Assembly: GCA_023384135.1 (NCBI GenBank)
Contig: JAHDXS010000001.1
Location: 248,001-312,000 of the forward strand
Source of the DNA: Alphaproteobacteria bacterium
GTDB taxonomy: Bacteria > Pseudomonadota > Alphaproteobacteria > Micavibrionales > Micavibrionaceae
DNA: 64,000 bases
Reading direction: 5' to 3'
In this document: piece after piece, positions 1-64,000 of the stretch
Numbering within the stretch: the stretch's first letter is position 1
How the letters are laid out: every line of letters begins with the position of its first letter
Notes under the pieces: generated by a model
The model's database searches: none
The model's input: only the letters and a program-made list of their open reading frames with translations
What the model was told of the DNA's origin: nothing
Translations under genes and position numbers: made by a program

Positions 1-2
1 GT

Positions 3-272
3 GCGTTCGGACTCGATCCGAAACGCGCGGAGGATGCGCGGCTGCTGGCGCGGATCGACGCCCAGCGTGGGCGGTTCCGCGAGACCGTACTCAGCGGATT
101 CAAGCCCGAGCAGCAAGCGCGGGCGCAAGAATTCGTCAACGCGCAGCAGGAGAATTACGGTAAGGGCCTCGATGAACGCAAGAGCCGTGAGTCCGATGTC
201 GTGCAGTTCGTCAAGGTGCAAGCGTTCGAATGCGACAGCATGTTGGAAGTGACATGGGGGCCAACGCGATGA
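3..272 (+). CDS. C-terminal end of an unknown protein (cut by window edge)
   Basis: The third forward frame is open from the first base to a TGA at 270-272 and gives about 89 residues rich in Arg, Gln, Glu and Lys, probably helical, ending in LEVTWGPTR. I prefer this frame because its stop overlaps the next start as ATGA at 269-272, the coupling seen throughout this element. The frame that opens at base 1 gives a Ser/Arg-rich low-complexity product and is probably a shadow. The N-terminus lies outside the window and I recognise no family. Confidence 0.5.
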   Translation, partial: AFGLDPKRAEDARLLARIDAQRGRFRETVLSGFKPEQQARAQEFVNAQQENYGKGLDERKSRESDVVQFVKVQAFECDSMLEVTWGPTR

Positions 273-532
273 AGGGGACGCTGACCATCGCCGCGATGGC
301 GGCGCTCGCGCTCTTCGTGTTCAGCACATGGGGCCTGCGCGGATCGCTGGTTCTGATCGCGCTCTGGGGCTGTTCGTATCTGGCGTTCCTTCTCTGGCAT
401 CGACGCGCGCAACGCCTGATCCGCAAACGCCTCGCGCGGATGGATGAGCGGCAACGCGCTGATGCTCTGTCCGCCTTGAGTGAAGCGGACCGGATCGAAG
501 TGCTCGACGCAATCAAGGTCAACGAACGCTAA
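269..532 (+). CDS. small membrane protein, unknown function
   Basis: This 87-residue product starts at the ATG that overlaps the preceding stop (ATGA), rather than at an earlier in-frame ATG at 230, because the residues added there overlap the upstream gene and look non-native. After MKG come two hydrophobic stretches separated by a short turn (about residues 3-18 and 21-36), then a basic segment (HRRAQRLIRKR) and an acidic helical tail. This suggests a two-pass inner membrane protein with a cytoplasmic tail. It is probably co-translated with the upstream gene. The family is not recognised; similar small membrane proteins are common in conjugative elements. Confidence 0.6.
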   Translation: MKGTLTIAAMAALALFVFSTWGLRGSLVLIALWGCSYLAFLLWHRRAQRLIRKRLARMDERQRADALSALSEADRIEVLDAIKVNER

Positions 533-561
533 AAAGCCCTGCTTCGCGAACGAAGCAGGGC
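531..561 (-). terminator. Rho-independent terminator of the 588-827 gene
   Basis: A perfect 11-bp stem (536-546 with 551-561, sequence GCCCTGCTTCG) closes a four-base loop. Read on the minus strand it is followed by five T residues (531-535). It lies 27 bases after the stop of the minus-strand gene at 588-827. On the plus strand there is no T-run, so it serves mainly the minus-strand gene. Confidence 0.8.
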
Positions 562-587
562 CGTTGCGATGGCAGCGAAGGAGTGGC

Positions 588-827
588 CTACTGGCCGCTC
601 TCCGCGTCTTCCTTGACCGGGAAGACGTAGAACCCGCCTTCGACCACTTGTGTTCCGTAGAGCTTGACGTAGCAGCTCCCGTCGCCGCGATCCCAGGCGA
701 CGCCTAGCGTCTCGAAGTCGGCCTTCTTGCCGCTGCCCATTTTCTTGCGGACGATGTGCGTCGGACGGTTGCCCGTGTTCTCGGCGTGAGCGGTCTTGGC
801 TTCGGTGTGTTCGGTTTGTGCGGTCAT
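588..827 (-). CDS. small conserved mobile-element protein, unknown function
   Basis: The product is 79 residues: a Thr/Ala/Glu-rich N-terminus, then a compact basic core (HIVRKKMGSGKKADFETLGV) and the ending YVFPVKEDAESGQ. I chose the ATG at 827 because AAGGAG lies eight bases upstream, the same strong site used by other small genes here; the longer frame to 866 has no such site. It stands alone and ends at a clear terminator. The plus-strand stretch 1014-1401 carries a frameshifted relative. No function can be assigned from sequence. Confidence 0.75.
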   Translation of the reverse strand: MTAQTEHTEAKTAHAENTGNRPTHIVRKKMGSGKKADFETLGVAWDRGDGSCYVKLYGTQVVEGGFYVFPVKEDAESGQ

Positions 828-1013
828 GATGTTTGCTCCTTGTTGAGGGTTTACGGGCCGGACCATTCCAGCCTCGTGGCATGACCCGCAGCGGACAGGA
901 GCAAGGGCGGGCTCAAGAAGTTTTGTGGGGGACCGTCTACCAGACTTGGCCGCTTGCGGCCTTAGTCGCCGTGACGGGTAAAACTTATTGAACCTGCCCG
1001 CCTGTCTGCCAGG

Positions 1014-1401
1014 ATGACACGCATAAAGGCTGGCAATGATGTCCGGTCCCGCCCCTCACAAGTCCCGGAGCAAACGCCGCACGAACCGGAGACACCGACG
1101 CCGCGCAAGGCCGAAACGGGTAATCGCGCGCGCTGACATCATCGTGAGCACGGGGCGAGGCCGGAACGATAGAGCCAATGCGCTGGCTGTCGCCGGGATG
1201 AGGCCAAGAGACGGGAGCGCCGTATACAAAGGCTCGAAGGAAGGCTTGTTGGCGGGGGTCATCGTCCCCGTCAAAGACGACGCGGAGTCACACCAGAGAG
1301 TTGTGCATCCTTCGCGCCCTGAAGCCACGGACCTTCGCAGATGCAGCGATGAAACATGGCGCTCAGCGCGAGTTTCCGCGCAGTCGTTAACGAAGTCTTA
1401 A
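1014..1401 (+). pseudogene. frameshifted relative of the 588-827 protein
   Basis: Two overlapping forward frames together resemble the intact neighbour. The first starts at ATG 1014 and ends in KAETGNRAR before a TGA. The second (open from 1036 to the stop at 1401) continues as IIVSTGRGRN, then RDGSAVYK and VIVPVKDDAESHQ, matching IVRKKMGSG, GDGSCYVK and VFPVKEDAESGQ of the 79-residue protein. The frame changes around the CGCGCGCGC run near 1128-1136. The similarity is seen by eye only. A short authentic reading frame from 1036 remains possible. Confidence 0.45.
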
Positions 1402-1517
1402 GCGGTTTTGGGTTGTAATGGACTCATGGAGCTACAACCAGAACGATGAAGGAACGGCCACACAAACAATAATGCTCCATTGATCCCGCCGTTCCCCAAG
1501 GACCGAACGGTGCAGAC

Positions 1518-1844
1518 ATGATTGACCACACAATGAGCATTCGGCCGACATTCGAGGCGCAGGTCACGGCGGCCCTGATGATCCAGAGCAACGCGCTGAT
1601 CCCCATCAAACTCGCTTCGCGTCTCTGCGGCCTCTCCCGGCAGGAGATCGACAGGCGCATACACAACGGAACGTTCCCCAAGCCCCACAAGCTTTCAGGA
1701 AAGAAGAGTTCGATGCGAAAGGCGTTCTACCTTTCCGATCTTCATGACTGGATCAGGGACCCGCAGAATTACCGCCGCGTCGAAGACGCGCAACAATCCA
1801 CTGGAAGTTTTGCGGATAGTGATGACTATCAGCATTTGGAGTAG
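1518..1844 (+). CDS. AlpA-type excisionase/transcriptional regulator
   Basis: The product is up to 108 residues with a MerR/AlpA-like winged helix: LIPIKLASRLCGLSRQEIDR followed by HNGTFPKPHKLSG, the usual helix-turn-helix and wing of AlpA proteins, then LSDLHDWI. AlpA-family proteins act as excisionases or as activators of integrase genes in P4-like and integrative elements and normally sit close to an element end, as here. Several Met codons are possible starts (1518, 1533, or one nearer the HTH at about 1578) and none has a strong ribosome site. It is followed after six bases by a 59-residue gene. Confidence 0.75.
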   Translation: MIDHTMSIRPTFEAQVTAALMIQSNALIPIKLASRLCGLSRQEIDRRIHNGTFPKPHKLSGKKSSMRKAFYLSDLHDWIRDPQNYRRVEDAQQSTGSFADSDDYQHLE

Positions 1845-1850
1845 CCGCCG

Positions 1851-2030
1851 ATGAATGCCACAGAGAACGAGATTGAGGCTGTGATGGTTCTGGCCGCTCG
1901 GATAGTGGCCAAATACGGAGAGACGTACTTGCCGATATTCCAGCGTCTCGAAGATGAGCTATCGGCCGCGCGAGCTGACGCAACGCGGTTGGATCGCGCC
2001 ATCGAGATCGCCCGAACGATGAGCGACTAA
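1851..2030 (+). CDS. 59-residue acidic helical protein after alpA
   Basis: An ATG at 1851, six bases after the alpA stop, opens a 59-residue frame to TAA at 2028-2030. The product starts MNATENEIEAVMVLAARIVA and is almost wholly predicted helix with alternating charge (EDELSAARADATRLDRAIEI). Tight spacing suggests co-transcription with alpA. It may be a partner or modulator of the excisionase, but that is inference from position only. Confidence 0.55.
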   Translation: MNATENEIEAVMVLAARIVAKYGETYLPIFQRLEDELSAARADATRLDRAIEIARTMSD

Positions 2031-2038
2031 AGGCAAAA

Positions 2039-2079
2039 TGTGGGACACAAAATTGGCCATGCGGTGGGACACAATTTTT
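2039..2079 (+). repeat. paired direct repeat GTGGGACACAA, likely recombinase arm sites
   Basis: GTGGGACACAA occurs at 2040-2050 and again at 2064-2074, 24 bases apart, each followed by an A/T run. The pair lies between the alpA operon and the tRNA-like attachment sequence at 2146. Integrase arm-type sites and excisionase sites are typically short direct repeats in this position. The role is inferred. Confidence 0.45.
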
Positions 2080-2143
2080 GTTGACGAGCGACAATCACCC
2101 TATTAAGTATTTGTTATACCGAAGTGATTTGCGTCGGCCATTT

Positions 2144-3706
2144 CTATTCGAATCCCACCCTCTCCGCCATTATGCTTTGCCCTTCCCGAAAAGACGCCAG
2201 AGCCTTGAAGGGCAAGGCCATTTCCGGGGTTCGAAACCCCGATTTCCGGCAATATTGAAGACGGTCCGCAAAGGTCAGTTTCAGGACCAGTCTGCGGTGC
2301 ATGTGCGACCCGGAAACCCAGAGTTTTGAAGGGTTTGCGAAGAACGACATGGCGAGTTCGAACATCTCCTCGAACGTGCCGCGCACAAGGCCGCTGGAAA
2401 CCCGCTTTTCTTCCAGCACCAGCTTTTCGCGTTCGAGCTTGGCGATCTTGTTCTCGTAAGCCGTGATGACGGTGGGGTTCGAGGCTTCGACGATGCGCTC
2501 CAGAAGCGAGTCGATTTGCTTCTCGATCCCCTGAATGTCTTTCGCAAAGGTCTTGGCGAAAGCGTGGGCTTGGGCGAGCCGTTGATCCCATCCATGCTTG
2601 ACCAGCGCCCGGACCAGATCGAAAAGCGAGGGCGCAGGCGTCAGGCTTTCCAGAAGCGCGGCGAAGTCCCCCTCGATCTGATCCCGCCGGATCGACTTGC
2701 CCTTTTCCGAGCAAGCCCGGTTGAAGCAGGAATAGTATGGGTGCTTCACACCCGTCTTGCTCTTCGACCATGAGGCCGTCAGGGGCCGCTCGCAGCAGGC
2801 GCAGGTGATCGCGCCCCGCAGCGGGAAGTCGGCATTGAGATCGGGCCGCGCGGGAGCCCGCGCACCTTCCTTCAGGCGCTTCTGGATGCGCTCAAACGTC
2901 TCGAAGCTAATCAGCCCTTCATGCTGGCCCTTGCGCAAGGACACGCCCCAATCGGGCGCTTCCACATATCCGGCATAGAGTGTCTTGGTCAGCGTGTCGG
3001 TCACGAACTGATTGCGCACGACGCCGTAACGGTCTTTCGGGAAGACGGGGAAGCTTTCAAAGAAGCGCTTCACTTCGGCTTGGGTTTCAAAGCGGCCCGA
3101 GGCGTAGCCTTCCAAGCCTTCCTGAATGATCGAGGCTAAGGGTTCATCGCGCACCAGCACCTTGCCTTGCCCCGGCGAATGCACATGCTTGAAGCCGATG
3201 CAGGAGATGAACGGCCAGTAGCCGTTCTGAATCCGGGCGCGCATCCGGTTGCGGGTTTGCTCCGCATTCTTCTGGCGCTGATGCTGCGAAACGGAGGCCA
3301 GAAGGTTCTCAACGAGGATGGAGTCGGAATCCTCGCCGAACTCAATCGACGGGCTTTCGAGCCGTGCGCCCGCCGCCGCAATCGCATCGCGCAGATCGAG
3401 GTGGGCCTTCATATCCCGCGCGAGGCGCGAGATATCGTCGATCAGGACGACATGCTCTTTGCTGCGATTGGCTTTGAGGTATTTGAGCATGGCGAGCATT
3501 CCGGGACGGTCGATCAGACTGCCGGATACGGCTTCATCGCAGAAGACGTGCGCGATTTCATAGCCTTTCATGCGCGCGAACTCCCGGCAGCGCGTTTCCT
3601 GCGAGCCGAGGCCGTGGCCTTTCTGCATTTGCGCGACGCTGGAGACGCGCGCGTAAATGACGGCGGTGGCGGTGTTGGTTTTTGGTTTGGCGGTTTGAGC
3701 AGTCAT
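2144..3706 (-). CDS. large serine recombinase (site-specific integrase)
   Basis: This 520-residue protein carries an N-terminal resolvase catalytic domain: VIYARVSS with the nucleophilic serine near residue 22, then a DDISRLARDM active-site arginine segment. A recombinase domain follows, then a zinc ribbon (CACCERPL and, further on, FNRACSEKG), and a long coiled coil (about residues 390-450). This is the layout of large serine integrases, which join attP and attB without high-energy cofactors. ATG 3706 is preceded by GGGAGGGG and overlaps the upstream stop (ATGA). The last residues, AERVGFE, are the antisense translation of the tRNA-Ser 3' end, so the C-terminus has been set by the junction. 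Confidence 0.9.
   Translation of the reverse strand: MTAQTAKPKTNTATAVIYARVSSVAQMQKGHGLGSQETRCREFARMKGYEIAHVFCDEAVSGSLIDRPGMLAMLKYLKANRSKEHVVLIDDISRLARDMKAHLDLRDAIAAAGARLESPSIEFGEDSDSILVENLLASVSQHQRQKNAEQTRNRMRARIQNGYWPFISCIGFKHVHSPGQGKVLVRDEPLASIIQEGLEGYASGRFETQAEVKRFFESFPVFPKDRYGVVRNQFVTDTLTKTLYAGYVEAPDWGVSLRKGQHEGLISFETFERIQKRLKEGARAPARPDLNADFPLRGAITCACCERPLTASWSKSKTGVKHPYYSCFNRACSEKGKSIRRDQIEGDFAALLESLTPAPSLFDLVRALVKHGWDQRLAQAHAFAKTFAKDIQGIEKQIDSLLERIVEASNPTVITAYENKIAKLEREKLVLEEKRVSSGLVRGTFEEMFELAMSFFANPSKLWVSGSHMHRRLVLKLTFADRLQYCRKSGFRTPEMALPFKALASFREGQSIMAERVGFE
2146..2169 (+). other. tRNA-Ser 3'-end sequence, probable attachment site junction
   Basis: The 24 bases end in TTCGAATCCCACCCTCTCCGCCA (2147-2169 on the plus strand), which is a T-loop, T-stem 3' strand, acceptor strand, discriminator G and CCA as in alphaproteobacterial serine tRNAs. 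No 5' half of a tRNA lies upstream, so this is a 3' remnant of the kind left when an element integrates into a tRNA gene. It falls exactly between the alpA-bearing element and the recombinase-bearing element. The last codons of the recombinase are read from its complement. Confidence 0.6.
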
Positions 3707-4074
3707 GGCGTGTCCCCTCCCTGCATGTGTTGAATCCTTTTCGGGCACGGGGCTAACCCTGCGCGCTCGAAGTCTTTGCAAAATTCTGGATGGGGAGAGT
3801 CTAGCGCATCCGAATTGGCCTCGCCGCAAAGAACGGCAGCCGCATCAAACTGTCCACAGGCTTGCTGGCCAAGAGCCATCTGAAGCGGGTGGATGCCAAA
3901 GCCCATGTCGATGAATTGCAGCACGATGCCCCAGATGGTCTGGATGTATTCGAGCTTCTGATCGTGTGTCAGATCGCTTTCATCGAGGAAGTGCGCAAAT
4001 GCCTGCGCATCGAATTGAATGGCCAGCGTTGGCGTCGGGTCTCTTTCGTGGATTTGTGTCTTGATTTCTTTCAT
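3703..4074 (-). CDS. conserved mobile-element protein, unknown
   Basis: The product is 123 residues, acidic in its first two thirds, with two Cys pairs' worth of cysteines (QQACGQ, VLCGEAN, EFCKDF, APCPKR). Its stop overlaps the recombinase start (ATGA at 3703-3706), so the two are translationally coupled. It may be a small accessory or directionality partner of the recombinase, but nothing in the sequence shows a DNA-binding fold. I recognise no named family. Confidence 0.65.
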   Translation of the reverse strand: MKEIKTQIHERDPTPTLAIQFDAQAFAHFLDESDLTHDQKLEYIQTIWGIVLQFIDMGFGIHPLQMALGQQACGQFDAAAVLCGEANSDALDSPHPEFCKDFERAGLAPCPKRIQHMQGGDTP

Positions 4075-4137
4075 GGCGGTTGTCCGTGCGGTTCGGGTGG
4101 CGCACGCCCGGAACCGTCCGGGCGCGCGTTGAAAGGG

Positions 4138-4455
4138 CTAGAGCGCGTTGTGATACGCATCGGTGAGGCTCTCTTCATGTTGAGGTTCAGGCTCCGGCGC
4201 ATGATCGCGGCGGTGCGCGGCGACGGTTGCATAGGCTTGCCGCGCCAGTTCGGCGATGCGCAGCAATTCGCTTCCTGAGAAGCTGTGCGCGTCTTTCAAC
4301 GAGCCATCGTTCGCGTGGTAGGTCCGCGCGAGCGTCGTGGAGTAGATCACGCCGTTCTCGCTGTCGTTCTCCCAGATGGTCGCCTTGAGGCTGCCATCGC
4401 GGATCACGTCAATCGGCTTGTTCTTTGCACTGTTGCCGGGTGGATGAGTCTTCAT
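4138..4455 (-). CDS. small paralogous protein (copy 1), unknown function
   Basis: The start is placed at ATG 4455, behind GAAAGGAAAA, giving 105 residues. The core DVIRDGSLKATIWENDSENG, then TTLARTYH and DAHSFSGSELLRIAELARQA, is shared almost residue for residue with the next gene (4597-5004), so the two are tandem paralogues. The core looks like a small beta-rich domain ending in a helix. Such proteins are frequent on alphaproteobacterial plasmids and integrative elements near transfer genes, but I know no demonstrated function. Confidence 0.7.
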   Translation of the reverse strand: MKTHPPGNSAKNKPIDVIRDGSLKATIWENDSENGVIYSTTLARTYHANDGSLKDAHSFSGSELLRIAELARQAYATVAAHRRDHAPEPEPQHEESLTDAYHNAL

Positions 4456-4596
4456 CGTTTGGGTTTTCCTTTCATGTTGCGGTGAAAAAAAGCGGCCCCT
4501 GTGCACACCAAAATGCAAACAGGGGCCGCCGATTTCTAATGAGAACAATACCAGAACATTTCCTTGTTTGCAAGAAAATATTCCTAGTACGGATCG

Positions 4597-5004
4597 TTAC
4601 TTTCGACGGCCCACGGTTTGACTTCGGCTCTCTTGGTCTTGTGACCCGCGCTTGGCCTTGAAGTTGTCGCGCTGATCGTGCGGCGGCGTGTCGTCGTCAT
4701 CGCGGGAGATTTCGACTTCAAGCTCCTGCATGTGTTCGCGCCGCAGTTCGTTCGTGCGGGCGTAAGCGCCGCGCGCGAGTTCGGAGACGCGCAGGAGTTC
4801 GGTCCCCGAGAAGGAGTGACTATCCCTGTATGCACCACTTTCATCCTGCCATGTGCGGGCGAAGGTGGTGTTGTACGAAGGGCCGTTCTCGCGTTCGTTC
4901 TTCCAGATGGTCGCCTTGATATTGCCATCGCGCAGAACATCGGCGGGGCCGTTGTTGTCTGGCTGTTGTCCGGCATTGCCGGGGTCGTGATTGCGTTCAG
5001 TCAT
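4597..5004 (-). CDS. small paralogous protein (copy 2), unknown function
   Basis: ATG 5004 follows GGAAAGGAGC and gives 135 residues. The N-terminus is a polar Asn/Gly/Pro linker. The core DVLRDGNIKATIWKNERENG and SHSFSGTELLRVSELARGAY matches copy 1. The C-terminal 40 residues are charged and differ from copy 1 (SRDDDDTPPHDQ, ending TVGRRK). A 140-base gap separates it from copy 1, so each probably has its own ribosome site within one transcript. Confidence 0.7.
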   Translation of the reverse strand: MTERNHDPGNAGQQPDNNGPADVLRDGNIKATIWKNERENGPSYNTTFARTWQDESGAYRDSHSFSGTELLRVSELARGAYARTNELRREHMQELEVEISRDDDDTPPHDQRDNFKAKRGSQDQESRSQTVGRRK

Positions 5005-5153
5005 GAGATGCTCCTTTCCTGCCTGCCGAATTGTATCGGCGCGATAGGAGCTACGCGGGGGCATACGCGCAATTTCTTGCGCGGGCGACGCGCAATCCTC
5101 TACACTATCAGTCCAATGATCTTTGAACTTGCCAATGACAGACACGGGCTCGC

Positions 5154-5648
5154 ATGGCCAAACTCGGTGCAATGGAGCCGCTAAGCACATTCAACCGTAT
5201 TGCCCGCGACCTCGTGGGGATGAAGGTGGGCCACCTTTGGCGAGGGTATGGCTCGGCCATCTTCCTTGAATTTGGCAACCTTACACCAGGCAAAATTCGA
5301 CGTGACGGCTCTCTCGGAAGTCCTACGGGCGAGATTACTATCAGCATCGAGTGGAGTTGGCGCATCGAAGACGCGACATCCATAATCTGCGGAAGTTGGA
5401 GCGATGAAGATCTTTGGGAGCCCGCTTTTGATCTCGTCAGAAATTCAAGCGTGACCGCGCTTTCGACTTTTGGCCGAATTCCTGAGATTGACCTTGCGCT
5501 GACTGGTGGCCTTCACTTGGTCTCGTTTATGACCTCCAACGGTCAGCCCGAATGGGCCGTCGCTGACAGGCGCGCCAAACCCCGTATTTGGCTAAGCGTG
5601 CGAGACGGCATTCTCTTCGAAAGCGATGGCACGGTACCTCGCTACTAA
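5154..5648 (+). CDS. hypothetical protein of 164 residues
   Basis: Transcribed opposite to its neighbours. The product begins MAKLGAMEPLSTFNRIARDL and contains alternating hydrophobic segments typical of an alpha/beta fold (AIFLEFGNL, ITISIEWSWRIED, LHLVSFMT, RIWLSVRDGILFESDG). An alternative start is Met 7 at 5172. The overall look, with repeated Trp residues and a WSW strand, recalls small stand-alone immunity-type proteins, but I cannot name a family. It may be a cargo gene inserted between backbone genes of the element. Confidence 0.55.
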   Translation: MAKLGAMEPLSTFNRIARDLVGMKVGHLWRGYGSAIFLEFGNLTPGKIRRDGSLGSPTGEITISIEWSWRIEDATSIICGSWSDEDLWEPAFDLVRNSSVTALSTFGRIPEIDLALTGGLHLVSFMTSNGQPEWAVADRRAKPRIWLSVRDGILFESDGTVPRY

Positions 5649-5720
5649 GGACCGCAACTGCGCAAATCCGGTGCCTCTGATTGAGTATGCGCCCTAGGGA
5701 CGAACGGCGCACCAGTGCGA

Positions 5721-6242
5721 TTATCGGCTTTGCGTTTCGCGCTTTCGCGCGGTCTTGGCCGATAGGCGGCGGGACTCGGTGAAGGTTTCGCGGGTTTCGA
5801 TTTCGCGGAAGGCGAAGGTGACGCGCACCTGTTGCAGCGGCGGCGTGTAAGCGGAGATTTCAGGCAACGGGTCCGCCCCTTTGTCTTTGTCCTTCTTGCG
5901 CGCGGCGCGGTGTTCATCCGACCATGCGCGGTTGAAGGCGGCGCGGTCCGGCCCCATCGAGAGCGAAGGAGAGGGTTTAAGAACGGGCTTGGGCTGATCC
6001 CGGCGAATCATGTCCGAGCCCCGGTCCAAGCCAGAGTCCGTGCGGCGGCTCTGTTCAAAGCGGCGCTGCGCTTCGCTCTTTCCGAGATCGCGCTTCTGTT
6101 CGGCAATCAGCGGATCGCGGGCATTGTCGAAGGCTTCGCGCGTTTTCGGGGCGTTGGCATAGAAGCTTGGCTCCCCGCCCGGCAGGTCCGCGCGGTTGGC
6201 GTAGCTGTAGCTTCCGATCCCTGTATCCTTTTGCATCGACAC
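5721..6242 (-). CDS. hypothetical charged protein downstream of the coupling protein
   Basis: This 173-residue product is rich in Arg, Lys, Asp and Glu with little hydrophobic content, so it is probably largely disordered with a short structured end (QVRVTFAFREIETRETFTES). It starts nine bases after the stop of the VirD4-like gene (6252) and is presumably co-transcribed with it. Position suggests a role in conjugative DNA processing. No motif is recognised. Confidence 0.6.
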   Translation of the reverse strand: MSMQKDTGIGSYSYANRADLPGGEPSFYANAPKTREAFDNARDPLIAEQKRDLGKSEAQRRFEQSRRTDSGLDRGSDMIRRDQPKPVLKPSPSLSMGPDRAAFNRAWSDEHRAARKKDKDKGADPLPEISAYTPPLQQVRVTFAFREIETRETFTESRRLSAKTARKRETQSR

Positions 6243-6251
6243 GTCCTTCCG

Positions 6252-7862
6252 TCACCGGACAACCGACCATGAGCCGCCCGCATATTGCGGGAAGTGCGCG
6301 AAGCGGCGCGGCACGGCTTCCCGTCTGACGTTGAGCCAGCCTGATCGTCCGAAGCCGAGTGTAACGCGGACCCTATCGGCGGGAGGGTGATACGGGTTTG
6401 GATGAAAGCGGCCTGCCATAAAGCTTTGCGCGTAATAGGCTTGGCGCTGCGCAAGGATGGGATGCTGCACAGCATCGGTGAAGATGAAGGCGCTGTCTGG
6501 CCGCGCATTCAGAACTTCATCCGGCGTTTGCAGCGGGCGGGATTGCTTGGAGCGATGATGTTCGGCCTGTTTGAAGTGATTGAAGGCGATCCCGGCGGCG
6601 AGCGGGTCTTCGCCCGTCAGCAGCGATTGGAGGATACGGCCCTTGGCCAAGCGGCTCTGGCCCTGTTGCAGCGCGTCGTTAAACTCCAAGGTCTGCGTTC
6701 CGAGCATCGTCGAAACGTCCTTGGCGGATGAGATTTCCCGCAGGGCGAAATAGATTTGCAGCGCAGCGCTTGAGGTGATGACGTTCTTGGCGTTCGGCCC
6801 GAGCGCATTCATCTGGTCCGTGGACTGAAAGACGGCCCACGGGCGGATGCCGATGCCTGCCCCGTAAGTGAAGAGCTTCACGACCAGCGGGAAGTTATTA
6901 AGCTGCGCGCATTCATCCAGAATCCATGTCTGTTGCGGCGCAGACGGGGCGCGGGATTTGTAGATCATGGCGGACACGAAGATCGCCTTGATGACGGGTG
7001 CCCACGCATCGACGAACTCAGCGGGCGGCATGAGGTACACTTGCCAGCGTTGGCTTGAATCGGTCAGGGCCGAACAATCGAAGTCATAGGGCGGTGAGAC
7101 GGATTCGAGCAGCACCGGGTCCGAGAGGCATGAAAAGCCCTTGAACACTTCCCCTAGAATGCCTTGGAAGCCGCCGCTCGATGTATCCTTACGCGACTGA
7201 TTGATTTCTTCCTCGACGCGCCGCGCCAATGGGAATGCGGACGTATGCATGGCATAGGCGAAGTCCAGCCATTCCTCGCCATTGCCGGGGATGAGGTTCA
7301 CGACGCGGTACAGATCAGGCAGCGTCAACGTGCCGTTCTGTTCAACCAGCGTCAGGATCAGGGCTTCGACGATATCGCGCGCCCGTGCCTCGAAATACTT
7401 GCCGTTGGCCGATCCCGAATGCGGGATCATGTTTTCGGTGAAGACTTTTACGTCCGAGACGAGCGTTGCGCTGCCCTTGCGGATGTAGGAGACGGGATTG
7501 AGCCTGTTCTGCGGCAGACCATGCAGACCGAGGGGGTTCCAGTACGCGCAGAATTTGCCGTCCGGCGTTTGATCCTGCGAGATCGCCGCGAGTTCGCCCT
7601 TCATGTCGAGCGCCAGCAGAGAGCCGCCCGAGAAGATTCCAGCGCAGAGATTGTAAGCGAGAATATCGCGGAGCTTGCCCGACCGTGCGCCAGCGGTGAG
7701 CAGCAGTCCGCCCGCGCCGTGATACCAGAGCGGCTTGCCGCCGGAGAAGCCGACGAAGAGCGAGGTGGGCGATTGCTGGAAGAACCCGGCGGCAGACAGT
7801 TCGCGCGCGTCCGCAAAGGCGGCGCTGCCGAAGCGGAAATACTCATTGCGGTCTGAGATCAT
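6252..7862 (-). CDS. VirD4/TraG-like coupling protein with degenerate P-loop
   Basis: The 536-residue protein has the TraG/VirD4 layout: a GSAAFADARELSAAG entry motif near residue 12, a nucleotide-binding loop at residues 57-64, Walker B (TWILDECAQ, residues 312-320) and the following FQSTDQ segment. These ATPases bring relaxase-bound DNA to a type IV channel. The usual GxxxxGK[S/T] loop here reads AGARSGKL, so the first Gly and the last Ser/Thr are missing. No transmembrane N-terminus is present. No channel genes occur in the window, so it would have to dock on a channel supplied elsewhere. Confidence 0.82.
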   Translation of the reverse strand: MISDRNEYFRFGSAAFADARELSAAGFFQQSPTSLFVGFSGGKPLWYHGAGGLLLTAGARSGKLRDILAYNLCAGIFSGGSLLALDMKGELAAISQDQTPDGKFCAYWNPLGLHGLPQNRLNPVSYIRKGSATLVSDVKVFTENMIPHSGSANGKYFEARARDIVEALILTLVEQNGTLTLPDLYRVVNLIPGNGEEWLDFAYAMHTSAFPLARRVEEEINQSRKDTSSGGFQGILGEVFKGFSCLSDPVLLESVSPPYDFDCSALTDSSQRWQVYLMPPAEFVDAWAPVIKAIFVSAMIYKSRAPSAPQQTWILDECAQLNNFPLVVKLFTYGAGIGIRPWAVFQSTDQMNALGPNAKNVITSSAALQIYFALREISSAKDVSTMLGTQTLEFNDALQQGQSRLAKGRILQSLLTGEDPLAAGIAFNHFKQAEHHRSKQSRPLQTPDEVLNARPDSAFIFTDAVQHPILAQRQAYYAQSFMAGRFHPNPYHPPADRVRVTLGFGRSGWLNVRREAVPRRFAHFPQYAGGSWSVVR

Positions 7863-7943
7863 GGGCGAAGGCTTTCAAATTAGAAAAGCCGGGCGCTTGG
7901 GAGCGGCCCGGCTTCAAAGGAAGAGCATGGCTGTCCGGGCGCT

Positions 7944-8090
7944 TCAGGTGGTGAGCCAGCCGATGACGCAGAGCGCGAGAACGGTGAGGAACGCCGCGCC
8001 GCCGACCGCTTCCCAGTCGATGACCTTCTTGTGGGTTTCAAACGGGCGGACGTGATAGCCGTGCCCGGTTTTCTTGTGCTTGGTGAACAT
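7944..8090 (-). CDS. 48-residue single-pass membrane protein
   Basis: ATG 8090 lies behind AAAGGAGCAAACTAC. The product is MFTKHKKTGHGYHVRPFE followed by a charged stretch and one transmembrane helix (GGAAFLTVLALCVIGWL), ending in TT at the stop 7944-7946. The basic N-terminus before the helix predicts a cytoplasmic N-terminus. It sits between the VirD4-like gene and another small membrane protein on the same strand, so it is probably part of a mobility operon. Confidence 0.65.
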   Translation of the reverse strand: MFTKHKKTGHGYHVRPFETHKKVIDWEAVGGAAFLTVLALCVIGWLTT

Positions 8091-8124
8091 GTAGTTTGCT
8101 CCTTTCTGGGGTTGAGGTTCGGGA

Positions 8125-8433
8125 TCAGAGAAAGCGGGCTGCGATGGCGAGGCCGCCCATCACGAGTGCGGTGGAGATCGAGGCGCGGGCGAAGAAGAAG
8201 ATCAGCAGCGCGACGATGACCCACCAGACGAAGGCGGTGATGTCTTCAAAGCCGTAGCCGTAGTGATTGGCGGTGAAGCCCTGCACCCAGCCGACCGTGC
8301 GGTTATACGCAACGGGCGTGGCGAAGAACGCGACGACCACGGCGATGACGTTCGAAAGGCCGATGACGCTCGACATGAAGATCGACCGTCCGGCTTGGTT
8401 TTGATGGTGTTGCTGTTGCTGCCACGGCTGCAT
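8125..8433 (-). CDS. small membrane protein with several helices
   Basis: This 102-residue protein starts behind GAAAGGAGAGCAGCGTC. A Gln/His-rich head (QQQQHHQNQ) precedes about three hydrophobic helices: VIGLSNVIAVVVAFFATPVA, FVWWVIVALLIFFFA and ALVMGGLAIAARFL. It is an inner membrane protein transcribed with the 48-residue membrane protein. A structural role in mobility or membrane anchoring is possible; no family is recognised. Confidence 0.7.
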   Translation of the reverse strand: MQPWQQQQHHQNQAGRSIFMSSVIGLSNVIAVVVAFFATPVAYNRTVGWVQGFTANHYGYGFEDITAFVWWVIVALLIFFFARASISTALVMGGLAIAARFL

Positions 8434-8552
8434 GACGCTGCTCTCCTTTCGTGAGGAAAGGCTACGTCAGGCGCAAAGCGGGTTTAGGGGGATATGGCGG
8501 ATGCTGAAAATATATTGATCGCTCTCAATACCAAAAAAAGGTATTTTTCAGT

Positions 8553-9674
8553 ATGCAAAAACCTCATGCGCTCGATGAAATCAAGAAGCAGCTCCACGAG
8601 CGCCGCGTGCCGTGCATGGTGGCATTTCTTCATCCTTTTCGAATTGTTGAGGCGAAAGATAAGAAGCCCTGGCAATCTAGCTTACAAGAAGTGAATACTC
8701 GCAGCTGGGACTATGTTGCTCTTCATGAAGTCATTGGGGGCGTGGATGTCGGCCTTCCGGCACCTTACCATATGCTTGTTTGTCGAGACGGTGGTGTTGC
8801 TATTCCCCCAATCCCTGAACTGCGCGGCGAAAAGGAGGCAGTAGCTTTCTTTAACAAGTGCTTTGCCAGTTTGGTTTTAGGAGGAGTGTACTGCGAGGCC
8901 ATTGGTGTGGATGGATTAGATTTTGGGTCTGTGATTGATTGGAAGTTCGTCCGCGTACACTCTGCCTCTCTGTCAGCAACCAATCGTTTTCATAGTCTCA
9001 TCAGGCTGAAGCAAGCATCTGCATTCGAAGCAATAGCTCTTGAGTCACCAAGAACGCTGACATTTGAACTCTTGGAGAGAGCGCTTTTGAAGGGCAGATC
9101 AATCCTCGAATCTATTCCGGAGTTAGGTGGAGAAATTTTCCTTCGAGGAATCACCAGCTATGCCCGGCGTGATTGGAGCGCGGCGCTCGCTAACTTATGG
9201 ATTTCAATCGAGCAAATTACGTCCCACATATGGAAGCGCGATGTGATCGAGCCCGCGAGGAAGAACAAAGTAGTTTCTGGCAGAGTAAAACAACTCTCTG
9301 ATTATCGAACTTGGACAATTTCAGCTCGGCACGAACTTCTTCTTCAGATTGGCAGCATAGACAGTCGTACATTTTCAACCGTTTCTTTGGCCAGAAAGGC
9401 CAGAAATACTTTGGCCCATGAAGGGAGGAGTCCTGATGAAAAAGCGGCGGAAGCAGTTCTCGCATCTGTAAGGGAGCTTCTATTGGCAGCGACAAAAAGG
9501 AGTGACATAGAATTTTTAAATATGAACCTGTCGGACCACACCCTGTCTGACCCTTTTGAGCCTCGAAAAATGGAGATGTTGGAGCCTAAATATTGGATGC
9601 CGATTCCAAAACTACCAAACGAAGAAGAACTAGAGAAGCTGGAGGCAAGTCTCAGGAATCTTCAAAAAAAGTAA
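8553..9674 (+). CDS. HEPN-like protein, candidate abortive-infection RNase
   Basis: This is a 373-residue product. The C-terminal third (about residues 170-315) is all-helical and contains RKARNTLAHEG, where R284-N285-x3-H289 fits the HEPN catalytic Rx4-6H motif with a polar residue after the Arg. The N-terminal half is an alpha/beta region with no motif I recognise. HEPN proteins of this build cut RNA in phage defence (for example ApeA-like proteins). Base composition is clearly more AT-rich than the backbone genes around it and it lies on the opposite strand, as expected of an inserted cargo gene. Family assignment is by motif only. Confidence 0.55.
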   Translation: MQKPHALDEIKKQLHERRVPCMVAFLHPFRIVEAKDKKPWQSSLQEVNTRSWDYVALHEVIGGVDVGLPAPYHMLVCRDGGVAIPPIPELRGEKEAVAFFNKCFASLVLGGVYCEAIGVDGLDFGSVIDWKFVRVHSASLSATNRFHSLIRLKQASAFEAIALESPRTLTFELLERALLKGRSILESIPELGGEIFLRGITSYARRDWSAALANLWISIEQITSHIWKRDVIEPARKNKVVSGRVKQLSDYRTWTISARHELLLQIGSIDSRTFSTVSLARKARNTLAHEGRSPDEKAAEAVLASVRELLLAATKRSDIEFLNMNLSDHTLSDPFEPRKMEMLEPKYWMPIPKLPNEEELEKLEASLRNLQKK

Positions 9675-9709
9675 ACACCCTCATGCAAGCGAACTTCGTC
9701 GATTTGCAC

Positions 9710-10081
9710 TTACGGCACCGTAGAGGCTTGCAGGATCGTCGCTAATATCCGTACACGTTCCTTTGCCTCTCCCCGCACGTAGGGCGTTATATTCGGCGGG
9801 CATGGCGTGCAGCAGAAATCGCGGAACCAGTCGCGGATATGCAGCACTTCGAACACCTCCATATCGAGCAGGACCGTGTGGCCCGTTTCATCAACGATGC
9901 AGCCGCGATAATCCCTGTAGAGATCAGTCAGGAAGTCGAGCCAGTGATAGCTTGAGACGTTCAGGCTGAAACAGAGATCGCGTAAGGCCCGGATGAAAGC
10001 GGGATCAGCCAGTTCGCGGTCCGTCACGAGCCGGGTTCGTTCGCAACGATCCTCGATAATGCAGAGTGCGCAAGCGCCCAT
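9710..10081 (-). CDS. Cys-rich hypothetical protein of 123 residues
   Basis: ATG 10081 follows GGAAAGGAC. The product has cysteines at ACALCIIEDRCER near the N-terminus and FCCTPCPP in the second half, which could bind a metal, with a helical region (LADPAFIRALRDLCFSL) between. It is separated from the next minus-strand gene by 128 bases that hold two small hairpins (near 10133-10150 and 10196-10212). No function recognised. Confidence 0.55.
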   Translation of the reverse strand: MGACALCIIEDRCERTRLVTDRELADPAFIRALRDLCFSLNVSSYHWLDFLTDLYRDYRGCIVDETGHTVLLDMEVFEVLHIRDWFRDFCCTPCPPNITPYVRGEAKERVRILATILQASTVP

Positions 10082-10209
10082 GAATCCGTCCTTTCCGGCG
10101 GCGCGGCGAGCGCGCCGTTATGGAAAGGATTCGGAGCGAGGCTCCGACAAAACGACTCGTGATTTTAGGGATTTTGTTTCTGGCCTTAGTTTCAGGGCGT
10201 TAGCGCCCG

Positions 10210-11346
10210 TCAGAAGCGTTCGGCCAGCTTGTTCTCGACAATCTGGATCAGGTATTTGAGATCGCCAATCTTACGCCCGAAGTCGGTGGCGGCCAACAGG
10301 CGGTCATCCTCACACCGCACGGGTTCGGGACTGAGAAGCCCGAGATGCGCGAGGCTGGGATCGAGGTTAGCGCTGAGCATGTCCACTTGCTTGTCGCCCC
10401 ACGCGATCAATTGAATGGCGTCCCATTCGACCTTGCCGAAGCTGAAGAACGACGCGGCCATGGGCCTGCCGTTCAGACGGGTATCCTGTTCGGTGAGATG
10501 GAGCGAGTAATCCTCCCGGCTGCGCACAGAGCGGGCCTTGACGAAGAGCGGTGGGAAGTTCGCGCCGAATTCCGGGGGCAGATGAATGCGCACCTGCTTG
10601 ATGACGAGGTATGGCGTATCCTCGCTGTCGTCCTCGAAGGGTCCGGCGTCCACGTCGATGGTGACGATGAATTGCCGTCCCGCGCTATCGCGCATGTGGA
10701 GGTTCAGGTTCTTGGCTGTCAGCGTTGCATACCCATGTATGCAGACATCCGTGACGGTGCGTTGTCCGGTCTTGTCTTCCTGAAACACGGCGATGCGCCC
10801 GCGCGTCAGGATGATAGGGTTGTTGGCCAGAGGCGTAAGCTGGAAGGCCATCGCGCAGGTGGGCGAGAAGAGATCGGCGAATAGCCAGCCCGTGGCGAGG
10901 TCGATCAGGTCTTTGCGGGTCCGTTCCTTGCGAAAGCGCCGCGCATCGTGGAGTGCGGTCAACACGTCATCCATATCCGCCCAGAAGAGTAAGGGGTGAG
11001 CGTCCAGCCTTTCCCGGAAGAATGCCGTCATCTGATCCAGCGTCTGGGATTGCGGCCTTGTCTTGCGGTCCTTGAAGCGCGTGACCTTGGCGGCGCTGAT
11101 CGGGGCGTGAACGTCATCGTCCCGTCCCCACATGCCGAGAACGCTTGGACAGGCGTTCATCTGATTGGCCACCGTTTCATCGTCGAAGCCGTGGAGCGCC
11201 TGATAGCAGCGCAGCATGTCGGCGAGCCGCTCATGCGCGAGCGTTCGCACATCCGTTTCCAGAGAGCGGATCAGTCCCTTCGAGGGCGCGACGTATGGAA
11301 GGTTCGTTTGCATTGGGCGCGTCTTGTATAGCAGAGCGCGACTCAT
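10210..11346 (-). CDS. conserved element protein of 378 residues, unknown
   Basis: The N-terminal part (residues about 25-120) looks like a helical, HTH-like region (LADMLRCYQALHGFDDETVA, then a TRFKDRKTRPQSQTLDQMT segment). It is followed by a mainly beta C-terminal half with a long strand-rich stretch (RIAVFQEDKTGQRTVTDVCI). It might be a transcriptional regulator with a sensor domain, but this is inference. The first Met (11346) and Met 12 (11313) are both possible starts and neither has a convincing ribosome site. The gene's upstream side is the hairpin array at 11468-11897, which may be part of its leader or control region. Confidence 0.6.
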   Translation of the reverse strand: MSRALLYKTRPMQTNLPYVAPSKGLIRSLETDVRTLAHERLADMLRCYQALHGFDDETVANQMNACPSVLGMWGRDDDVHAPISAAKVTRFKDRKTRPQSQTLDQMTAFFRERLDAHPLLFWADMDDVLTALHDARRFRKERTRKDLIDLATGWLFADLFSPTCAMAFQLTPLANNPIILTRGRIAVFQEDKTGQRTVTDVCIHGYATLTAKNLNLHMRDSAGRQFIVTIDVDAGPFEDDSEDTPYLVIKQVRIHLPPEFGANFPPLFVKARSVRSREDYSLHLTEQDTRLNGRPMAASFFSFGKVEWDAIQLIAWGDKQVDMLSANLDPSLAHLGLLSPEPVRCEDDRLLAATDFGRKIGDLKYLIQIVENKLAERF

Positions 11347-11467
11347 TCAGGAGGATATGATTACGGAAATGAAGTAAGAGGCTCCGGCCTCCGATGTTTT
11401 CGCTTGGCTGTAGTACAAAGCGCTGATCGTAGTACGCCCCCGGTTTGACCAAAGTGGAGAGCCGCGC

Positions 11468-11897
11468 AAGATGTGCGTTGTAGTACAACGCCATCTTGGC
11501 AAGGGAGGCCCGCTGCGCGCCTCCCGTTGCATCCCTCCCGGCCTGTGGCGCAGATCAGGCATTGAGCCTTCCTGCGCCAGCAATCGTTTCGCCGATTGAC
11601 CACGAGCGGGAGACTTCGGCTCTCCCTGCACCCATCGCTAAAGGGGCTATCGCGCCCCTTGAAACCCACTCGTCAGGGTATTGGCCCCCGACACCCGCCA
11701 TTCAGGAGAGCCTCCAAGCTCTCCCGAAACCCGCATGGCAAACGGCTGTCCGTTTGATCGACAATCAGGGGAGCCTTCGTGCTCCCACCGATACCCCCAT
11801 GACCAACCGTGCGCCGTTTGGAGTCCGTCAGAGGCTTTCGCGCCTCTGAGCCCACGACCAGCGTTTCGCCGCTGGAGCACGACTAAGGGCCGCCCTT
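11468..11897. repeat. array of about 14 short hairpins at ~30-bp spacing
   Basis: Successive inverted repeats with 5-8 bp stems and 4-9 base loops lie at 11468-11497, 11503-11525, 11546-11579, 11581-11598, 11608-11626, 11641-11660, 11672-11692, 11705-11724, 11739-11756, 11769-11786, 11803-11821, 11828-11849, 11858-11875 and 11885-11897. Most centres are 25-35 bp apart. Loops recur as TTTCGC, TATCGC or CTTCGT. The linkers are also alike (GAAACCCACT, GACACCCGCC, GAAACCCGCA, GATACCCCCA). The stem sequences differ from unit to unit, so this is structure conserved over sequence. The stretch carries no credible gene. Its role (single-stranded DNA site, structured RNA leader, or transcription barrier) is unknown. 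Confidence 0.75.
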
Positions 11898-11974
11898 GGA
11901 TGCGATTCTGAATACAGCTGCATTCGGCCGATTCATGCTCGCAAATCGTGTATCCAACGGCTACACTATCGCCC

Positions 11975-12151
11975 ATGAAAGATTCGGGACTCCGCATTCG
12001 GGTCGAGCGCGAGCTTCGGGAGAAGTTTGTCGAGCTATGCCGTGAGCAGGATAGGCCAGCAGCGCAGGTCATTCGGGAGTTCATGAAGCAGTATGTGCGT
12101 GACCATTCAGACGGCGCGGAAGACAGGAAAGGCGGGCAGAAAAAGAAATGA
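11975..12151 (+). CDS. ribbon-helix-helix regulator of the restriction-like operon
   Basis: The 58-residue product from ATG 11975 has an RHH pattern: a short strand (LRIRVERELREKF) then two helices (VELCREQDRPAAQVIREFMK), with a Lys-rich tail. Its stop overlaps the methyltransferase start (ATGA, 12148-12151), so the two are coupled. RHH proteins are usual autoregulators of toxin-antitoxin and restriction operons; here it probably controls the operon's own promoter. A longer start at 11948 is possible. Confidence 0.7.
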   Translation: MKDSGLRIRVERELREKFVELCREQDRPAAQVIREFMKQYVRDHSDGAEDRKGGQKKK

Positions 12152-14931
12152 ATGCCGTCGAGATCGAGGAAGCCATATCCGCGCTAGCTGAGCAGCCTTT
12201 TGATGCTCAGGAGTTTCCGTTCGCGTTCCTCGAAGCCTTTGGCAACAAGGAAGCCACGATCAAGCGCCTTCGCGCCGGAGCAACGAACAAATCCGACATT
12301 GGCGGCGTTCTCCAGACCAACAACATCCATATCAAGACGTGCCGCCCCGGCGAGGTCACGCAAACGCTTGCCGCCCTGAAAGCCAGCCCCGCGACCGCCA
12401 AGGGAAAGGTCAAGTTCACACTGGCCACGGACGGCGAGACCTTTGAGGCTGAGGATGTAGGCACGGGCGAGACGGTGGCCTGCGCCTACGGCAATTTCCC
12501 GGACCACTTCGGCTTCTTCCTGCCTCTGGCGGGTATCTCGACCGTCAAGCAGCTCCGCGACAGCTCTTTCGATATTCGTGCGACAAGCCGCCTCAACAGG
12601 CTCTACCGGACGCTGCTGGAGGAAAATCCCGACTGGGACGTTGCCGAACGCCGCCCTGACATGAACCACTTCATGGCGCGCCTGATCTTCTGTTTCTTCG
12701 CTGAGGATACGGACATCTTCAACGGCACGGGCCTGTTCACCGCGACCGTCGAGCAGATGAGCGCCAAGGATTCGTCGAACACGGATTATGTCATTGGCGA
12801 AATCTTCCGCGCCATGAACGTCAAAATCGCCGAACGGGAGAGTGCAAAGCTTCCCCGTTGGGCCAATTTATTTCCTTATGTCAACGGCGGGCTGTTTTCG
12901 GGCCGCATGGACGTACCCCGCTTTAGCAAGATCGCCCGGTCCTACCTGCTCCACATCGGTAATCTCGACTGGACGAAGATCAACCCCGACATTTTCGGGT
13001 CGATGATTCAGGCCGTCGCCGATGACGAAGAGCGCGGCGCATTGGGGATGCACTACACCAGCGTTCCGAACATCCTGAAAGTTCTCAATCCGCTGTTTCT
13101 AGATGATCTGCGCGAGAAGCTGGAGGAAGCGGGCGACAACAGGATCAAGCTTCTAAATCTGCGCAAGCGGATGTCCCGGATCAGGGTTTTCGACCCCGCC
13201 TGCGGCAGCGGCAATTTCCTAGTCATCGCCTACAAGCAAATGCGGGAGATTGAGGCGGAGATCAACAAACGGCGCGGCGAAACCGAGCGGAAATCGGAAA
13301 TTCCGCTTACGAATTTTCGGGGCATCGAACTGCGCGACTTCCCCGCCGAAATCGCGCGCCTTGCGCTCATCATCGCAGAGTATCAGTGCGACGTGCTTTA
13401 TCGCGGGCAAAAGCTGGCTTTGGCCGAGTTTTTGCCGCTCGACGCGCAGAACTGGATTACCTGCGGCAATGCCCTGAAGCTCGATTGGCTAACGGTCTGC
13501 GAACCTACCGGGATCGGTGGCGGGAAAATTTTTGCCGATGATTTGTTTGGTGCGCCGCTCGATCAGACCAAGGTAGACTTCGAAAACGAAGGCGGAGAAA
13601 CCTATATCTGCAGCAATCCACCGTACCTCGGCAGTAAATGGCAGACTGACGAACACAAATCTGACCTTAAGGCGATCTTCGCCGACAGAACGACGAGTTG
13701 GAAGTCCCTTGACTATGTGGCTGGCTGGTTTCTCAAAGCCGCTGACTACGGGGCCAGAACCAACGCTGTATCGGCATTCGTGTCCACGAATTCGATTTGC
13801 CAAGGGCAGCAAGTTCCAATCCTATGGCCGCTAATTTTCGAAACAGGCCACCAGATTTCCTTTGCCCACACTTCATTCAAATGGGCGAATCTCGCCAGCT
13901 ATAACGCCGGGGTAATCGTAGCCATCATCGCGATATCGCGCGATGTGTCAGCCGCCAAGCGGCTATTCTCAATCGCCGATGATGGTTCGGTGATGGAGCG
14001 GCAGGTGAGCAACATCAATGCCTATCTCGTAGCTGGGGCAAACAGAGCTATCAACGCCGCGCGAAGCCCAATCGGGAACTTGTCTCCGATGCTGTTCGGA
14101 AACATGCCGCGAGACGGCGGGCATTTCATTTTGTCGGCAGATGAGAGACGCCTGCTTTTAGACGCATATCCGGAGCTTGCCCGGTTTGTCCGACCCTATC
14201 TTGGGTCCGAACAGATGATCCAAGGGAAGCCTCGCTGGTGCATATGGATCGAAGCCAAGGATGCGGAATTCGCGAATGCACACCCCTATTTGAGTGCACT
14301 GTTGGCGCGCGTGCGCGAATTTCGTAGCAGCAGCGCAGCTGCGTCAACTCGCGATTTTTCTTCCAAGCCATACCGCTTCGTGCAGATCGCTGGCACGGCT
14401 AAAAACTACACATTAGCGGTGGCAAAGGTGTCGTCCGAAAGGAGGCCATACCTGCCGATACACCTCTTTGACCGAGAGACGATCGTGAGCGACCTACTGT
14501 TTGCACTTTACGATGCTCCCTTGTGGAACATGTCGATAGTAGCATCACGTCTTCATCTGGTTTGGATTAGCACCGTGTGCGGCAAGCTAAAGACCGATTT
14601 CCGCTACTCCAATACCTTGGGCTGGAACACCTTTCCTGTGCCGACGTTCACCGAAAAGAACAAGATCGATCTCACCCGCTGCGCTGAGAAAATCTTGCTT
14701 GCACGCGAGGCGCATTTCCCAGCGACAATTGCTGATCTTTACGACCCCGAAAATATGCCTGCTGATTTGCGCGATGCGCACGAGCACAATGATGAAGTGC
14801 TTGAGCGCATCTACATCGGACGTCGCTTCAAGAATGACACCGAACGTCTCGAAAAGCTGTTTGACCTATATACCCGTATGTCAGCCAATGATGAGTTCAG
14901 CGTACTGCGGGGGAAAGTAGTGCGCGGATGA
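12148..14931 (+). CDS. MmeI-like N6-adenine DNA methyltransferase
   Basis: This 927-residue protein has the class I SAM-binding motif FDPACGSGNF (residues about 348-357) and the catalytic NPPY (490-493), so it methylates adenine N6. Size and the segments FPYVNGGLF and ALGMHYTSV place it with MmeI/YeeA-type proteins, which join an N-terminal nuclease-like region, helical spacer, methyltransferase, target-recognition and C-terminal domains. In the first 150 residues I see no convincing PD-ExK catalytic set, so cleavage is probably done by the nucleases encoded downstream. The start is coupled to the RHH gene and the stop to the PLD gene (ATGA both times). Confidence 0.88.
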   Translation: MNAVEIEEAISALAEQPFDAQEFPFAFLEAFGNKEATIKRLRAGATNKSDIGGVLQTNNIHIKTCRPGEVTQTLAALKASPATAKGKVKFTLATDGETFEAEDVGTGETVACAYGNFPDHFGFFLPLAGISTVKQLRDSSFDIRATSRLNRLYRTLLEENPDWDVAERRPDMNHFMARLIFCFFAEDTDIFNGTGLFTATVEQMSAKDSSNTDYVIGEIFRAMNVKIAERESAKLPRWANLFPYVNGGLFSGRMDVPRFSKIARSYLLHIGNLDWTKINPDIFGSMIQAVADDEERGALGMHYTSVPNILKVLNPLFLDDLREKLEEAGDNRIKLLNLRKRMSRIRVFDPACGSGNFLVIAYKQMREIEAEINKRRGETERKSEIPLTNFRGIELRDFPAEIARLALIIAEYQCDVLYRGQKLALAEFLPLDAQNWITCGNALKLDWLTVCEPTGIGGGKIFADDLFGAPLDQTKVDFENEGGETYICSNPPYLGSKWQTDEHKSDLKAIFADRTTSWKSLDYVAGWFLKAADYGARTNAVSAFVSTNSICQGQQVPILWPLIFETGHQISFAHTSFKWANLASYNAGVIVAIIAISRDVSAAKRLFSIADDGSVMERQVSNINAYLVAGANRAINAARSPIGNLSPMLFGNMPRDGGHFILSADERRLLLDAYPELARFVRPYLGSEQMIQGKPRWCIWIEAKDAEFANAHPYLSALLARVREFRSSSAAASTRDFSSKPYRFVQIAGTAKNYTLAVAKVSSERRPYLPIHLFDRETIVSDLLFALYDAPLWNMSIVASRLHLVWISTVCGKLKTDFRYSNTLGWNTFPVPTFTEKNKIDLTRCAEKILLAREAHFPATIADLYDPENMPADLRDAHEHNDEVLERIYIGRRFKNDTERLEKLFDLYTRMSANDEFSVLRGKVVRG

Positions 14932-15959
14932 AGACTAAGGCATTTATCCAATCAGTCGCGCCGCAGCCTTCGACTCTGTCTGAGCTCCGTCGTGTCCACG
15001 CGTGGGCCGAGACGGACGGCTACTTTGGACTATACGCATATGCGACTCAATCAGGCGTCGTGGCTTTTGATTTGGCGTTTGGAGCGGGATTTTGGCAGGA
15101 CGTCCAATCGAGATGGCTGTTCGGAATCGACTATGGCCGGACACAGCCACAAGCACTCCGGTCCATGATTGGGAAGTCTAACGCAGAGGTTCGAATCCAT
15201 GATGGCGCTTGGGTGGTAGAGAACGACGGCTTTCTCCCAAGACACGACTTCCATATGAAGACAAGTTTTCTGATTAACAGCAACGAATCGCGTTTTGGGA
15301 TGGTCGTTGGTTCCGGGAATTTTTCATCGAATGGCCTTCGCCATGCTGCAGAGTGCGGAGCCAGTTTCCACACTAGCACCCACAGCGAATTCAAAGAGGC
15401 ATTTTGCTCGGCGATGGAGGCCGCTGAAAGTCTCTGGAATACGGCGGCCCCCGCGCAAGACATTATAGAAGCATATGAGCAACGATGGAAATCATCTGCT
15501 GTTATTGAGGCGGCAGGGCTTACTGATCCCACTCCAAACTATGACGACGTTGAAGCGTTCTGGATTGAAGCAGGATACGTCACTCGAAACAGAGGCGCAG
15601 ACCGTCCTGGAAACCAGATCGATATGCCACGTGGCATGAACCGCTATTTTGGGTTCAATGCGCCCGACAGCCTTGCGGTAAATTCCATTATCGGAAGCGT
15701 GACGTTCGAGCCTCCAACTGGCGGCTTGGTTTCCAACAATCTCAGACTTGGCAACAACTTGATGGAGAAGGTTTCGCTTCCAATTCCGGAGACACATGGT
15801 TTCGACATGTACGACGGCAAGGTGCTCGTCTTCTCTCCGACAAATGGTCGCTTCCGCATGTGGGCCTTGGAGGCCGCAGATTTTGAAGCCGCGTTCGGCC
15901 ACAGGCTTGGCGGTGTTCGCGCGATGGGAAGCGGCAGACGATACGGGTATATTAAATGA
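14928..15959 (+). CDS. PLD-family restriction nuclease (NgoFVII/BfiI-like)
   Basis: The 343-residue protein has one phospholipase D half-site: HMK at residues 109-111 followed by VVGSGNFSSNGL at 127-138, which matches the HxK...GS(G)N arrangement of metal-independent restriction nucleases such as BfiI and NgoFVII, active as dimers. The C-terminal 150 residues (GNQIDMPRGMNRYFG, later KVLVFSPTNGRFRMWAL) look like the B3-type DNA-binding domain found in that family. Translation is coupled to the methyltransferase (ATGA 14928-14931) and the helicase starts ten bases after its stop. Assignment is from motifs and context. Confidence 0.75.
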   Translation: MKTKAFIQSVAPQPSTLSELRRVHAWAETDGYFGLYAYATQSGVVAFDLAFGAGFWQDVQSRWLFGIDYGRTQPQALRSMIGKSNAEVRIHDGAWVVENDGFLPRHDFHMKTSFLINSNESRFGMVVGSGNFSSNGLRHAAECGASFHTSTHSEFKEAFCSAMEAAESLWNTAAPAQDIIEAYEQRWKSSAVIEAAGLTDPTPNYDDVEAFWIEAGYVTRNRGADRPGNQIDMPRGMNRYFGFNAPDSLAVNSIIGSVTFEPPTGGLVSNNLRLGNNLMEKVSLPIPETHGFDMYDGKVLVFSPTNGRFRMWALEAADFEAAFGHRLGGVRAMGSGRRYGYIK

Positions 15960-15969
15960 GTAGTACAGA

Positions 15970-18024
15970 ATGATCGCACCCCGAACCATCCCAACTGTCT
16001 CTGTCACCTATGCCCGCAACGGCACATCGACCAAGGCGAACGCCCTTGGAATGCGTCCCATGCAGGAGCGCGCTTTTGAAAAGCGCGGGGAGCAATATCT
16101 TCTCATCAAATCCCCGCCCGCCTCGGGCAAGAGCCGTGCGCTGATGTTCATCGCCCTCGACAAACTTGCCCATCAGGGGATCAAACAAGCCATCATCGTG
16201 GTGCCGGAAAAATCCATCGGCGCGAGTTTCAACGACGAACCGCTGACACAGTGCGGGTTTTCAGCAGACTGGCACGTCGAGCCGAAATGGAATCTCTGCA
16301 ACGCGCCGGGTTCCGATAATGGTGGCAAGGTTAAATCCGTTGAGGCGTTCTTGGGGAGCGCTGACAAGGTGCTGGTCTGCACCCACGCGACCTTCCGCTT
16401 CGCCGTGGATCAGTATGGCGTCGAGGCGTTCGATGACCGCCTGATCGCCGTGGACGAATTTCACCACGTCTCGGCCAGTCCCGACAACAAGCTTGGCCAA
16501 CATCTCGGCCAGTTCGTCGCCCGCGATAAAGTGCATATCGTGGCGATGACGGGTTCCTACTTCCGGGGCGACGCCGAAGCCGTCTTGGCCCCGCAGGATG
16601 AGGCGAAGTTCGATACCGTCACCTACACCTACTATGAGCAGCTCAACGGCTATGAGTATTTGAAACAGCTCGATATCGGTTATTTTTTCTATTCCGGCTC
16701 CTACGCCGAAGATATCCTGCGCGTCCTGAACCCCGCCGAGAAAACCATCGTCCACATTCCCAACGTCAATTCGCGTGAAAGCACGAAGGACAAGATCAAG
16801 GAAGTGGAGCACATCATCAGTGCATTGGGCGAATGGCAGGGAGCCGATCCGCATACCGGGTTCCAGCTTGTCAATACACCCGAAGGCCGTGTTCTGCGAA
16901 TTGCGGACCTCGTGGACGACGATCCGAACAAGCGCGAGCGCGTGTCCGCCGCCCTGAAGGACTCCACACAGAAGAACAACCGCGACTATGTGGACATCAT
17001 CATCGCGCTGGGCATGGCCAAGGAAGGCTTTGACTGGATTTGGTGTGAACACGCTTTGACGGTTGGCTATCGCTCCAGCCTCACCGAAATCGTGCAGATC
17101 ATCGGGCGTGCAACCCGCGATGCCCCCGGCAAGACCCGCGCCCGCTTCACCAATCTGATCGCCGAACCCGACGCTTCCGAGGAGGCCGTGACCGAGGCCG
17201 TCAACGATACCCTGAAGGCCATCGCCGCCAGCCTGCTCATGGAGCAGGTGCTTGCACCGCGCTTCAACTTCACGCCCAAGAATCCGGGCAGCGGCCCCGT
17301 CGAAGGCTTCGATTATGGCGAAGGCGGCTATGATCCGAACAAGGCGAATGTGGGCTTCAACGAGGAAACGGGGCAATTCCAGATCGAGATTAAGGGGCTT
17401 GCCGAACCGAAAAGCAAAGAGGCCGCCCGCATCTGTCAGGAAGATTTGAACGAGGTGATTGCCACCTTCATTCAGGATAAAACCGCCATTGAGCGCGGCC
17501 TGTTTGACGAAGAGCTTGTTCCCGAGGAGCTGACTCAGGTCCGTTTGGGCAAGATCATCAAGGACAAATACCCGGAACTCGACGAAGAGGATCAGGAGGC
17601 CGTTCGCCAACACGCTATCGCCGCGCTTACCCTCACCCAGCAGGCCAAAAAGATTGCTTTGGGGGGCGACAGCGACGAGCCAAGCGCGAATACCGCCTTG
17701 ATCGACGGTGTGCGGAGGTTTGCGATGGATGTGCGCGAACTCGATATCGACTTGATCGACCGCATTAACCCGTTCGGCGAAGCCTACGCGATCCTTGCCA
17801 AGACAATGAGCGAGGAAAGCCTGAGACAGGTTCATGCGGCAATTTCTGCAAGACGCACGGGCCTCACGCCTGAAGAGGCTAAAGACCTTGCTGTCCGCGC
17901 CTACCGCTTCAAGAAGGAACGCGGACGTCTCCCGTCGATCAGCTCGACCGACGCATGGGAAAAGCGCATGGCCGAGGGCGCGGCAGCATTCGTCCGTTTC
18001 AAGGATGAGGGCCGCTATGACTGA
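15970..18024 (+). CDS. DEAD/DEAH (ResIII-type) superfamily 2 helicase
   Basis: The 684-residue protein has Walker A SPPASGKS (residues 48-55), a DEFH Walker B (162-165), motif III MTGS (193-196) and motif VI around residue 376 (QIIGRATRDAPGKTRAR). It is a complete two-lobe SF2 motor of the type III restriction/ERCC3 kind. The C-terminal 250 residues are helical and charged and may bind partners. In restriction systems such motors translocate DNA between recognition and cleavage. It overlaps the following GIY-YIG gene by eight bases. Confidence 0.85.
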   Translation: MIAPRTIPTVSVTYARNGTSTKANALGMRPMQERAFEKRGEQYLLIKSPPASGKSRALMFIALDKLAHQGIKQAIIVVPEKSIGASFNDEPLTQCGFSADWHVEPKWNLCNAPGSDNGGKVKSVEAFLGSADKVLVCTHATFRFAVDQYGVEAFDDRLIAVDEFHHVSASPDNKLGQHLGQFVARDKVHIVAMTGSYFRGDAEAVLAPQDEAKFDTVTYTYYEQLNGYEYLKQLDIGYFFYSGSYAEDILRVLNPAEKTIVHIPNVNSRESTKDKIKEVEHIISALGEWQGADPHTGFQLVNTPEGRVLRIADLVDDDPNKRERVSAALKDSTQKNNRDYVDIIIALGMAKEGFDWIWCEHALTVGYRSSLTEIVQIIGRATRDAPGKTRARFTNLIAEPDASEEAVTEAVNDTLKAIAASLLMEQVLAPRFNFTPKNPGSGPVEGFDYGEGGYDPNKANVGFNEETGQFQIEIKGLAEPKSKEAARICQEDLNEVIATFIQDKTAIERGLFDEELVPEELTQVRLGKIIKDKYPELDEEDQEAVRQHAIAALTLTQQAKKIALGGDSDEPSANTALIDGVRRFAMDVRELDIDLIDRINPFGEAYAILAKTMSEESLRQVHAAISARRTGLTPEEAKDLAVRAYRFKKERGRLPSISSTDAWEKRMAEGAAAFVRFKDEGRYD

Positions 18025-19216
18025 CCTCGATCTTGACGAACTGCGCGCCGAACTCGACGACTTCGCCCAGCCCGAGAAGAAGGGTGGGCGCTCTGCGCGT
18101 GAAGAGCGCATCATCGCGGGCTTTGAAGAGATTCAGCGCTTTGTCGATCAACACGGACGCGCTCCGCAGCACGGCGAAGGAAATGACATTTTCGAACGGC
18201 TTTATGCCGTCCGGCTCGACCGCTTGCGCTCCCTTGAAGAATGCCGCGCCCTTCTCAATCCGCTCGACCGTCAGGGGCTGTTCACCGGAGACGGGGCCGC
18301 CACCGTTGCAGTGACAGAGGCCATCGACGACGACGAGTTGCTTGCCGAGATGCAAGGCGCGGCGGGCGCAACCGACATCACGGAGCTGCGTCATGTCCGA
18401 TCCGCCGCAGAAAAGCGGGCGGCAGAAGAAATCGCCAATCGCCAGAAGTGTGAGGACTTCGACACATTCAAGCCGCTCTTCAAGGCGTTAGAGCGCGACC
18501 TCGATACGGGTGTGCGTATCACCCGTCAGATCAGGAAGGACGCGGGCTTCCTGAAGACCGACATCAAGCAAGGCGAATTTTTTATCCTCGGGGGCCAAAT
18601 CGCTTACGTCGCCGAGGTGGGTGAATGGTTCAAAGCACCAAACGGCGAGAATGACGCCCGCCTTCGTGTGATCTACTCGAACGGCACGGAAAGCGACCTG
18701 CTTCTTCGCTCCCTGCAACGGGCGCTCTACAAGGACGACGCCAGCCGCCGAATATCCGAACCGAGCGCAGGGCCGCTGTTTTCCGGGGAGAGCAGCGAGG
18801 ACGATTTGGCCAGCGGAACGATTTATGTACTGCGAAGCAAGTCCGATCATCCCATTGTCGTGCAACACCGTGAGGTTCTACACAAGATCGGCGTAACTGG
18901 CGGCGACGTGGAGCGACGCATTGCCAACGCCAAGCTCGATCCAACATTTCTTTTGGCAGATGTGGAGATATTCGCAACCTACAAGCTGTCAAACATCAAT
19001 CGGACAAAATTGGAAAACCTCATTCACCGAATTTTCGATACTGCGCGGCTCAATATTGAGATCAAGGACCGCTTTGGAAATCCTGTAATCCCGCGGGAAT
19101 GGTTTCTCGTGCCGTTCTCGGTTGTCGATGAAGCCATTGAACGGATCAAGGACGGTAGCATTAAGAGTTACAAGTACGACCAACAGCAAGCCCGCCTAAT
19201 TCGTATAAGGACTTGA
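18017..19216 (+). CDS. GIY-YIG nuclease-like protein (T5orf172/MUG113 type)
   Basis: ATG 18017 overlaps the helicase stop; an upstream extension to 17834 lies wholly inside the helicase and is rejected. The 399-residue product has a helical, charged N-terminal half. Its GIY-YIG domain follows: GTIYVLRS (residues 267-274), HKIGVTGGDVERRI (289-302) with the catalytic Arg, and a Glu at 333 (RTKLENLIHRIF). The Tyr of YIG is replaced by Lys (KIG), as is usual in the T5orf172 branch. As last gene of the coupled operon it gives the system a second nuclease domain. Confidence 0.82.
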   Translation: MTDLDLDELRAELDDFAQPEKKGGRSAREERIIAGFEEIQRFVDQHGRAPQHGEGNDIFERLYAVRLDRLRSLEECRALLNPLDRQGLFTGDGAATVAVTEAIDDDELLAEMQGAAGATDITELRHVRSAAEKRAAEEIANRQKCEDFDTFKPLFKALERDLDTGVRITRQIRKDAGFLKTDIKQGEFFILGGQIAYVAEVGEWFKAPNGENDARLRVIYSNGTESDLLLRSLQRALYKDDASRRISEPSAGPLFSGESSEDDLASGTIYVLRSKSDHPIVVQHREVLHKIGVTGGDVERRIANAKLDPTFLLADVEIFATYKLSNINRTKLENLIHRIFDTARLNIEIKDRFGNPVIPREWFLVPFSVVDEAIERIKDGSIKSYKYDQQQARLIRIRT

Positions 19217-19266
19217 ACAATATCAATAAATGACCCACAATTCAATTTTGTAGGGAAGGAGTTGTT

Positions 19267-19449
19267 ATGGAATACATGACGTTCGATCTTTGGAACTTCA
19301 TCGGCGGGCTTGTTGCTGGCGGTATTGGCGGCGCGCTTCTGACTCTTAAGTTCACCAAAAACCAGCGGGCGAATGGAAGTGGAACTACCGTAGACCAAGC
19401 GAAATCCACGGCGGGCGGGGACATCGTCGGACGGGATAAAAGAAGCTAA
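19267..19449 (+). CDS. small single-pass membrane protein of the ABC-3C operon
   Basis: ATG 19267 sits behind GGAAGGAG. The 60-residue product has one glycine-rich transmembrane helix (FIGGLVAGGIGGALLTL, about residues 11-27), a short linker and the tail TAGGDIVGRDK. The tail motif AGGDIV-x-(R/G)DK is repeated near the N-terminus of the next gene product, so the two proteins probably share a binding partner. A membrane-acting effector is plausible because small membrane proteins serve as killing components in several defence systems; this is inference. Confidence 0.6.
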   Translation: MEYMTFDLWNFIGGLVAGGIGGALLTLKFTKNQRANGSGTTVDQAKSTAGGDIVGRDKRS

Positions 19450-19469
19450 CCGTCCTAAGAGCCAAAAAA

Positions 19470-20039
19470 GTGAGCAGAGTCAGTCAGCAGCATTCAAAGG
19501 CAGGGGGAGACATTGTCGCAGGCGACAAGGTCACTACATTCAATGATGCACCGAAGGGCAAGATTGAGAAGCTCCTGAAAAAGCTTCAAGAGCAATACGA
19601 CGGCGACGAAGCAACCCAGAGCATCATAGACGAGCTCGCCCGATATCACTCTCGACGCACGCCAGACGGTGTGTCCGGTCTAGAAGCCAAGCTCGAAGCA
19701 GCAGGAAAGTGTGACTCTTTTGACGACGCCATTGAAAAGAAAGAAATGTTTGCCAAGCTTCTTCAGAAATGGACTATGTACTCATCGGCCCAATTAATCT
19801 TTTCCCACATTTTAGCGAAGGCGGAAATCGAGTTTACTCAGGTTATCTATCCGCAAATACCGAGCAAAACGGAGACAGAAATCAACGCACTCGTAATCGA
19901 GCGTATCGTAAGCCCAATTGTTGAGGAATGCGGTGATGAGCTGCTCGCGATAAATCACAGTCTCGTTTTGGGCATGGTCTATTGGTTGGCCGAACAGTGC
20001 TTTATTCGCTGGCATCATCCGAAGCAGGCTACGCAATGA
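19470..20039 (+). CDS. ABC-3C-associated protein with GGDIV motif
   Basis: A GTG at 19470 opens a 189-residue frame beginning MSRVSQQHSKAGGDIVAGDK. After this motif come about 160 residues of helix (IEKLLKKLQEQYDGDEATQS, and later LIFSHILAKAEIEF, IERIVSPIVEECGDELL). The stop overlaps the next start (ATGA 20036-20039). I assign it to an ABC three-component system because of the coupled middle component and ATPase that follow; the protein alone would be unclassifiable. The helical part is likely the domain that contacts the other components. Confidence 0.6.
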   Translation: MSRVSQQHSKAGGDIVAGDKVTTFNDAPKGKIEKLLKKLQEQYDGDEATQSIIDELARYHSRRTPDGVSGLEAKLEAAGKCDSFDDAIEKKEMFAKLLQKWTMYSSAQLIFSHILAKAEIEFTQVIYPQIPSKTETEINALVIERIVSPIVEECGDELLAINHSLVLGMVYWLAEQCFIRWHHPKQATQ

Positions 20040-20557
20040 CTCAGCTCACGTACAATGAAGCATTTGATCCTTATCACGCGACCTTCCGGTTTTTGCGTCT
20101 CTGGAAAGGATGTGGGCTTGTCGGAAAAACCCACTTCGATATGCTCCGCATTCTGGATTTCTATTTGTTATTTCCTTTCCGTATACAGAATATGTCCCTG
20201 TTTTCTGAAGATCGTGGGTGGCGAAAAATTAGTAAGCGTTATGACGATCGCAAGCCTTACGGCGAACTCCCTGACGACGTTTCAATCTTTTCAAGAATGG
20301 AGCCATTTCAGCGCGCGGCAGTAACTTCCCTTGTAAATGCGGGCTTTTTATCGGCTGATGCTTGGCACTGCAATCAAATCGAATTCGTAGGCGGCAATTT
20401 AACATCGGAACTTGAAATGAGGTGCTCGGAGCTCAACGTTTCAATGCGCGACGTAATTAATGTCCTGTGCAGCATTAAGGAGCGATATCCGCTTCTCGGG
20501 CGCAACGGACTGAAAGATCGAACAGGACTCTTGGAGTACAGGTATGACGCGGTTTGA
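20036..20557 (+). CDS. ABC-3C middle component
   Basis: ATG 20036 overlaps the previous stop, giving 173 residues. The segments NEAFDPYHATFRFLRLW and ILDFYLLFPFRIQNM, then MEPFQRAAVTSLVNAGFL, match what I know of the middle-component families (MC5-like) that link ABC-type ATPases to effectors in ABC-3C systems. Such proteins are winged-helix-like adaptors. It overlaps the ATPase gene by 14 bases. The family number is from memory. Confidence 0.65.
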   Translation: MTQLTYNEAFDPYHATFRFLRLWKGCGLVGKTHFDMLRILDFYLLFPFRIQNMSLFSEDRGWRKISKRYDDRKPYGELPDDVSIFSRMEPFQRAAVTSLVNAGFLSADAWHCNQIEFVGGNLTSELEMRCSELNVSMRDVINVLCSIKERYPLLGRNGLKDRTGLLEYRYDAV

Positions 20558-22457
20558 GCCCTGCCTGATAGTTAAGAGGATGGTCGTAAAGCGGCGCGCG
20601 TCAGTTGCCTATGACGAGCATTTCCATCTAGGCGTCAACGTCGTGCGGGGTGATAACTCTTCGGGTAAATCAACGATTCTGAACTTCATATTCTTCGGAC
20701 TTGGTGGTGATCTCAGCAAAGATGACTGGAGCGAGCACGCACTGAAATGCGACTTCGTTTGGATTGAGGTAGAGTATAACGGCAAGCCAGCTGTTCTGCG
20801 AAGAGCCATAGATGTGAACTCGTTGTCTCCAATGGAAATTTTCGGTGGTCGGTATGATGATGCTCTTATTGCGCCTATCGAGGAATGGGCAAAGTATCCC
20901 TATTCACGCTCAAGAAATGCGGAGAGTTTTTCACAAGCTATCTTTCGCCTGCTTGGCATGCCGGATGTTGCCGTTGAGGGCACTTCGAGTATAACTATCC
21001 ATCAAGTATTAAGATTACTCTATGCCGATCAACTTAGCCCAATTGAAAACCTCTTCCGTTTCGAAGGTTATGACCCCGAAAACCTTCGCGAAGCCGTCGG
21101 TAATTTACTCTGCGGCGCATTTGATGCCGAGATATATGAACTTCAACAACGCCGCAGACTTCGCGATAAGGAATATTCAGAAGCCTCAGCAGAGCTAAGG
21201 AGTATTTTCAAAGTTGTGGGCGGGGATGAGAGTCTTGGGCTTGAGTGGGTGCAGCAAAAGCGCAAAGCGCTGGTTGAGGAGCGTGAGGAATTGCTGGGGC
21301 ATATCGCCACGGCTGAAGAGGAGTTCTATGCCAAGAGGTCCGATGAGAAGATCACGATTTCAGCTCAGAAATCTGTTTTCAAAGAAGTTCAACAGCTTCA
21401 GCGAGAACTTCAAGATATTCGCGCTTCCATCGGCGCATTAGAATTTGAGATTGCTGACTCCGATGCCTTTATTGCTACGCTGCGCCAAAGGCTTGAAGCG
21501 CTTAAGGATGCCGATTTGACATCGTCGGTTGTTGAGACGATCCACTTCGCTACCTGCCCATCCTGTTATGCTGAGATATTGGAAAACGATGAAACTATAG
21601 CCGCTTGCCATTTATGCAAAACACCGCTCGATACCCAGCGGGCTCGTGATCGAGTTGTCGGTTTAATGAACGATCTCTCAATTCAGGTCAGGCAATCGGA
21701 AAGGCTGCAAGGTGTTCGACAATATCGTCTCAAGGCTCTGGAGTTGAAGTATGCGAGCACCGAGAATGAATGGAAACTAAAGGCCAAAGAGCTGACAGGG
21801 TTGAGCGTTCTGCCGACTTCCAAGGTGCGGGACAAAATCCGCGAGCTACACCGGAGGCTTGGTTATATTGATAAATCAATCGAGGATACCGATGAACAGC
21901 TTAATCTTGCTAACCGGATTGGGGATCTGTCAGCCCGTAAGGCGGCTCTCGATGCAGAACTAAAGGATTTAGACGCCTGTATTGAGGGCCTCAAACGCAG
22001 CCAGACAGACCGATTGAGGACTGCGCGTCGATCTATCGAGAGAAAGACAATCGAGCTGCTGAAGGGCGACCTTAAACGACAGGACTCTTTCGAAGACCCA
22101 AAGCATGTCGATTTCTCTTTCGCTAAAAACATGATCACCGTTGACGAACATACCTATTTTTCAGCAAGCTCGCGGGTGGTGCTGAAGACTTCTTTCCTAG
22201 TTGGATTCCTTGCTGCTGCTCTAGAGGATGAGGCTTTCCGTCACCCACGTTTTCTGATGATCGATATCACCGAAGACAAAGGTATGGAACAAGAGCGAAG
22301 CCACAATTTCCAAGAGCAAGTTGTTCGGGTGTCAGCGGAATCGGAAGTAGAGCATCAGATTATTCTGGCGACAGCGATGCCGTCCCCAAAGCTTGATAAA
22401 GACGCTTTTGTTGGCAAGTTCTCTACTCGCGACAACGGGACACTCGCATTCATTTGA
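20544..22457 (+). CDS. ABC-type (SMC/Rad50-like) ATPase of an ABC-3C system
   Basis: This 637-residue protein has Walker A GDNSSGKS (residues 36-43). Helical arms follow (about 210-330 and 375-500), separated by a zinc ribbon with CPSC (338-341) and CHLC (355-358). Walker B lies in RFLMIDITEDKG (569-580), ahead of a QER segment. The usual LSGGQ signature is replaced by a diverged ASSRVVLKTS stretch. This layout is that of ABC-3C ATPases, thought to sense invading nucleic acid or nucleoprotein and license an effector. It is the last gene of the coupled operon; base composition is lower in GC than the neighbouring restriction-like genes. Confidence 0.8.
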   Translation: MTRFEPCLIVKRMVVKRRASVAYDEHFHLGVNVVRGDNSSGKSTILNFIFFGLGGDLSKDDWSEHALKCDFVWIEVEYNGKPAVLRRAIDVNSLSPMEIFGGRYDDALIAPIEEWAKYPYSRSRNAESFSQAIFRLLGMPDVAVEGTSSITIHQVLRLLYADQLSPIENLFRFEGYDPENLREAVGNLLCGAFDAEIYELQQRRRLRDKEYSEASAELRSIFKVVGGDESLGLEWVQQKRKALVEEREELLGHIATAEEEFYAKRSDEKITISAQKSVFKEVQQLQRELQDIRASIGALEFEIADSDAFIATLRQRLEALKDADLTSSVVETIHFATCPSCYAEILENDETIAACHLCKTPLDTQRARDRVVGLMNDLSIQVRQSERLQGVRQYRLKALELKYASTENEWKLKAKELTGLSVLPTSKVRDKIRELHRRLGYIDKSIEDTDEQLNLANRIGDLSARKAALDAELKDLDACIEGLKRSQTDRLRTARRSIERKTIELLKGDLKRQDSFEDPKHVDFSFAKNMITVDEHTYFSASSRVVLKTSFLVGFLAAALEDEAFRHPRFLMIDITEDKGMEQERSHNFQEQVVRVSAESEVEHQIILATAMPSPKLDKDAFVGKFSTRDNGTLAFI

Positions 22458-22590
22458 TTTTATTTTCGTGTAACGCATCAACATCTAAAAATCACGTTGG
22501 ACTTCCCTTGCACGATTAGATTTTGACCGCCGGCCTGCGGCGGACTTGTGTCTCAGCATTGCTTAGGGCTGCGCCCTCGCGCGCATCAAG

Positions 22591-22643
22591 AAAAATAGAC
22601 GGTTCCCGAGGCTCGGCTGTGCCTGCGCCCGCCGTCGATTTTT
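22591..22643. terminator. imperfect inverted repeat, possible terminator of the ABC-3C operon
   Basis: AAAAATAGACGG at 22591-22602 pairs with CCGTCGATTTTT at 22632-22643 (11 of 12 bases), enclosing a GC-rich inner loop with its own short pairings. The right arm ends in a T-run on the plus strand and the left arm in a T-run on the minus strand. It lies in the 230-base gap between the ABC-type ATPase and ardA. The gap also holds two small GC hairpins (near 22525-22542 and 22565-22575). Confidence 0.4.
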
Positions 22644-22687
22644 CCTGACGCTTGCGCACCTGCCGTTCGCCACTTGGGCAGGGTTGC

Positions 22688-23242
22688 ATGAGCAACCCAT
22701 TTCCTACGAAAGAAATACCTCCGATGACGGACGAAGCTAAAACCATCAGAATCTATGTAGCCTGTTTAGCCGCTTACAATAACGGCATCCTGCACGGGCG
22801 CTGGATCGATGCCACTTTAGGCGAAGATCATATTTCGGACGGCATCAAGGCCATGCTGGCCGCGTCCCCAATCCCCGGAGCCGAAGAACACGCCATCCAC
22901 GATTACGAGGGCTTTGAGGGCGTGGCTTTAGGTGAAAACGAGAGTGTGCAGCGCGTTGCCGAACTGGCCGCGTTTATTGGGGAACATGGCGCGATTGCCG
23001 GGAAGCTGGTCGAGTATTTCGGCGATCTTGAGGAAGCCAAGGAGGCGCTTGAAGACCGCTATTGCGGCGTTCATTCATCCGTGGCCGATTTCGCGCAGGA
23101 GATCACCGAAGAAACCACGCAGATTCCGCAGAACCTGCAATACTACATCGACTATGAGCGCATGGCCCGCGATCTGGAAATGTCCGATATCCTCGCCATC
23201 GAAACGGGCTTCGAGGAAGTACATATTTTCTGGCAAGGCTGA
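22688..23242 (+). CDS. ardA: antirestriction protein ArdA
   Basis: From ATG 22688 (MSNPF) the product is 184 residues; a start at Met 22724 (MTDEAK) is also possible. The segments RIYVACLAAYNNGILHGRWI and HAIHDYEGFEGVALGENES are the ArdA signature, and the protein is very acidic as expected of a B-form DNA mimic. ArdA dimers bind type I restriction enzymes and protect incoming single-stranded-to-double-stranded plasmid DNA during transfer. Its presence supports a conjugation-borne lifestyle for the element. It does not obviously inhibit the MmeI-like system nearby. Confidence 0.88.
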   Translation: MSNPFPTKEIPPMTDEAKTIRIYVACLAAYNNGILHGRWIDATLGEDHISDGIKAMLAASPIPGAEEHAIHDYEGFEGVALGENESVQRVAELAAFIGEHGAIAGKLVEYFGDLEEAKEALEDRYCGVHSSVADFAQEITEETTQIPQNLQYYIDYERMARDLEMSDILAIETGFEEVHIFWQG

Positions 23243-23283
23243 AACGCTTGGCGAAAGCGCGGAATACCGCGCTTTCCCTCCGC

Positions 23284-23604
23284 TCAGCGGACTGCGTTGA
23301 ACGGCCTTCGCGTCATCTGATCGTACAGCCCCAGAAACTCAGGGTATGCCTGTTCGCAGCTACCCGGTTCGCGGGCCTTGAGCTCCTGATACGCACCGAT
23401 TGAATCGGCGATCCTGTAGGGATCGCGTTGCAACACAATCGCCAGCCGGATCAACGGCGACGGCAGCTTGAGCACCACCGACACGTGGAAGCCCACCCAA
23501 TACATCGACGCTATATCTGCATCCCGCTCATTGAAATGACGCGCGGCGACGCGGCGCGCCGCTGCTATGAGCGTGAGAATCTGGACGCGCTGCTTCGGGT
23601 CCAT
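23284..23604 (-). CDS. hypothetical protein downstream of parE
   Basis: The 106-residue helical protein starts nine bases after the parE stop and is presumably the third gene of the parD-parE transcript. It begins MDPKQRVQILTLIAAARRVA and contains HFNERDADIASMYWVGFHVS. No family is recognised. It may be unrelated to toxin-antitoxin function and simply belong to the mobilization operon. Confidence 0.55.
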   Translation of the reverse strand: MDPKQRVQILTLIAAARRVAARHFNERDADIASMYWVGFHVSVVLKLPSPLIRLAIVLQRDPYRIADSIGAYQELKAREPGSCEQAYPEFLGLYDQMTRRPFNAVR

Positions 23605-23613
23605 TTGACGGCT

Positions 23614-23928
23614 TCATTCTCCGGGCGGATCGTTTGCCCAATCTTCGCGGCCATGCCGTATGCGGATGATATCGAGATGATCTTCTTCGATCTTGTAGAT
23701 GATGATATGCGAGCCCACGGGATGGACCCGCACGGGCGGGGTGAGTTCTGGACGTTCGCGCGCGATTTCCGGCTGCTTCGAGAGAAGGTCCAAGCCCGCC
23801 GTCAGTTGGCGGATGTAGATTTCCGCCTGATCGACCGACCATTGCTTGGCCGTGTAGAGCCAGATGGCTTCGAGATCATCGAGCGCGCGCGGCCTCAGCC
23901 GGTAGGGTTTAGGTTTGTTTGACGCCAT
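23614..23928 (-). CDS. parE: ParE-type toxin (RelE/ParE superfamily)
   Basis: The 104-residue product has the RelE/ParE fold signature: YRLRPRALDDLEAIWLYTAK at the N-terminus, then RPELTPPVRVHPVGSHIIIY and a C-terminal LDIIRIRHGREDW. ParE members poison DNA gyrase; RelE members cut mRNA, and the absence of RelE catalytic Lys/Arg-His clusters with the VHPVGSHIIIY pattern favours ParE. It overlaps the antitoxin gene by 20 bases. Likely role is post-segregational retention of the element. Confidence 0.85.
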   Translation of the reverse strand: MASNKPKPYRLRPRALDDLEAIWLYTAKQWSVDQAEIYIRQLTAGLDLLSKQPEIARERPELTPPVRVHPVGSHIIIYKIEEDHLDIIRIRHGREDWANDPPGE

Positions 23929-24160
23929 GCTTCTCCCGCATTGCGCCTAGAAACCCATCGACTGAGAAACCTTTCGCTTCGCCGCTCGCCAAACCCTCAT
24001 CAATGAGGTCCTGCATAGACGCGATCTTGGCGGCGCGTTCCTGATCCTTGCGGATCAGATCGCGCACATAGTCGCTCGCGTTGGCGTAACGGCCTGTCGC
24101 CGCCTGCGCTTCGACCCATTCCTTCATCGGATCGGGAAGGGAAACATTCATGGTCGCCAT
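23909..24160 (-). CDS. parD: ParD-type antitoxin
   Basis: ATG 24160 follows GGAAAGGAGG and gives 83 residues beginning MATMNVSLPDPMKEWVEAQA, the RHH strand and helix typical of ParD/CopG antitoxins. A helical C-terminus (DEGLASGEAKGFSVDGFLGA) then wraps the toxin. ParD dimers repress the parDE promoter, which should lie in the 70 bases upstream of 24160. The 5' extension to 24211 has no ribosome site. Confidence 0.85.
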   Translation of the reverse strand: MATMNVSLPDPMKEWVEAQAATGRYANASDYVRDLIRKDQERAAKIASMQDLIDEGLASGEAKGFSVDGFLGAMREKHGVKQT

Positions 24161-24231
24161 ATCGGGCCTCCTTTCCCTTCCAGTATGCCATTCTTTGCCA
24201 AAGTCTGCCATAAAATTCTACCCCACCAGTC

Positions 24232-24495
24232 TCAGTTCAGCACCCGGTCTTGCAGGCGGAAAGGGTTATGGAGCGCACCCCACGCGGCTAGCAGTTCGGC
24301 ATCGGGCATCACTGCAAACCTCGCTTTGAGCGCGGAAATGTCCGGCGTCAGGCCGTTCGCTTTCATCTCAAGCAGGTTCAGACGCAGGATTTTGAAAGGC
24401 TGACGCATGAACATGGGGTGCATGTCCAAGGCGATCAGCAGTGTTTCCAGATCGGCGAGAACGGATTCCTCCTGTGTTGGCAATTCTGGGCACAT
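24232..24495 (-). CDS. hypothetical protein of 87 residues
   Basis: The product (MCPELPTQEESVLADLETLL...) is helical with a Met-rich middle (MHPMFMRQPFKILRLNLLEM). Its start overlaps the stop of the 243-residue gene upstream (TGATG at 24493-24497), so both are co-translated. No family is recognised. Confidence 0.6.
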   Translation of the reverse strand: MCPELPTQEESVLADLETLLIALDMHPMFMRQPFKILRLNLLEMKANGLTPDISALKARFAVMPDAELLAAWGALHNPFRLQDRVLN

Positions 24496-25226
24496 CAGAA
24501 CGGCGCGCCTTCGGAGATTGGAGGCGCGGGCTGGACACGCGCCCGGCGGCCTTCAAACCGCCGCAGATACTCATCCTTGACCCGCTGGACGTTCTCCACC
24601 TCCGGCCCTTCGGTCAGACGCCGCGCTTGTGCTATTGCCGCACGGAGTTTCGTTCCGCTCATGCCGAGCAGCCGCGCCGTTTCATCCGTGTTGCGGGTCT
24701 TGAGCATCAACGCGGTCCAGTTTCCGGCTTCGGCAATCGCCACAGGCCATGCCTTTTCGGGCGGGAAATAGCCGCGCGCGCTTTGTTCAGCGAAATAGAA
24801 GTAGAGCCATGGCCATTCATGCGGCGGAATTTCCGCCGAGGGCGTAGCCTTGAGGCGCGGGAACAGGTTTTCGCGCGGCAGACGCAGATAGACCGTTCCC
24901 GGCCTTTGCCGCATGAAGCGCGGAATCTCACGCTCCGGCGTGATCGTGGCGCGCGCATAGGCCAACGTCACCTGATCGAAGGCGGGCGTTCCTTGAACCT
25001 CGAAATAGTCATGCCGTTCATGCCAGAGATCAACGTAGGCGCTGAGCGCGTCGGTCCAGAAGGTGAGCGCCCAGAGATGCCCCGCCCACAAGCTGCGGCT
25101 TTGGCGGTAGACGACCTCGTGCAAGAGCGCGGGATTATCCAGCATCGAAGCCGCAATCCGCTTCGCGCGTGGCATACGGCGGACGCGCGCATTCGCTTCA
25201 TTCAGAAGGTCATCGAGGATCGACAT
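24495..25226 (-). CDS. mobilization-operon protein of 243 residues, unknown
   Basis: I place the start at Met 8 of the open frame (25226, MSILDDLLNEANARVRRMPR); the upstream Met at 25247 is the alternative. The protein is rich in Trp and Arg (SRSLWAGHLWALTFWTD, EIPPHEWPWLYFYFAE) and ends in a possible HTH region (DETARLLGMSGTKLRAAIAQ). It lies 82 bases downstream of the relaxase gene on the same strand. It probably belongs to DNA processing for transfer, but the function is not established by the sequence. Confidence 0.6.
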   Translation of the reverse strand: MSILDDLLNEANARVRRMPRAKRIAASMLDNPALLHEVVYRQSRSLWAGHLWALTFWTDALSAYVDLWHERHDYFEVQGTPAFDQVTLAYARATITPEREIPRFMRQRPGTVYLRLPRENLFPRLKATPSAEIPPHEWPWLYFYFAEQSARGYFPPEKAWPVAIAEAGNWTALMLKTRNTDETARLLGMSGTKLRAAIAQARRLTEGPEVENVQRVKDEYLRRFEGRRARVQPAPPISEGAPF

Positions 25227-25307
25227 ACCGAACGCCCCTGATCGCATGGGATTCGGGCATCATAACCCGGCTTGGCCATACGCTCAGGGGGATACTTCAA
25301 AAATTCT

Positions 25308-26621
25308 CTAGCGTTCTGGCTCAGGCGCATGGGGCCGTTCCGGCTCATGCCCGGATTTCTTGCGGCTTTCGAGGAACGCCCGCTTTGCATCATCCACTGG
25401 GTCCGGCGGGCCTTGCGCTGTCCGTTCAAACCGCGCGCGATCTTCCGCCAAACCGCGTTGTTGCTCTTGCAGCCGCTCGACTTCTTGTTTGTGGCGTTCC
25501 GCCAGCGCGCGGCGCGCTTCAAGCTGGGCGAAGATCAGATCGTCTTTTTGGCGGCGGTCCCGTAGCAGGGTGTCGTAAGCCTCCTTCTCGTTTTCTTCGC
25601 GCAGGCGGCGATGTTCACCCCGCAGCTTGTCCCAGAACCCGGCCAGCCCGGTGCGGAAGCGTTCCTGCCGCGCTTGGGTTTCCCGGATACGGCGGTCTTC
25701 GATCCCGTCAAACAGGGCTTGTCGTTCGGCGGTCTGGCGTTCGATCAGCCCGCGCTTGTGCGTCTCATATCGGGCGTGGTGCCCGTCGATCCGCTCTTGC
25801 AGTTCGCGCTCCCATCTTGTGAGCACGGGCTGCATGTCCTCGGCGATTTGAGCCTTGGCGTCATCCAGCGAGGGCAGCGTATCGGTCTCGCCCAGACGGG
25901 CGCGCACATCCTTAGTTTTGACGCCTGCCCATTTGGAGAGGGCATAGACTTCCCCCTGATGATCGACGGCGAGATACCCCCGGCGGTCCCCGCGCGCGAG
26001 CGTATAGCCGCGTTCCTTCAAGGCATGGACCAGCGCGGCCTTGTTGTCCGAGATCGCCCAGGCATCTTGCAAGGCGGTCTTGATTTCGCGCGGATCGCGT
26101 CCTTGGCGCTTGGCCTGTTGCCACTCATCCAGCGTGAAATTGCGCGGATCGCTGCGGCTTCTGTCTGCGATCCCCTCGGGCATTTTCCAGCCGTGTTCGA
26201 GGTAGAGTTCGCGGGAGAGGTCTTGCAGCTTGAGGTGCGAATAGGAAAGCTGCACCGCCTTCATCTCTTCAATGTCGATGCGGCTCCAAACGGCATGAGC
26301 ATGGCGGCGGCCTTCCTTTTCATGGAAGACGATGACGCGGGGCTGGTCGGTCAGGCCGAGCATGGCTTCGGCGCGCGCAATGGCGTCCTCAAAGGTTTCG
26401 GTGGAGACGTTCTCGCGCGGCGGCGGATTGAACGAGAGCGAAAAGAGGAATTGCTTGCAGCGCGTCCCCTTGCTCAAGGCGTAGGCTTCCTGAAACGCCC
26501 CCTGCACATCGTCGGAGGCGAAGCCCCGCACTTCATGCACGGTGACATGATCGTTCTCGCCAGAGAGAAGATGGGCGGCGAGATCACGCCCGCCGCCGCG
26601 CTGATTGCCGATCAGGATCAT
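25308..26621 (-). CDS. relaxase/mobilization nuclease (MobA/VirD2-like)
   Basis: The 437-residue protein has a relaxase domain in its first 200 residues: NQRGGGRDLAAHLL near the N-terminus and the histidine cluster FHEKEGRRHAHAVW, with H100, H107 and H109 as the metal triad. The nearest candidate for the strand-transfer tyrosine is Tyr47 (FQEAYALSKG); there is no Tyr in the first 40 residues. The last 180 residues are a highly charged coiled coil (RQTAERQALF, QVERLQEQQ-like). Its start overlaps the mobC stop (26618-26621). The relaxase would nick oriT, probably just upstream of mobC, and enter the recipient covalently bound to DNA. Confidence 0.85.
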   Translation of the reverse strand: MILIGNQRGGGRDLAAHLLSGENDHVTVHEVRGFASDDVQGAFQEAYALSKGTRCKQFLFSLSFNPPPRENVSTETFEDAIARAEAMLGLTDQPRVIVFHEKEGRRHAHAVWSRIDIEEMKAVQLSYSHLKLQDLSRELYLEHGWKMPEGIADRSRSDPRNFTLDEWQQAKRQGRDPREIKTALQDAWAISDNKAALVHALKERGYTLARGDRRGYLAVDHQGEVYALSKWAGVKTKDVRARLGETDTLPSLDDAKAQIAEDMQPVLTRWERELQERIDGHHARYETHKRGLIERQTAERQALFDGIEDRRIRETQARQERFRTGLAGFWDKLRGEHRRLREENEKEAYDTLLRDRRQKDDLIFAQLEARRALAERHKQEVERLQEQQRGLAEDRARFERTAQGPPDPVDDAKRAFLESRKKSGHEPERPHAPEPER

Positions 26622-27076
26622 GGACTACCCCCGGCAGGCGGAAAGCCCAAGGCTGAGAGCAAGGCATCCCGCATGATGCGGATATCCCGGCAGGCATTCT
26701 CTAGCTCTTCGAGCAATGCCGGAGAGACGACCAGCACCCCGATATGGGCGGCCTTGGCGATCTGGTTGAGGTTATTGGCCAGCCTTGACTGCCCCAGCAT
26801 CCCCAGCACCTTCGCCAGTCCGGCCTGATCGGCGGCGGGTTTGCGCCGCAGCTTCCGGGGCGCGGTCCCATCCCCCAAGAGCCGTTCGCGCATATAGACG
26901 CTTAAGGGTTTGCCCTTGGCTTGGGCTTCCAGCCGTTCGCGCTCTTCCTGCGTCAGGCGGATCGAGAACGGGTGGAGCGGCTTGGCCTTCTTGGCGGCCA
27001 GAGATGCTGCCTCGCCCTTTGCAGCGGCCAGAAACTCCTCAAGGCGGCTGATATTGTTGTTCGGGGAGCCGGTCAT
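26618..27076 (-). CDS. mobC: MobC-type relaxosome protein
   Basis: The 152-residue protein has an RHH-like DNA-binding segment (HPFSIRLTQEERERLEAQAK, then LSVYMRERLL) followed by the MobC signature ANNLNQIAKAAHIG. MobC proteins open the DNA at oriT and help the relaxase reach its nick site. It is the first gene of the mobilization operon and faces the AT-rich intergenic stretch at 27077-27237. Confidence 0.85.
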   Translation of the reverse strand: MTGSPNNNISRLEEFLAAAKGEAASLAAKKAKPLHPFSIRLTQEERERLEAQAKGKPLSVYMRERLLGDGTAPRKLRRKPAADQAGLAKVLGMLGQSRLANNLNQIAKAAHIGVLVVSPALLEELENACRDIRIMRDALLSALGFPPAGGSP

Positions 27077-27094
27077 GGGGACGGCTCCTCGAAC

Positions 27095-27180
27095 GAGACA
27101 TTTGCGTGTTTAAGCTGGGCTTCCCAGTCTGCTAAAGTGTCGTAGAGGGAGTTCGAAGAGACTCCTTGGCTCTCCGCCAC
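27095..27180. other. candidate oriT / right element boundary
   Basis: Upstream of mobC lie two hairpins, CTGGG-CTT-CCCAG (27113-27126 region) and GGAGT-TCGAAGAG-ACTCC (about 27148-27165), flanking TGCTAAAGTGTCGTAGAG. A hairpin beside a short G/T-rich nick region is the usual oriT form and the site is next to mobC and the relaxase. The stretch ends with CTCTCCGCCA (27170-27179), identical to the last ten bases of the tRNA-Ser remnant at 2160-2169 and in the same direction, so it may also mark the right attachment site. The ten-mer also occurs by chance in mgtE, so the latter is weak. Confidence 0.35.
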
Positions 27181-27237
27181 GATTTACCAGATTATTTACC
27201 TAGGTATTAAAAAATCTCACCTTCGGAATAGAAATAT

Positions 27238-27924
27238 ATGGCAAGTACAGCCGCTGAATATAAAAAGCACTATGAAGAATTCGCGCAAAATGTCGCTTTT
27301 GCAGTTAGGACATGGCACCACCAAGTTCACCTAGGCGACAGGGCAGAAAAAGATCCAAAAATTCTTATAGCGTTAAACAAAGCCACAAGATACTGGCTTG
27401 ATCAGAGGTATGCTGCAGCTCAAACAACAATCATCTTCTTAAGCAAGATATTTGATGATGATCGCCGCACCCATAATGTCGACAAAATGCTTAAAGCTGC
27501 AAATGATAGAAAAGAATATTTTAGCAAACAAGAGTTACGCAAAAGAAAGGTTGAATCAGGCGGGGAGTTTGAGGGAATTGACGAATATATTGAGAATGCA
27601 ACTGAGTTAGACAGTCATGATCTCAAAACAATTAGAAATGAGCTTAAGAAAGCAAAAATTATCTGGAAACGTATCAAGCCATTACGAGATAAAGTATACG
27701 CTCACAGCCAAATGCTGTCTGACGCTGAACGTGAAGAACTTTATAAATCCGTAAAAAATGCAGATATAAACGAGATACTGCAAATTCTTATGAACATTTC
27801 TAATGCCCTATGGGAAGCGGAGTTCAACGGCCGCAAACCTGATTTTTCACATAATCACACACAGCCTATCGAGTCGGCCAAGAAAAACATTGAACAATTA
27901 ATAGGTAGTTTATTAAATCATTAA
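27238..27924 (+). CDS. AbiU2-like HEPN protein
   Basis: This 228-residue, all-helical, Lys-rich protein contains IIWKRIKPLRDKVYAHSQML. R150-D151 and H156 form an Rx5H HEPN motif, and the spacing, preceded by QTTIIFLSKIFDDDRRTHNV, resembles AbiU2-type HEPN proteins from abortive infection. The gene is strikingly AT-rich compared with both the mobilization genes on its left and the dehydrogenase on its right, marking it as separately acquired. It lies at the right edge of the element, inside or just outside it. Confidence 0.6.
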   Translation: MASTAAEYKKHYEEFAQNVAFAVRTWHHQVHLGDRAEKDPKILIALNKATRYWLDQRYAAAQTTIIFLSKIFDDDRRTHNVDKMLKAANDRKEYFSKQELRKRKVESGGEFEGIDEYIENATELDSHDLKTIRNELKKAKIIWKRIKPLRDKVYAHSQMLSDAEREELYKSVKNADINEILQILMNISNALWEAEFNGRKPDFSHNHTQPIESAKKNIEQLIGSLLNH

Positions 27925-28064
27925 TCCAATAACTTTCCCGGCAGGTTCGCCCAGCATCTATAACAGCCAGGCTTGATTGCTTAAAGCTCAGCCCCTTGCC
28001 AATTTCCCTATAATTCACCAAACTATCCCTGCAAGCCAAACCGCCAGAAGAAAACGGAGCCCCC

Positions 28065-29114
28065 ATGATCAACGTCAAATCCTACGCCGCGCAGAGTGCC
28101 ACCAGCCCCCTCGCCCCCCATGCGCTCAGCCGCCGCGAACCGGGGCCCTACGACGTGCTGATCGACATCGCTTTTTGCGGCGTCTGCCACTCCGACATCC
28201 ATCAGGCCCGCGACGAATGGGGCGGCTCCATCTTCCCGATGGTTCCGGGGCATGAGATCGTCGGCCATGTCGAAAAGGTTGGCGCGAACGTCAAGAAATT
28301 CAAGGCGGGCGACCGCGTAGGCGTCGGCTGCCTCGTCGATTCCTGCCGCAAATGCCCGCACTGCGCCGAGAGTCTGGAACAATATTGCGATAACGGCTTC
28401 TCCGGCACCTATAACGGCATGGAGCAGGACGGAAAAACCCCCACCTACGGCGGCTATGCCCAGAAAATCACGGTCGATCAGGATTTCGTGCTGCGTGTAC
28501 CCGATAACCTCGACCTCGCGGGCGCTGCCCCCCTCCTGTGCGCGGGCATCACGACCTATTCCCCCCTGCGCCACTGGGGCGTGAAAAAGGGTATGAAGGT
28601 GGCCATCGTCGGCCTCGGCGGCCTCGGCCATATGGGCGTAAAACTGGCCAGCGCTATGGGCGCGGAAACGTGGGTGGTCACAACCTCCCCCGGCAAAGCG
28701 GCGGACGCCAAGCGCCTCGGCGCGGTCGGCGCGATCGTCTCAAAGGACGGGTCCGACATGGAAAAACACGCCAACAGCTTCGATTTCATCCTGAACACCG
28801 TCGCCGCCCCGCACGACGTGAACGCCTATTTTAACCTGCTGAAGGTCAACGGCACCCTCACGATGGTCGGCGCGCCCGACAAGCCGCTGGAGGTGAACGT
28901 CTTTGGCCTCATCATGCGCCGCCGCCGCTTCGCCGGCTCCCTCATCGGCGGGATTAAGGAAACTCAGGAAATGCTCGATTTCTGTGGCAAGCATGACATC
29001 GTCTCCGACGTGGAAATCATCCCGATCCAGAAAATCAACGAAGCTTACGAACGCATGATCAAAGGCGACGTGCGCTACCGCTTCTCGATTGATATCAAGT
29101 CTCTGGCGGCCTGA
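28065..29114 (+). CDS. zinc-dependent NAD(P)-alcohol/aldehyde dehydrogenase (YahK/CAD-like)
   Basis: The 349-residue medium-chain dehydrogenase has the catalytic zinc ligands FCGVCHSD and GHEIVG, the structural zinc loop CRKCPHCAESLEQYC and the Rossmann motif GLGGLGHMGVKLA. Its length and overall sequence match the YahK/cinnamyl-alcohol dehydrogenase group, which reduces many aldehydes with NADPH. A ribosome site (CGGAG) precedes the ATG and TATAAT at 28009-28014 could be its -10 box. Substrate is not determined. The convergent ArsR gene ends eight bases after its stop. Confidence 0.88.
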   Translation: MINVKSYAAQSATSPLAPHALSRREPGPYDVLIDIAFCGVCHSDIHQARDEWGGSIFPMVPGHEIVGHVEKVGANVKKFKAGDRVGVGCLVDSCRKCPHCAESLEQYCDNGFSGTYNGMEQDGKTPTYGGYAQKITVDQDFVLRVPDNLDLAGAAPLLCAGITTYSPLRHWGVKKGMKVAIVGLGGLGHMGVKLASAMGAETWVVTTSPGKAADAKRLGAVGAIVSKDGSDMEKHANSFDFILNTVAAPHDVNAYFNLLKVNGTLTMVGAPDKPLEVNVFGLIMRRRRFAGSLIGGIKETQEMLDFCGKHDIVSDVEIIPIQKINEAYERMIKGDVRYRFSIDIKSLAA

Positions 29115-29121
29115 GCTTCGA

Positions 29122-29433
29122 TCAGCCCGCGTGCTTGATGATCGTTTTCAACAATCCGGGAAATTTATCCTCGATATCGTCATAGCGCACGGCGTTTTGG
29201 TGCTCTACGCCCTGCTTGGTCGTGCGGATCAGCCCGGCCTCGCGCAAAATCCGAAAATGATTGGACAAGGTGGATTTCGGAATAGAAGGGCAAGGCGACG
29301 CCTCGGAACACGATAAACAGGCCTTATCCTGAATAAGATTTGTCACGATCTTCAGGCGTATGGGATCGCCCAGCGCAGATAATATGTTGGCCAGCGTAAT
29401 ATCATCTTTCGATGGATGAACGAACTTACTCAT
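29122..29433 (-). CDS. ArsR-family winged-helix repressor
   Basis: The 103-residue protein has the ArsR core: ILSALGDPIRLKIVTNLIQ, then PKSTLSNHFRILREAGLIRT as recognition helix, and a wing ending HQNAVRYDD. Cysteines in the loop CLSCSEASPC could sense electrophiles or redox state, as in regulators of old-yellow-enzyme genes. It is divergent from the reductase at 29522 and the perfect dyad at 29460-29490 lies between them. It probably represses both genes. Confidence 0.85.
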   Translation of the reverse strand: MSKFVHPSKDDITLANILSALGDPIRLKIVTNLIQDKACLSCSEASPCPSIPKSTLSNHFRILREAGLIRTTKQGVEHQNAVRYDDIEDKFPGLLKTIIKHAG

Positions 29434-29454
29434 AAAAATATCGTAACAGACTTC

Positions 29455-29490
29455 TTGACATAGTTCAATAGTTCGCTATTATTGAACTAT
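29455..29490 (+). promoter_or_regulatory. promoter with ArsR-type operator upstream of the OYE gene
   Basis: A consensus -35 box TTGACA (29455-29460) and a -10 box TATTAT (29477-29482, 16-bp spacing) are overlaid by a perfect 11-bp dyad, ATAGTTCAATA (29460-29470) and TATTGAACTAT (29480-29490), with a nine-base centre. A repressor bound here would block polymerase directly. The ATG of the reductase follows at 29522 with GTAAGGAG as ribosome site. Confidence 0.78.
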
Positions 29491-29521
29491 TGGCGTTTTC
29501 GACACTGTAAGGAGTTATACA

Positions 29522-30598
29522 ATGAGCGGCCTGTTCGACCCTATCAAAATCGGCGCACTTGAATTGCCAAACCGCATAATCATGTCGCCCCTTACGCGCA
29601 GCCGCGCCGGAGTCGAGCGCATCCCGAACGATCTGATGCGCGAATATTATGTCCAGCGCGCCTCCGCCGGGCTGATCATCAGCGAGGCAACCTCGGTGAC
29701 GCCTATGGGCGTCGGCTATGCGGATACGCCGGGCATATGGTCGGATGAACAGGTGGCCGGCTGGCGAAAAATCACCGATGCCGTTCACAAGGAAGGCGGC
29801 CTGATGATCTTGCAGCTCTGGCATGTCGGGCGCATTTCCGATCCCATCTTCCTGAACGGGGAATTGCCTGTCGCGCCCAGCGCCATCCAGCCGCAAGGCC
29901 ATGTCAGTCTCGTGCGCCCGAAAAAGCCTTACGTCACCCCCCGCGCTCTGGAGACGGACGAAATCCCGGGGATCATCGAGGCGTTCCGTATCGGCGCGGA
30001 AAACGCAAAGAAAGCGGGCTTTGACGGCGTTGAAATCCATGGCGCGAACGGCTATCTGCTCGATCAGTTTTTACAGGACGGCACGAACCGCCGCACCGAT
30101 CAATACGGCGGCAGCCTTGAAAACCGCGCGCGCCTGATGCTGGAGGTCACCGATGCGGTAATCTCCGTATGGGGCGCAGACCGTGTGGGCATGCATCTGG
30201 CGCCCTACGCCGACGCGCATGACATGGGCGACTCTGATCCTCTGGCGACATTCACCTACGTTGCCGAACAGCTCGGCAAACGCAAGATCGCGTTTATATG
30301 CGCACGCGGCGCTCTGCGGGATGATTGGATCGGCCCCAAGCTCAAAACGGCCTTCGGCGGTGTTTATATCGCGAATGAAAAATTCACGAAGGAAACGGCC
30401 GAGCAGGTTTTAAAATCGGGCGCCGCCGATGCCGTCGCCTTCGGCCAGCTCTTTATCGCCAACCCCGACCTGCCCGACCGATTTAAGACAGGCGCGGCGT
30501 TGAACGAGCCCGACCCCTCGACCTATTACGCCCCCACGGCGCAGGGCTACACCGATTACCCGTTCGCGGAGGCGGCGAAGACAAAAAGACAAGCGTGA
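29522..30598 (+). CDS. old yellow enzyme (NemA-type FMN ene-reductase)
   Basis: The 358-residue (beta/alpha)8 flavoprotein begins LFDPIKIGALELPNRIIMSP and carries VEIHGANGYLLDQFLQDGTN and RTDQYGGSLENRARL, the FMN and substrate signature of the NemA/OYE group. These enzymes use NADPH to reduce activated alkenes, maleimides, nitro-esters and similar electrophiles. The divergent ArsR-type gene and its operator imply induction by reactive electrophiles. With the dehydrogenase upstream it makes a small detoxification block. Confidence 0.9.
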   Translation: MSGLFDPIKIGALELPNRIIMSPLTRSRAGVERIPNDLMREYYVQRASAGLIISEATSVTPMGVGYADTPGIWSDEQVAGWRKITDAVHKEGGLMILQLWHVGRISDPIFLNGELPVAPSAIQPQGHVSLVRPKKPYVTPRALETDEIPGIIEAFRIGAENAKKAGFDGVEIHGANGYLLDQFLQDGTNRRTDQYGGSLENRARLMLEVTDAVISVWGADRVGMHLAPYADAHDMGDSDPLATFTYVAEQLGKRKIAFICARGALRDDWIGPKLKTAFGGVYIANEKFTKETAEQVLKSGAADAVAFGQLFIANPDLPDRFKTGAALNEPDPSTYYAPTAQGYTDYPFAEAAKTKRQA

Positions 30599-30666
30599 TG
30601 GGAATGTTGGTGAGCCATCAAGGGAGGCATCGAACCGATTATTTGAGATTTTGTGAATGTGGGAAC

Positions 30667-31734
30667 TTACTTTGAAAAGACAAAATGCATACGAAATGCC
30701 TTATCAAGAACTTCTTTAGCAAGAACTTTTGCTTCTTCATCGCTTTTGCCAAATTCTCTCTTATAATAAGAAGCTAAATCATTCTCGGCTTTTGGATATA
30801 GTTTATAAATTGAACGATAAAGTTGATTAAAGCTTTTTGCTTTATGCGACCATTTCTTTAATTCTTGATCCACTTGTTCACGACTATTATAAGCAACCCT
30901 GTTTGATAGGCTCCAGGGTCTTAATGCCACATTTGCCCATGTATGCATGACATCTAAACGAATTCGTGTTGTAGGATGTAATGTTCCTTCATTTTTTCCT
31001 CTACCTAATGTCTCATCCAAAAATTTAGCTAAGTTTTTTACAGAGGTTGGTAACAAACTTGCTATGTTTTTAGCATTTGGTTGAAAAGCTATCGAGCATC
31101 GTTTTTTTGCTCCATCTGTATTAATTGAGTAAATATCCCAATCTGATAAAATAACATACGGTTCTCCTACGCTAAACGCCCATATACGTCCGCTGTTTTT
31201 TTGGTACATGAGTTGTGGAGGGTTCCAACTATCTTCAACAATTGGTGTGAAGTCTTTTTTAGTATTAGATATAAATTCTGAAGGACGTATGCTGCTATCA
31301 ATAACAAATAGTGTGTACTGATCGCCTCTCCAGCCAAAAGCATTTTCATCTACAACAAATCGAAGATTATGTGTTGGTTCTTTTTGCCAATAGATGCTCC
31401 GAGGGTAGTTTGAATCTTTATTATTTTTAGAAATCTTTTCTAATATGTAAGACTTTTCCTTTAGTGCATTGCCCCCTGATATATCATCTCCACTAGCTAT
31501 AAGAATGGGGCTGCTCTCAAGAGCATTTGGAAAGTCCGTAATTCTATAAATAAAAAAATTATTAGAGAAAAATTGTGCCTGAGCTATTTTGAATGCATCT
31601 CCGCATAAATCGCGGTCAATATTATTGTCTATAATTTTCAGCTTTGGCAAACTATCTTGAGAGGCATTTGATAGCTGCGGAAAGAATATAATAAAAGCTG
31701 ATAGTAAAAAGATTCTTCTCATTTTATTATCCAT
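30667..31734 (-). CDS. AT-rich exported protein of unknown function
   Basis: The 355-residue product begins MDNKMRRIFLLSAFIIFFPQ with a clear signal peptide probably cut after SNA near residue 24. The mature part is soluble and mixed alpha/beta, with two isolated cysteines (DRDLCGD, KKRCSIAF) that could form a disulphide. The last 120 residues are helical and Lys-rich. Base composition is far more AT-rich than the core genes around it and the gene ends near a tRNA, so recent acquisition is likely. I recognise no family. Confidence 0.7.
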   Translation of the reverse strand: MDNKMRRIFLLSAFIIFFPQLSNASQDSLPKLKIIDNNIDRDLCGDAFKIAQAQFFSNNFFIYRITDFPNALESSPILIASGDDISGGNALKEKSYILEKISKNNKDSNYPRSIYWQKEPTHNLRFVVDENAFGWRGDQYTLFVIDSSIRPSEFISNTKKDFTPIVEDSWNPPQLMYQKNSGRIWAFSVGEPYVILSDWDIYSINTDGAKKRCSIAFQPNAKNIASLLPTSVKNLAKFLDETLGRGKNEGTLHPTTRIRLDVMHTWANVALRPWSLSNRVAYNSREQVDQELKKWSHKAKSFNQLYRSIYKLYPKAENDLASYYKREFGKSDEEAKVLAKEVLDKAFRMHFVFSK

Positions 31735-31836
31735 ATATATAATTTTCGGATTTATTCCTTAAAAAAAATTCATTGCAGCTTAACGCACAAATCAATTTCA
31801 TTTATATGCGAAAATAAATCTCGGAGAGAAGTAAAA

Positions 31837-31913
31837 TGGTGGGCCCGGTAGGACTTGAACCTACGACCAATCCGTTATGAGCGGACTGCTCTAACCAACT
31901 GAGCTACAGGCCC
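31837..31913 (-). tRNA. tRNA with CAU anticodon, probably Ile2
   Basis: On the minus strand the gene reads GGGCCTGTAGCTCAGTTGG at the 5' end and closes with CGGGCCC, discriminator A and an encoded CCA (31837-31839). The seven-base acceptor stem pairs fully with one T-G. The anticodon loop is CTCATAA, giving CAU. The acceptor stem and the AGTCCG...TTGGTCG region resemble isoleucine tRNAs whose C34 is changed to lysidine, rather than elongator tRNA-Met. The CAU anticodon alone does not decide between them. Confidence 0.9.
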
Positions 31914-32051
31914 ATTACTCCAAAGCTTATAATATGCCTTCCCGCCAAGATAAAGGCAATTTGCGCTCGCGCCCTCAAAACTTGCCCTGACGGGCCAAAA
32001 CCCTTAAAATGGTCCCCAACGAACAAAAACAATCATTGCGGGCAGGTTTTC

Positions 32052-33173
32052 ATGAGTATTATCCCCCTCCTCTCGGTCGATGGCGGCGGCATCCGGGGCA
32101 TTATCCCCGGCCGGGTGCTGGAATATATGGAAACGCAGATGGGCGTCCCCGCCCAGTCGCAATTTTACATGAGCGCCGGGAGTTCGGCGGGCGGCTTGAT
32201 CGTCTCCGCGACCTCCCTGGTCAAGGGAAAGCCGATCATGAGCGCCGGACAGGCCAAAGACCTGTTCATCGATGAGGGGCCGGATATCTTCCGCAAGGGC
32301 TTCCTCTCGCGTAAATTCAACATCGACGTTCCGAACATCTTCACCACCCGCTACGACGGCAAGCACCTCGACCACGTGCTGCGCGAAACGTTCGGTGATC
32401 TGCGGCTCTCCGACCTCGACAACGATTTGATGGTCTCCGCCTACGATATCGTGCGCCGGAAGGAAAAACTCTTCAAGTCGTGGGAGGCGCAAGGCAACTT
32501 CACCAACCCCTATGACCGCCACGAAGACCCGCGCGCCAAAGATTACACCCTGTTCGACGTGACACGCGCCACAAGCTCGGCGCAGGCCTACTTCAACGTC
32601 CATACGGCGCAGAATATGCTGGGCGAACCCACGCACCTGATCGACGGCGGCAATTTCGCCAACAACCCGGCCCTTCTGGTCTATTCCGACGCCGTGCGCC
32701 GCTTCGGCCCCGCGCATCAATACGTGGTCTTCTCATTGGGAACCGGGGAAACGGAACGCCCCCTCGATCATAAAGGCCTGAAAAACGCCGGGATCCTCAA
32801 ATGGGCCGGACCGACAGTAGACATAAACCTCGGCAGTATGCGCTCCCACGATTACATCATGCGCACCCTGATCGGCCCTGACTATATGCGCATACAAACA
32901 GACCTGCGTCCGCACGGCCCCGGCAACCCCGCGCCCAGCGACGATTTTGATGATGCCTCTAAAGAGAATATCGAAAGGCTTCAGGAAACGGCGGAGAATC
33001 TAATTAAATCCGAACGCCACAGGCTCGATTGCTTCGCCGAATTCCTCCTGGCGAACAAACTCAAGCCGCAGGACGAACTGATCGCGGAACAGCAGGAATA
33101 CGACCGCAAACATCCCCCGCGCGCCCCGGCCTGCGAACCGCACGAATTGCCAGGGCCGGACGGAATTGCATGA
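32052..33173 (+). CDS. patatin-like phospholipase
   Basis: The 373-residue protein has the oxyanion-hole motif DGGGIRG (residues 10-16), the nucleophile elbow GSSAG with Ser45, and the catalytic Asp in LIDGGNFANNP (about residue 198), a complete Ser-Asp dyad. It is therefore probably an active lipid acyl hydrolase. It has no signal peptide and should act in the cytoplasm or at the inner leaflet. No cyclic-nucleotide synthase lies beside it, so I do not read it as a CBASS effector. A Pro-rich tail ends the protein. Confidence 0.88.
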   Translation: MSIIPLLSVDGGGIRGIIPGRVLEYMETQMGVPAQSQFYMSAGSSAGGLIVSATSLVKGKPIMSAGQAKDLFIDEGPDIFRKGFLSRKFNIDVPNIFTTRYDGKHLDHVLRETFGDLRLSDLDNDLMVSAYDIVRRKEKLFKSWEAQGNFTNPYDRHEDPRAKDYTLFDVTRATSSAQAYFNVHTAQNMLGEPTHLIDGGNFANNPALLVYSDAVRRFGPAHQYVVFSLGTGETERPLDHKGLKNAGILKWAGPTVDINLGSMRSHDYIMRTLIGPDYMRIQTDLRPHGPGNPAPSDDFDDASKENIERLQETAENLIKSERHRLDCFAEFLLANKLKPQDELIAEQQEYDRKHPPRAPACEPHELPGPDGIA

Positions 33174-33185
33174 GCGAGAACCGAC

Positions 33186-33794
33186 CTAAAGGTTTTTGCT
33201 CATCGCCACTTCAAGCTTGGGAAGAAGCCCGCGCACGATCTGCTCATTCTCTTCGGGCACTTGATTGATCTTATTCGCCATCTTCAGGGCGTTATCGACC
33301 ATATGCTTATGACTTGCAGGAATTTTGGCCATCATTTCCGGGGTCAGCTGCTCGCGCATCTTGTCCTCAATCGTTCGGCCTTCCTTTTCCTGCTGGATAT
33401 AAAAGAAAGTGAGCAGGACACCGTCTGCCGTCTCCGCCCAATCCTCTGCGGATGTAAAGCCATGTTTCTCAGCGAGTGCCTTTATTGTCGCGTAATCGTC
33501 AGGCGACTCTTCGTTCAGAGCTTTTACAGCCGTGCGGTAAGGCGCGTAATTTTGCTCGGTCAGAATGGCGGGCTTGATGCGCAGCGGATCATTTTGACCT
33601 TGATCGCCCATTTGCGCGCGGATTTGCGCAAGATCATCAAGGCTATCGACAAACTTCCCCGCCTTCGCCTCATCCAGAATGACCATCTCACCCGGCTCAT
33701 AAGATTTGGACTCGATCGGGTTATCGGCCTGAACCGGAGCCGAAAACACGCTGACCAGCAGCAATGAGGCACAAAACATCAGGATATAAGGCAT
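33186..33794 (-). CDS. exported protein of unknown function
   Basis: The 202-residue product has a signal peptide (MPYILMFCASLLLVSVFSAP, cleavage probably after VQA near residue 23). The mature part is helical (QIRAQMGDQGQNDPLRIKPA, and later RTIEDKMREQLTPEMMAKIP). It is convergent with the patatin gene, whose stop is 13 bases away. The size and helical make-up recall small periplasmic proteins seen in many alphaproteobacteria, but I cannot name a family. Confidence 0.65.
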   Translation of the reverse strand: MPYILMFCASLLLVSVFSAPVQADNPIESKSYEPGEMVILDEAKAGKFVDSLDDLAQIRAQMGDQGQNDPLRIKPAILTEQNYAPYRTAVKALNEESPDDYATIKALAEKHGFTSAEDWAETADGVLLTFFYIQQEKEGRTIEDKMREQLTPEMMAKIPASHKHMVDNALKMANKINQVPEENEQIVRGLLPKLEVAMSKNL

Positions 33795-33899
33795 GGAATT
33801 CTCCGGAGAAAAAACAACAGGGAGCAGACTCTAAAACACAATTCACGCTGATGCAAATTTCAGCGAGATTACATTCAGAAACAAAAAATTATAAATGTC

Positions 33900-36005
33900 T
33901 CAGGTATCAAGGAAGCTCCGCAGCTTGCGCGAACGGCTGGGATGCTTGAGCTTACGCAGCGCCTTCGCCTCGATCTGCCGGATACGCTCGCGCGTCACGT
34001 TGAACTGCTGCCCGACTTCCTCAAGCGTGTGATCCGTGTTCATCCCGATCCCGAACCGCATACGCAGAACGCGTTCCTCGCGCGGCGTCAACGAAGCCAG
34101 AACGCGCGTCGTCGTCTCGCGCAGGTTGGAATGGATGGCACTCTCGATCGGCAGAATGGCGTTCTTGTCTTCGATGAAATCGCCCAGCGATGAATCTTCC
34201 TCGTCGCCGATCGGCGTCTCAAGGGAAACCGGCTCCTTGGCGATTTTCAGAACCTTGCGCACCTTGTCCAGCGGCATATGCAGACGTTCAGCCAGTTCTT
34301 CCGGCGTCGGCTCGCGGCCGATCTCATGCATCATCTGGCGCGAAGTCCGCACCAGCTTATTAATCGTCTCGATCATATGAACCGGAATACGGATCGTGCG
34401 CGCCTGATCGGCAATAGAACGCGTAATCGCCTGCCGGATCCACCACGTCGCATAGGTGGAGAATTTATAACCCCGGCGGTATTCAAATTTATCGACCGCC
34501 TTCATCAGGCCGATATTACCCTCCTGAATCAGGTCGAGGAATTGCAGGCCGCGATTGGTGTATTTCTTCGCGATGGAAATCACGAGACGCAGGTTCGCCT
34601 CGACCATTTCCTTCTTCGCGCGCCCGGCTTCCGTCTCGCCCTTCTTCACGGTTCCGACAATCCGGCGAAACTCCGCAACAGGCAGCATGGCCTCCTCGGA
34701 GATCGCGGCGATCTGGTCACGGATGGTTTTGACTTCTTCGGAATATTTATCCGAAAACTTTGCCCAGCCCTTGTCTTTAAGCTTCGCAACGCGCGAAAGC
34801 CATTTTTTGTCCAGTTCCGAACCGTAATATTCCTCAAGAAAACGCTCACGCTTCACGCCGCTGTCCACGGCCAGACGCATGAGTTTGCCCTCGATACCGA
34901 CCAAATCCTTGTTGATAGAATACAGATGATGGATCAACTGCTCGATCCGGGCATTATTGAGATGCACGTCGTTCATGTGACGCACCATCTCTTCCTTAAG
35001 CTTGTTGTATTTCTTGTCGGTCTCGGCTGGCGGTTTCTTGCCCTTGGTGAGCCATTCGATACGCTCTTCCTGGACTTTGCGCATCTTTTTATAGGTCTTG
35101 TGGATCTTGCCGAACATCTCGAATACGGCGGGCGCAAGCTCTTCTTCCATAGCGGAAAGCGAGATATTGCTCTCATCGTCCATGTCCCCTTCGGGATCGG
35201 CATCGGGATCTTGAGGCGCCTCCTCGGGCTCTTCCTCGCGCGCGGCTTTTCCTGATCCTTTTTTGGCTGTCTCTGGCGCCTTCAAGGCCGCCTTCTTACC
35301 GGGCTTGTCTTTTTCCGTTTTAGCCGGCGCAACGTCCTCATTCGCGAACTTAGCTGCAGGTGCCTCAGAGTCTTCGCCCTCCGGCCCTTGATTGTAAGTG
35401 GCCTCAAGGTCAATAACCTCGCGCAGCAGGATATCGCCTTTCTGTAGAGCGTCATACCACGCGATAATCGATTCGATGGCGAGCGGGCTTTCGCAGATCC
35501 CGCCGATCATCAACTCGCGCCCGGCCTCGATGCGCTTCGCAATCGCGATCTCGCCCTCGCGGGACAGAAGTTCGACCGCACCCATCTCACGCAGGTACAT
35601 ACGTACAGGATCGTCCGTACGGCCCGTGTCGTCGTCGGCGATATTCCCGCCGGCTTCGTAATCGCTTTCATATTCACCGGCAGCGGGGGCCTCGCGCTCC
35701 TCATCGGGCGCATCTGCCTCGGAAACCTCATCCTCGCTCTGAACAACCTGAATGCCCTGATCGACAAGGCTGGTCATCACGTCTTCGATTTGCTCAGCGG
35801 AAAAACTGGTAGTAGGCAGAGCCTTGTTAACCTGCTCATGCGTAACAAAGCCCTTCTTCTCGCCCACGGCGACAAGCTTGGTCACAATCCCGCTCAAAAC
35901 ATCCGAAGCACCCGAAGCCGTTTTCTCTGGCTTCTTTTTATTGTCCTTGACGCCCGTTTTAACCGGCGGTTTGACTTTTGCTTTTACGCTTGTTTTTCCA
36001 GCCAT
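33900..36005 (-). CDS. rpoD: primary sigma factor RpoD (sigma-70)
   Basis: From ATG 36005 (MAGKTS) the protein is 701 residues; the ten extra residues to 36035 have no support. It has an acidic region 1.1, a Lys/Glu-rich non-conserved insert, region 2 ([60 protein letters not shown]), region 3 and region 4 ending in an HTH ([20 protein letters not shown]). It directs RNA polymerase to housekeeping promoters. It follows dnaG on the same strand, the common rpoD neighbourhood in this class. Confidence 0.97.
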
Positions 36006-36204
36006 TTTCCAGACACCTAAACTTCCTAAAGACACAGAATCGCCCTACCCAAGGACTGTAAGTTATTCACGTTTTACATGAATTTCAAAGCGTTATGTCG
36101 TCTTTTTTCATATTTTTCAAGAAGATTCCTAGACCGAACCCTATACCCTTTAAAGCGCCCTGTCCCAATTCACTCTGCCGCAGGGCTTAATCGTTGAATA
36201 ACCC

Positions 36205-37986
36205 CTAGGCCTTGATGAGAGGCGTCTTCTGTTCACGGGCCTCAAGATCTCTCCAGAACGCCAGCCAACGCGAGGCTACGGTCTCAGGCAGAGTGCGCGG
36301 GCCGCAAAACGAAGCGTGAACATAAACGGATTCGTTGAGAATGTCATTAATTTCTTCCTCAAACCCGCTCTGGATAAGGACCTCAAGTAATTTATGCCGC
36401 TCCGTCAGAGGGTTGGCAGTCAAATAAGTGACCAAAAACTGTCTCAGGCGGTCCAGGGCCGCATCCCCTGGCTGCAAACAACCCAGAGCCTCCTCAATTT
36501 CGTCATGAATATGCGGATGATTGATCACAGCGGCCAAAAGGATACGCACCGACAGTGTTTTGCGATGATCAACCGGACGCCCTGGCTTTTTGGGAGTGCC
36601 TCGAGCCCCCCCCGTTAAAGAACTGCCGGAAGGCCGAGCCCGCCGTACGCCGCCCTGATCGGTTCCGAATCGGTTGGACGTAAAAAATTGCTGCGAAAAA
36701 CGCTGCATGAGCTGTTGGCGGTAGAGTTGCTGCACATCGCGGTCGGCAATCCGGGTCACCTGATCTAATAAGTCTTTCTTGAGCCCGGCCTGCGATTCCG
36801 GCGTATTGAACAATCGCCCGGAGGTCAGGCTGAACCAGAGAAACTCGGAAAGCGGCAGAGCCCGCTCAAGCACCGAACGGAACGAATCAGCTCCACGCGT
36901 GCGAATCATGGTATCGGGGTCTTCGCCTTCCGGCAGAAAGGCAAAGCGCGCACTCTGCCCGGGCTGCAAAAGGGGCAGGATGCGGTCCCGCGCCCGCTCG
37001 GCCGCCCGGCGCCCGGCCGTGTCGCCGTCAAAACACAGAACAGGCTCTTTCACTGGGCCCGCCGCCATCTTCCAGAGCGAAGCGATCTGCTCCTCGGTCA
37101 ATGCAGTCCCCATAGGGGCAACAGCACCCTTAAACCCCGCGGCAGCACAGGCGATAACGTCCATATACCCCTCGACGACCAGCAAAGTGCCGCCGCTTCC
37201 AGCCTCCATCCGCGCATGAGCCTCACCGTAAAGGACCCGGCTCTTGTGAAAAATGGGCGAATCAGGGGAGTTGATATACTTGGGCGGCGTAAAGCTGCCC
37301 CGGTCGGGCGGACGCAGATGCTCCGGCAGGATTCGCCCGCCAAAAGCCACACAGCGTCCCCGCCGGTCCGTCACCGGAAAAATGATCCGCCCCCGGAAGA
37401 ACGCGTAGGGTCCGCGCGACTGATCAGATGTCTTTGCCACACCGGCGGCCAGCATATCCTGCGGCGAAAAACCTTTACCTTTCAGATGGCTAAGTAAAAG
37501 CTGGGGCTCCTCAGGCGAAAAACCTATCCGATAAGAGCCGATGATCTCCTCGTTCAGCCCGCGGCCATGCGTGTAATCCAAAGCCTGTCGGTTGCGCGGT
37601 TCATACAGGCAATCCTGAAAAAATTTTGCGGTCTCATCCATAAGGGCCAGAAGATCCCGCCTACCCTTTTCACGCTCCGCGTCCTGAGGGTTTTCGCGCG
37701 GAACCTGCATCCCCGCCTGCGCTGCCAGAATCTCAACCGCCTCAGGAAAGGCCAGATTATCGTGTTGCATAAGGAAGCCGACGGCATCCCCATGCGCCCC
37801 GCAACCGAAACAATGATAAAAATGCTTGTCGTCGCTGACAGTAAAGGACGGAGTCTTTTCCCTGTGAAACGGGCAGCAGCCTTTAAATTCTCGCCCAGCG
37901 CGAACAAGCTTGACCTTGCGCCCGATAATCTCGGATAAAGTCAGCCGACTGCGGAGCTCATCCAAAAAGCCTGCGGGAACGGACAT
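36205..37986 (-). CDS. dnaG: DNA primase DnaG
   Basis: The 593-residue protein starts at MSVPAGFLDELRSRL; the seven residues upstream are not supported. The zinc-binding domain is CCPFHREKTPSF with HCFGCGAHGD. The TOPRIM catalytic core follows (LLVVEGYMDVIA, and later LCFDGDTAGRRAAERA), and then a C-terminal helicase-interaction domain. It makes RNA primers at the replication fork. The gene precedes rpoD by about 200 bases on the same strand. Confidence 0.96.
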   Translation of the reverse strand: MSVPAGFLDELRSRLTLSEIIGRKVKLVRAGREFKGCCPFHREKTPSFTVSDDKHFYHCFGCGAHGDAVGFLMQHDNLAFPEAVEILAAQAGMQVPRENPQDAEREKGRRDLLALMDETAKFFQDCLYEPRNRQALDYTHGRGLNEEIIGSYRIGFSPEEPQLLLSHLKGKGFSPQDMLAAGVAKTSDQSRGPYAFFRGRIIFPVTDRRGRCVAFGGRILPEHLRPPDRGSFTPPKYINSPDSPIFHKSRVLYGEAHARMEAGSGGTLLVVEGYMDVIACAAAGFKGAVAPMGTALTEEQIASLWKMAAGPVKEPVLCFDGDTAGRRAAERARDRILPLLQPGQSARFAFLPEGEDPDTMIRTRGADSFRSVLERALPLSEFLWFSLTSGRLFNTPESQAGLKKDLLDQVTRIADRDVQQLYRQQLMQRFSQQFFTSNRFGTDQGGVRRARPSGSSLTGGARGTPKKPGRPVDHRKTLSVRILLAAVINHPHIHDEIEEALGCLQPGDAALDRLRQFLVTYLTANPLTERHKLLEVLIQSGFEEEINDILNESVYVHASFCGPRTLPETVASRWLAFWRDLEAREQKTPLIKA

Positions 37987-38337
37987 GAAAACAAACCAAA
38001 TAATCAAAAAGTGAACGTAACGATACTAGCATTCTTTTTTCGGTGTGAAAAAGACAAGAAAAACCTATGAAAGCAGAGCGCTTTTCACATAAATTCATTG
38101 CAAATACAGAAGCCAGTATGTACTATGCGGCAACCCGGCGAATAAAATATAGCTTACCTGCTATATTTTTTAGCAAAGATTTTACCGGAACTGATAGAAG
38201 CGAAGACTCGCAGGATACAAAAAAATGCCAGAAGTATTCAGAAAAAACTGCAAAATCAAGGTGATAGAGTACGGAGATAACTACCGTCCATCGCCCTTCT
38301 GGCATGATTTGCTTAAAAAGGCCAGATCGCTTTTCCT
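37987..38337. other. intergenic region between dnaG and yqeY
   Basis: This stretch of about 350 bases is AT-rich. A 65-residue open frame at 38067-38264 has no ribosome site and biased, low-complexity composition, so I do not call it. An inverted repeat (GCCAGAAG near 38227 and CTTCTGGC near 38296) could form a long stem. The dnaG promoter should lie here but I cannot point to it with confidence. Confidence 0.4.
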
Positions 38338-38370
38338 TAAAAAAACCACATAAATTTTGTGTGTTTTTTA
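38338..38370 (-). terminator. terminator of yqeY
   Basis: Immediately after the yqeY stop the minus strand reads an A-run, CACACA, a short AT loop, TGTGG and seven T residues. This is a stem with a bulged A followed by a T-run. The symmetry would also allow termination of plus-strand transcripts. Confidence 0.55.
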
Positions 38371-38372
38371 AA

Positions 38373-38831
38373 TCAGGCAAGCTTCTTTTTTACCGCAGAC
38401 CCCGCTTTGGCCATATCGACCTGGCCGGCATAGCGTTCCTTGAGAACCCCCATGACCTTGCCCATGTCCTTGATTCCGACGGCCCCGACCTCGCCAATAA
38501 TCGTGGCGATAAGATCTTCAACCTCCGCGTCAGGCAACTGACGCGGCAGAAATCCTCGAATAATCTCGATCTCGCCCTCTTCACGCTCTGCAAGGTCATC
38601 GCGCCCCGCTTCGCTGTATTGACGCGAAGAGTCCTGACGCTGTTTGATCATAGACGACAAAAGCTGCAAAATCTCGGAGTCTTCAATCCCCTCGGTGCGG
38701 CCTTGCCCGACCGCGCCAATATCCCGGTCTTTGATGGCCGCCATGATAAGCCGAACCGTAGAAACAGCTAGTTTATCCTGCCGCTTAAGCGCTTCTTTGA
38801 GGGCAGTATTAATTTCTGTACGCTTTTGCAA
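38373..38831 (-). CDS. yqeY: GatB/YqeY-domain protein
   Basis: The 152-residue protein begins MQKRTEINTALKEALKRQDK and has the YqeY features STVRLIMAAIKDRDI, IEIIRGFLPRQL and GIKDMGKVMGVLKERYAG. The domain is related to the tRNA-binding tail of GatB, but stand-alone YqeY has no firmly shown role; an amidation or tRNA-related function is supposed. It is divergent from carA with 88 bases between them, an arrangement common in alphaproteobacteria. Confidence 0.93.
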   Translation of the reverse strand: MQKRTEINTALKEALKRQDKLAVSTVRLIMAAIKDRDIGAVGQGRTEGIEDSEILQLLSSMIKQRQDSSRQYSEAGRDDLAEREEGEIEIIRGFLPRQLPDAEVEDLIATIIGEVGAVGIKDMGKVMGVLKERYAGQVDMAKAGSAVKKKLA

Positions 38832-38919
38832 TTTTTTTCCTTTTCTTTTCGCTCAAAAGGCTTTAGGAACAGTGTCTCTAGCAAGACCTGCTAAATCATT
38901 GCTGGAGAGCCCGCCGATA

Positions 38920-40080
38920 ATGTCTGATCTGTCTTACGCAAAACGCCCCCAAAATGCAACTGCCGTTCTCGTTCTATCCGATGGCTCTGTATTCTGGGGA
39001 AGCGGCCTTGGCGCGCACGCAAAAACCGTGGGCGAAGTCTGTTTTAATACGTCGATGACCGGCTATCAGGAAGTCCTGACGGACCCCAGCTATGCCGGAC
39101 AGATCATCACCTTCACCTTCCCTCATATCGGTAATGTCGGCACCAACCGGGAAGATATAGAAACAATCAACCCCGCTGCGCTCGGCCTTGTGGTCCGCGA
39201 AGATATCACGACCCCGTCAAACTGGCGTTCCGGAAAGCCGCTCAATGAATGGCTTCTTGAATTCGGCCTGCCCGGAATATGCGGTGTCGATACAAGAGCC
39301 CTGACCCGCCGTATAAGGGACAAGGGCGCCCCCAACGGTGTGCTGTTTCACAATCCTGCCGGCGAATTCGATATCCCGGCCTTGATCGAAGAAGCCAAAT
39401 CCTGGCCCGGCCTCGAAGGCATGGACCTCGCAAAAGATGTCTCGTGCACCCAGATGTATAAATGGGATGAAACGCTCTGGTCGCTTAAAGACGGATACGG
39501 ACGACAGAGCGCACCGATCCTGAAAGTTGTGGCGATCGACTACGGCGCAAAACGAAACATTCTAAGATGCCTCGCCTCCGCTGGCTGCGAAGTAACAGTC
39601 GTTCCCGCTAACGCAAACGTTCAGGAAATACTGTCACACAAACCCGATGGTGTCTTTTTGTCGAACGGCCCCGGCGACCCGGAAGCTACAGGCAAATACG
39701 CAGTGCCGGTAATCCGTGAACTCATGGATAAAAACGTTCCGATTTTCGGAATATGTCTCGGGCATCAGCTTCTGGCGCTGGCCCTCGGCGGCAAAACACA
39801 AAAAATGCACCTCGGCCACCGCGGGGCCAATCATCCCGTGAAAGACCTAATGACCGGAAAAGTGGAAATCACCTCACAGAACCATGGCTTTCAGGTGGTG
39901 GCTGAAAGCCTGCCGGGCAATGTCGAGGTCACGCATATCAGCCTTTTCGACGGCACAAACGAAGGACTACGCGTCAAAGATAAGGCGGCATTCTCTGTGC
40001 AATATCACCCTGAAGCTTCACCGGGGCCGCAGGACAGTCATTACCTTTTTGACCGCTTTGTGAAGAGTATGAAAAAATAA
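38920..40080 (+). CDS. carA: carbamoyl-phosphate synthase small subunit
   Basis: ATG 38920 (MSDLSYAKRP) follows CTGGAGAG; the open frame upstream to 38644 overlaps yqeY and is rejected. The 386-residue product has the CarA N-terminal domain (TGYQEVLTDPSYAGQIITFT) and a class I glutamine amidotransferase domain with the nucleophile elbow FGICLGHQ and the His/Glu pair in QYHPEASPGP. It supplies ammonia from glutamine to CarB for arginine and pyrimidine synthesis. carB follows after an intervening small gene. Confidence 0.97.
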   Translation: MSDLSYAKRPQNATAVLVLSDGSVFWGSGLGAHAKTVGEVCFNTSMTGYQEVLTDPSYAGQIITFTFPHIGNVGTNREDIETINPAALGLVVREDITTPSNWRSGKPLNEWLLEFGLPGICGVDTRALTRRIRDKGAPNGVLFHNPAGEFDIPALIEEAKSWPGLEGMDLAKDVSCTQMYKWDETLWSLKDGYGRQSAPILKVVAIDYGAKRNILRCLASAGCEVTVVPANANVQEILSHKPDGVFLSNGPGDPEATGKYAVPVIRELMDKNVPIFGICLGHQLLALALGGKTQKMHLGHRGANHPVKDLMTGKVEITSQNHGFQVVAESLPGNVEVTHISLFDGTNEGLRVKDKAAFSVQYHPEASPGPQDSHYLFDRFVKSMKK

Positions 40081-40127
40081 GGGCTACAAAAATCGACCGC
40101 AGCAACATTAAAGCCTATGGTGAGAGA

Positions 40128-40619
40128 ATGATGAGCAAGAAAAAAATCATAACGTTGTTCTTGGCATGTTTATCCGGCTTCTTGCTTTACACAGGGCAAG
40201 CTAAAGCCATATGCGCCTGTGAGCAGGCAGCACCCGAAGTGCAAGAAGCAGCCGCAGATGCCATTTTTATTGGCAAGACGATTGGTCCTACGGAAGCCGC
40301 CGGAAACGGCATTTGGACAACCCTTGTTGTGGAAAGTATGAAAAAAGAGACCGAGGCAGCAAAAATAATTATGGCCGCCACGGTTATGCCCGGCGAACAA
40401 CGCGTGCGCATCGCGCAAAGGCTATCGAACTGCAATTTCGTTTTTGAAGCAGATAAAACTTATCTTGTTTACGCGATCATAGCACAGTCTGAGAAGGGCG
40501 TCGGCTACCTTTCAACTGGGCAATGCGCGGGCACAAAGGAAATCACCGAAGAGCCTCAGGCGCAAGAAGATCTGCCGGAACAAAAAAGCGAAGAGCAAAC
40601 CGAAAATAAGGGACAGTAA
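40128..40619 (+). CDS. exported NTR/TIMP-like protein
   Basis: The product has a signal peptide ([20 protein letters not shown], cleavage after AKA). The mature N-terminus begins ICACEQ, followed by [11 protein letters not shown], a distant Cys (LSNCNF), [10 protein letters not shown] and STGQCAGT. The Cys-x-Cys start with a YLVYA strand and a late CxxT is the netrin/TIMP-like beta-barrel pattern found in many bacterial exported proteins. The tail is Glu/Gln-rich. A start at 40131 gives better spacing to GGTGAGAG. The gene sits between carA (47 bases upstream) and carB (8 bases downstream) in the same direction. Confidence 0.65.
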
Positions 40620-40627
40620 CCAGAGCT

Positions 40628-43600
40628 ATGCCAAAAAGAACGGATATAAAATCGATCTGCATCATCGGAGCGGGCCCCATCATCATCGGTCAGGCATGTG
40701 AGTTTGACTACTCGGGAACGCAGGCCTGTAAAGCGTTGAAAGAGGAAGGCTACCGGATCATTCTGGTCAATTCCAACCCGGCAACAATTATGACGGACCC
40801 GGAACTGACCGACGCGACCTATGTCGAGCCGATCACGCCGGAAATCGTGGCAAAAATTCTTGAAAAGGAGCGTCCGGACGCGCTGCTTCCCACTATGGGC
40901 GGTCAGACGGCCCTGAACACCGCGCTTGCTCTCGCTAAAAACGGCACTCTTGACCGTCTCGGGATCGAGTTGATCGGCGCAGACCAGCAGGCAATTGAAA
41001 AAGCCGAGGACCGCGAGAAATTCAAAGTATGCATGGATGAGCTAGGCCTGGAATCTGCAAAAAGCGTGGTCGTAAAAAGCCTCGAAGAAGCGCGTCAGGC
41101 GATTGAAAAGATCGGCTTACCATCCATTATCCGTCCATCCTTTACACTCGGCGGCACGGGCGGAGGCATCGCTTATAACAAGGAAGACTACGAAAAAATC
41201 GTCCGTGAAGGTCTGGATGCCTCTCCGACAAGCGAAGTTCTTATTGAGGAATCCCTCCTAGGCTGGAAAGAATACGAGATGGAGGTCGTCCGCGACAAAA
41301 ACGACAACTGCATCATCGTCTGCTCGATTGAAAACGTCGATCCGATGGGCGTTCATACAGGGGATTCAATCACCGTCGCACCGGCTTTGACGCTGACCGA
41401 CAAGGAATACCAGATCATGCGCAACGCCTCCATCGCAATCCTGCGCGGAATCGGCGTTGAAACGGGCGGCTCGAACGTGCAGTTCGCTGTCAATCCCGAA
41501 AACGGCCGCATGATTGTAATCGAAATGAACCCGCGCGTTTCGCGCTCCTCGGCTCTTGCCTCCAAGGCCACAGGCTTCCCGATTGCCAAGATTGCTGCAA
41601 AACTGGCCGTCGGCTTCACGCTCGACGAACTGGCAAACGACATTACGGGTGGGCGTACTCCAGCCTCATTCGAGCCGACAATTGACTATATCGTGACCAA
41701 AGTGCCCCGCTTCGCGTTCGAAAAATTTAAAGGCACGGAAACGATCCTCACCACCGCCATGAAGTCGGTCGGCGAAGTCATGTCCATCGGGCGCAGCTTC
41801 GAAGAATCGCTGCAAAAAGCGATGCGCTCTCTCGAAAAGGGTCTGACGGGACTTAATCCTTTGCCAGTACGCGGGACCAAAGGCGCCGACGACATCGCCT
41901 TGCGCGACCAGCTGATTGCGGCAATTGCAAAACCAACGCCGCAGCGTATTCTGTATGTCGCTGAAGGTTTGCGGCAGGGGCTCAGCATTCAGGAAGTCCA
42001 AAGCATCTGCAAATACGATCCCTGGTTCCTTGAACGTATCGCCAACATTGTCCGCGCGGAAAAAGAAATCCTCGAAAACGGCCTTCCCGTCAACGCCGAA
42101 GGCTGGATGAAAGTTAAAAAGCTCGGCTTCTCCGACGCCCAGCTTGCACAACTGATGAAGGTGCCCGAAGCCAACGTGCGCAAAGCCCGTCATGCCCACA
42201 ATGTTCACCCCGTTTATAAGCGCGTCGATAGCTGCGCGGCGGAAATCCCGTCTGAAACGGCCTATATGTATAGCTGTTACGAGGGCAATGGCCTCGAACC
42301 TGCCGAAAACGAGATTGAACCGACCAATAAAAAGAAAATTGTTATCCTTGGCGGCGGCCCGAACCGTATCGGTCAGGGTATAGAATTCGACTATTGCTGC
42401 GTCCACGCCGCCTACGCGCTCAAGGAAGCGGGCTATGAAACCATCATGGTCAACTGCAACCCTGAGACCGTATCCACCGACTACGACACATCCGACCGTC
42501 TCTACTTTGAGCCCCTGACCGAGGAAGACGTGGTAGAACTGATCCACGCCGAACAGAAAAACGGCGAGGTTCTGGGCGTAATCGTCCAACTTGGGGGACA
42601 AACGCCACTCAAGCTCTCGCAGTGCCTGCAAAAGCACGGCATTCCCATTCTGGGCACCGACCCCGACGCGATCGACCTCGCGGAAGACCGCGAACGCTTC
42701 CAGAAGCTCCTGAAAAAACTCGACCTGCGCCAGCCGCCGAACGCGCTGGCCCGCTCCAAACAGGAAGCACTCAATATTGCTGAGGAAATCGGCTTCCCCA
42801 TCGTCATCCGCCCCTCTTACGTTCTGGGCGGTCAGGCGATGGAGATTGTCAACAACATGGGCGAACTCGACGAATACATCAACACCGCCGTGCGCGTGTC
42901 GGGCGACACCCCGGTCCTGCTTGATCGCTACCTCAAAAGCGCCATTGAGATCGACGTGGACGCGCTCTGTGACGGCGAAGAGGTTTTCGTCGCTGGTATC
43001 ATGGAGCATATCGAGGAGGCAGGCATCCACTCGGGCGACTCCATGTGCGTCCTGCCGCCCCACTCTCTTCCGGCTGATACAATCGCAAGCATCGAGGAGC
43101 AGACGGTCAAACTGGCCAAGGCGCTCAAGGTTAAGGGGCTGATGAACGTCCAGTTCGCCGCGCGTAAGAATGAGGAAACAGGCGAATTCGATATCTATAT
43201 TCTGGAGGTAAACCCCCGCGCATCCCGAACCGTTCCGTTTGTGGCAAAGGCCACGGGCGTTCCGGTCGCCAAGATCGCCGCGCGCATCATGGCGGGCGAG
43301 AAACTCTCAAGCTTCAGAAATATGCTGGTAGGGATGAGCAAAACACACTCGGCCGTGAAGGCGCCCGTCTTCCCCTTCAACCGCTTCCCGGGCGTCGATC
43401 CGCTTCTCGGGCCGGAAATGAAATCGACAGGCGAAGTTATCGGCCTCGACACAGACCTTGCCCACGCGATCGCAAAATCCATGCTCGGCGCGGGCATCAA
43501 GCTGCCCGTCTCAGGAACCGTCTTCCTCTCTGTCAAGGATTCCGACAAGGAAGCGGCCGCGCAAATCGCCCGCGATTTGCTCGATATCGGATTCGATATC

Positions 43601-43936
43601 ATCGCAACGGGCGGAACCTGTAAGTTCCTCCAGGAACGCGGCCTGAAGGTTCAGCGCATCAACAAAGTGCTCGAAGGCCAGCCGCATATCGTGGACGCCA
43701 TCATCAACGGCAAGATCCAGATCGTGATCAACACGACGACGAAAAGCTCGCAGGCCCTCGCGGACTCATCGTCGATCCGCCGCATGGCACTGATGAACAA
43801 GATCCCCTACTACACCTTGATGACAGCCTCCAAGGCCGCCGTCGAGGCGATCAAGGCGATCAAGGCGCGGGAACTAACAGTCGCGCCACTGCAATCCTAC
43901 TTTGAAAAACCCAATTCAAAGAAGGCCGTAGCCTAG
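40628..43936 (+). CDS. carB: carbamoyl-phosphate synthase large subunit
   Basis: The 1102-residue protein has the two ATP-grasp halves expected of Car[18 protein letters not shown] in the first and [17 protein letters not shown] in the second. The allosteric MGS-like domain is at the C-terminus ([20 protein letters not shown]). The length equals the family norm. It makes carbamoyl phosphate from bicarbonate, ATP and the ammonia channelled from CarA. A terminator follows at 44014-44047. Confidence 0.97.
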
Positions 43937-44013
43937 CCAAGAGGATCATTCTTGACGCCCCCGCCCCGATACAGTAGCCTCGGGGTGTGGTCAGACACGC
44001 TTATGTTTTTCAC

Positions 44014-44047
44014 CCCGCCCATGATCCGGGCGGGATGTTTGTTTTTT
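44014..44047 (+). terminator. Rho-independent terminator after carB
   Basis: CCCGCCC (44014-44020) and GGGCGGG (44028-44034) form a 7-bp stem with a seven-base loop, followed by ATGTTTGTTTTTT. It separates carB from greA. Confidence 0.85.
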
Positions 44048-44077
44048 AAAGACTAATTTTTACAGGACGATAAGATC

Positions 44078-44551
44078 ATGGAACTGATCCCGTTGACAAA
44101 AGAAGGCTACACAAGGCTCGAAGGCGAGCTAAAGAATCTCAAGAGCGTCCAGCGCCCCGCTGTGATTCAGGCGATTGCCGAAGCGCGTGCCCATGGCGAT
44201 CTGTCTGAAAATGCCGAATACCACGCCGCGCGGGAACAGCAAAGCTTTATAGAGGGTCGGATCCAGGAACTCGAAGCCGTAATCGGCCGCGCTCAGGTGA
44301 TTGATCCTGCAAGCATGAGCGGCCAGACCGTAAAATTCGGTGCGACCGTAACGGTCGTAGATGAAGAAACGGACGATGAGGAGACATATCAACTGGTCGG
44401 CGATTACGAGTCTGACACCGAAAAAGGCCGCCTTTCGATCAGCGCACCGGTCGCCCGCGCCTTGATAGGTAAGGCAGTCGGCGATCTCGTAAAAGTTAAG
44501 ACGCCCAAAGGCATCCGCGTCTACGAAATTCTTGACGTTAAATACAAATAA
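44078..44551 (+). CDS. greA: transcript cleavage factor GreA
   Basis: The 157-residue protein has the N-terminal coiled coil with its acidic tip ([17 protein letters not shown]) and the C-terminal FKBP-like domain ([18 protein letters not shown], then [13 protein letters not shown]). It rescues backtracked RNA polymerase by stimulating transcript cleavage. The gene follows the carB terminator and so should have its own promoter in 44048-44077 or within the terminator region. Confidence 0.96.
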
Positions 44552-44557
44552 GTATGA

Positions 44558-44806
44558 TTAAGCCAGTGTGCTCAGCCGCTGCTGGTCAGCGGAAAGCGTT
44601 GCGCCTGAATTGTTGGCAAGAAAAGTACCGACATCCTTTGCAGCCGCCTCGGCTTGCGAGAGATTAAGCGCTTCCTCAGAAATCTTCACCTCATCCACAG
44701 GGCCGCTTCGGGTTTCTTGTTTTTCGGAAGCTTTCTGGGTCTCTTGCGTTTTGCGGGTATTCTGGATCGGCTGCCCTGATCCTGCGGGATTGATGGAATC
44801 AACCAT
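44558..44806 (-). CDS. small protein of 82 residues, FlgM-like at most
   Basis: ATG 44806 (MVDSINPAGSGQPIQ) lies behind TCAGGAGAG; the longer frame to 44902 is not supported. The N-terminal half is Gln/Thr/Lys-rich and disordered. It is followed by VDEVKISEEALNLSQAEAAA and a short helix. The VKIS..AL segment recalls flagellar export-type N-termini and FlgM proteins, but the similarity is slight and no flagellar genes are near. Treat as hypothetical. Confidence 0.55.
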   Translation of the reverse strand: MVDSINPAGSGQPIQNTRKTQETQKASEKQETRSGPVDEVKISEEALNLSQAEAAAKDVGTFLANNSGATLSADQQRLSTLA

Positions 44807-44910
44807 GGCGTAACACTCTCCTGAAACGCTTGCGGCCTTCTGAGGGCCTGCTTGTAATTTTTGGGCTATGCGTAAAGCCCCTGACCAAGGTCGATCATAC
44901 AACCAAATGC

Positions 44911-45729
44911 CTAAAATTGCATAAACTTTATGGCAAGCGTAAGCCGAAGCGCCTTAAACGGCGGCTCCAAAGCATAGCGCGGGCTAAATATATTATATTT
45001 CAATTCCTTAACATGGTTGAAATACAAATCGGACAGTTTCGATACAGCACCAAGAAAGGGGTGTTCAGGACGCATGCCGCTGGTCCGCGCACCAGCAACC
45101 TCGGCCAGCAAAGCAGGCAAGTTTTCAAGACCTTGACCACGATAGAGGCCGGATTTTTTAACCCCATGCCGCTCCATGAGGTCTTCAGGCAGATAACATC
45201 GCTCCTGCGCAGCCAATGCGCCAACGCTGCGCAGCAATCCGGCCAGCGCGTAATTGACCGCCACCGGATAGACCGGCTCCATCTCCGGCTCGCCCCCGGC
45301 GATTTGGACAGCCAGCTTATAAAGGGGCGTGGACGTAAAATCGCAATAATTCAGCAAGCCCTCAAGATTGGCCGGGCACACATTCTCAAGATCGAACTCC
45401 CGCGCATAAGACAAAGTATCGAAATGCTCCTGCGGCAAATCATAAAGCCGGATCGCCTCGGCCAGTTCCTGCAAAACCTCATGCTCGGAAACTCCCTGCC
45501 CCGCATAGATCCGGCCGATCTCGTCCCGCCACCATTGCAGCCGGATGAGGCCGAGCGTGCTATCGCTGACCACTTCGCGTGTCTTGGCGATTTCATGGTT
45601 GAACGCGAACAGAGCCCATAACCCCGCCCGACGGTCCGGCGGCGCAAACAACGAAAGCAGAAAGCGATCCGGGTCATGTTCCCGGACGAGCCGTCCGCAG
45701 GCCGTAAGCTCGGGGTTTTTCAAAGCCAA
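44911..45729 (-). CDS. squalene/phytoene synthase-family protein (NDUFAF6-like)
   Basis: The 272-residue helical protein begins with CGRLVREHDPDRFLLSLFAP and has LWALFAFNHEIAKTREVVSD and LIRLQWWRDEIGRIYAG, the pattern of the trans-isoprenyl synthase branch that includes mitochondrial NDUFAF6. The two Asp-rich catalytic motifs of true squalene/phytoene synthases are not well preserved. No carotenoid or hopanoid genes are nearby. I therefore favour a complex I assembly role. The NDUFAF3-like gene at 48127 supports this. Confidence 0.75.
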   Translation of the reverse strand: MALKNPELTACGRLVREHDPDRFLLSLFAPPDRRAGLWALFAFNHEIAKTREVVSDSTLGLIRLQWWRDEIGRIYAGQGVSEHEVLQELAEAIRLYDLPQEHFDTLSYAREFDLENVCPANLEGLLNYCDFTSTPLYKLAVQIAGGEPEMEPVYPVAVNYALAGLLRSVGALAAQERCYLPEDLMERHGVKKSGLYRGQGLENLPALLAEVAGARTSGMRPEHPFLGAVSKLSDLYFNHVKELKYNIFSPRYALEPPFKALRLTLAIKFMQF

Positions 45730-45815
45730 TCCTGCCGATAATCCTTGAGAAATTGCGCAAAATCACTAGTGTAGCGTTAGCAGCTTTTACAGATCATGAA
45801 AAGCAGGAGAAGACC

Positions 45816-46448
45816 ATGGCTTTTGAACTTCCGAAACTGCCCTACGCCTACGATGCGCTGGCGCCTTATATGTCCGCCGAGACTCTGGAATTCCACCACG
45901 ACAAGCACCACAACGCCTACGTGGTCAAGGGGAACGAACTGGCGCAGGCTGCGGGCCTTGCGGATAAAACACTGGAACAGGTTGTCGTCTCGTCTTTCAA
46001 AAATCCGGCGCAAGCGGGCCTGTTCAACAACGCAGGCCAGCACTGGAACCATATCCATTTCTGGCACTGGATGAAAAAGGACGGCGGCCCGAAAAACGGC
46101 AAGGCCATCCCCACCAACCTCGAAAGCATGATCAAGGAGTCTTTCGGCTCGTATGACACGTTCCGGGGTAAGTTCATCGAGGCGGGAATGACGCAATTCG
46201 GCTCCGGCTGGTGCTGGCTGATCCTCGATGCGAACGGCAAGCTGGACGTTATGAAGACTCCGAACGGCGAAAACCCGCTCGCGCATGGAAAAACGGCCCT
46301 GCTCGGCTGCGATGTCTGGGAACACAGCTATTACATCGACTACCGCAACGCCCGCCAGAAATATCTGGAAGCCTTCATGGACAATCTCGTGAACTGGGAA
46401 TACGTAGCGGAGTTATTTGAAAAGGGCCCGGTCAAAATCGCGGCATAA
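45816..46448 (+). CDS. sodB: superoxide dismutase (iron type)
   Basis: ATG 45816 (MAFELPKLPYAYDALAP) follows GCAGGAGAAGACC; the upstream extension is rejected. The 210-residue enzyme has ligand His27 in LEFHHDKHHNAYV, the second His in AGQHWNHIHFW, and Asp/His in DVWEHSYYIDYRN. The Gln in GQHWNH at the usual active-site position favours iron over manganese. It converts superoxide to peroxide and oxygen in the cytoplasm. Confidence 0.95.
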   Translation: MAFELPKLPYAYDALAPYMSAETLEFHHDKHHNAYVVKGNELAQAAGLADKTLEQVVVSSFKNPAQAGLFNNAGQHWNHIHFWHWMKKDGGPKNGKAIPTNLESMIKESFGSYDTFRGKFIEAGMTQFGSGWCWLILDANGKLDVMKTPNGENPLAHGKTALLGCDVWEHSYYIDYRNARQKYLEAFMDNLVNWEYVAELFEKGPVKIAA

Positions 46449-46453
46449 GCATA

Positions 46454-46482
46454 AAAAAGGGGGCCCGCTAAGACCCCTTTTT
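46454..46482. terminator. bidirectional terminator between sodB and the 46498 gene
   Basis: AAAAAGGGG at 46454-46462 pairs with CCCCTTTTT at 46474-46482 around an eleven-base GC-rich centre. Both strands end in a T-run, so it can stop sodB and the convergent minus-strand gene. Confidence 0.82.
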
Positions 46483-46497
46483 AAATTCTGTGTTTTT

Positions 46498-48030
46498 CTA
46501 AGGCTTGCACGCTTGCTGGACCAGCGGATTACTGGCCGAATTCTCGCAAAGCTTCTCGCGCTGATCAGCCGGCATATTGCGAACCCGCTCGATAAACGAT
46601 TGGGCGCGCGCGTCGTACTCAGTCTGCGCCCCCTCTTGTGCTGCCCGGACTCTCTCATCGGTATTCCCAAGACGCTTGGCGGCTTCAGTCGTCACGGCTT
46701 GCTCAATCCGGATATTGATCGTACGTTCGATCTCACGTTGCCGCTCAGGTGAAAGCGCGCTAAATCCATCGGCGACTTGATTAATCGATGCCTGCACACC
46801 CAGCATGATGGCGTCTTTTTGAGCCTCGGTCACATTCTGCGCCGTAGCGGGTGCAAAACCCTGAACACGCTGCACAATTCCATCTGTCAGACGCTGGATT
46901 TCCTGCTGACGTTGCTCTGGTGTAAGACTCGAATTTCTCCTAACTAGGTCCGTGATCGCTTCTCGGGCATCCCTCATGACTGCGTTCCTCTGCGTGGGCG
47001 TCAAGGCTGTCCCGCCGGATGTGACGATGTCAGGAATACGCTGAACGGTCCGTGCGATCTCATTGATGCGCTGCTCGGGCGTAAGACTATTACTCGGGTC
47101 AAGAAGTACGCCAACTGTGCTCCGAACCCCTTGAATAAGCGTCTGGCGTTGCGCATCCATAGCCGAGCCGCCCGATTGCCCTCCGCCTTGCTGCGCAAGA
47201 ATCTCAGGAATGCGTTGGCGGATCTGACCGTAATCGACATTAAGATGCTGCAAAGCCTGCTGACGGCCGCGTTCTACATCGCCTTGGATATCGACGGTTT
47301 TCTTCTTCTCATACTCACTGCTATAAGCCGTACCCAGAGAAACTTTGGCCCGAGCGAGTGCGGCCACTGGGTCGCTGGAAGCGCTACGGCGCATCTCGTC
47401 CATAACGTTGGCGTAGCTGGCGTAACCGGCACCGCGCCAGGCGCCGACAACCTCGTTCATCTGTGCGGGGGTTAGCTTGTTCTCTTGCGGACCGCCGGAC
47501 TGCGCACTGTTCCGAATATAATCAAGCACCGTTTTTGCGCGATTGTAGTCCTCTGCCAAGTCGTTTCCGGTTGGCAGTATTCCGAGTTCAGAGAGGTTTT
47601 TTGGTTGAACCCCGCCGGCGGTAGCCGTGACAGATTGCCGAAATTGCGCCGAAATAGGCGCAATACTCTCAAGTGCGGGGCGGACACCGAGCATACGCCC
47701 AGTGACCATGCCGGAGTGCTCGGTGATGGTCATAGTCGGATCAACCATCTTTTTTCGGACGAAATCGGCAATAATATCGCGATGCCCGGGGGAAGCCCTT
47801 AAAGCTTCTAGAACACGGGTCTGCGTCTCAACGCTCTGTGCGCGGTTATCGTTACCTATGATGGTGTTAAGATCACTGATCGCACGCGAAGCCACGCGCA
47901 TCTGGTCTTTATTATCCTTGGCTGCGGTAATGTCGCTTGCCGAAACCGCGCCCGCCCTGTTGACTTCAACAAGAAAAGCCGCTCGATCCAGCGCCGTACC
48001 GCCCGGTAATGTTGGATTTCCACCCGCCAT
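46498..48030 (-). CDS. large Gln/Arg-rich repeat protein, unknown
   Basis: The 510-residue protein has no signal peptide and little hydrophobic content. A motif close to SSLTPEQRQQEIQR recurs at least three times: NSLTPEQRINEIAR, SSLTPEQRQQEIQR and SALSPERQREIER. Each copy is followed by a helix of similar length. It therefore looks like a string of small helical repeats. The C-terminus ends CENSASNPLVQQACKP with a possible disulphide pair. The gene interrupts the stretch between sodB and the secF/Mth938 operon. I recognise no family; a scaffold or structural role is guesswork. Confidence 0.65.
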   Translation of the reverse strand: MAGGNPTLPGGTALDRAAFLVEVNRAGAVSASDITAAKDNKDQMRVASRAISDLNTIIGNDNRAQSVETQTRVLEALRASPGHRDIIADFVRKKMVDPTMTITEHSGMVTGRMLGVRPALESIAPISAQFRQSVTATAGGVQPKNLSELGILPTGNDLAEDYNRAKTVLDYIRNSAQSGGPQENKLTPAQMNEVVGAWRGAGYASYANVMDEMRRSASSDPVAALARAKVSLGTAYSSEYEKKKTVDIQGDVERGRQQALQHLNVDYGQIRQRIPEILAQQGGGQSGGSAMDAQRQTLIQGVRSTVGVLLDPSNSLTPEQRINEIARTVQRIPDIVTSGGTALTPTQRNAVMRDAREAITDLVRRNSSLTPEQRQQEIQRLTDGIVQRVQGFAPATAQNVTEAQKDAIMLGVQASINQVADGFSALSPERQREIERTINIRIEQAVTTEAAKRLGNTDERVRAAQEGAQTEYDARAQSFIERVRNMPADQREKLCENSASNPLVQQACKP

Positions 48031-48126
48031 GACTCAATCAATCCCTAAATATCGTTTTTAATTATAATAGCCTCAACCAACGCCCACTATAACGCTTGAG
48101 GCAAAAAGATGCAAATAAAGGCCACC

Positions 48127-48516
48127 CTAACCACCTAAAACAGGCAGCAAAGCCGCAGCAACCCTGCGCCCTTCGGTCATAAGGACATTGTAAGTCCGGC
48201 AAGCCGCCCCGGTATCCATCGCTTCCGCATTGATATTCAGTGACTTAACGAATTTTAGCAGGGCCGGAGCCAAAAAAACGTGCTGTGCGCCCGTTCCGAG
48301 GATCAGAATGTCAATTTGACCCTGAAATTCCTCAAAACACTCAAAATCCTGAGCCTGCAAGGCCTCGGCATCAAGAGCGGAGACATTCCAGACAAACGTG
48401 GCCGGGGAAGTGACGATGATACCGCCTTCATAACGTGTCCCGCTGACCTTAAAGCCCCCATCGGCATAGCTCTGGATAATCTGCTGCCCCTTTTTGATCA
48501 GCGGCGTGACATCCAT
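48127..48516 (-). CDS. Mth938-like protein (NDUFAF3 homologue)
   Basis: I start at ATG 48516 (MDVTPLIKKGQQIIQSYADG), one base after the secF stop; the longer open frame runs inside secF. The 129-residue product contains FKVSGTRYEGGIIVTSPATF and IDILILGTGAQHVFLAPALL, the DUF498/Mth938 fold, whose mitochondrial relative NDUFAF3 helps assemble complex I. In alphaproteobacteria this gene commonly follows secF. It probably shares the secD-secF transcript. Confidence 0.85.
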   Translation of the reverse strand: MDVTPLIKKGQQIIQSYADGGFKVSGTRYEGGIIVTSPATFVWNVSALDAEALQAQDFECFEEFQGQIDILILGTGAQHVFLAPALLKFVKSLNINAEAMDTGAACRTYNVLMTEGRRVAAALLPVLGG

Positions 48517-48517
48517 C

Positions 48518-49537
48518 TCAGGCGGACTCGGCAGCCTTGGGGTCTGACAAATCGTCCTTATGGGGACGTATACCAAGACAGACAAGAACGGGTGCGGCAA
48601 CGTAGATAGAGGAATAGGTGCCCACAATAATCCCGAAAATAAGCGCGTACACAAAACCTCTGATGACCTCGCCGCCAAACACATACAACGCCATCAAGGC
48701 CAGCAAGGTTGTAAAAGACGTCATCGTCGTGCGCGTTAAGGTTTCATTGATGGCCCGGTTAATAAGCTCCGGAAGCGGCTTTTTCTTGTATTTCCGCATA
48801 TCCTCGCGAATGCGATCAAAAACGACAACCGTGTCGTTCACAGAATAACCGGCGACCAAAAGAATGGCGGCCAGAGTCGAAAGATTAAACTCCATCTGTG
48901 TAAGTGAGAATAAACCAATCGTCAGGATGACGTCATGCAAGGTCGTCGCAATTGTTGCAGAAACGGCGAATTGCCACTCAAACCGCGCCCAGATATAAGC
49001 CATAATGGCCAGAATGGAGAGGCTGATTGCCCACAAACCCTGAACCTTGAGCTCATCACCAACCTGCGGCCCTACATACTCGACACGCCGATAATCTACC
49101 TGCCCGTCTTTAAAAAACTCGGCCAGCGCCGAGCGCACAGCCTCAATCGCCTTCGTCTGCGCGGTAGGACAAGGCTCAGGGTCGGTGCTCTTGCGGTTAG
49201 CCTCTACGCATGCCTCATAGGCAGCCCGGGTCTGATCCGTTTCCGCCTGCTGTGCTAGACGGATAAGCAAATCGCGTTCTTGCCCGAATTCCTGAATCGA
49301 GATGTCACCAAGCTTTAATGCATTCAAAGCTTCGCGAAGCGCTTCCAGATCGGGCTTTATCGGGGCTTCAATTTCAATCGCTGTACCGCCAGTGAAATCG
49401 ATGCCGAAATTAAGGCCGCGCGTGGCAAGCATAAAAAAAGTTCCCAATACAAGAAAGATTGAGAGCACGTAAGCGATACGACGATAGCGATAGAAATTAA
49501 AATCGATCGTATCGGGAATGATTTTTATACCGCGCAT
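48518..49537 (-). CDS. secF: protein translocase subunit SecF
   Basis: The 339-residue membrane protein has the SecF N-terminal helix and FGIDFTGGTAIEIEA, a periplasmic loop of about 100 residues, and a five-helix RND-like domain with STLAAILLVAGYSVNDTVVV and DRIREDMRKYKKK. With SecD it uses the proton gradient to pull exported chains through SecYEG. It begins ten bases after the secD stop. Confidence 0.96.
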   Translation of the reverse strand: MRGIKIIPDTIDFNFYRYRRIAYVLSIFLVLGTFFMLATRGLNFGIDFTGGTAIEIEAPIKPDLEALREALNALKLGDISIQEFGQERDLLIRLAQQAETDQTRAAYEACVEANRKSTDPEPCPTAQTKAIEAVRSALAEFFKDGQVDYRRVEYVGPQVGDELKVQGLWAISLSILAIMAYIWARFEWQFAVSATIATTLHDVILTIGLFSLTQMEFNLSTLAAILLVAGYSVNDTVVVFDRIREDMRKYKKKPLPELINRAINETLTRTTMTSFTTLLALMALYVFGGEVIRGFVYALIFGIIVGTYSSIYVAAPVLVCLGIRPHKDDLSDPKAAESA

Positions 49538-49547
49538 AATCTATCCC

Positions 49548-51104
49548 CTATATCGGCACAACGGCGCCGGACTTTGCGCGTTGCAACCAGAAAACAACAA
49601 AAAGCCGCGTTAACATGATGGCGGAAAACATAGATGTAACAATCCCGATCCCGAGCGTGACCGCAAAACCTTTGATAGGTCCGGCCCCGAAAGCGAACAG
49701 AATGATCGCCGCAATCAGTGTCGTAAGGTTGGCGTCTACAATCGTTGACATCGCCTTGCTGTAACCCGTATCGATCGCAGAAATATTCGAACGCCCGGCC
49801 CGCAACTCCTCGCGGATACGCTCGAAGATAAGAACGTTTGCATCAACAGCCATACCAACGGTCAGCACGATCCCGGCTATACCCGGAAGCGTAAGAGTCG
49901 CCTGAAGAACAGAGAGCAGACCGATAATCAGTGCAACGTTAACAAGTAAAGCGATATCGGCCAGAAAACCGAAGAATCCGTATGAAAAAATCATAAACAG
50001 CAAAACAAGTCCCAAACCGTAAAGGCTTGCAGTTTTGCCGGCCTCAACCGAATCCGCCCCCAGAGAGGGACCAACTGAGCGCTCCTCAACCACGTTCATC
50101 GGTGCGGGCAAGGCACCGGCTCGAAGCAAGAGAGCCAGATCGTTAGCCGTTTGAACCGTAAAGCTCCCTGAAATCTGCCCCTGGCCGCCACAAATGGGCT
50201 CGCGGATAACAGGAGAGCTGATGATTTCGTTATCGAGAACAATAGCAAAAGGCTTGTTCACATTCGCCCGCGTAACGTCACAGAATTTACGCGCACCGAC
50301 CGCATCAAGCCGGAAACTAACGACCGTCTCGCCGTTCTGATCAAAACTGGGCTGTGCGTTTTCAAGCATGTCGCCGGTGATCACGGGACGACGGCTAACA
50401 TCCAGCTTCGCGCCTGGCTCTTCAAGCATAGGCAGACTCATCTCACCTGCGCCCCGCCGACCCGTAGCGTTCACCAAATGAAAGCCAAGCTTCGCCGTTT
50501 TACCGATGATACGTTTAACATCTTCCGCTTTTGCGCCGGGAACCTGCAATAGAACGCGGTTCTCGCCTTGCCTTTGAATTGTGGGCTCAGTGGTACCCAT
50601 CTGGTCAACGCGGCGGCGAACGATTTCGATCGACTGATCCAGAACCTGATCTTGTATTTCCTTGATCTGAGACTCATCCATCGTGGCATCGATAACAAGC
50701 CCGTCCTCGGAGGTCGTAACCAAATAGCGAGCATCGATAGCCCTGACCACACCGCGTGCTTGTTCGCTTAAACTTGTATCCTTGAGGGTAATCCGGGCGC
50801 CCGTAGGCAAAGTTCCAAGCTTCTGATACCCGATTTTCGCCTCAAGCAAACCGTTCCTGATTTCCTGCTCCAAAAACTCAGCCCGTTCGCGGTAAACAAA
50901 GTCAAGATCGACCTCAAACAGAAGATGCGCCCCGCCGCGAAGGTCGAGCCCAAGATTAATGGTGCTTTTTGGAAAACCGGCAGGAAGATTGTCTGACATC
51001 CACTGTCGCCCGGAATCGCCGACAAAGTTAGGCAGAGTATACAGAATGCCCCAAAGCGATACCGCAAAAATCAGGAGGGTCTTCCAAAGAGGAATACGAA
51101 TCAT
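49548..51104 (-). CDS. secD: protein translocase subunit SecD
   Basis: The 518-residue protein has LGLDLRGGAHLLFEVDLDFV near the N-terminus, the long periplasmic P1 domain, and the C-terminal membrane domain with LPGIAGIVLTVGMAVDANVL and ERIREELRAGRS. It is the partner of SecF. It lies between yajC (six bases upstream) and secF in one operon. Confidence 0.96.
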   Translation of the reverse strand: MIRIPLWKTLLIFAVSLWGILYTLPNFVGDSGRQWMSDNLPAGFPKSTINLGLDLRGGAHLLFEVDLDFVYRERAEFLEQEIRNGLLEAKIGYQKLGTLPTGARITLKDTSLSEQARGVVRAIDARYLVTTSEDGLVIDATMDESQIKEIQDQVLDQSIEIVRRRVDQMGTTEPTIQRQGENRVLLQVPGAKAEDVKRIIGKTAKLGFHLVNATGRRGAGEMSLPMLEEPGAKLDVSRRPVITGDMLENAQPSFDQNGETVVSFRLDAVGARKFCDVTRANVNKPFAIVLDNEIISSPVIREPICGGQGQISGSFTVQTANDLALLLRAGALPAPMNVVEERSVGPSLGADSVEAGKTASLYGLGLVLLFMIFSYGFFGFLADIALLVNVALIIGLLSVLQATLTLPGIAGIVLTVGMAVDANVLIFERIREELRAGRSNISAIDTGYSKAMSTIVDANLTTLIAAIILFAFGAGPIKGFAVTLGIGIVTSMFSAIMLTRLFVVFWLQRAKSGAVVPI

Positions 51105-51110
51105 CAGGGG

Positions 51111-51506
51111 TTACTTCTTTTCAGCCTTGGCCGCTTTGGCATCATTCGCGACAGGTTTAAGAAGATCCTCGGTCTTGCCCTGAATCGTTGATCGGAGAGC
51201 CGTAACTTTCAGGCCGTTCCCCAGATCGATTAGAACTTCACGGTCATCAATGATCTTATCGATCTTGCCCACCAAACCGCCACCAGTGATAACCCGGTCG
51301 CCCTTTTTAAGGTCGGACAGCATATCGCTATGCTCCTTAAAGCGCCGCTGCTGTGGCATAATCAGAAGGATATAGAACAAAAAGACAAGAATACCGACAA
51401 GAGCGATATTCCAGAAAAACGCTTCTCCAGCGGTCGGCGCATCGGCGAGCGCGTCAAGCTGATCGGCGTTCTCGGCGGCGGCGGCATAAGCTTTTGCAAT
51501 GAGCAT
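51111..51506 (-). CDS. yajC: preprotein translocase subunit YajC
   Basis: I choose ATG 51506 (MLIAKAYAAAAENADQL) because GGGAGCAG lies upstream; the frame extends five codons to a TTG that overlaps that site. The 131-residue protein has one membrane helix (FFWNIALVGILVFLFYILLI) and the YajC core MPQQRRFKEHSDMLSDLKKG with GGLVGKI. It associates with SecDF. The Lys/Ala tail is typical. Confidence 0.93.
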   Translation of the reverse strand: MLIAKAYAAAAENADQLDALADAPTAGEAFFWNIALVGILVFLFYILLIMPQQRRFKEHSDMLSDLKKGDRVITGGGLVGKIDKIIDDREVLIDLGNGLKVTALRSTIQGKTEDLLKPVANDAKAAKAEKK

Positions 51507-51593
51507 AAATTCTGCTCCCAAAGGGTAAAATCATAACAGACGCTGAATATAGCGGCATAAAAGCCAAAATCAAGCCCCGCGGCGAAGCCACCC

Positions 51594-53180
51594 CTAAAGA
51601 GCCGTTCGAAAAGCGCCCATTCGACCGGCCCGAGCGGCGGTGCGTAAAGAGGAGAACGCGCCCAAAAGGAACAGAAATGCGCCCGCCGCCAGACCGCCGC
51701 TAAGGCTCCAGTTGAATATCCCCCGGTCGATGATCGCGTCCTTGGGCCGGTCCGGCGGATAGAGAACCTGAACCTGATCCTTGCGCTTCATCGTAGGCGA
51801 ACTGGCCCCCACACTGTCCTCAAAGCGCACATCTTGCCCCCCTAAATCCTTAAATCGGACAACCGCATGGTAAACATAACCATCATCGGTACTTTTACTC
51901 CTAAGATCGACCACTTCGCCCCCGGTCCTGATGCCATTTTGGGACAAAGCCAGCATGCTCTCCCCGGCGTAATAAGAGCCCGCGCCAAGCCCCAGCCCGA
52001 TCAAAAGCATGATCAGCCCGGAAATACGATAGGCTCGCCGCTGCTTGGGGATTCCCGTACGAATCTCCTCCGGCGTCATCAATCGCCCCTTCTTGCTTGC
52101 ATCGTCCATGGTTATGGTAAAATTTTCATTGCTCAGAAACTCACCGCTACGAAAGGCTTTCCAGCCCTTCTCCCGCTCAGCTTTTGGAATTTTTTCCAAA
52201 AAGAGCATGAGCTGGTAACCGGCAAACCCCACCCCGGCTAAAAGCAGCGCAATCATTCCCAAAGAAAACCGGAACTGCGAAACGGCCACATACCCAATAA
52301 ACAGCCCCGGCAAAAGAAAAATAAGCCCAAGAACCAGCCAAACAAGGCTGGCCTTTTTGACCTTCGGCGGATGCCCGGGAAACATCAGAAGCCTTGCGCG
52401 CGTCCCCGGCAGGGTATGCAGAAAATAGGCTCCTGTACCGACAGAGTCGACATATTCGGCGCGCTCGCCTTGAGGGGTGTGGTATTCGTATACAGGATAG
52501 AAAGCATCCTGCGTAGCAACAGCCCCCCCGGAGCCAATCGAACCCTTTCGCCTGCTGAAAAAGAATATAAGACAAAAAATAAGAATGAAAAGGACGCTAA
52601 AACCCATAAAGGCGATGGCGATGCCCATATTGTGCCAGAAATCGGCAATCACGAACCACTCAGGGTCGTCGGGGTCATAATAAACGCCGATCCCCTGCCC
52701 TTCATCATATGAGGGCGCCCCACCATAGCTTATGGAATCCTTGACTTCCCGGCTCTCGCCTTTGCGGTCGGTAAAACGGATGACTGTCGAATTACTGGAG
52801 TCTCCGTCAGAATCAGTTGTAGTTTCGTTCCGAACGACAACGGCATCGGCATACATTCCGTTCGTCGTTAAATCATAGTACCCATAAGCAAACCATGCCC
52901 CGATGCCTCCAAAAATCAGAGGAAAGAGAATAAAGAAAAAGCCAAAAACAAGAAGAGCACCATGGGAGTTCTGACCTTCAGAGTCAGGGGTTTCGGCTTC
53001 CCATTTGGAAGTCTGAACAACACGCAAACCAACCACTCGCCCCTCTATTCTACGGGCACAAAAGCGCCAATAAAAATGATGGGCTAACATTCCGCCGCCG
53101 ATCAGCAGAAACACGCTGGCCATCAGCATAAGACCAAGCGCATTCCAAGCCTCCAGTACGGAGAAAATGAGATCAAACAT
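51594..53180 (-). CDS. DUF3592 membrane protein
   Basis: The 528-residue protein has several membrane helices (for example ALLVFGFFFILFPLIFGGIG and MGIAIAFMGFSVLFILIFCL). Three soluble beta-rich segments follow the DUF3592 pattern (VVGLRVVQTSKWEA; ADAVVVRNETTTDSDG with FTDRKGESREVKDS; GGEVVDLRSKSTDDGY with VRFKDLGGQDVRFEDSVG, each followed by GxxYDPDDP or LYPPDRP). It therefore seems to carry two to three copies of the domain. Function of DUF3592 is not known. The downstream side is the yajC-sec operon; the next gene upstream is eight bases away. Confidence 0.8.
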   Translation of the reverse strand: MFDLIFSVLEAWNALGLMLMASVFLLIGGGMLAHHFYWRFCARRIEGRVVGLRVVQTSKWEAETPDSEGQNSHGALLVFGFFFILFPLIFGGIGAWFAYGYYDLTTNGMYADAVVVRNETTTDSDGDSSNSTVIRFTDRKGESREVKDSISYGGAPSYDEGQGIGVYYDPDDPEWFVIADFWHNMGIAIAFMGFSVLFILIFCLIFFFSRRKGSIGSGGAVATQDAFYPVYEYHTPQGERAEYVDSVGTGAYFLHTLPGTRARLLMFPGHPPKVKKASLVWLVLGLIFLLPGLFIGYVAVSQFRFSLGMIALLLAGVGFAGYQLMLFLEKIPKAEREKGWKAFRSGEFLSNENFTITMDDASKKGRLMTPEEIRTGIPKQRRAYRISGLIMLLIGLGLGAGSYYAGESMLALSQNGIRTGGEVVDLRSKSTDDGYVYHAVVRFKDLGGQDVRFEDSVGASSPTMKRKDQVQVLYPPDRPKDAIIDRGIFNWSLSGGLAAGAFLFLLGAFSSLRTAARAGRMGAFRTAL

Positions 53181-53188
53181 GATGAGCC

Positions 53189-53761
53189 CTAAACACGTTC
53201 CACATCGGTTTTGAGAAGGTAAAGCCCAGCGACCATAAGCACGATTCCGCCGACGAACGGCTCATACTGGTAACCATAAAAATACGTAGAAAAAAGCATC
53301 GTCACTCCCCCAAGCAAGAGCAGGACGGCGACGGTCGTTTTAAGTTTGTGCTCCTGACGGGATTGCGTCATTCGTGAAGTCCCGCGAAGAGGGGTAGAGT
53401 ATTTTGAGGGTTTGACCGTCCGCAAATCGCGACCGGAGGGAAGAACGCCACCGCGAGACGAAGGAACAGATGAGCTGCGCTTCACCGAAGAAGAGTTAGA
53501 AGTTTGGCTGGGCCTTTGCCCCGCCTTGGCGACGGAGCCACCCGGATTTTTGGAACTTCGCTGCAACTTACCTAAAAGCGCCTTCACGGCCTCGGGATTA
53601 TTTTTGTAGATATCCGGGTTGCGGCGGACCTCGTCCATGAGCTTGACGACCACATCTTTGAAGCGGAACAATCGCATAACGATGAAGACGGGAATCAGCA
53701 GGGGAAAAAGCCAAAGCGCGAGCGGCAGGACGCTCTCTATCAACATGGCAGCGATATCCAT
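53189..53761 (-). CDS. membrane protein of unknown function
   Basis: The 190-residue product has an N-terminal hydrophobic segment (LIESVLPLALWLFPLLIPVF), a charged Ser/Arg-rich linker of about 100 residues (SSKNPGGSVAKAGQRPSQTS), and two C-terminal membrane helices (TTVAVLLLLGGVTMLFSTYF and GGIVLMVAGLYLL). It is probably co-transcribed with the DUF3592 gene, whose start is eight bases downstream. No family recognised. Confidence 0.65.
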   Translation of the reverse strand: MDIAAMLIESVLPLALWLFPLLIPVFIVMRLFRFKDVVVKLMDEVRRNPDIYKNNPEAVKALLGKLQRSSKNPGGSVAKAGQRPSQTSNSSSVKRSSSVPSSRGGVLPSGRDLRTVKPSKYSTPLRGTSRMTQSRQEHKLKTTVAVLLLLGGVTMLFSTYFYGYQYEPFVGGIVLMVAGLYLLKTDVERV

Positions 53762-53772
53762 GCCTGTCCTCG

Positions 53773-54780
53773 TTATTTCTCAATATAGTTCACAGGGTTA
53801 AGAGCCTCTGTACCGCGCCGCACCTCGAAATGCAACTGCGGCGAAGCAACCGACCCTGTTGACCCAACCGTCCCGATCGTCTCGCCGCGTTTAACGGTCT
53901 GGCCTCTGGTCACCATCATTTTATCCATATGCCCATAGGCCGTCATCCATTGCCCCTGATGGCGCAGAAGAACGAGATTGCCCGAACCCTTAAGCTCGTT
54001 CCCGGCATAAACCACAACGCCGTTCTCCGCCGCACGTACGGGCGTACCCCTCGCCGCGCCGATATTGATCCCGTCATTATGCAGCCCGCTTTTCTTGGGC
54101 CCGAAGGCCGAGACGATCTGGCCGCTAACCGGGCGCATAAACACGGCTCCCGAACGCGGCGGCGGCGTTGTCAAAACGGCCTTGTTGGCGGTGGAGGTTG
54201 GCTTTTCGGTTGCGCGCGGATCGGGTGGAGGAACCGGCGCGATCGCAGCAGAAGAAACCGCAGAAGGTGGCGGCGCCAGAGCTTCTCCGCGGATCGGCGC
54301 AGGAACCTGAGGCGGAGGGCTGTACGCCGGGGCCATCCGCGCCATAACCGGGGTTTTCTGAGCCTTGCGGCTCAACGAAGGCAGCCGCAAAACCTGCCCC
54401 GTACGCAACGTATAGGGGGGCTGCATCCGGTTAAGCTTGGCAAGCTCGGAGCTGTTCACGTTGAACAGGCGCGAAACCGTGTAAAGCGAATCCCCGTCCC
54501 GCACACGGTATTCCTGCGGCGGCGGCAGAGTCACACGCTGCCCCTCCTTCAAGCGGAACGGCGCCCGCAATTCATTGACGATAATGATATCCTGCACAGA
54601 AATATTGTAACGCTTGGAAAGCCCATACACGGTTTCCCCCGAAAGAGCGTTATGAACGCCCGCGCTGCCCGCGCCGGGACTCTGCCCGAAATTGGAAACG
54701 GGCGCGGGTTGCTGCGTACCCAGGCAGGCCGCCAGTAAAAGCATAATAGGAAGAATGAACAACGCAGGACGCATTTTCAT
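53773..54780 (-). CDS. NlpD-like lipoprotein: LysM plus M23 peptidase domain
   Basis: From Met at 54780 the product is 335 residues with a lipoprotein signal (FILPIMLLLAAC, lipobox LAAC). Two LysM repeats follow (ALSGETVYGLSKRYNISVQD and YRVRDGDSLYTVSRLFNVNS), then a Pro-rich linker and an M23/LytM domain (FGPKKSGLHNDGINIG, later LLRHQGQWMTAYGHMDKM). The LytM zinc set looks incomplete: the usual first His is replaced in LHNDGINIG and the HxH motif is reduced to YGHMD. It may act like NlpD/EnvC, activating amidases rather than cutting peptidoglycan. It follows pcm, the common nlpD position. Confidence 0.85.
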   Translation of the reverse strand: MKMRPALFILPIMLLLAACLGTQQPAPVSNFGQSPGAGSAGVHNALSGETVYGLSKRYNISVQDIIIVNELRAPFRLKEGQRVTLPPPQEYRVRDGDSLYTVSRLFNVNSSELAKLNRMQPPYTLRTGQVLRLPSLSRKAQKTPVMARMAPAYSPPPQVPAPIRGEALAPPPSAVSSAAIAPVPPPDPRATEKPTSTANKAVLTTPPPRSGAVFMRPVSGQIVSAFGPKKSGLHNDGINIGAARGTPVRAAENGVVVYAGNELKGSGNLVLLRHQGQWMTAYGHMDKMMVTRGQTVKRGETIGTVGSTGSVASPQLHFEVRRGTEALNPVNYIEK

Positions 54781-54849
54781 ACGCGGATCATACATGAAAA
54801 TGCCCGGAAATGCATCGCCTTTTGATGAAAAGCCCAAAGAATTCAGGGA

Positions 54850-55542
54850 CTAAGACGAAACGGCGGCATTCATGTCGTTTACGCCGAACGAAACGTCCGG
54901 CAGCAAAGGCACAAAACGCACCGGCATCAAATCACGGATTGCCGTGGATTCCTCGGTCTCCCGTTTATAACGGCGCAGCATCTGCTCCCCCGGCTCGCCA
55001 ACCGGAATAACCATAACGCCCCCAACCTTAAGCTGGTCGAACAGCGCGGCGGGCGGCTTCTCCCGCGCGGCGGCGGTCACGATGATCTTGTCGAACGGCG
55101 CCTGCTGGATACCGTTGATGACCGGCCAGCCCTTCATCCCGTCGGCGGCAATCGCCGTGAAATTCCGCACGCGCAGAGCGTTGAGCCGCGCCTCCGCCTC
55201 TTCCAGCAGCGCCTTATGCCGTTCGATGGTGTAAACCCGGCGGCAGATATACGCCAGAATCGCGGTCTGATACCCGCACCCCGTACCGATTTCCAGAACC
55301 TTGTCCATATCGGTAAGCTCCAGCGCCTGTGTCATCGTGGCGACCACAAGCGGCTGACTGATCGTCTGGCCCAGACCGATGGGCAAAGCCATATCCTCCC
55401 AGGCCTGATCGGTCAGGTGGTCGGGCACAAACGCCTCGCGTGCCACGCGCTCCATAGCGCTGAGAACCCCCGTGTCGGTGATTCCCCGCTGGCGCAGATG
55501 CATAAGAAGGCGGATACGTTTATTGGCGGCTTGAGTGTTCAT
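54850..55542 (-). CDS. pcm: protein-L-isoaspartate O-methyltransferase
   Basis: The 230-residue protein has the SAM-binding motif VLEIGTGCGYQTAILA, the upstream LPIGLGQTISQPLVVATMTQ and VTAAAREKPPALFDQ-like segments of Pcm. It repairs isoaspartyl residues in damaged proteins. It lies between serS and the nlpD-like gene. The gene usually found upstream, surE, is absent: only 95 bases separate pcm from serS. Confidence 0.95.
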   Translation of the reverse strand: MNTQAANKRIRLLMHLRQRGITDTGVLSAMERVAREAFVPDHLTDQAWEDMALPIGLGQTISQPLVVATMTQALELTDMDKVLEIGTGCGYQTAILAYICRRVYTIERHKALLEEAEARLNALRVRNFTAIAADGMKGWPVINGIQQAPFDKIIVTAAAREKPPAALFDQLKVGGVMVIPVGEPGEQMLRRYKRETEESTAIRDLMPVRFVPLLPDVSFGVNDMNAAVSS

Positions 55543-55637
55543 GGATACGCAACATTGACTGGAAAAAAATATACCTTATACCCGGCCCGCCTCACAGGGG
55601 AAAACCGGATTTCATGCACAACGGGCAACCGCCCACA

Positions 55638-57041
55638 TCAAGTTTTCGTGATTTTCGTAACCCCGCCCATATAAGGCTTAAGCACATCAGGCACAAACAC
55701 CCCGCCATCCGCCGGGTCGTAATAATTCTCGATGACGGCGATCAACGCGCGGCCCACCGCAACGCCCGAGCCGTTCAGCGTATGAACGAAGCGCGTATCC
55801 TTCGTCCCCTTCGGGCGGCACCGGGCGTTCATCCGCCGCGCCTGAAAGTCCCCGCAATTCGAGCAGCTTGAAATCTCGCGGTACGTTTCCTGCCCCGGCA
55901 ACCAGACCTCGATGTCGTACGTCTTGCGCGAGCCGAACCCCGTATCGCCCGAACACAGCACCATCGTGCGGAACGGCAACTCCAGCTTTTTCAGAACGTT
56001 CTCCGCGCATTCCGTCATGCGCTCATGCTCCTCGACCGACTTTTCGGGGGCCGTGACGCTGACCAGCTCGACCTTGTAGAATTGGTGCTGGCGCAGCATC
56101 CCGCGCGTATCCTTGCCCGACGCCCCGGCCTCCGACCGGAAACACGGTGTAAACGCCGTATACCGGCGCGGCAGAGTCTCCTCCTCAACGATCATCTCCG
56201 CCACGATATTTGTCAGCGGGACTTCTGAGGTGGGGATGAGCCACTTTCTGTCTTCATTCAGAAATCTGATTTTATCCAATACGATGAATGGATTAATACC
56301 GCTCATTGGGTCATTTAACGAGGTTTGCAGTTCTTGGTCATATTTTTTTTGCAAAAGACTCTTAACTAATTCATTAATTTTGCAAGTCTGAAACAAATCT
56401 TCCTCGAACTTCGGCAACTGCCCGGTCCCATACAGCGCGTTATCCCGAACCAGCAGCGGCGGCGAGACTTCCGTATAACCATGTTCGCCCGTATGCGTAT
56501 CGAGGAAAAACTGCGCCAGCGCCCGCTCCAGCCGCGCCAAACCGCCGCTCAATAATGTAAACCGCGAACCCGACATCCTGGCTGCAATCTCGAAATCCAT
56601 CAGCCCCAGCTTTTCGCCGATCTCCCCGTGATCCGGCCCCTTCTGAACCTTGATAGCGCCCCACTTGCGCACTTCCTTGTTGTCATCCTCGCCGCCGCCC
56701 TCGGGCACATCGTCCGCCAAAAGGTTCGGCAGCCGCGAAAGAACCCCGTTCAACTCCTCACCCAGAACGCGCTCCTGCTCCTCAAGAGCCGCAATCTCGC
56801 CCTTGATCTTAGCGACCGCGTCCATGATGGGCTGCGCGTCCCCGCCGGACTTTTTAATGGCACCAATCTTGGCCGACTCCGCGTTGCGCGTCGCCTGAAG
56901 CTCCTGCAACTTGGTCTGCACGCCCCGCCGCGCCTCGTCAATTTCCAGAATCTTGGAAGCCGGATCGCCCTCGACTTTACGGCGGCTCCATCCCTTCTTG
57001 AAATCGTCCGGTCTTTCCCGGATCGCGCGGAGGTCAAACAT
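55638..57041 (-). CDS. serS: seryl-tRNA synthetase with an internal insertion
   Basis: The 467-residue enzyme begins [20 protein letters not shown] and has the N-terminal coiled-coil arm, class II motif 2 ([17 protein letters not shown]) and motif 3 ([18 protein letters not shown]). Typical bacterial SerS is about 425-430 residues. The excess lies between FEEDLFQT and [11 protein letters not shown], where most relatives have a few residues; here about 45 mostly helical residues are inserted, encoded by AT-rich DNA (see 56247-56387). All catalytic motifs are intact, so the enzyme is probably functional. It charges tRNA-Ser and selenocysteine tRNA. Confidence 0.95.
56247..56387 (-). other. AT-rich in-frame insertion inside serS
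   Basis: Between the codons for FEEDLFQ and those for RKWLIPTSE the minus strand encodes about 47 extra residues (beginning [20 protein letters not shown] and ending IRFLNED). Base composition falls sharply to roughly one third G+C against nearly two thirds on both sides. The reading frame is kept. The sharp edges and composition suggest a later insertion rather than gradual drift. Confidence 0.6.
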
Positions 57042-57140
57042 GCTGTACCCTTGGTATTTTAAAAGTTTCTTTGGTTCGTTAATATGTTACCGTCTCAGTA
57101 GTAAAAGACTGCGCCGCGAAAAACAACAGGGGTTTTCGCC

Positions 57141-58052
57141 TTGAACGGAACGAAGGATTTGCAAAAGCCGGACCGGACCTTCACCCTCGAAAACGCGGAC
57201 GCGCCGCTGCCCCTGATCGTTGACTCCGCCCACAGTGGCCGCGAATACCCCGAAGATTTCCGCTACGCCTGCCCCCTGCCCGACCTCGCCAAGATGGAAG
57301 ACCGCTATGTGGACGACCTCTTCTCGGCGGCCCCGGACCATGGCGCGGCCTTGCTCCGCGCGCATTTCGCCCGAAGTTATATCGACCTCAACCGCGCCAT
57401 CGACGATATCGACCCCAGACTTCTGGCCGACCCGTGGCCGCACGAAACCCACGGGATTATAAGACCCACCGCCCGCTCGGATTCCGGCATCGGCCTCATT
57501 TGCCGCCTGACTCGCCCCGGCCTCCCGGTCTATAATCGCACCCTCGCCTCCGCCGAGATCGTCCACCGGATCGAGCATTACTACAAACCCTACCACGCCG
57601 CGCTTGAGAGCTTTCTGGACAGCGCCCACTATCGCTTCGGCGCAGTCTGGCACATCAGCGCCCATTCCATGCCCGCCGCCAGCGCCATCCCGAAAAGGGC
57701 CCTGAAACTGGCCGGACGCGAAGCCGCCCCCAGCGATTTCGTCCTCGGCGACCGCGATGGAACGACCTGCGGCCGCGAATTCGTCCACGCCGTGCGCGAT
57801 TATTTGAGAAAACAGGGCTTCCGCGTCTCGATCAACGACCCCTATAAAGGCGTGGAACTCATCCGCCGCTACGCCCAGCCCACCCGAGGCCGCCACAGCC
57901 TCCAGATCGAGATCAACCGCGCCCTGTTTATAGACGAGGAAACCGGAGAGAAAAGCCATAAATATAGTAATTTAAAGGACAATTTAAAGAATTTTATAAA
58001 ATATTGCGCTGATTATTGTAATGATAAACTCTCATCTATTGCCGCAGACTAA
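57141..58052 (+). CDS. N-formylglutamate amidohydrolase family protein
   Basis: The 303-residue protein begins with PLPLIVDSAHSGREYPEDFR, and has ARSYIDLNRAIDDIDPRLL and AVWHISAHSMP, the FGase family (PF05013) motifs with His and Asp/Glu zinc ligands. Members hydrolyse N-formyl-glutamate in histidine breakdown or act on related N-acyl amino acids. No hut genes are nearby, so the substrate is uncertain. The last 25 residues are AT-rich and Lys/Asn-rich, unlike the body of the gene. It is divergent from serS. Confidence 0.85.
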   Translation: MNGTKDLQKPDRTFTLENADAPLPLIVDSAHSGREYPEDFRYACPLPDLAKMEDRYVDDLFSAAPDHGAALLRAHFARSYIDLNRAIDDIDPRLLADPWPHETHGIIRPTARSDSGIGLICRLTRPGLPVYNRTLASAEIVHRIEHYYKPYHAALESFLDSAHYRFGAVWHISAHSMPAASAIPKRALKLAGREAAPSDFVLGDRDGTTCGREFVHAVRDYLRKQGFRVSINDPYKGVELIRRYAQPTRGRHSLQIEINRALFIDEETGEKSHKYSNLKDNLKNFIKYCADYCNDKLSSIAAD

Positions 58053-58139
58053 AACGATTAATTTATTGACAGGTGTGTTCAACAATTATTACCATTTTTA
58101 AGAAACAATTTTATTAATTCATTTTCTTAGGGGCAAAAA

Positions 58140-58829
58140 ATGGCGATTAACGTAAGTTCTGATGCCGTTCGGGTCTACAACGAAACTCAGGCAAACTCTG
58201 ACAGCGGCCTCCAGCAGCTTTTACTACTTCAAAGATTGAACGAGCAGGCCCTGCGCGATCTTATTGATTTAGGCGACGAATCCCCAGGGGGAGGCCTGAC
58301 CTCGAGGACTGAAACCAGAATGTTCGAGCAAATCATACGCGCCGAAGGTGAAAATATTTCATACGGCAGGGCCGTAAGAATAGATGCAAATACAATAAGC
58401 CAACTCGGCCTCGCCGATCCAAACAGCCTCACAACATACACTATGGACTCCGAAGGAAACCTTCAGCAGGTTCGGGACGGGATCAATGACTTCTCTGGCT
58501 ACAATCAGGAACAGTTTCTCATTCACATGGACGGGGATGCGAAAAGCTTTAGCTCAGACGCGCAGGGAAACACGACGATATCGTCCATGAGGAATGATGC
58601 GCCGATAGCCATGACCATACAGAGAGTGGAAGTCAACGGGGCGACACAAGGTTACTTTTTAGCCGGTGAGAGTCAGAGATTCGGGATTTATCTGGATACC
58701 AGCGCCTTGGACCTCTCAAAAATGAGCGATGAAATCAAGGCCCAGTTGATGCAGGCCGAAACGCCCGAACAACATGCCAGCCGGCAGCCTGAAGTTGCTC
58801 CAAGTGCCTCCGCTGGGTTGAAAATGTAA
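58140..58829 (+). CDS. hypothetical protein of 229 residues
   Basis: The product begins MAINVSSDAVRVYNETQANS and has no signal peptide or membrane helix. A helical N-terminal third (LQQLLLLQRLNEQALRDLID) is followed by a beta-rich middle (YTMDSEGNLQQVRDGINDFS, GNTTISSMRNDAPIAMTIQR) and an acidic C-terminus. TTGACA at 58066-58071 with a weak -10 some 15-17 bases on may be its promoter. The N-terminus is Ser/Asn/Gln-rich like flagellar-type exported proteins, but no assignment is possible. Confidence 0.6.
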   Translation: MAINVSSDAVRVYNETQANSDSGLQQLLLLQRLNEQALRDLIDLGDESPGGGLTSRTETRMFEQIIRAEGENISYGRAVRIDANTISQLGLADPNSLTTYTMDSEGNLQQVRDGINDFSGYNQEQFLIHMDGDAKSFSSDAQGNTTISSMRNDAPIAMTIQRVEVNGATQGYFLAGESQRFGIYLDTSALDLSKMSDEIKAQLMQAETPEQHASRQPEVAPSASAGLKM

Positions 58830-58837
58830 TAATAGCG

Positions 58838-59497
58838 CTATTCACAACCCGCCGGGGCGCATAGCCTCGCTTGCTCTCCCCAGACCTCTTGCAAGGCGCG
58901 GTCGAAATCCTCGATGGAACAATCCACCCCCAGCGCCGCCAGCGACGTGACGCCATGCTCGGCGATCCCGCACGGCACGATGCCCCCGAAATGCGACAAA
59001 TCGGGATTTATATTGATCGAAACCCCGTGATACGTGACCCACCGCCGGATGCGCACCCCCACGGCGGCGATCTTCGCCTCCTGACCCGCCCGCCCGCCAT
59101 ATCCGGCCAGATCGACCCATATCCCGACCCGGCCTTCCCGCCGTTCCCCGGTTACGCCAAAACGGGCCAGCGCCCGGATGATCCAGTCCTCCAGAGAACA
59201 AACATACCCCCGCACGTCTGGCCCACGCCGCCGCAAATCCAGCATCACATAGGCCACGCGCTGCCCCGGCCCGTGATAGGTATACTCCCCGCCTCGCCCG
59301 GTCTTGAAAACCGGGAAACGTGGGTCAAGAAGGTCTTCTTCTTTTGCGCTTGTACCGGCCGTATACAGCGGCGGATGCTCCAGAAGCCAGACCGCCTCCT
59401 CCGCTGTCCCCGCGCGAATGCCCTCGACCCGCCGTTCCATCTCCTGAACGGCGTAAGCATATTCGACGGGCTGTTTTTCGACTGTCCATTCGACCAT
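58838..59497 (-). CDS. lipB: octanoyl-[ACP]:protein N-octanoyltransferase LipB
   Basis: The 219-residue protein has the LipB signature [18 protein letters not shown], then [20 protein letters not shown] with the catalytic Lys, and [19 protein letters not shown] with the catalytic Cys. It moves octanoyl groups from acyl carrier protein to the lipoyl domains of dehydrogenase complexes, the first step of lipoylation. It ends nine bases from the stop of the convergent hypothetical gene. Confidence 0.94.
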
Positions 59498-59617
59498 GCC
59501 CCCTTATAGCGCCGTTTTTTGGTGCGCTGCAATGCTCAAGCATCTTGCTCTTGGCCGTTTGATTTGCTATTGATCCCGCTGCAATGTCGGCCTCAGGGCT
59601 GACAGGCGCAGAAAAGT

Positions 59618-59703
59618 GCGGTCGTGGCGGAATGGTAGACGCGCAGCGTTGAGGTCGCTGTGGGAGAGATCCCGTGGAAGTTCGAGTCTTCTCGACCGCA
59701 CCA
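59618..59703 (+). tRNA. tRNA-Leu (GAG)
   Basis: The gene reads GCGGTCGTGGCGGAATGGT at the 5' end, has the anticodon stem-loop CAGCG-TTGAGGT-CGCTG (anticodon GAG, leucine CTC/CTT codons), a variable arm of class II size (TGGGAGAGATCCCGT) and TTCGAGT in the T-loop. The acceptor stem closes with CGACCGC, discriminator A and an encoded CCA (59701-59703). The 63 bases to maeB hold nothing else that I can support. Confidence 0.95.
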
Positions 59704-59765
59704 CTTTTCTTAAAAGTAAAGCTTTCAGCCACAATTTTATAAAAATTTGAGTGAGGTCCAGGACC

Positions 59766-62099
<2,334 letters not shown>

Positions 62100-62110
62100 A
62101 TCATATGGCT

Positions 62111-62143
62111 GCCGGAGTTTTAAACTCCGGCCCCTCTTTTCTT
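62111..62143 (+). terminator. Rho-independent terminator after maeB
   Basis: GCCGGAGTTT pairs with AAACTCCGGC (62111-62131) around a minimal loop and is followed by CCCTCTTTTCTT. It lies 12 bases after the maeB stop. Confidence 0.8.
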
Positions 62144-62227
62144 GCTGTGGCGTGAACCCGCCGAGTGCTATATAAATTTGACTATGGGCGGGCCTAGGCC
62201 TGATACCCGATGCAAGGGGCGGTAGCC

Positions 62228-63640
62228 ATGTCTGAAAGCGCACCGGAAAGCAAGGACATCCCGGCTGACAAAATTACGGCCAGAGACCCTGTGGACTACC
62301 ACCTGACGGACGAAGACATCCGCGACGTGGTGGACGCCCTGCGCGCGCAGGATGCCGACACCCTGTTCACCGCCCTCGACGATCTCAGCAGCGCGGACAC
62401 CGCCGAACTTCTCTCCAAGATCAAAGATGACGACCGCGAGGAGCTGCTGAGCAAATTCGGCGACATGCTCGATCCCGAGACGTTCGTTGAACTCGATAAG
62501 GAAATCAGCCGGAACTCCCTCTCCGCCATGAGCGCCGCACAAGTCGCACAAATCATCTCTGAACTCGAAAGCGACGACGCGCTTCTTCTGATCGAACAAC
62601 TCGATTCGGCCTTTCAGGCTGAAATTATGAAAAATCTCTCGGCAAAGATGCGGGTCGCTCTGGAAGAAGGCCTCAGCTTCCCCGAAGATAGCGCGGGCCG
62701 CCTCATGAGCCGCGACGTCGTGGCCATACCTGAATTCTGGACTGTTGGGAAAACCATCGACTATATGCGCGCCGCCGCCGAGGGCCTCCCCGAGAGTTTC
62801 TTCGACGTATTCATCATCGACCCGGCCTATCATGTGGTCGGCGAGGTTCCTTTAAGCCAGATCGTAAGAGCCAAACGCTCCGAGAAGGTCAAAAATCTTA
62901 TTCAGCGTGAGGCGCACACGATCCCGGCCGACATGGATCAGGAACAGGTTGCCCACCTTTTTCGCCGTGAAAACATGGTCTCCGCCCCAGTCATCGACGC
63001 TGACGGGCGCCTTCTGGGGATGATCACGATTGACGATATCGTGGACGTCATCGACGAGGAGGCCGAAGAGGACATCCTGCGCCTCGCCGGGGTCGGGCAG
63101 CAAGGCGACCTTTACAACGCGGTTATTACAACGGCCGCCAACCGGTTTACATGGCTTTTTGTAAACCTCTGGACGGCTATTCTGGCTTCGGTCGTTATCT
63201 CCTTTTTTGATGCGACAATTGAGCAGGTTGTAGCGCTGGCCGTCCTCATGCCAATCGTCGCCTCGATGGGGGGCAATGCCGGAACACAGGCACTGGCTGT
63301 TGCTGTGCGCGCGATTGCCACCCGGGAACTGTCGGGAACGAACACATGGCGCGTCATCTGGAAGGAAACGCTGGTCGGCGCGGTCAACGGCGTTCTCTTC
63401 GCCGCTCTGGCAGGAATGGTCGCAGGTTTGTGGTTCTGGAACCCTGTACTCGGCCTTGTGATCGGCATGGCTATGATTATCAACCTCGTAGCCGCCGGAT
63501 TGTTTGGCGCAGGCATCCCTTTGTTCCTCGATAAAATCGGAAGCGACCCGGCGATTTCATCCTCCGTTCTGCTAACAACCGTCACCGATGTTGTTGGCTT
63601 CTTTGCCTTTTTAGGCCTGGCGGCCCTGTTTCTAATCTAA
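62228..63640 (+). CDS. mgtE: magnesium transporter MgtE
   Basis: I choose ATG 62228 (MSESAPESKD), behind AAGGGGCGG, over the ATG at 62210. The 470-residue protein has the helical MgtE N domain (ALDDLSSADTAELLSKIKDD), two CBS domains (about residues 150-270, with MSRDVVAIPEFWTVGKTIDY and VSAPVIDADGRLLGMITIDD), a plug helix and five membrane helices with the pore segment VLMPIVASMGGNAGTQALAV. The cytosolic domains close the channel when internal magnesium is high. Confidence 0.95.
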   Translation: MSESAPESKDIPADKITARDPVDYHLTDEDIRDVVDALRAQDADTLFTALDDLSSADTAELLSKIKDDDREELLSKFGDMLDPETFVELDKEISRNSLSAMSAAQVAQIISELESDDALLLIEQLDSAFQAEIMKNLSAKMRVALEEGLSFPEDSAGRLMSRDVVAIPEFWTVGKTIDYMRAAAEGLPESFFDVFIIDPAYHVVGEVPLSQIVRAKRSEKVKNLIQREAHTIPADMDQEQVAHLFRRENMVSAPVIDADGRLLGMITIDDIVDVIDEEAEEDILRLAGVGQQGDLYNAVITTAANRFTWLFVNLWTAILASVVISFFDATIEQVVALAVLMPIVASMGGNAGTQALAVAVRAIATRELSGTNTWRVIWKETLVGAVNGVLFAALAGMVAGLWFWNPVLGLVIGMAMIINLVAAGLFGAGIPLFLDKIGSDPAISSSVLLTTVTDVVGFFAFLGLAALFLI

Positions 63641-63708
63641 CAACTATCGTGCGGTTTGAAATTTTGAGGGAAATAGCCTATAAACGCTGAAAATTAAGTA
63701 CAAGAGTC

Positions 63709-64000
63709 ATGACAGCCGCAAAATTAGTAAAACCCAGCATAGAACACAAAAACAGCTATGTTGAAGCTCTCAAGGAGTTTCAGGCCGAAGGTCGGTATAC
63801 ATTCCTCAACATTAAACAGGTTGAGGAAAACTTCGAGGATTTCATTCAAAAAATCACGACAGGTAAAAAGAGTCTCCACAAGCCATACGCCGAATGGGTT
63901 GAGCCCGTGCCCGAAACAGTCCTATGGCTGGTAAAAGACAAAGAGTTTATAGGGACTCTAAACATCCGCCATCGCCTGAACTGGCATCTCGAAAAATGGG
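63709..64000 (+). CDS. GNAT-family acetyltransferase (cut by window edge)
   Basis: From ATG 63709 the frame is open to the window end. The 97 visible residues begin MTAAKLVKPSIEHKNSYVEA and contain ETVLWLVKDKEFIGTLNIRH followed by RLNWHLEKW. This is the strand 2-4 region of GNAT enzymes that lead into the acetyl-CoA site (which lies beyond the edge). The substrate cannot be told. Confidence 0.7.
   Translation, partial: MTAAKLVKPSIEHKNSYVEALKEFQAEGRYTFLNIKQVEENFEDFIQKITTGKKSLHKPYAEWVEPVPETVLWLVKDKEFIGTLNIRHRLNWHLEKW

Follow-up and report, generated by a model that had tools for sequence, protein, structure and literature searches.

The cluster of five coupled genes in the window (the whole 64-kb stretch of DNA analysed) appears to be of the DnmA-YeeB-YeeC type, an assignment made from domains and synteny, with the B. 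subtilis system compared by description. Most of its layout is already known; what is new is a PLD gene that separates the methyltransferase and helicase genes (Table 1). On balance, we lean towards a DnmA-YeeB-YeeC-type restriction-modification operon that gained a PLD endonuclease cognate to its methyltransferase. This reading is supported by gene content, synteny, catalytic motifs, the fold of the PLD protein, its association with methyltransferases, and its co-segregation with the methyltransferase target recognition domain (TRD). The operon is carried on a mobilizable genomic element. The tRNA-Met at 31837 was rejected as an attachment site, as no repeat of at least 15 bases was found elsewhere in the window.

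Table 1. Features of the operon, in window positions
Feature	Coordinates	Strand	Basis
RHH_9 ribbon-helix-helix protein, 58 aa	11975..12151	+	Pfam RHH_9, E 3e-7
DnmA-type MmeI-like m6A DNA methyltransferase, 927 aa	12148..14931	+	five MmeI Pfam domains; m6A predicted
Methyltransferase TRD, residues 630-833	14035..14646	+	Pfam MmeI_TRD, identities, trees
PLD-type nuclease, 343 aa	14928..15959	+	family profile and fold matches; motif invariant in nine relatives
YeeB-type SF2 helicase/translocase, 684 aa	15970..18024	+	Pfam DEAD/ResIII, motifs
YeeC-type GIY-YIG (T5orf172/MUG113) nuclease, 399 aa	18017..19216	+	Pfam MUG113, T5orf172

The five open frames proposed in an earlier note on this DNA, and their positions, hold up, as do their junctions, i.e. 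ATGA at 12148 and at 14928, a 10-base gap between the PLD and helicase genes, and an 8-base overlap between the helicase and GIY-YIG genes. An alternative GTG start is possible for the RHH gene upstream, at 11948; the GIY-YIG frame is open from 17834, and its start at 18017 agrees with relatives. Pfam searches suggested in that note matched all five MmeI domains, DEAD/ResIII, MUG113/T5orf172, and RHH_9. The PLD protein matched RE_NgoFVII below the cut-off (E 0.15), but its identity is established by family profile and fold.

The methylase domain of the MmeI-like protein is matched with E 1.6e-115, and the protein aligns to the MmeI structure 5hr4 with E 8.5e-137. Its nuclease active-site columns hold D50, H61, and K63 where D/ExK is expected; the ExK Glu is replaced by His61, a His shared with 29 of the 35 relatives that span the site, and relatives do not conserve the Lys. 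A genuine PD-ExK site was looked for in the N-terminus and is absent, which agrees with the earlier observation that the fused nuclease motif is lacking, and the enzyme is a nuclease-dead relative of MmeI. By analogy with MmeI and DnmA, it would methylate one adenine of a non-palindromic site picked by the TRD.

The helicase has a Walker A motif (PPASGKS, 49-55), DEFHH (162-166), and motif VI (QIIGRATRD, 376-384), all invariant among the relatives compared. Relatives of the helicase occur in 264 plasmid records, where one is annotated YeeB, and in 25 of 398 genomes of the phylum. The GIY-YIG protein is matched by MUG113 (E 7.8e-15) and T5orf172 (E 2.9e-13), and residues Y270, K290, G292, R301, E333, H337, E361, and W362 are invariant among its relatives. 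Profile searches against the PDB gave no significant chain and no close relative for the helicase, and no close relative for the GIY-YIG protein. YeeB would act as an ATP-driven translocase and YeeC, present in every one of these operons, as a GIY-YIG nuclease. Together they would form a core restriction machine against unmethylated DNA, for which the methyltransferase may serve as recognition subunit.

The earlier note named, as a finding that would refute it, a cluster already named and characterised. This is largely the case: the core of methyltransferase, helicase, and GIY-YIG protein was noted in 2009 and has been published as DnmA-YeeB-YeeC (PMC7261158, PMC9973331). Its neighbourhood is conserved, with the synteny found in about 50 loci and far above chance, recurring across dozens of sources that include genomes, plasmids, and viral contigs; among control genomes, B. 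subtilis has a match to MmeI_Mtase. The B. subtilis dnmA-yeeB-yeeC operon, which has no PLD gene, restricted neither the phages tested nor plasmids (PMC7261158, PMC9973331). In V. crassostreae, deletion of dnmA or yeeB raised phage sensitivity, as cited in PMC9973331. The published descriptions found do not mention a PLD protein, and no account of the restriction mechanism was found in the literature consulted on the cluster.

Two genes of the window operon are not standing members of the cluster as the earlier note had it. No RHH relative lies upstream of the other loci, which have different sorts of genes coupled on that side; a core regulatory role is rejected, and the RHH gene is a local, non-conserved coupled regulator. 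The PLD gene is an optional addition to one gene slot, between methyltransferase and helicase, that is empty in most loci. Its absence from most loci also rejects the PLD protein as a fixed subunit of YeeB-YeeC systems. Elsewhere, the slot holds RhuM, YhcG, PDDEXK_4, CoiA-like, HigA-like, and toxin-antitoxin genes. The relationships among this other cargo are independent of those among the TRDs: RhuM proteins are 70% identical and PDDEXK_4 proteins 49% identical between loci whose TRDs are 36% identical in both cases.

The N-terminal domain of the PLD protein carries FH109-x-K111, GSGN at 128-131, and E142, i.e. one copy per chain of an HxK/GSxN/Glu motif that does not vary in the nine relatives. 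The family profile matches SauUSI (E 3.6e-15) and BfiI (5.7e-5) in the PDB, and fold comparison of this domain gives Z scores of 18.2 for SauUSI, 15.8 for BfiI, and 13.2 for NgoAVII R. The presence of two different nuclease folds in the operon, PLD and GIY-YIG, is borne out, with the catalytic residues of both intact. The C-terminal domain (residues about 196-343), whose profile had no match in the PDB, is proposed as a candidate DNA-recognition domain; of two AlphaFold2 runs, the first was good only for residues about 11-192 and the second was poor throughout. The PLD protein is under purifying selection (dN 0.14, dS 1.46), and all nine full-length family members adjoin a DNA methyltransferase gene, the class of which varies; three of the nine are two-gene pairs without a helicase. 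Wider relatives, found in the class, the order, and on plasmids, share the PLD domain alone. Many have a methyltransferase-like gene as neighbour, but others do not, and the family count therefore leaves them out. A search of viral contigs and phages returned no PLD relatives.

The history of the PLD gene appears to follow that of the TRD and not that of the rest of the operon, a comparison that rests on three PLD-bearing DnmA-type loci. These loci form one clade in TRD trees (support 98/95 and 97/94; 86/82 in a 26-row set), while their grouping is rejected by the helicase (P = 2.8e-73) and by the N-terminal half of the methyltransferase (P = 6e-7). For example, locus L003 has a helicase nearest to those of L082, L009, and L124 (91-92%), and a TRD (91%) and PLD protein (78%) nearest to those of the window. 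Such co-inheritance suggests a second, sequence-matched cutter guarded by the same methyl mark. However, with three loci only, and with TRD and PLD gene being physical neighbours, exchange of one segment could yield this pattern without a common specificity.

According to the reading we favour, the PLD protein would recognise the site of the methyltransferase through its C-terminal domain and would cut unmethylated copies of it, possibly aided by YeeB, through an HxK/GSxN active site formed by a dimer, in the manner of BfiI. A single methyl mark would then shield the host from two unrelated nucleases, i.e. if the PLD protein is a cognate, sequence-matched endonuclease, one methyltransferase guards two restriction machines. 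A more speculative version, to which we give appreciably less credence, is that these machines (YeeB-YeeC and PLD) are independent, and that the operon acquires a new specificity when a cassette (the recognition half of the methyltransferase plus the PLD gene) is exchanged within a fixed chassis made up of the methyltransferase N-half, the helicase, and the GIY-YIG protein. Several observations count against a cognate endonuclease. L084 and L085 have identical TRDs, yet their PLD C-domains are only 70% identical; the L086 PLD protein is 66% identical to that of L084 but is paired with a different methylase; the C-domain has neither a confident model nor a PDB match; and the B. subtilis cluster, which lacks PLD, gave no restriction. 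The earlier suggestion of a defence system with two effectors stays viable for the PLD-bearing variant.

We consider it unlikely that PLD and YeeB work jointly as an ATP-dependent endonuclease like CglI, NgoAVII, or SauUSI, to which the GIY-YIG protein would add another subunit, so that the operon would encode a single machine and not two. The two genes are adjacent and coupled in the window, CglI and NgoAVII operate as a PLD R-protein with a separate SF2 helicase (PMC4267653, PMC5737866), and the best match of the PLD domain, SauUSI, is a PLD domain fused to a helicase. Yet YeeB-YeeC occurs without PLD in most loci, and PLD has no helicase nearby in L084 and L085 and lies outside YeeB loci in L081, L086, and L088, in addition to the divergent histories of PLD and helicase. 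It is similarly doubtful that the PLD protein is an accessory or back-up effector, i.e. a nuclease without sequence specificity or one that brings about cell death once the operon is blocked. The varied cargo of the slot would fit this, as would BREX loci with embedded auxiliary nucleases (PMC12839542) and the presence of PLD relatives in seemingly complete systems, e.g. inside a DISARM locus in L083 and, in L084, next to a methyltransferase that seems to have a nuclease site itself; but PLD co-segregates with the TRD, unlike RhuM and PDDEXK_4, its full-length members always adjoin a methyltransferase gene, and its relatives BfiI and NgoAVII are sequence-specific. Finally, a relic in which only the methyltransferase is active, as argued for B. 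subtilis from the lack of restriction there, is very improbable given intact frames, catalytic residues invariant among relatives, dN/dS values (about 0.1 for both methyltransferase and PLD, with the helicase lower still), dissemination by plasmids and mobile elements, and the increased phage sensitivity cited for the V. crassostreae deletions.

Although operons of the DnmA-YeeB-YeeC type are frequent in genomes and on plasmids, the copy studied in most detail seemed inactive. The variant with PLD provides a practical way in, through a nuclease of well-understood fold that seemingly shares the specificity of the methyltransferase and lends itself to assay on its own. If the cassette idea is true, it shows how the target sequence of a restriction system can shift while marking and cutting, assigned to separate proteins, stay matched. 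The gene slot, with its varied nucleases and toxin-like genes, is also a place to seek new restriction or back-up effectors.

Among known systems, the conclusion that the cluster is neither a classical type I-IV system nor DISARM stands; DISARM, BREX, and classical types I, II, and III are rejected, with their defining partners absent from Pfam, PADLOC, and NCBIfam matches. The cluster shares a methyltransferase, a helicase, and a PLD protein with class 1 DISARM but lacks matches to DrmA, DrmB (DUF1998), DrmD, and the DrmC family; specifically, DrmA and DrmB are unmatched in the cluster proteins and in three genes downstream, and the PLD protein does not match DrmC. SauUSI shares PLD plus SF2 helicase with the window, but is a single fused polypeptide that cleaves DNA carrying modifications (PMC7913695) and is not known to have a methyltransferase partner. 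The PLD-type type IIS enzymes BfiI and NgoFVII share the N-terminal domain with a single HxK/GSxN/E motif, a second domain at the C-terminus, and a methyltransferase neighbour. Their C-domain is a B3-like DNA-recognition domain, a role proposed for that of the window protein, whose profile gave no PDB match; the window differs by its MmeI-like partner and its helicase and GIY-YIG genes. CglI and NgoAVII, like the window operon, keep the SF2 helicase as a separate protein, encoded at the same locus as a methyltransferase and a PLD endonuclease. However, the window has an MmeI-type methyltransferase instead of theirs and an extra GIY-YIG protein, a YeeB profile gave no significant match in the PDB to the solved helicases of that system, and among relatives of the window operon helicase and PLD each occur without the other. 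MmeI (type IIL) has all five methyltransferase domains in common with the window enzyme, with an active fused nuclease where the window site is dead. The closest parallel is DnmA-YeeB-YeeC itself (B. subtilis, and homologues in V. crassostreae), which shares an MmeI-like methyltransferase without a PD-ExK site, an SF2 helicase, and a T5orf172/GIY-YIG protein in the same order and on the same strand; to these, the window operon adds an RHH gene upstream and a PLD nuclease gene that intervenes between methyltransferase and helicase.

The five genes of the cluster lie on one strand, with the junctions read from the sequence in the earlier note, and Pfam searches identify RHH_9, five MmeI domains, DEAD/ResIII, and MUG113/T5orf172. 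The PLD protein alone scores under the Pfam cut-off. A nine-member PLD profile, however, matches SauUSI (E = 3.6e-15) and BfiI (5.7e-5) in the PDB, and structural superposition of the N-domain model gives Z 18.2 with SauUSI (167 residues, 2.3 A), 15.8 with BfiI, and 13.2 with NgoAVII R. Residues F108-H109, K111, G128-S129, N131, and E142 are invariant in all nine aligned family members. The methyltransferase indeed lacks its nuclease motif: across the 35 aligned methyltransferases that include this region, the Glu of ExK is replaced by His (29 sequences) or by Tyr, Phe, or Leu (the others), and 20 of them have Ala at the Lys position. The methylase motifs are intact. Helicase motifs are invariant or nearly so among relatives, as are GIY-YIG residues Y270, K290, G292, R301, E333, H337, E361, and W362; the GIY-YIG protein is therefore the universal nuclease of these operons. 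The PLD is optional in them.

Full-length PLD relatives are rare. Plasmid searches return eight records (one a C-terminal fragment, two from the same strain), and a MAG contig (L003) and a genome (L081) supply one further relative each. A methyltransferase gene adjoins the PLD gene in 9/9 aligned full-length members: an MmeI-like enzyme with YeeB–YeeC in the window, L003, and locus L082; an MmeI-like enzyme alone in L084, L085, and L088 (Methylobacterium and Methylorubrum); drmMI within a DISARM locus in L083; a facing Eco57I/N6-methylase in L086; and a facing N6_N4 methylase in L081. In Paracoccus, a shortened copy (70% over 87 residues) likewise has a methylase nearby. These neighbours fit a restriction partner that may move between methyltransferases. 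In the Methylobacterium/Methylorubrum plasmids, the two-gene units (methyltransferase, then PLD) have no helicase, and the N-terminus of their MmeI-like enzyme, FIDLFWKGVLLVEQKS, carries by eye an apparently intact PD-ExK, so that one methyltransferase is possibly served by two nucleases. The DISARM locus is of class 1 (Methylocystis sp. MJC1); its PLD relative immediately follows drmMI, and a search of this protein for a DrmC match found none.

The PLD history was compared with that of the methyltransferase target recognition domain (TRD). Across pairs of DnmA-type loci with 60–97% helicase identity (n = 554), median TRD identity is 41%, and it reaches 70% in 3 pairs, including window–L003 (91%). 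In helicase and methyltransferase N-half, L003 is nearest to loci L082, L009, and L124 (91–92%) rather than to the window; in TRD and PLD, by contrast, it matches the window. Identity between L003 and L082 is 92% in the helicase, 51% in the TRD, and 43% in the PLD. TRD trees place the window, L003, and L082 in one clade, with support of 98/95 (40 rows), 97/94 (38 rows), and 86/82 (26 rows). This clade is rejected by helicase data (P = 2.8e-73) and by the methyltransferase N-half (P = 6e-7), and the window–L003 grouping by helicase data (P = 8.6e-6), all groups being defined by PLD presence rather than picked from trees. The conflict lies within the methyltransferase; therefore, one gene has two histories, and the PLD goes with the recognition half. 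Both TRD and PLD show high synonymous divergence between window and L003 (about 1.3–1.5) and therefore do not stem from a recent copying event. The apparent PLD–TRD coupling is drawn from three loci, in which TRD and PLD are adjacent, and L084 and L085 run counter to strict coupling, with virtually identical TRDs and PLD C-domains at 70%.

The best reading is that methyltransferase and PLD would recognize the same asymmetric site, with methylation protecting it; YeeB–YeeC would add a further restriction machine, ATP-dependent and subject to the same methyl mark. A serious rival is that the PLD may be a non-specific back-up nuclease, to which the auxiliary nucleases reported for BREX can be likened (PMC12839542). 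Another serious rival, with a precedent in CglI/NgoAVII (PMC4267653, PMC5737866), is that PLD and helicase form one joint enzyme, but the two genes are found apart in both directions.

By hand count over the 53 loci with a visible methyltransferase–helicase junction, about 20 carry at least one gene in this slot and the rest none. Besides the PLD (window, L003, L082), the slot holds RhuM (L023, L061), YhcG (L024; remnant in L066), PDDEXK_4 (L064, L070), CoiA-like (L014, L134), HTH/M78-peptidase (L066, L067), or toxin–antitoxin genes (L126), an Mrr-type gene before the helicase (L015), and in further loci cargo of no assigned family, including a 277-residue gene of L029 found again in L067 (79% identical). 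Loci with cargo other than PLD are L014, L015, L016, L023, L024, L029, L061, L064, L066, L067, L069, L070, L071, L120, L126, L134, and L135. RhuM and PDDEXK_4 do not follow the TRD. The gene coupled upstream of the methyltransferase also differs by locus (HigA-family in L124; PhdYefM-, VapC-, and HTH-like elsewhere, by eye), and the RHH gene, previously counted as part of the system, is thus a local feature.

Judged by gene content, the surroundings look like a mobilizable element, whose candidate genes span window 2144–27924. Helicase and PLD are absent from the two genus-mates searched, and a helicase match occurs in 6/103 genomes of the family (weak in one). The host genome (L002) holds a second, weaker MmeI methylase-domain match.

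Coordinates of the cluster, its surroundings, and related loci
Feature	Location	Remark
Serine recombinase	window 2144-3829	
T4SS coupling protein	window 6252-7862	
Upstream protein, 373 residues	window 8553-9674	no Pfam match
Upstream protein, 378 residues	window 10210-11346	no Pfam match
Five-gene cluster	window 11975-19216	
ABC-3C-type defence cassette (CTD9 protein, middle component MC5, LmuB/Rad50-like ATPase)	window 19470-22457	directly downstream of cluster, separate
ArdA antirestriction protein	window 22652-23242	
MobA/VirD2-type relaxase	window 25308-26621	
NikA/MobC-like protein	window 26618-27076	
AbiU2 HEPN protein	window 27238-27924	
Second MmeI methylase-domain match	G000:C4:4857-5378	1034-residue open frame
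DISARM locus with PLD relative	L083 669-16558	
Methyltransferase–PLD units	L084, L085, L088 5080-8945	

Helicase relatives occur in 264 plasmid records and 25/398 sampled genomes of the phylum, and GIY-YIG relatives in 229 plasmid records. The genes around both almost always follow the order methyltransferase, helicase, GIY-YIG, and among the plasmid relatives of the helicase one bears the annotation YeeB. The earlier note held that the cluster matches no classical type I, II, III, or IV layout and is not DISARM; its core, likened by description and gene order, is already described as dnmA-yeeB-yeeC (PMC7261158, PMC9973331). In B. subtilis, DnmA methylates GACGAG and lacks the MmeI nuclease motif, and the cluster genes showed no restriction activity against the tested phages or plasmid; in other genomes, the helicase and GIY-YIG families occupy the first and second positions downstream of DnmA (PMC7261158, PMC9973331). 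According to work cited in PMC9973331, deletion of dnmA or yeeB in V. crassostreae raises sensitivity to some phages. The operon type of the window cluster is thus already known, and its PLD addition is real and uncommon.
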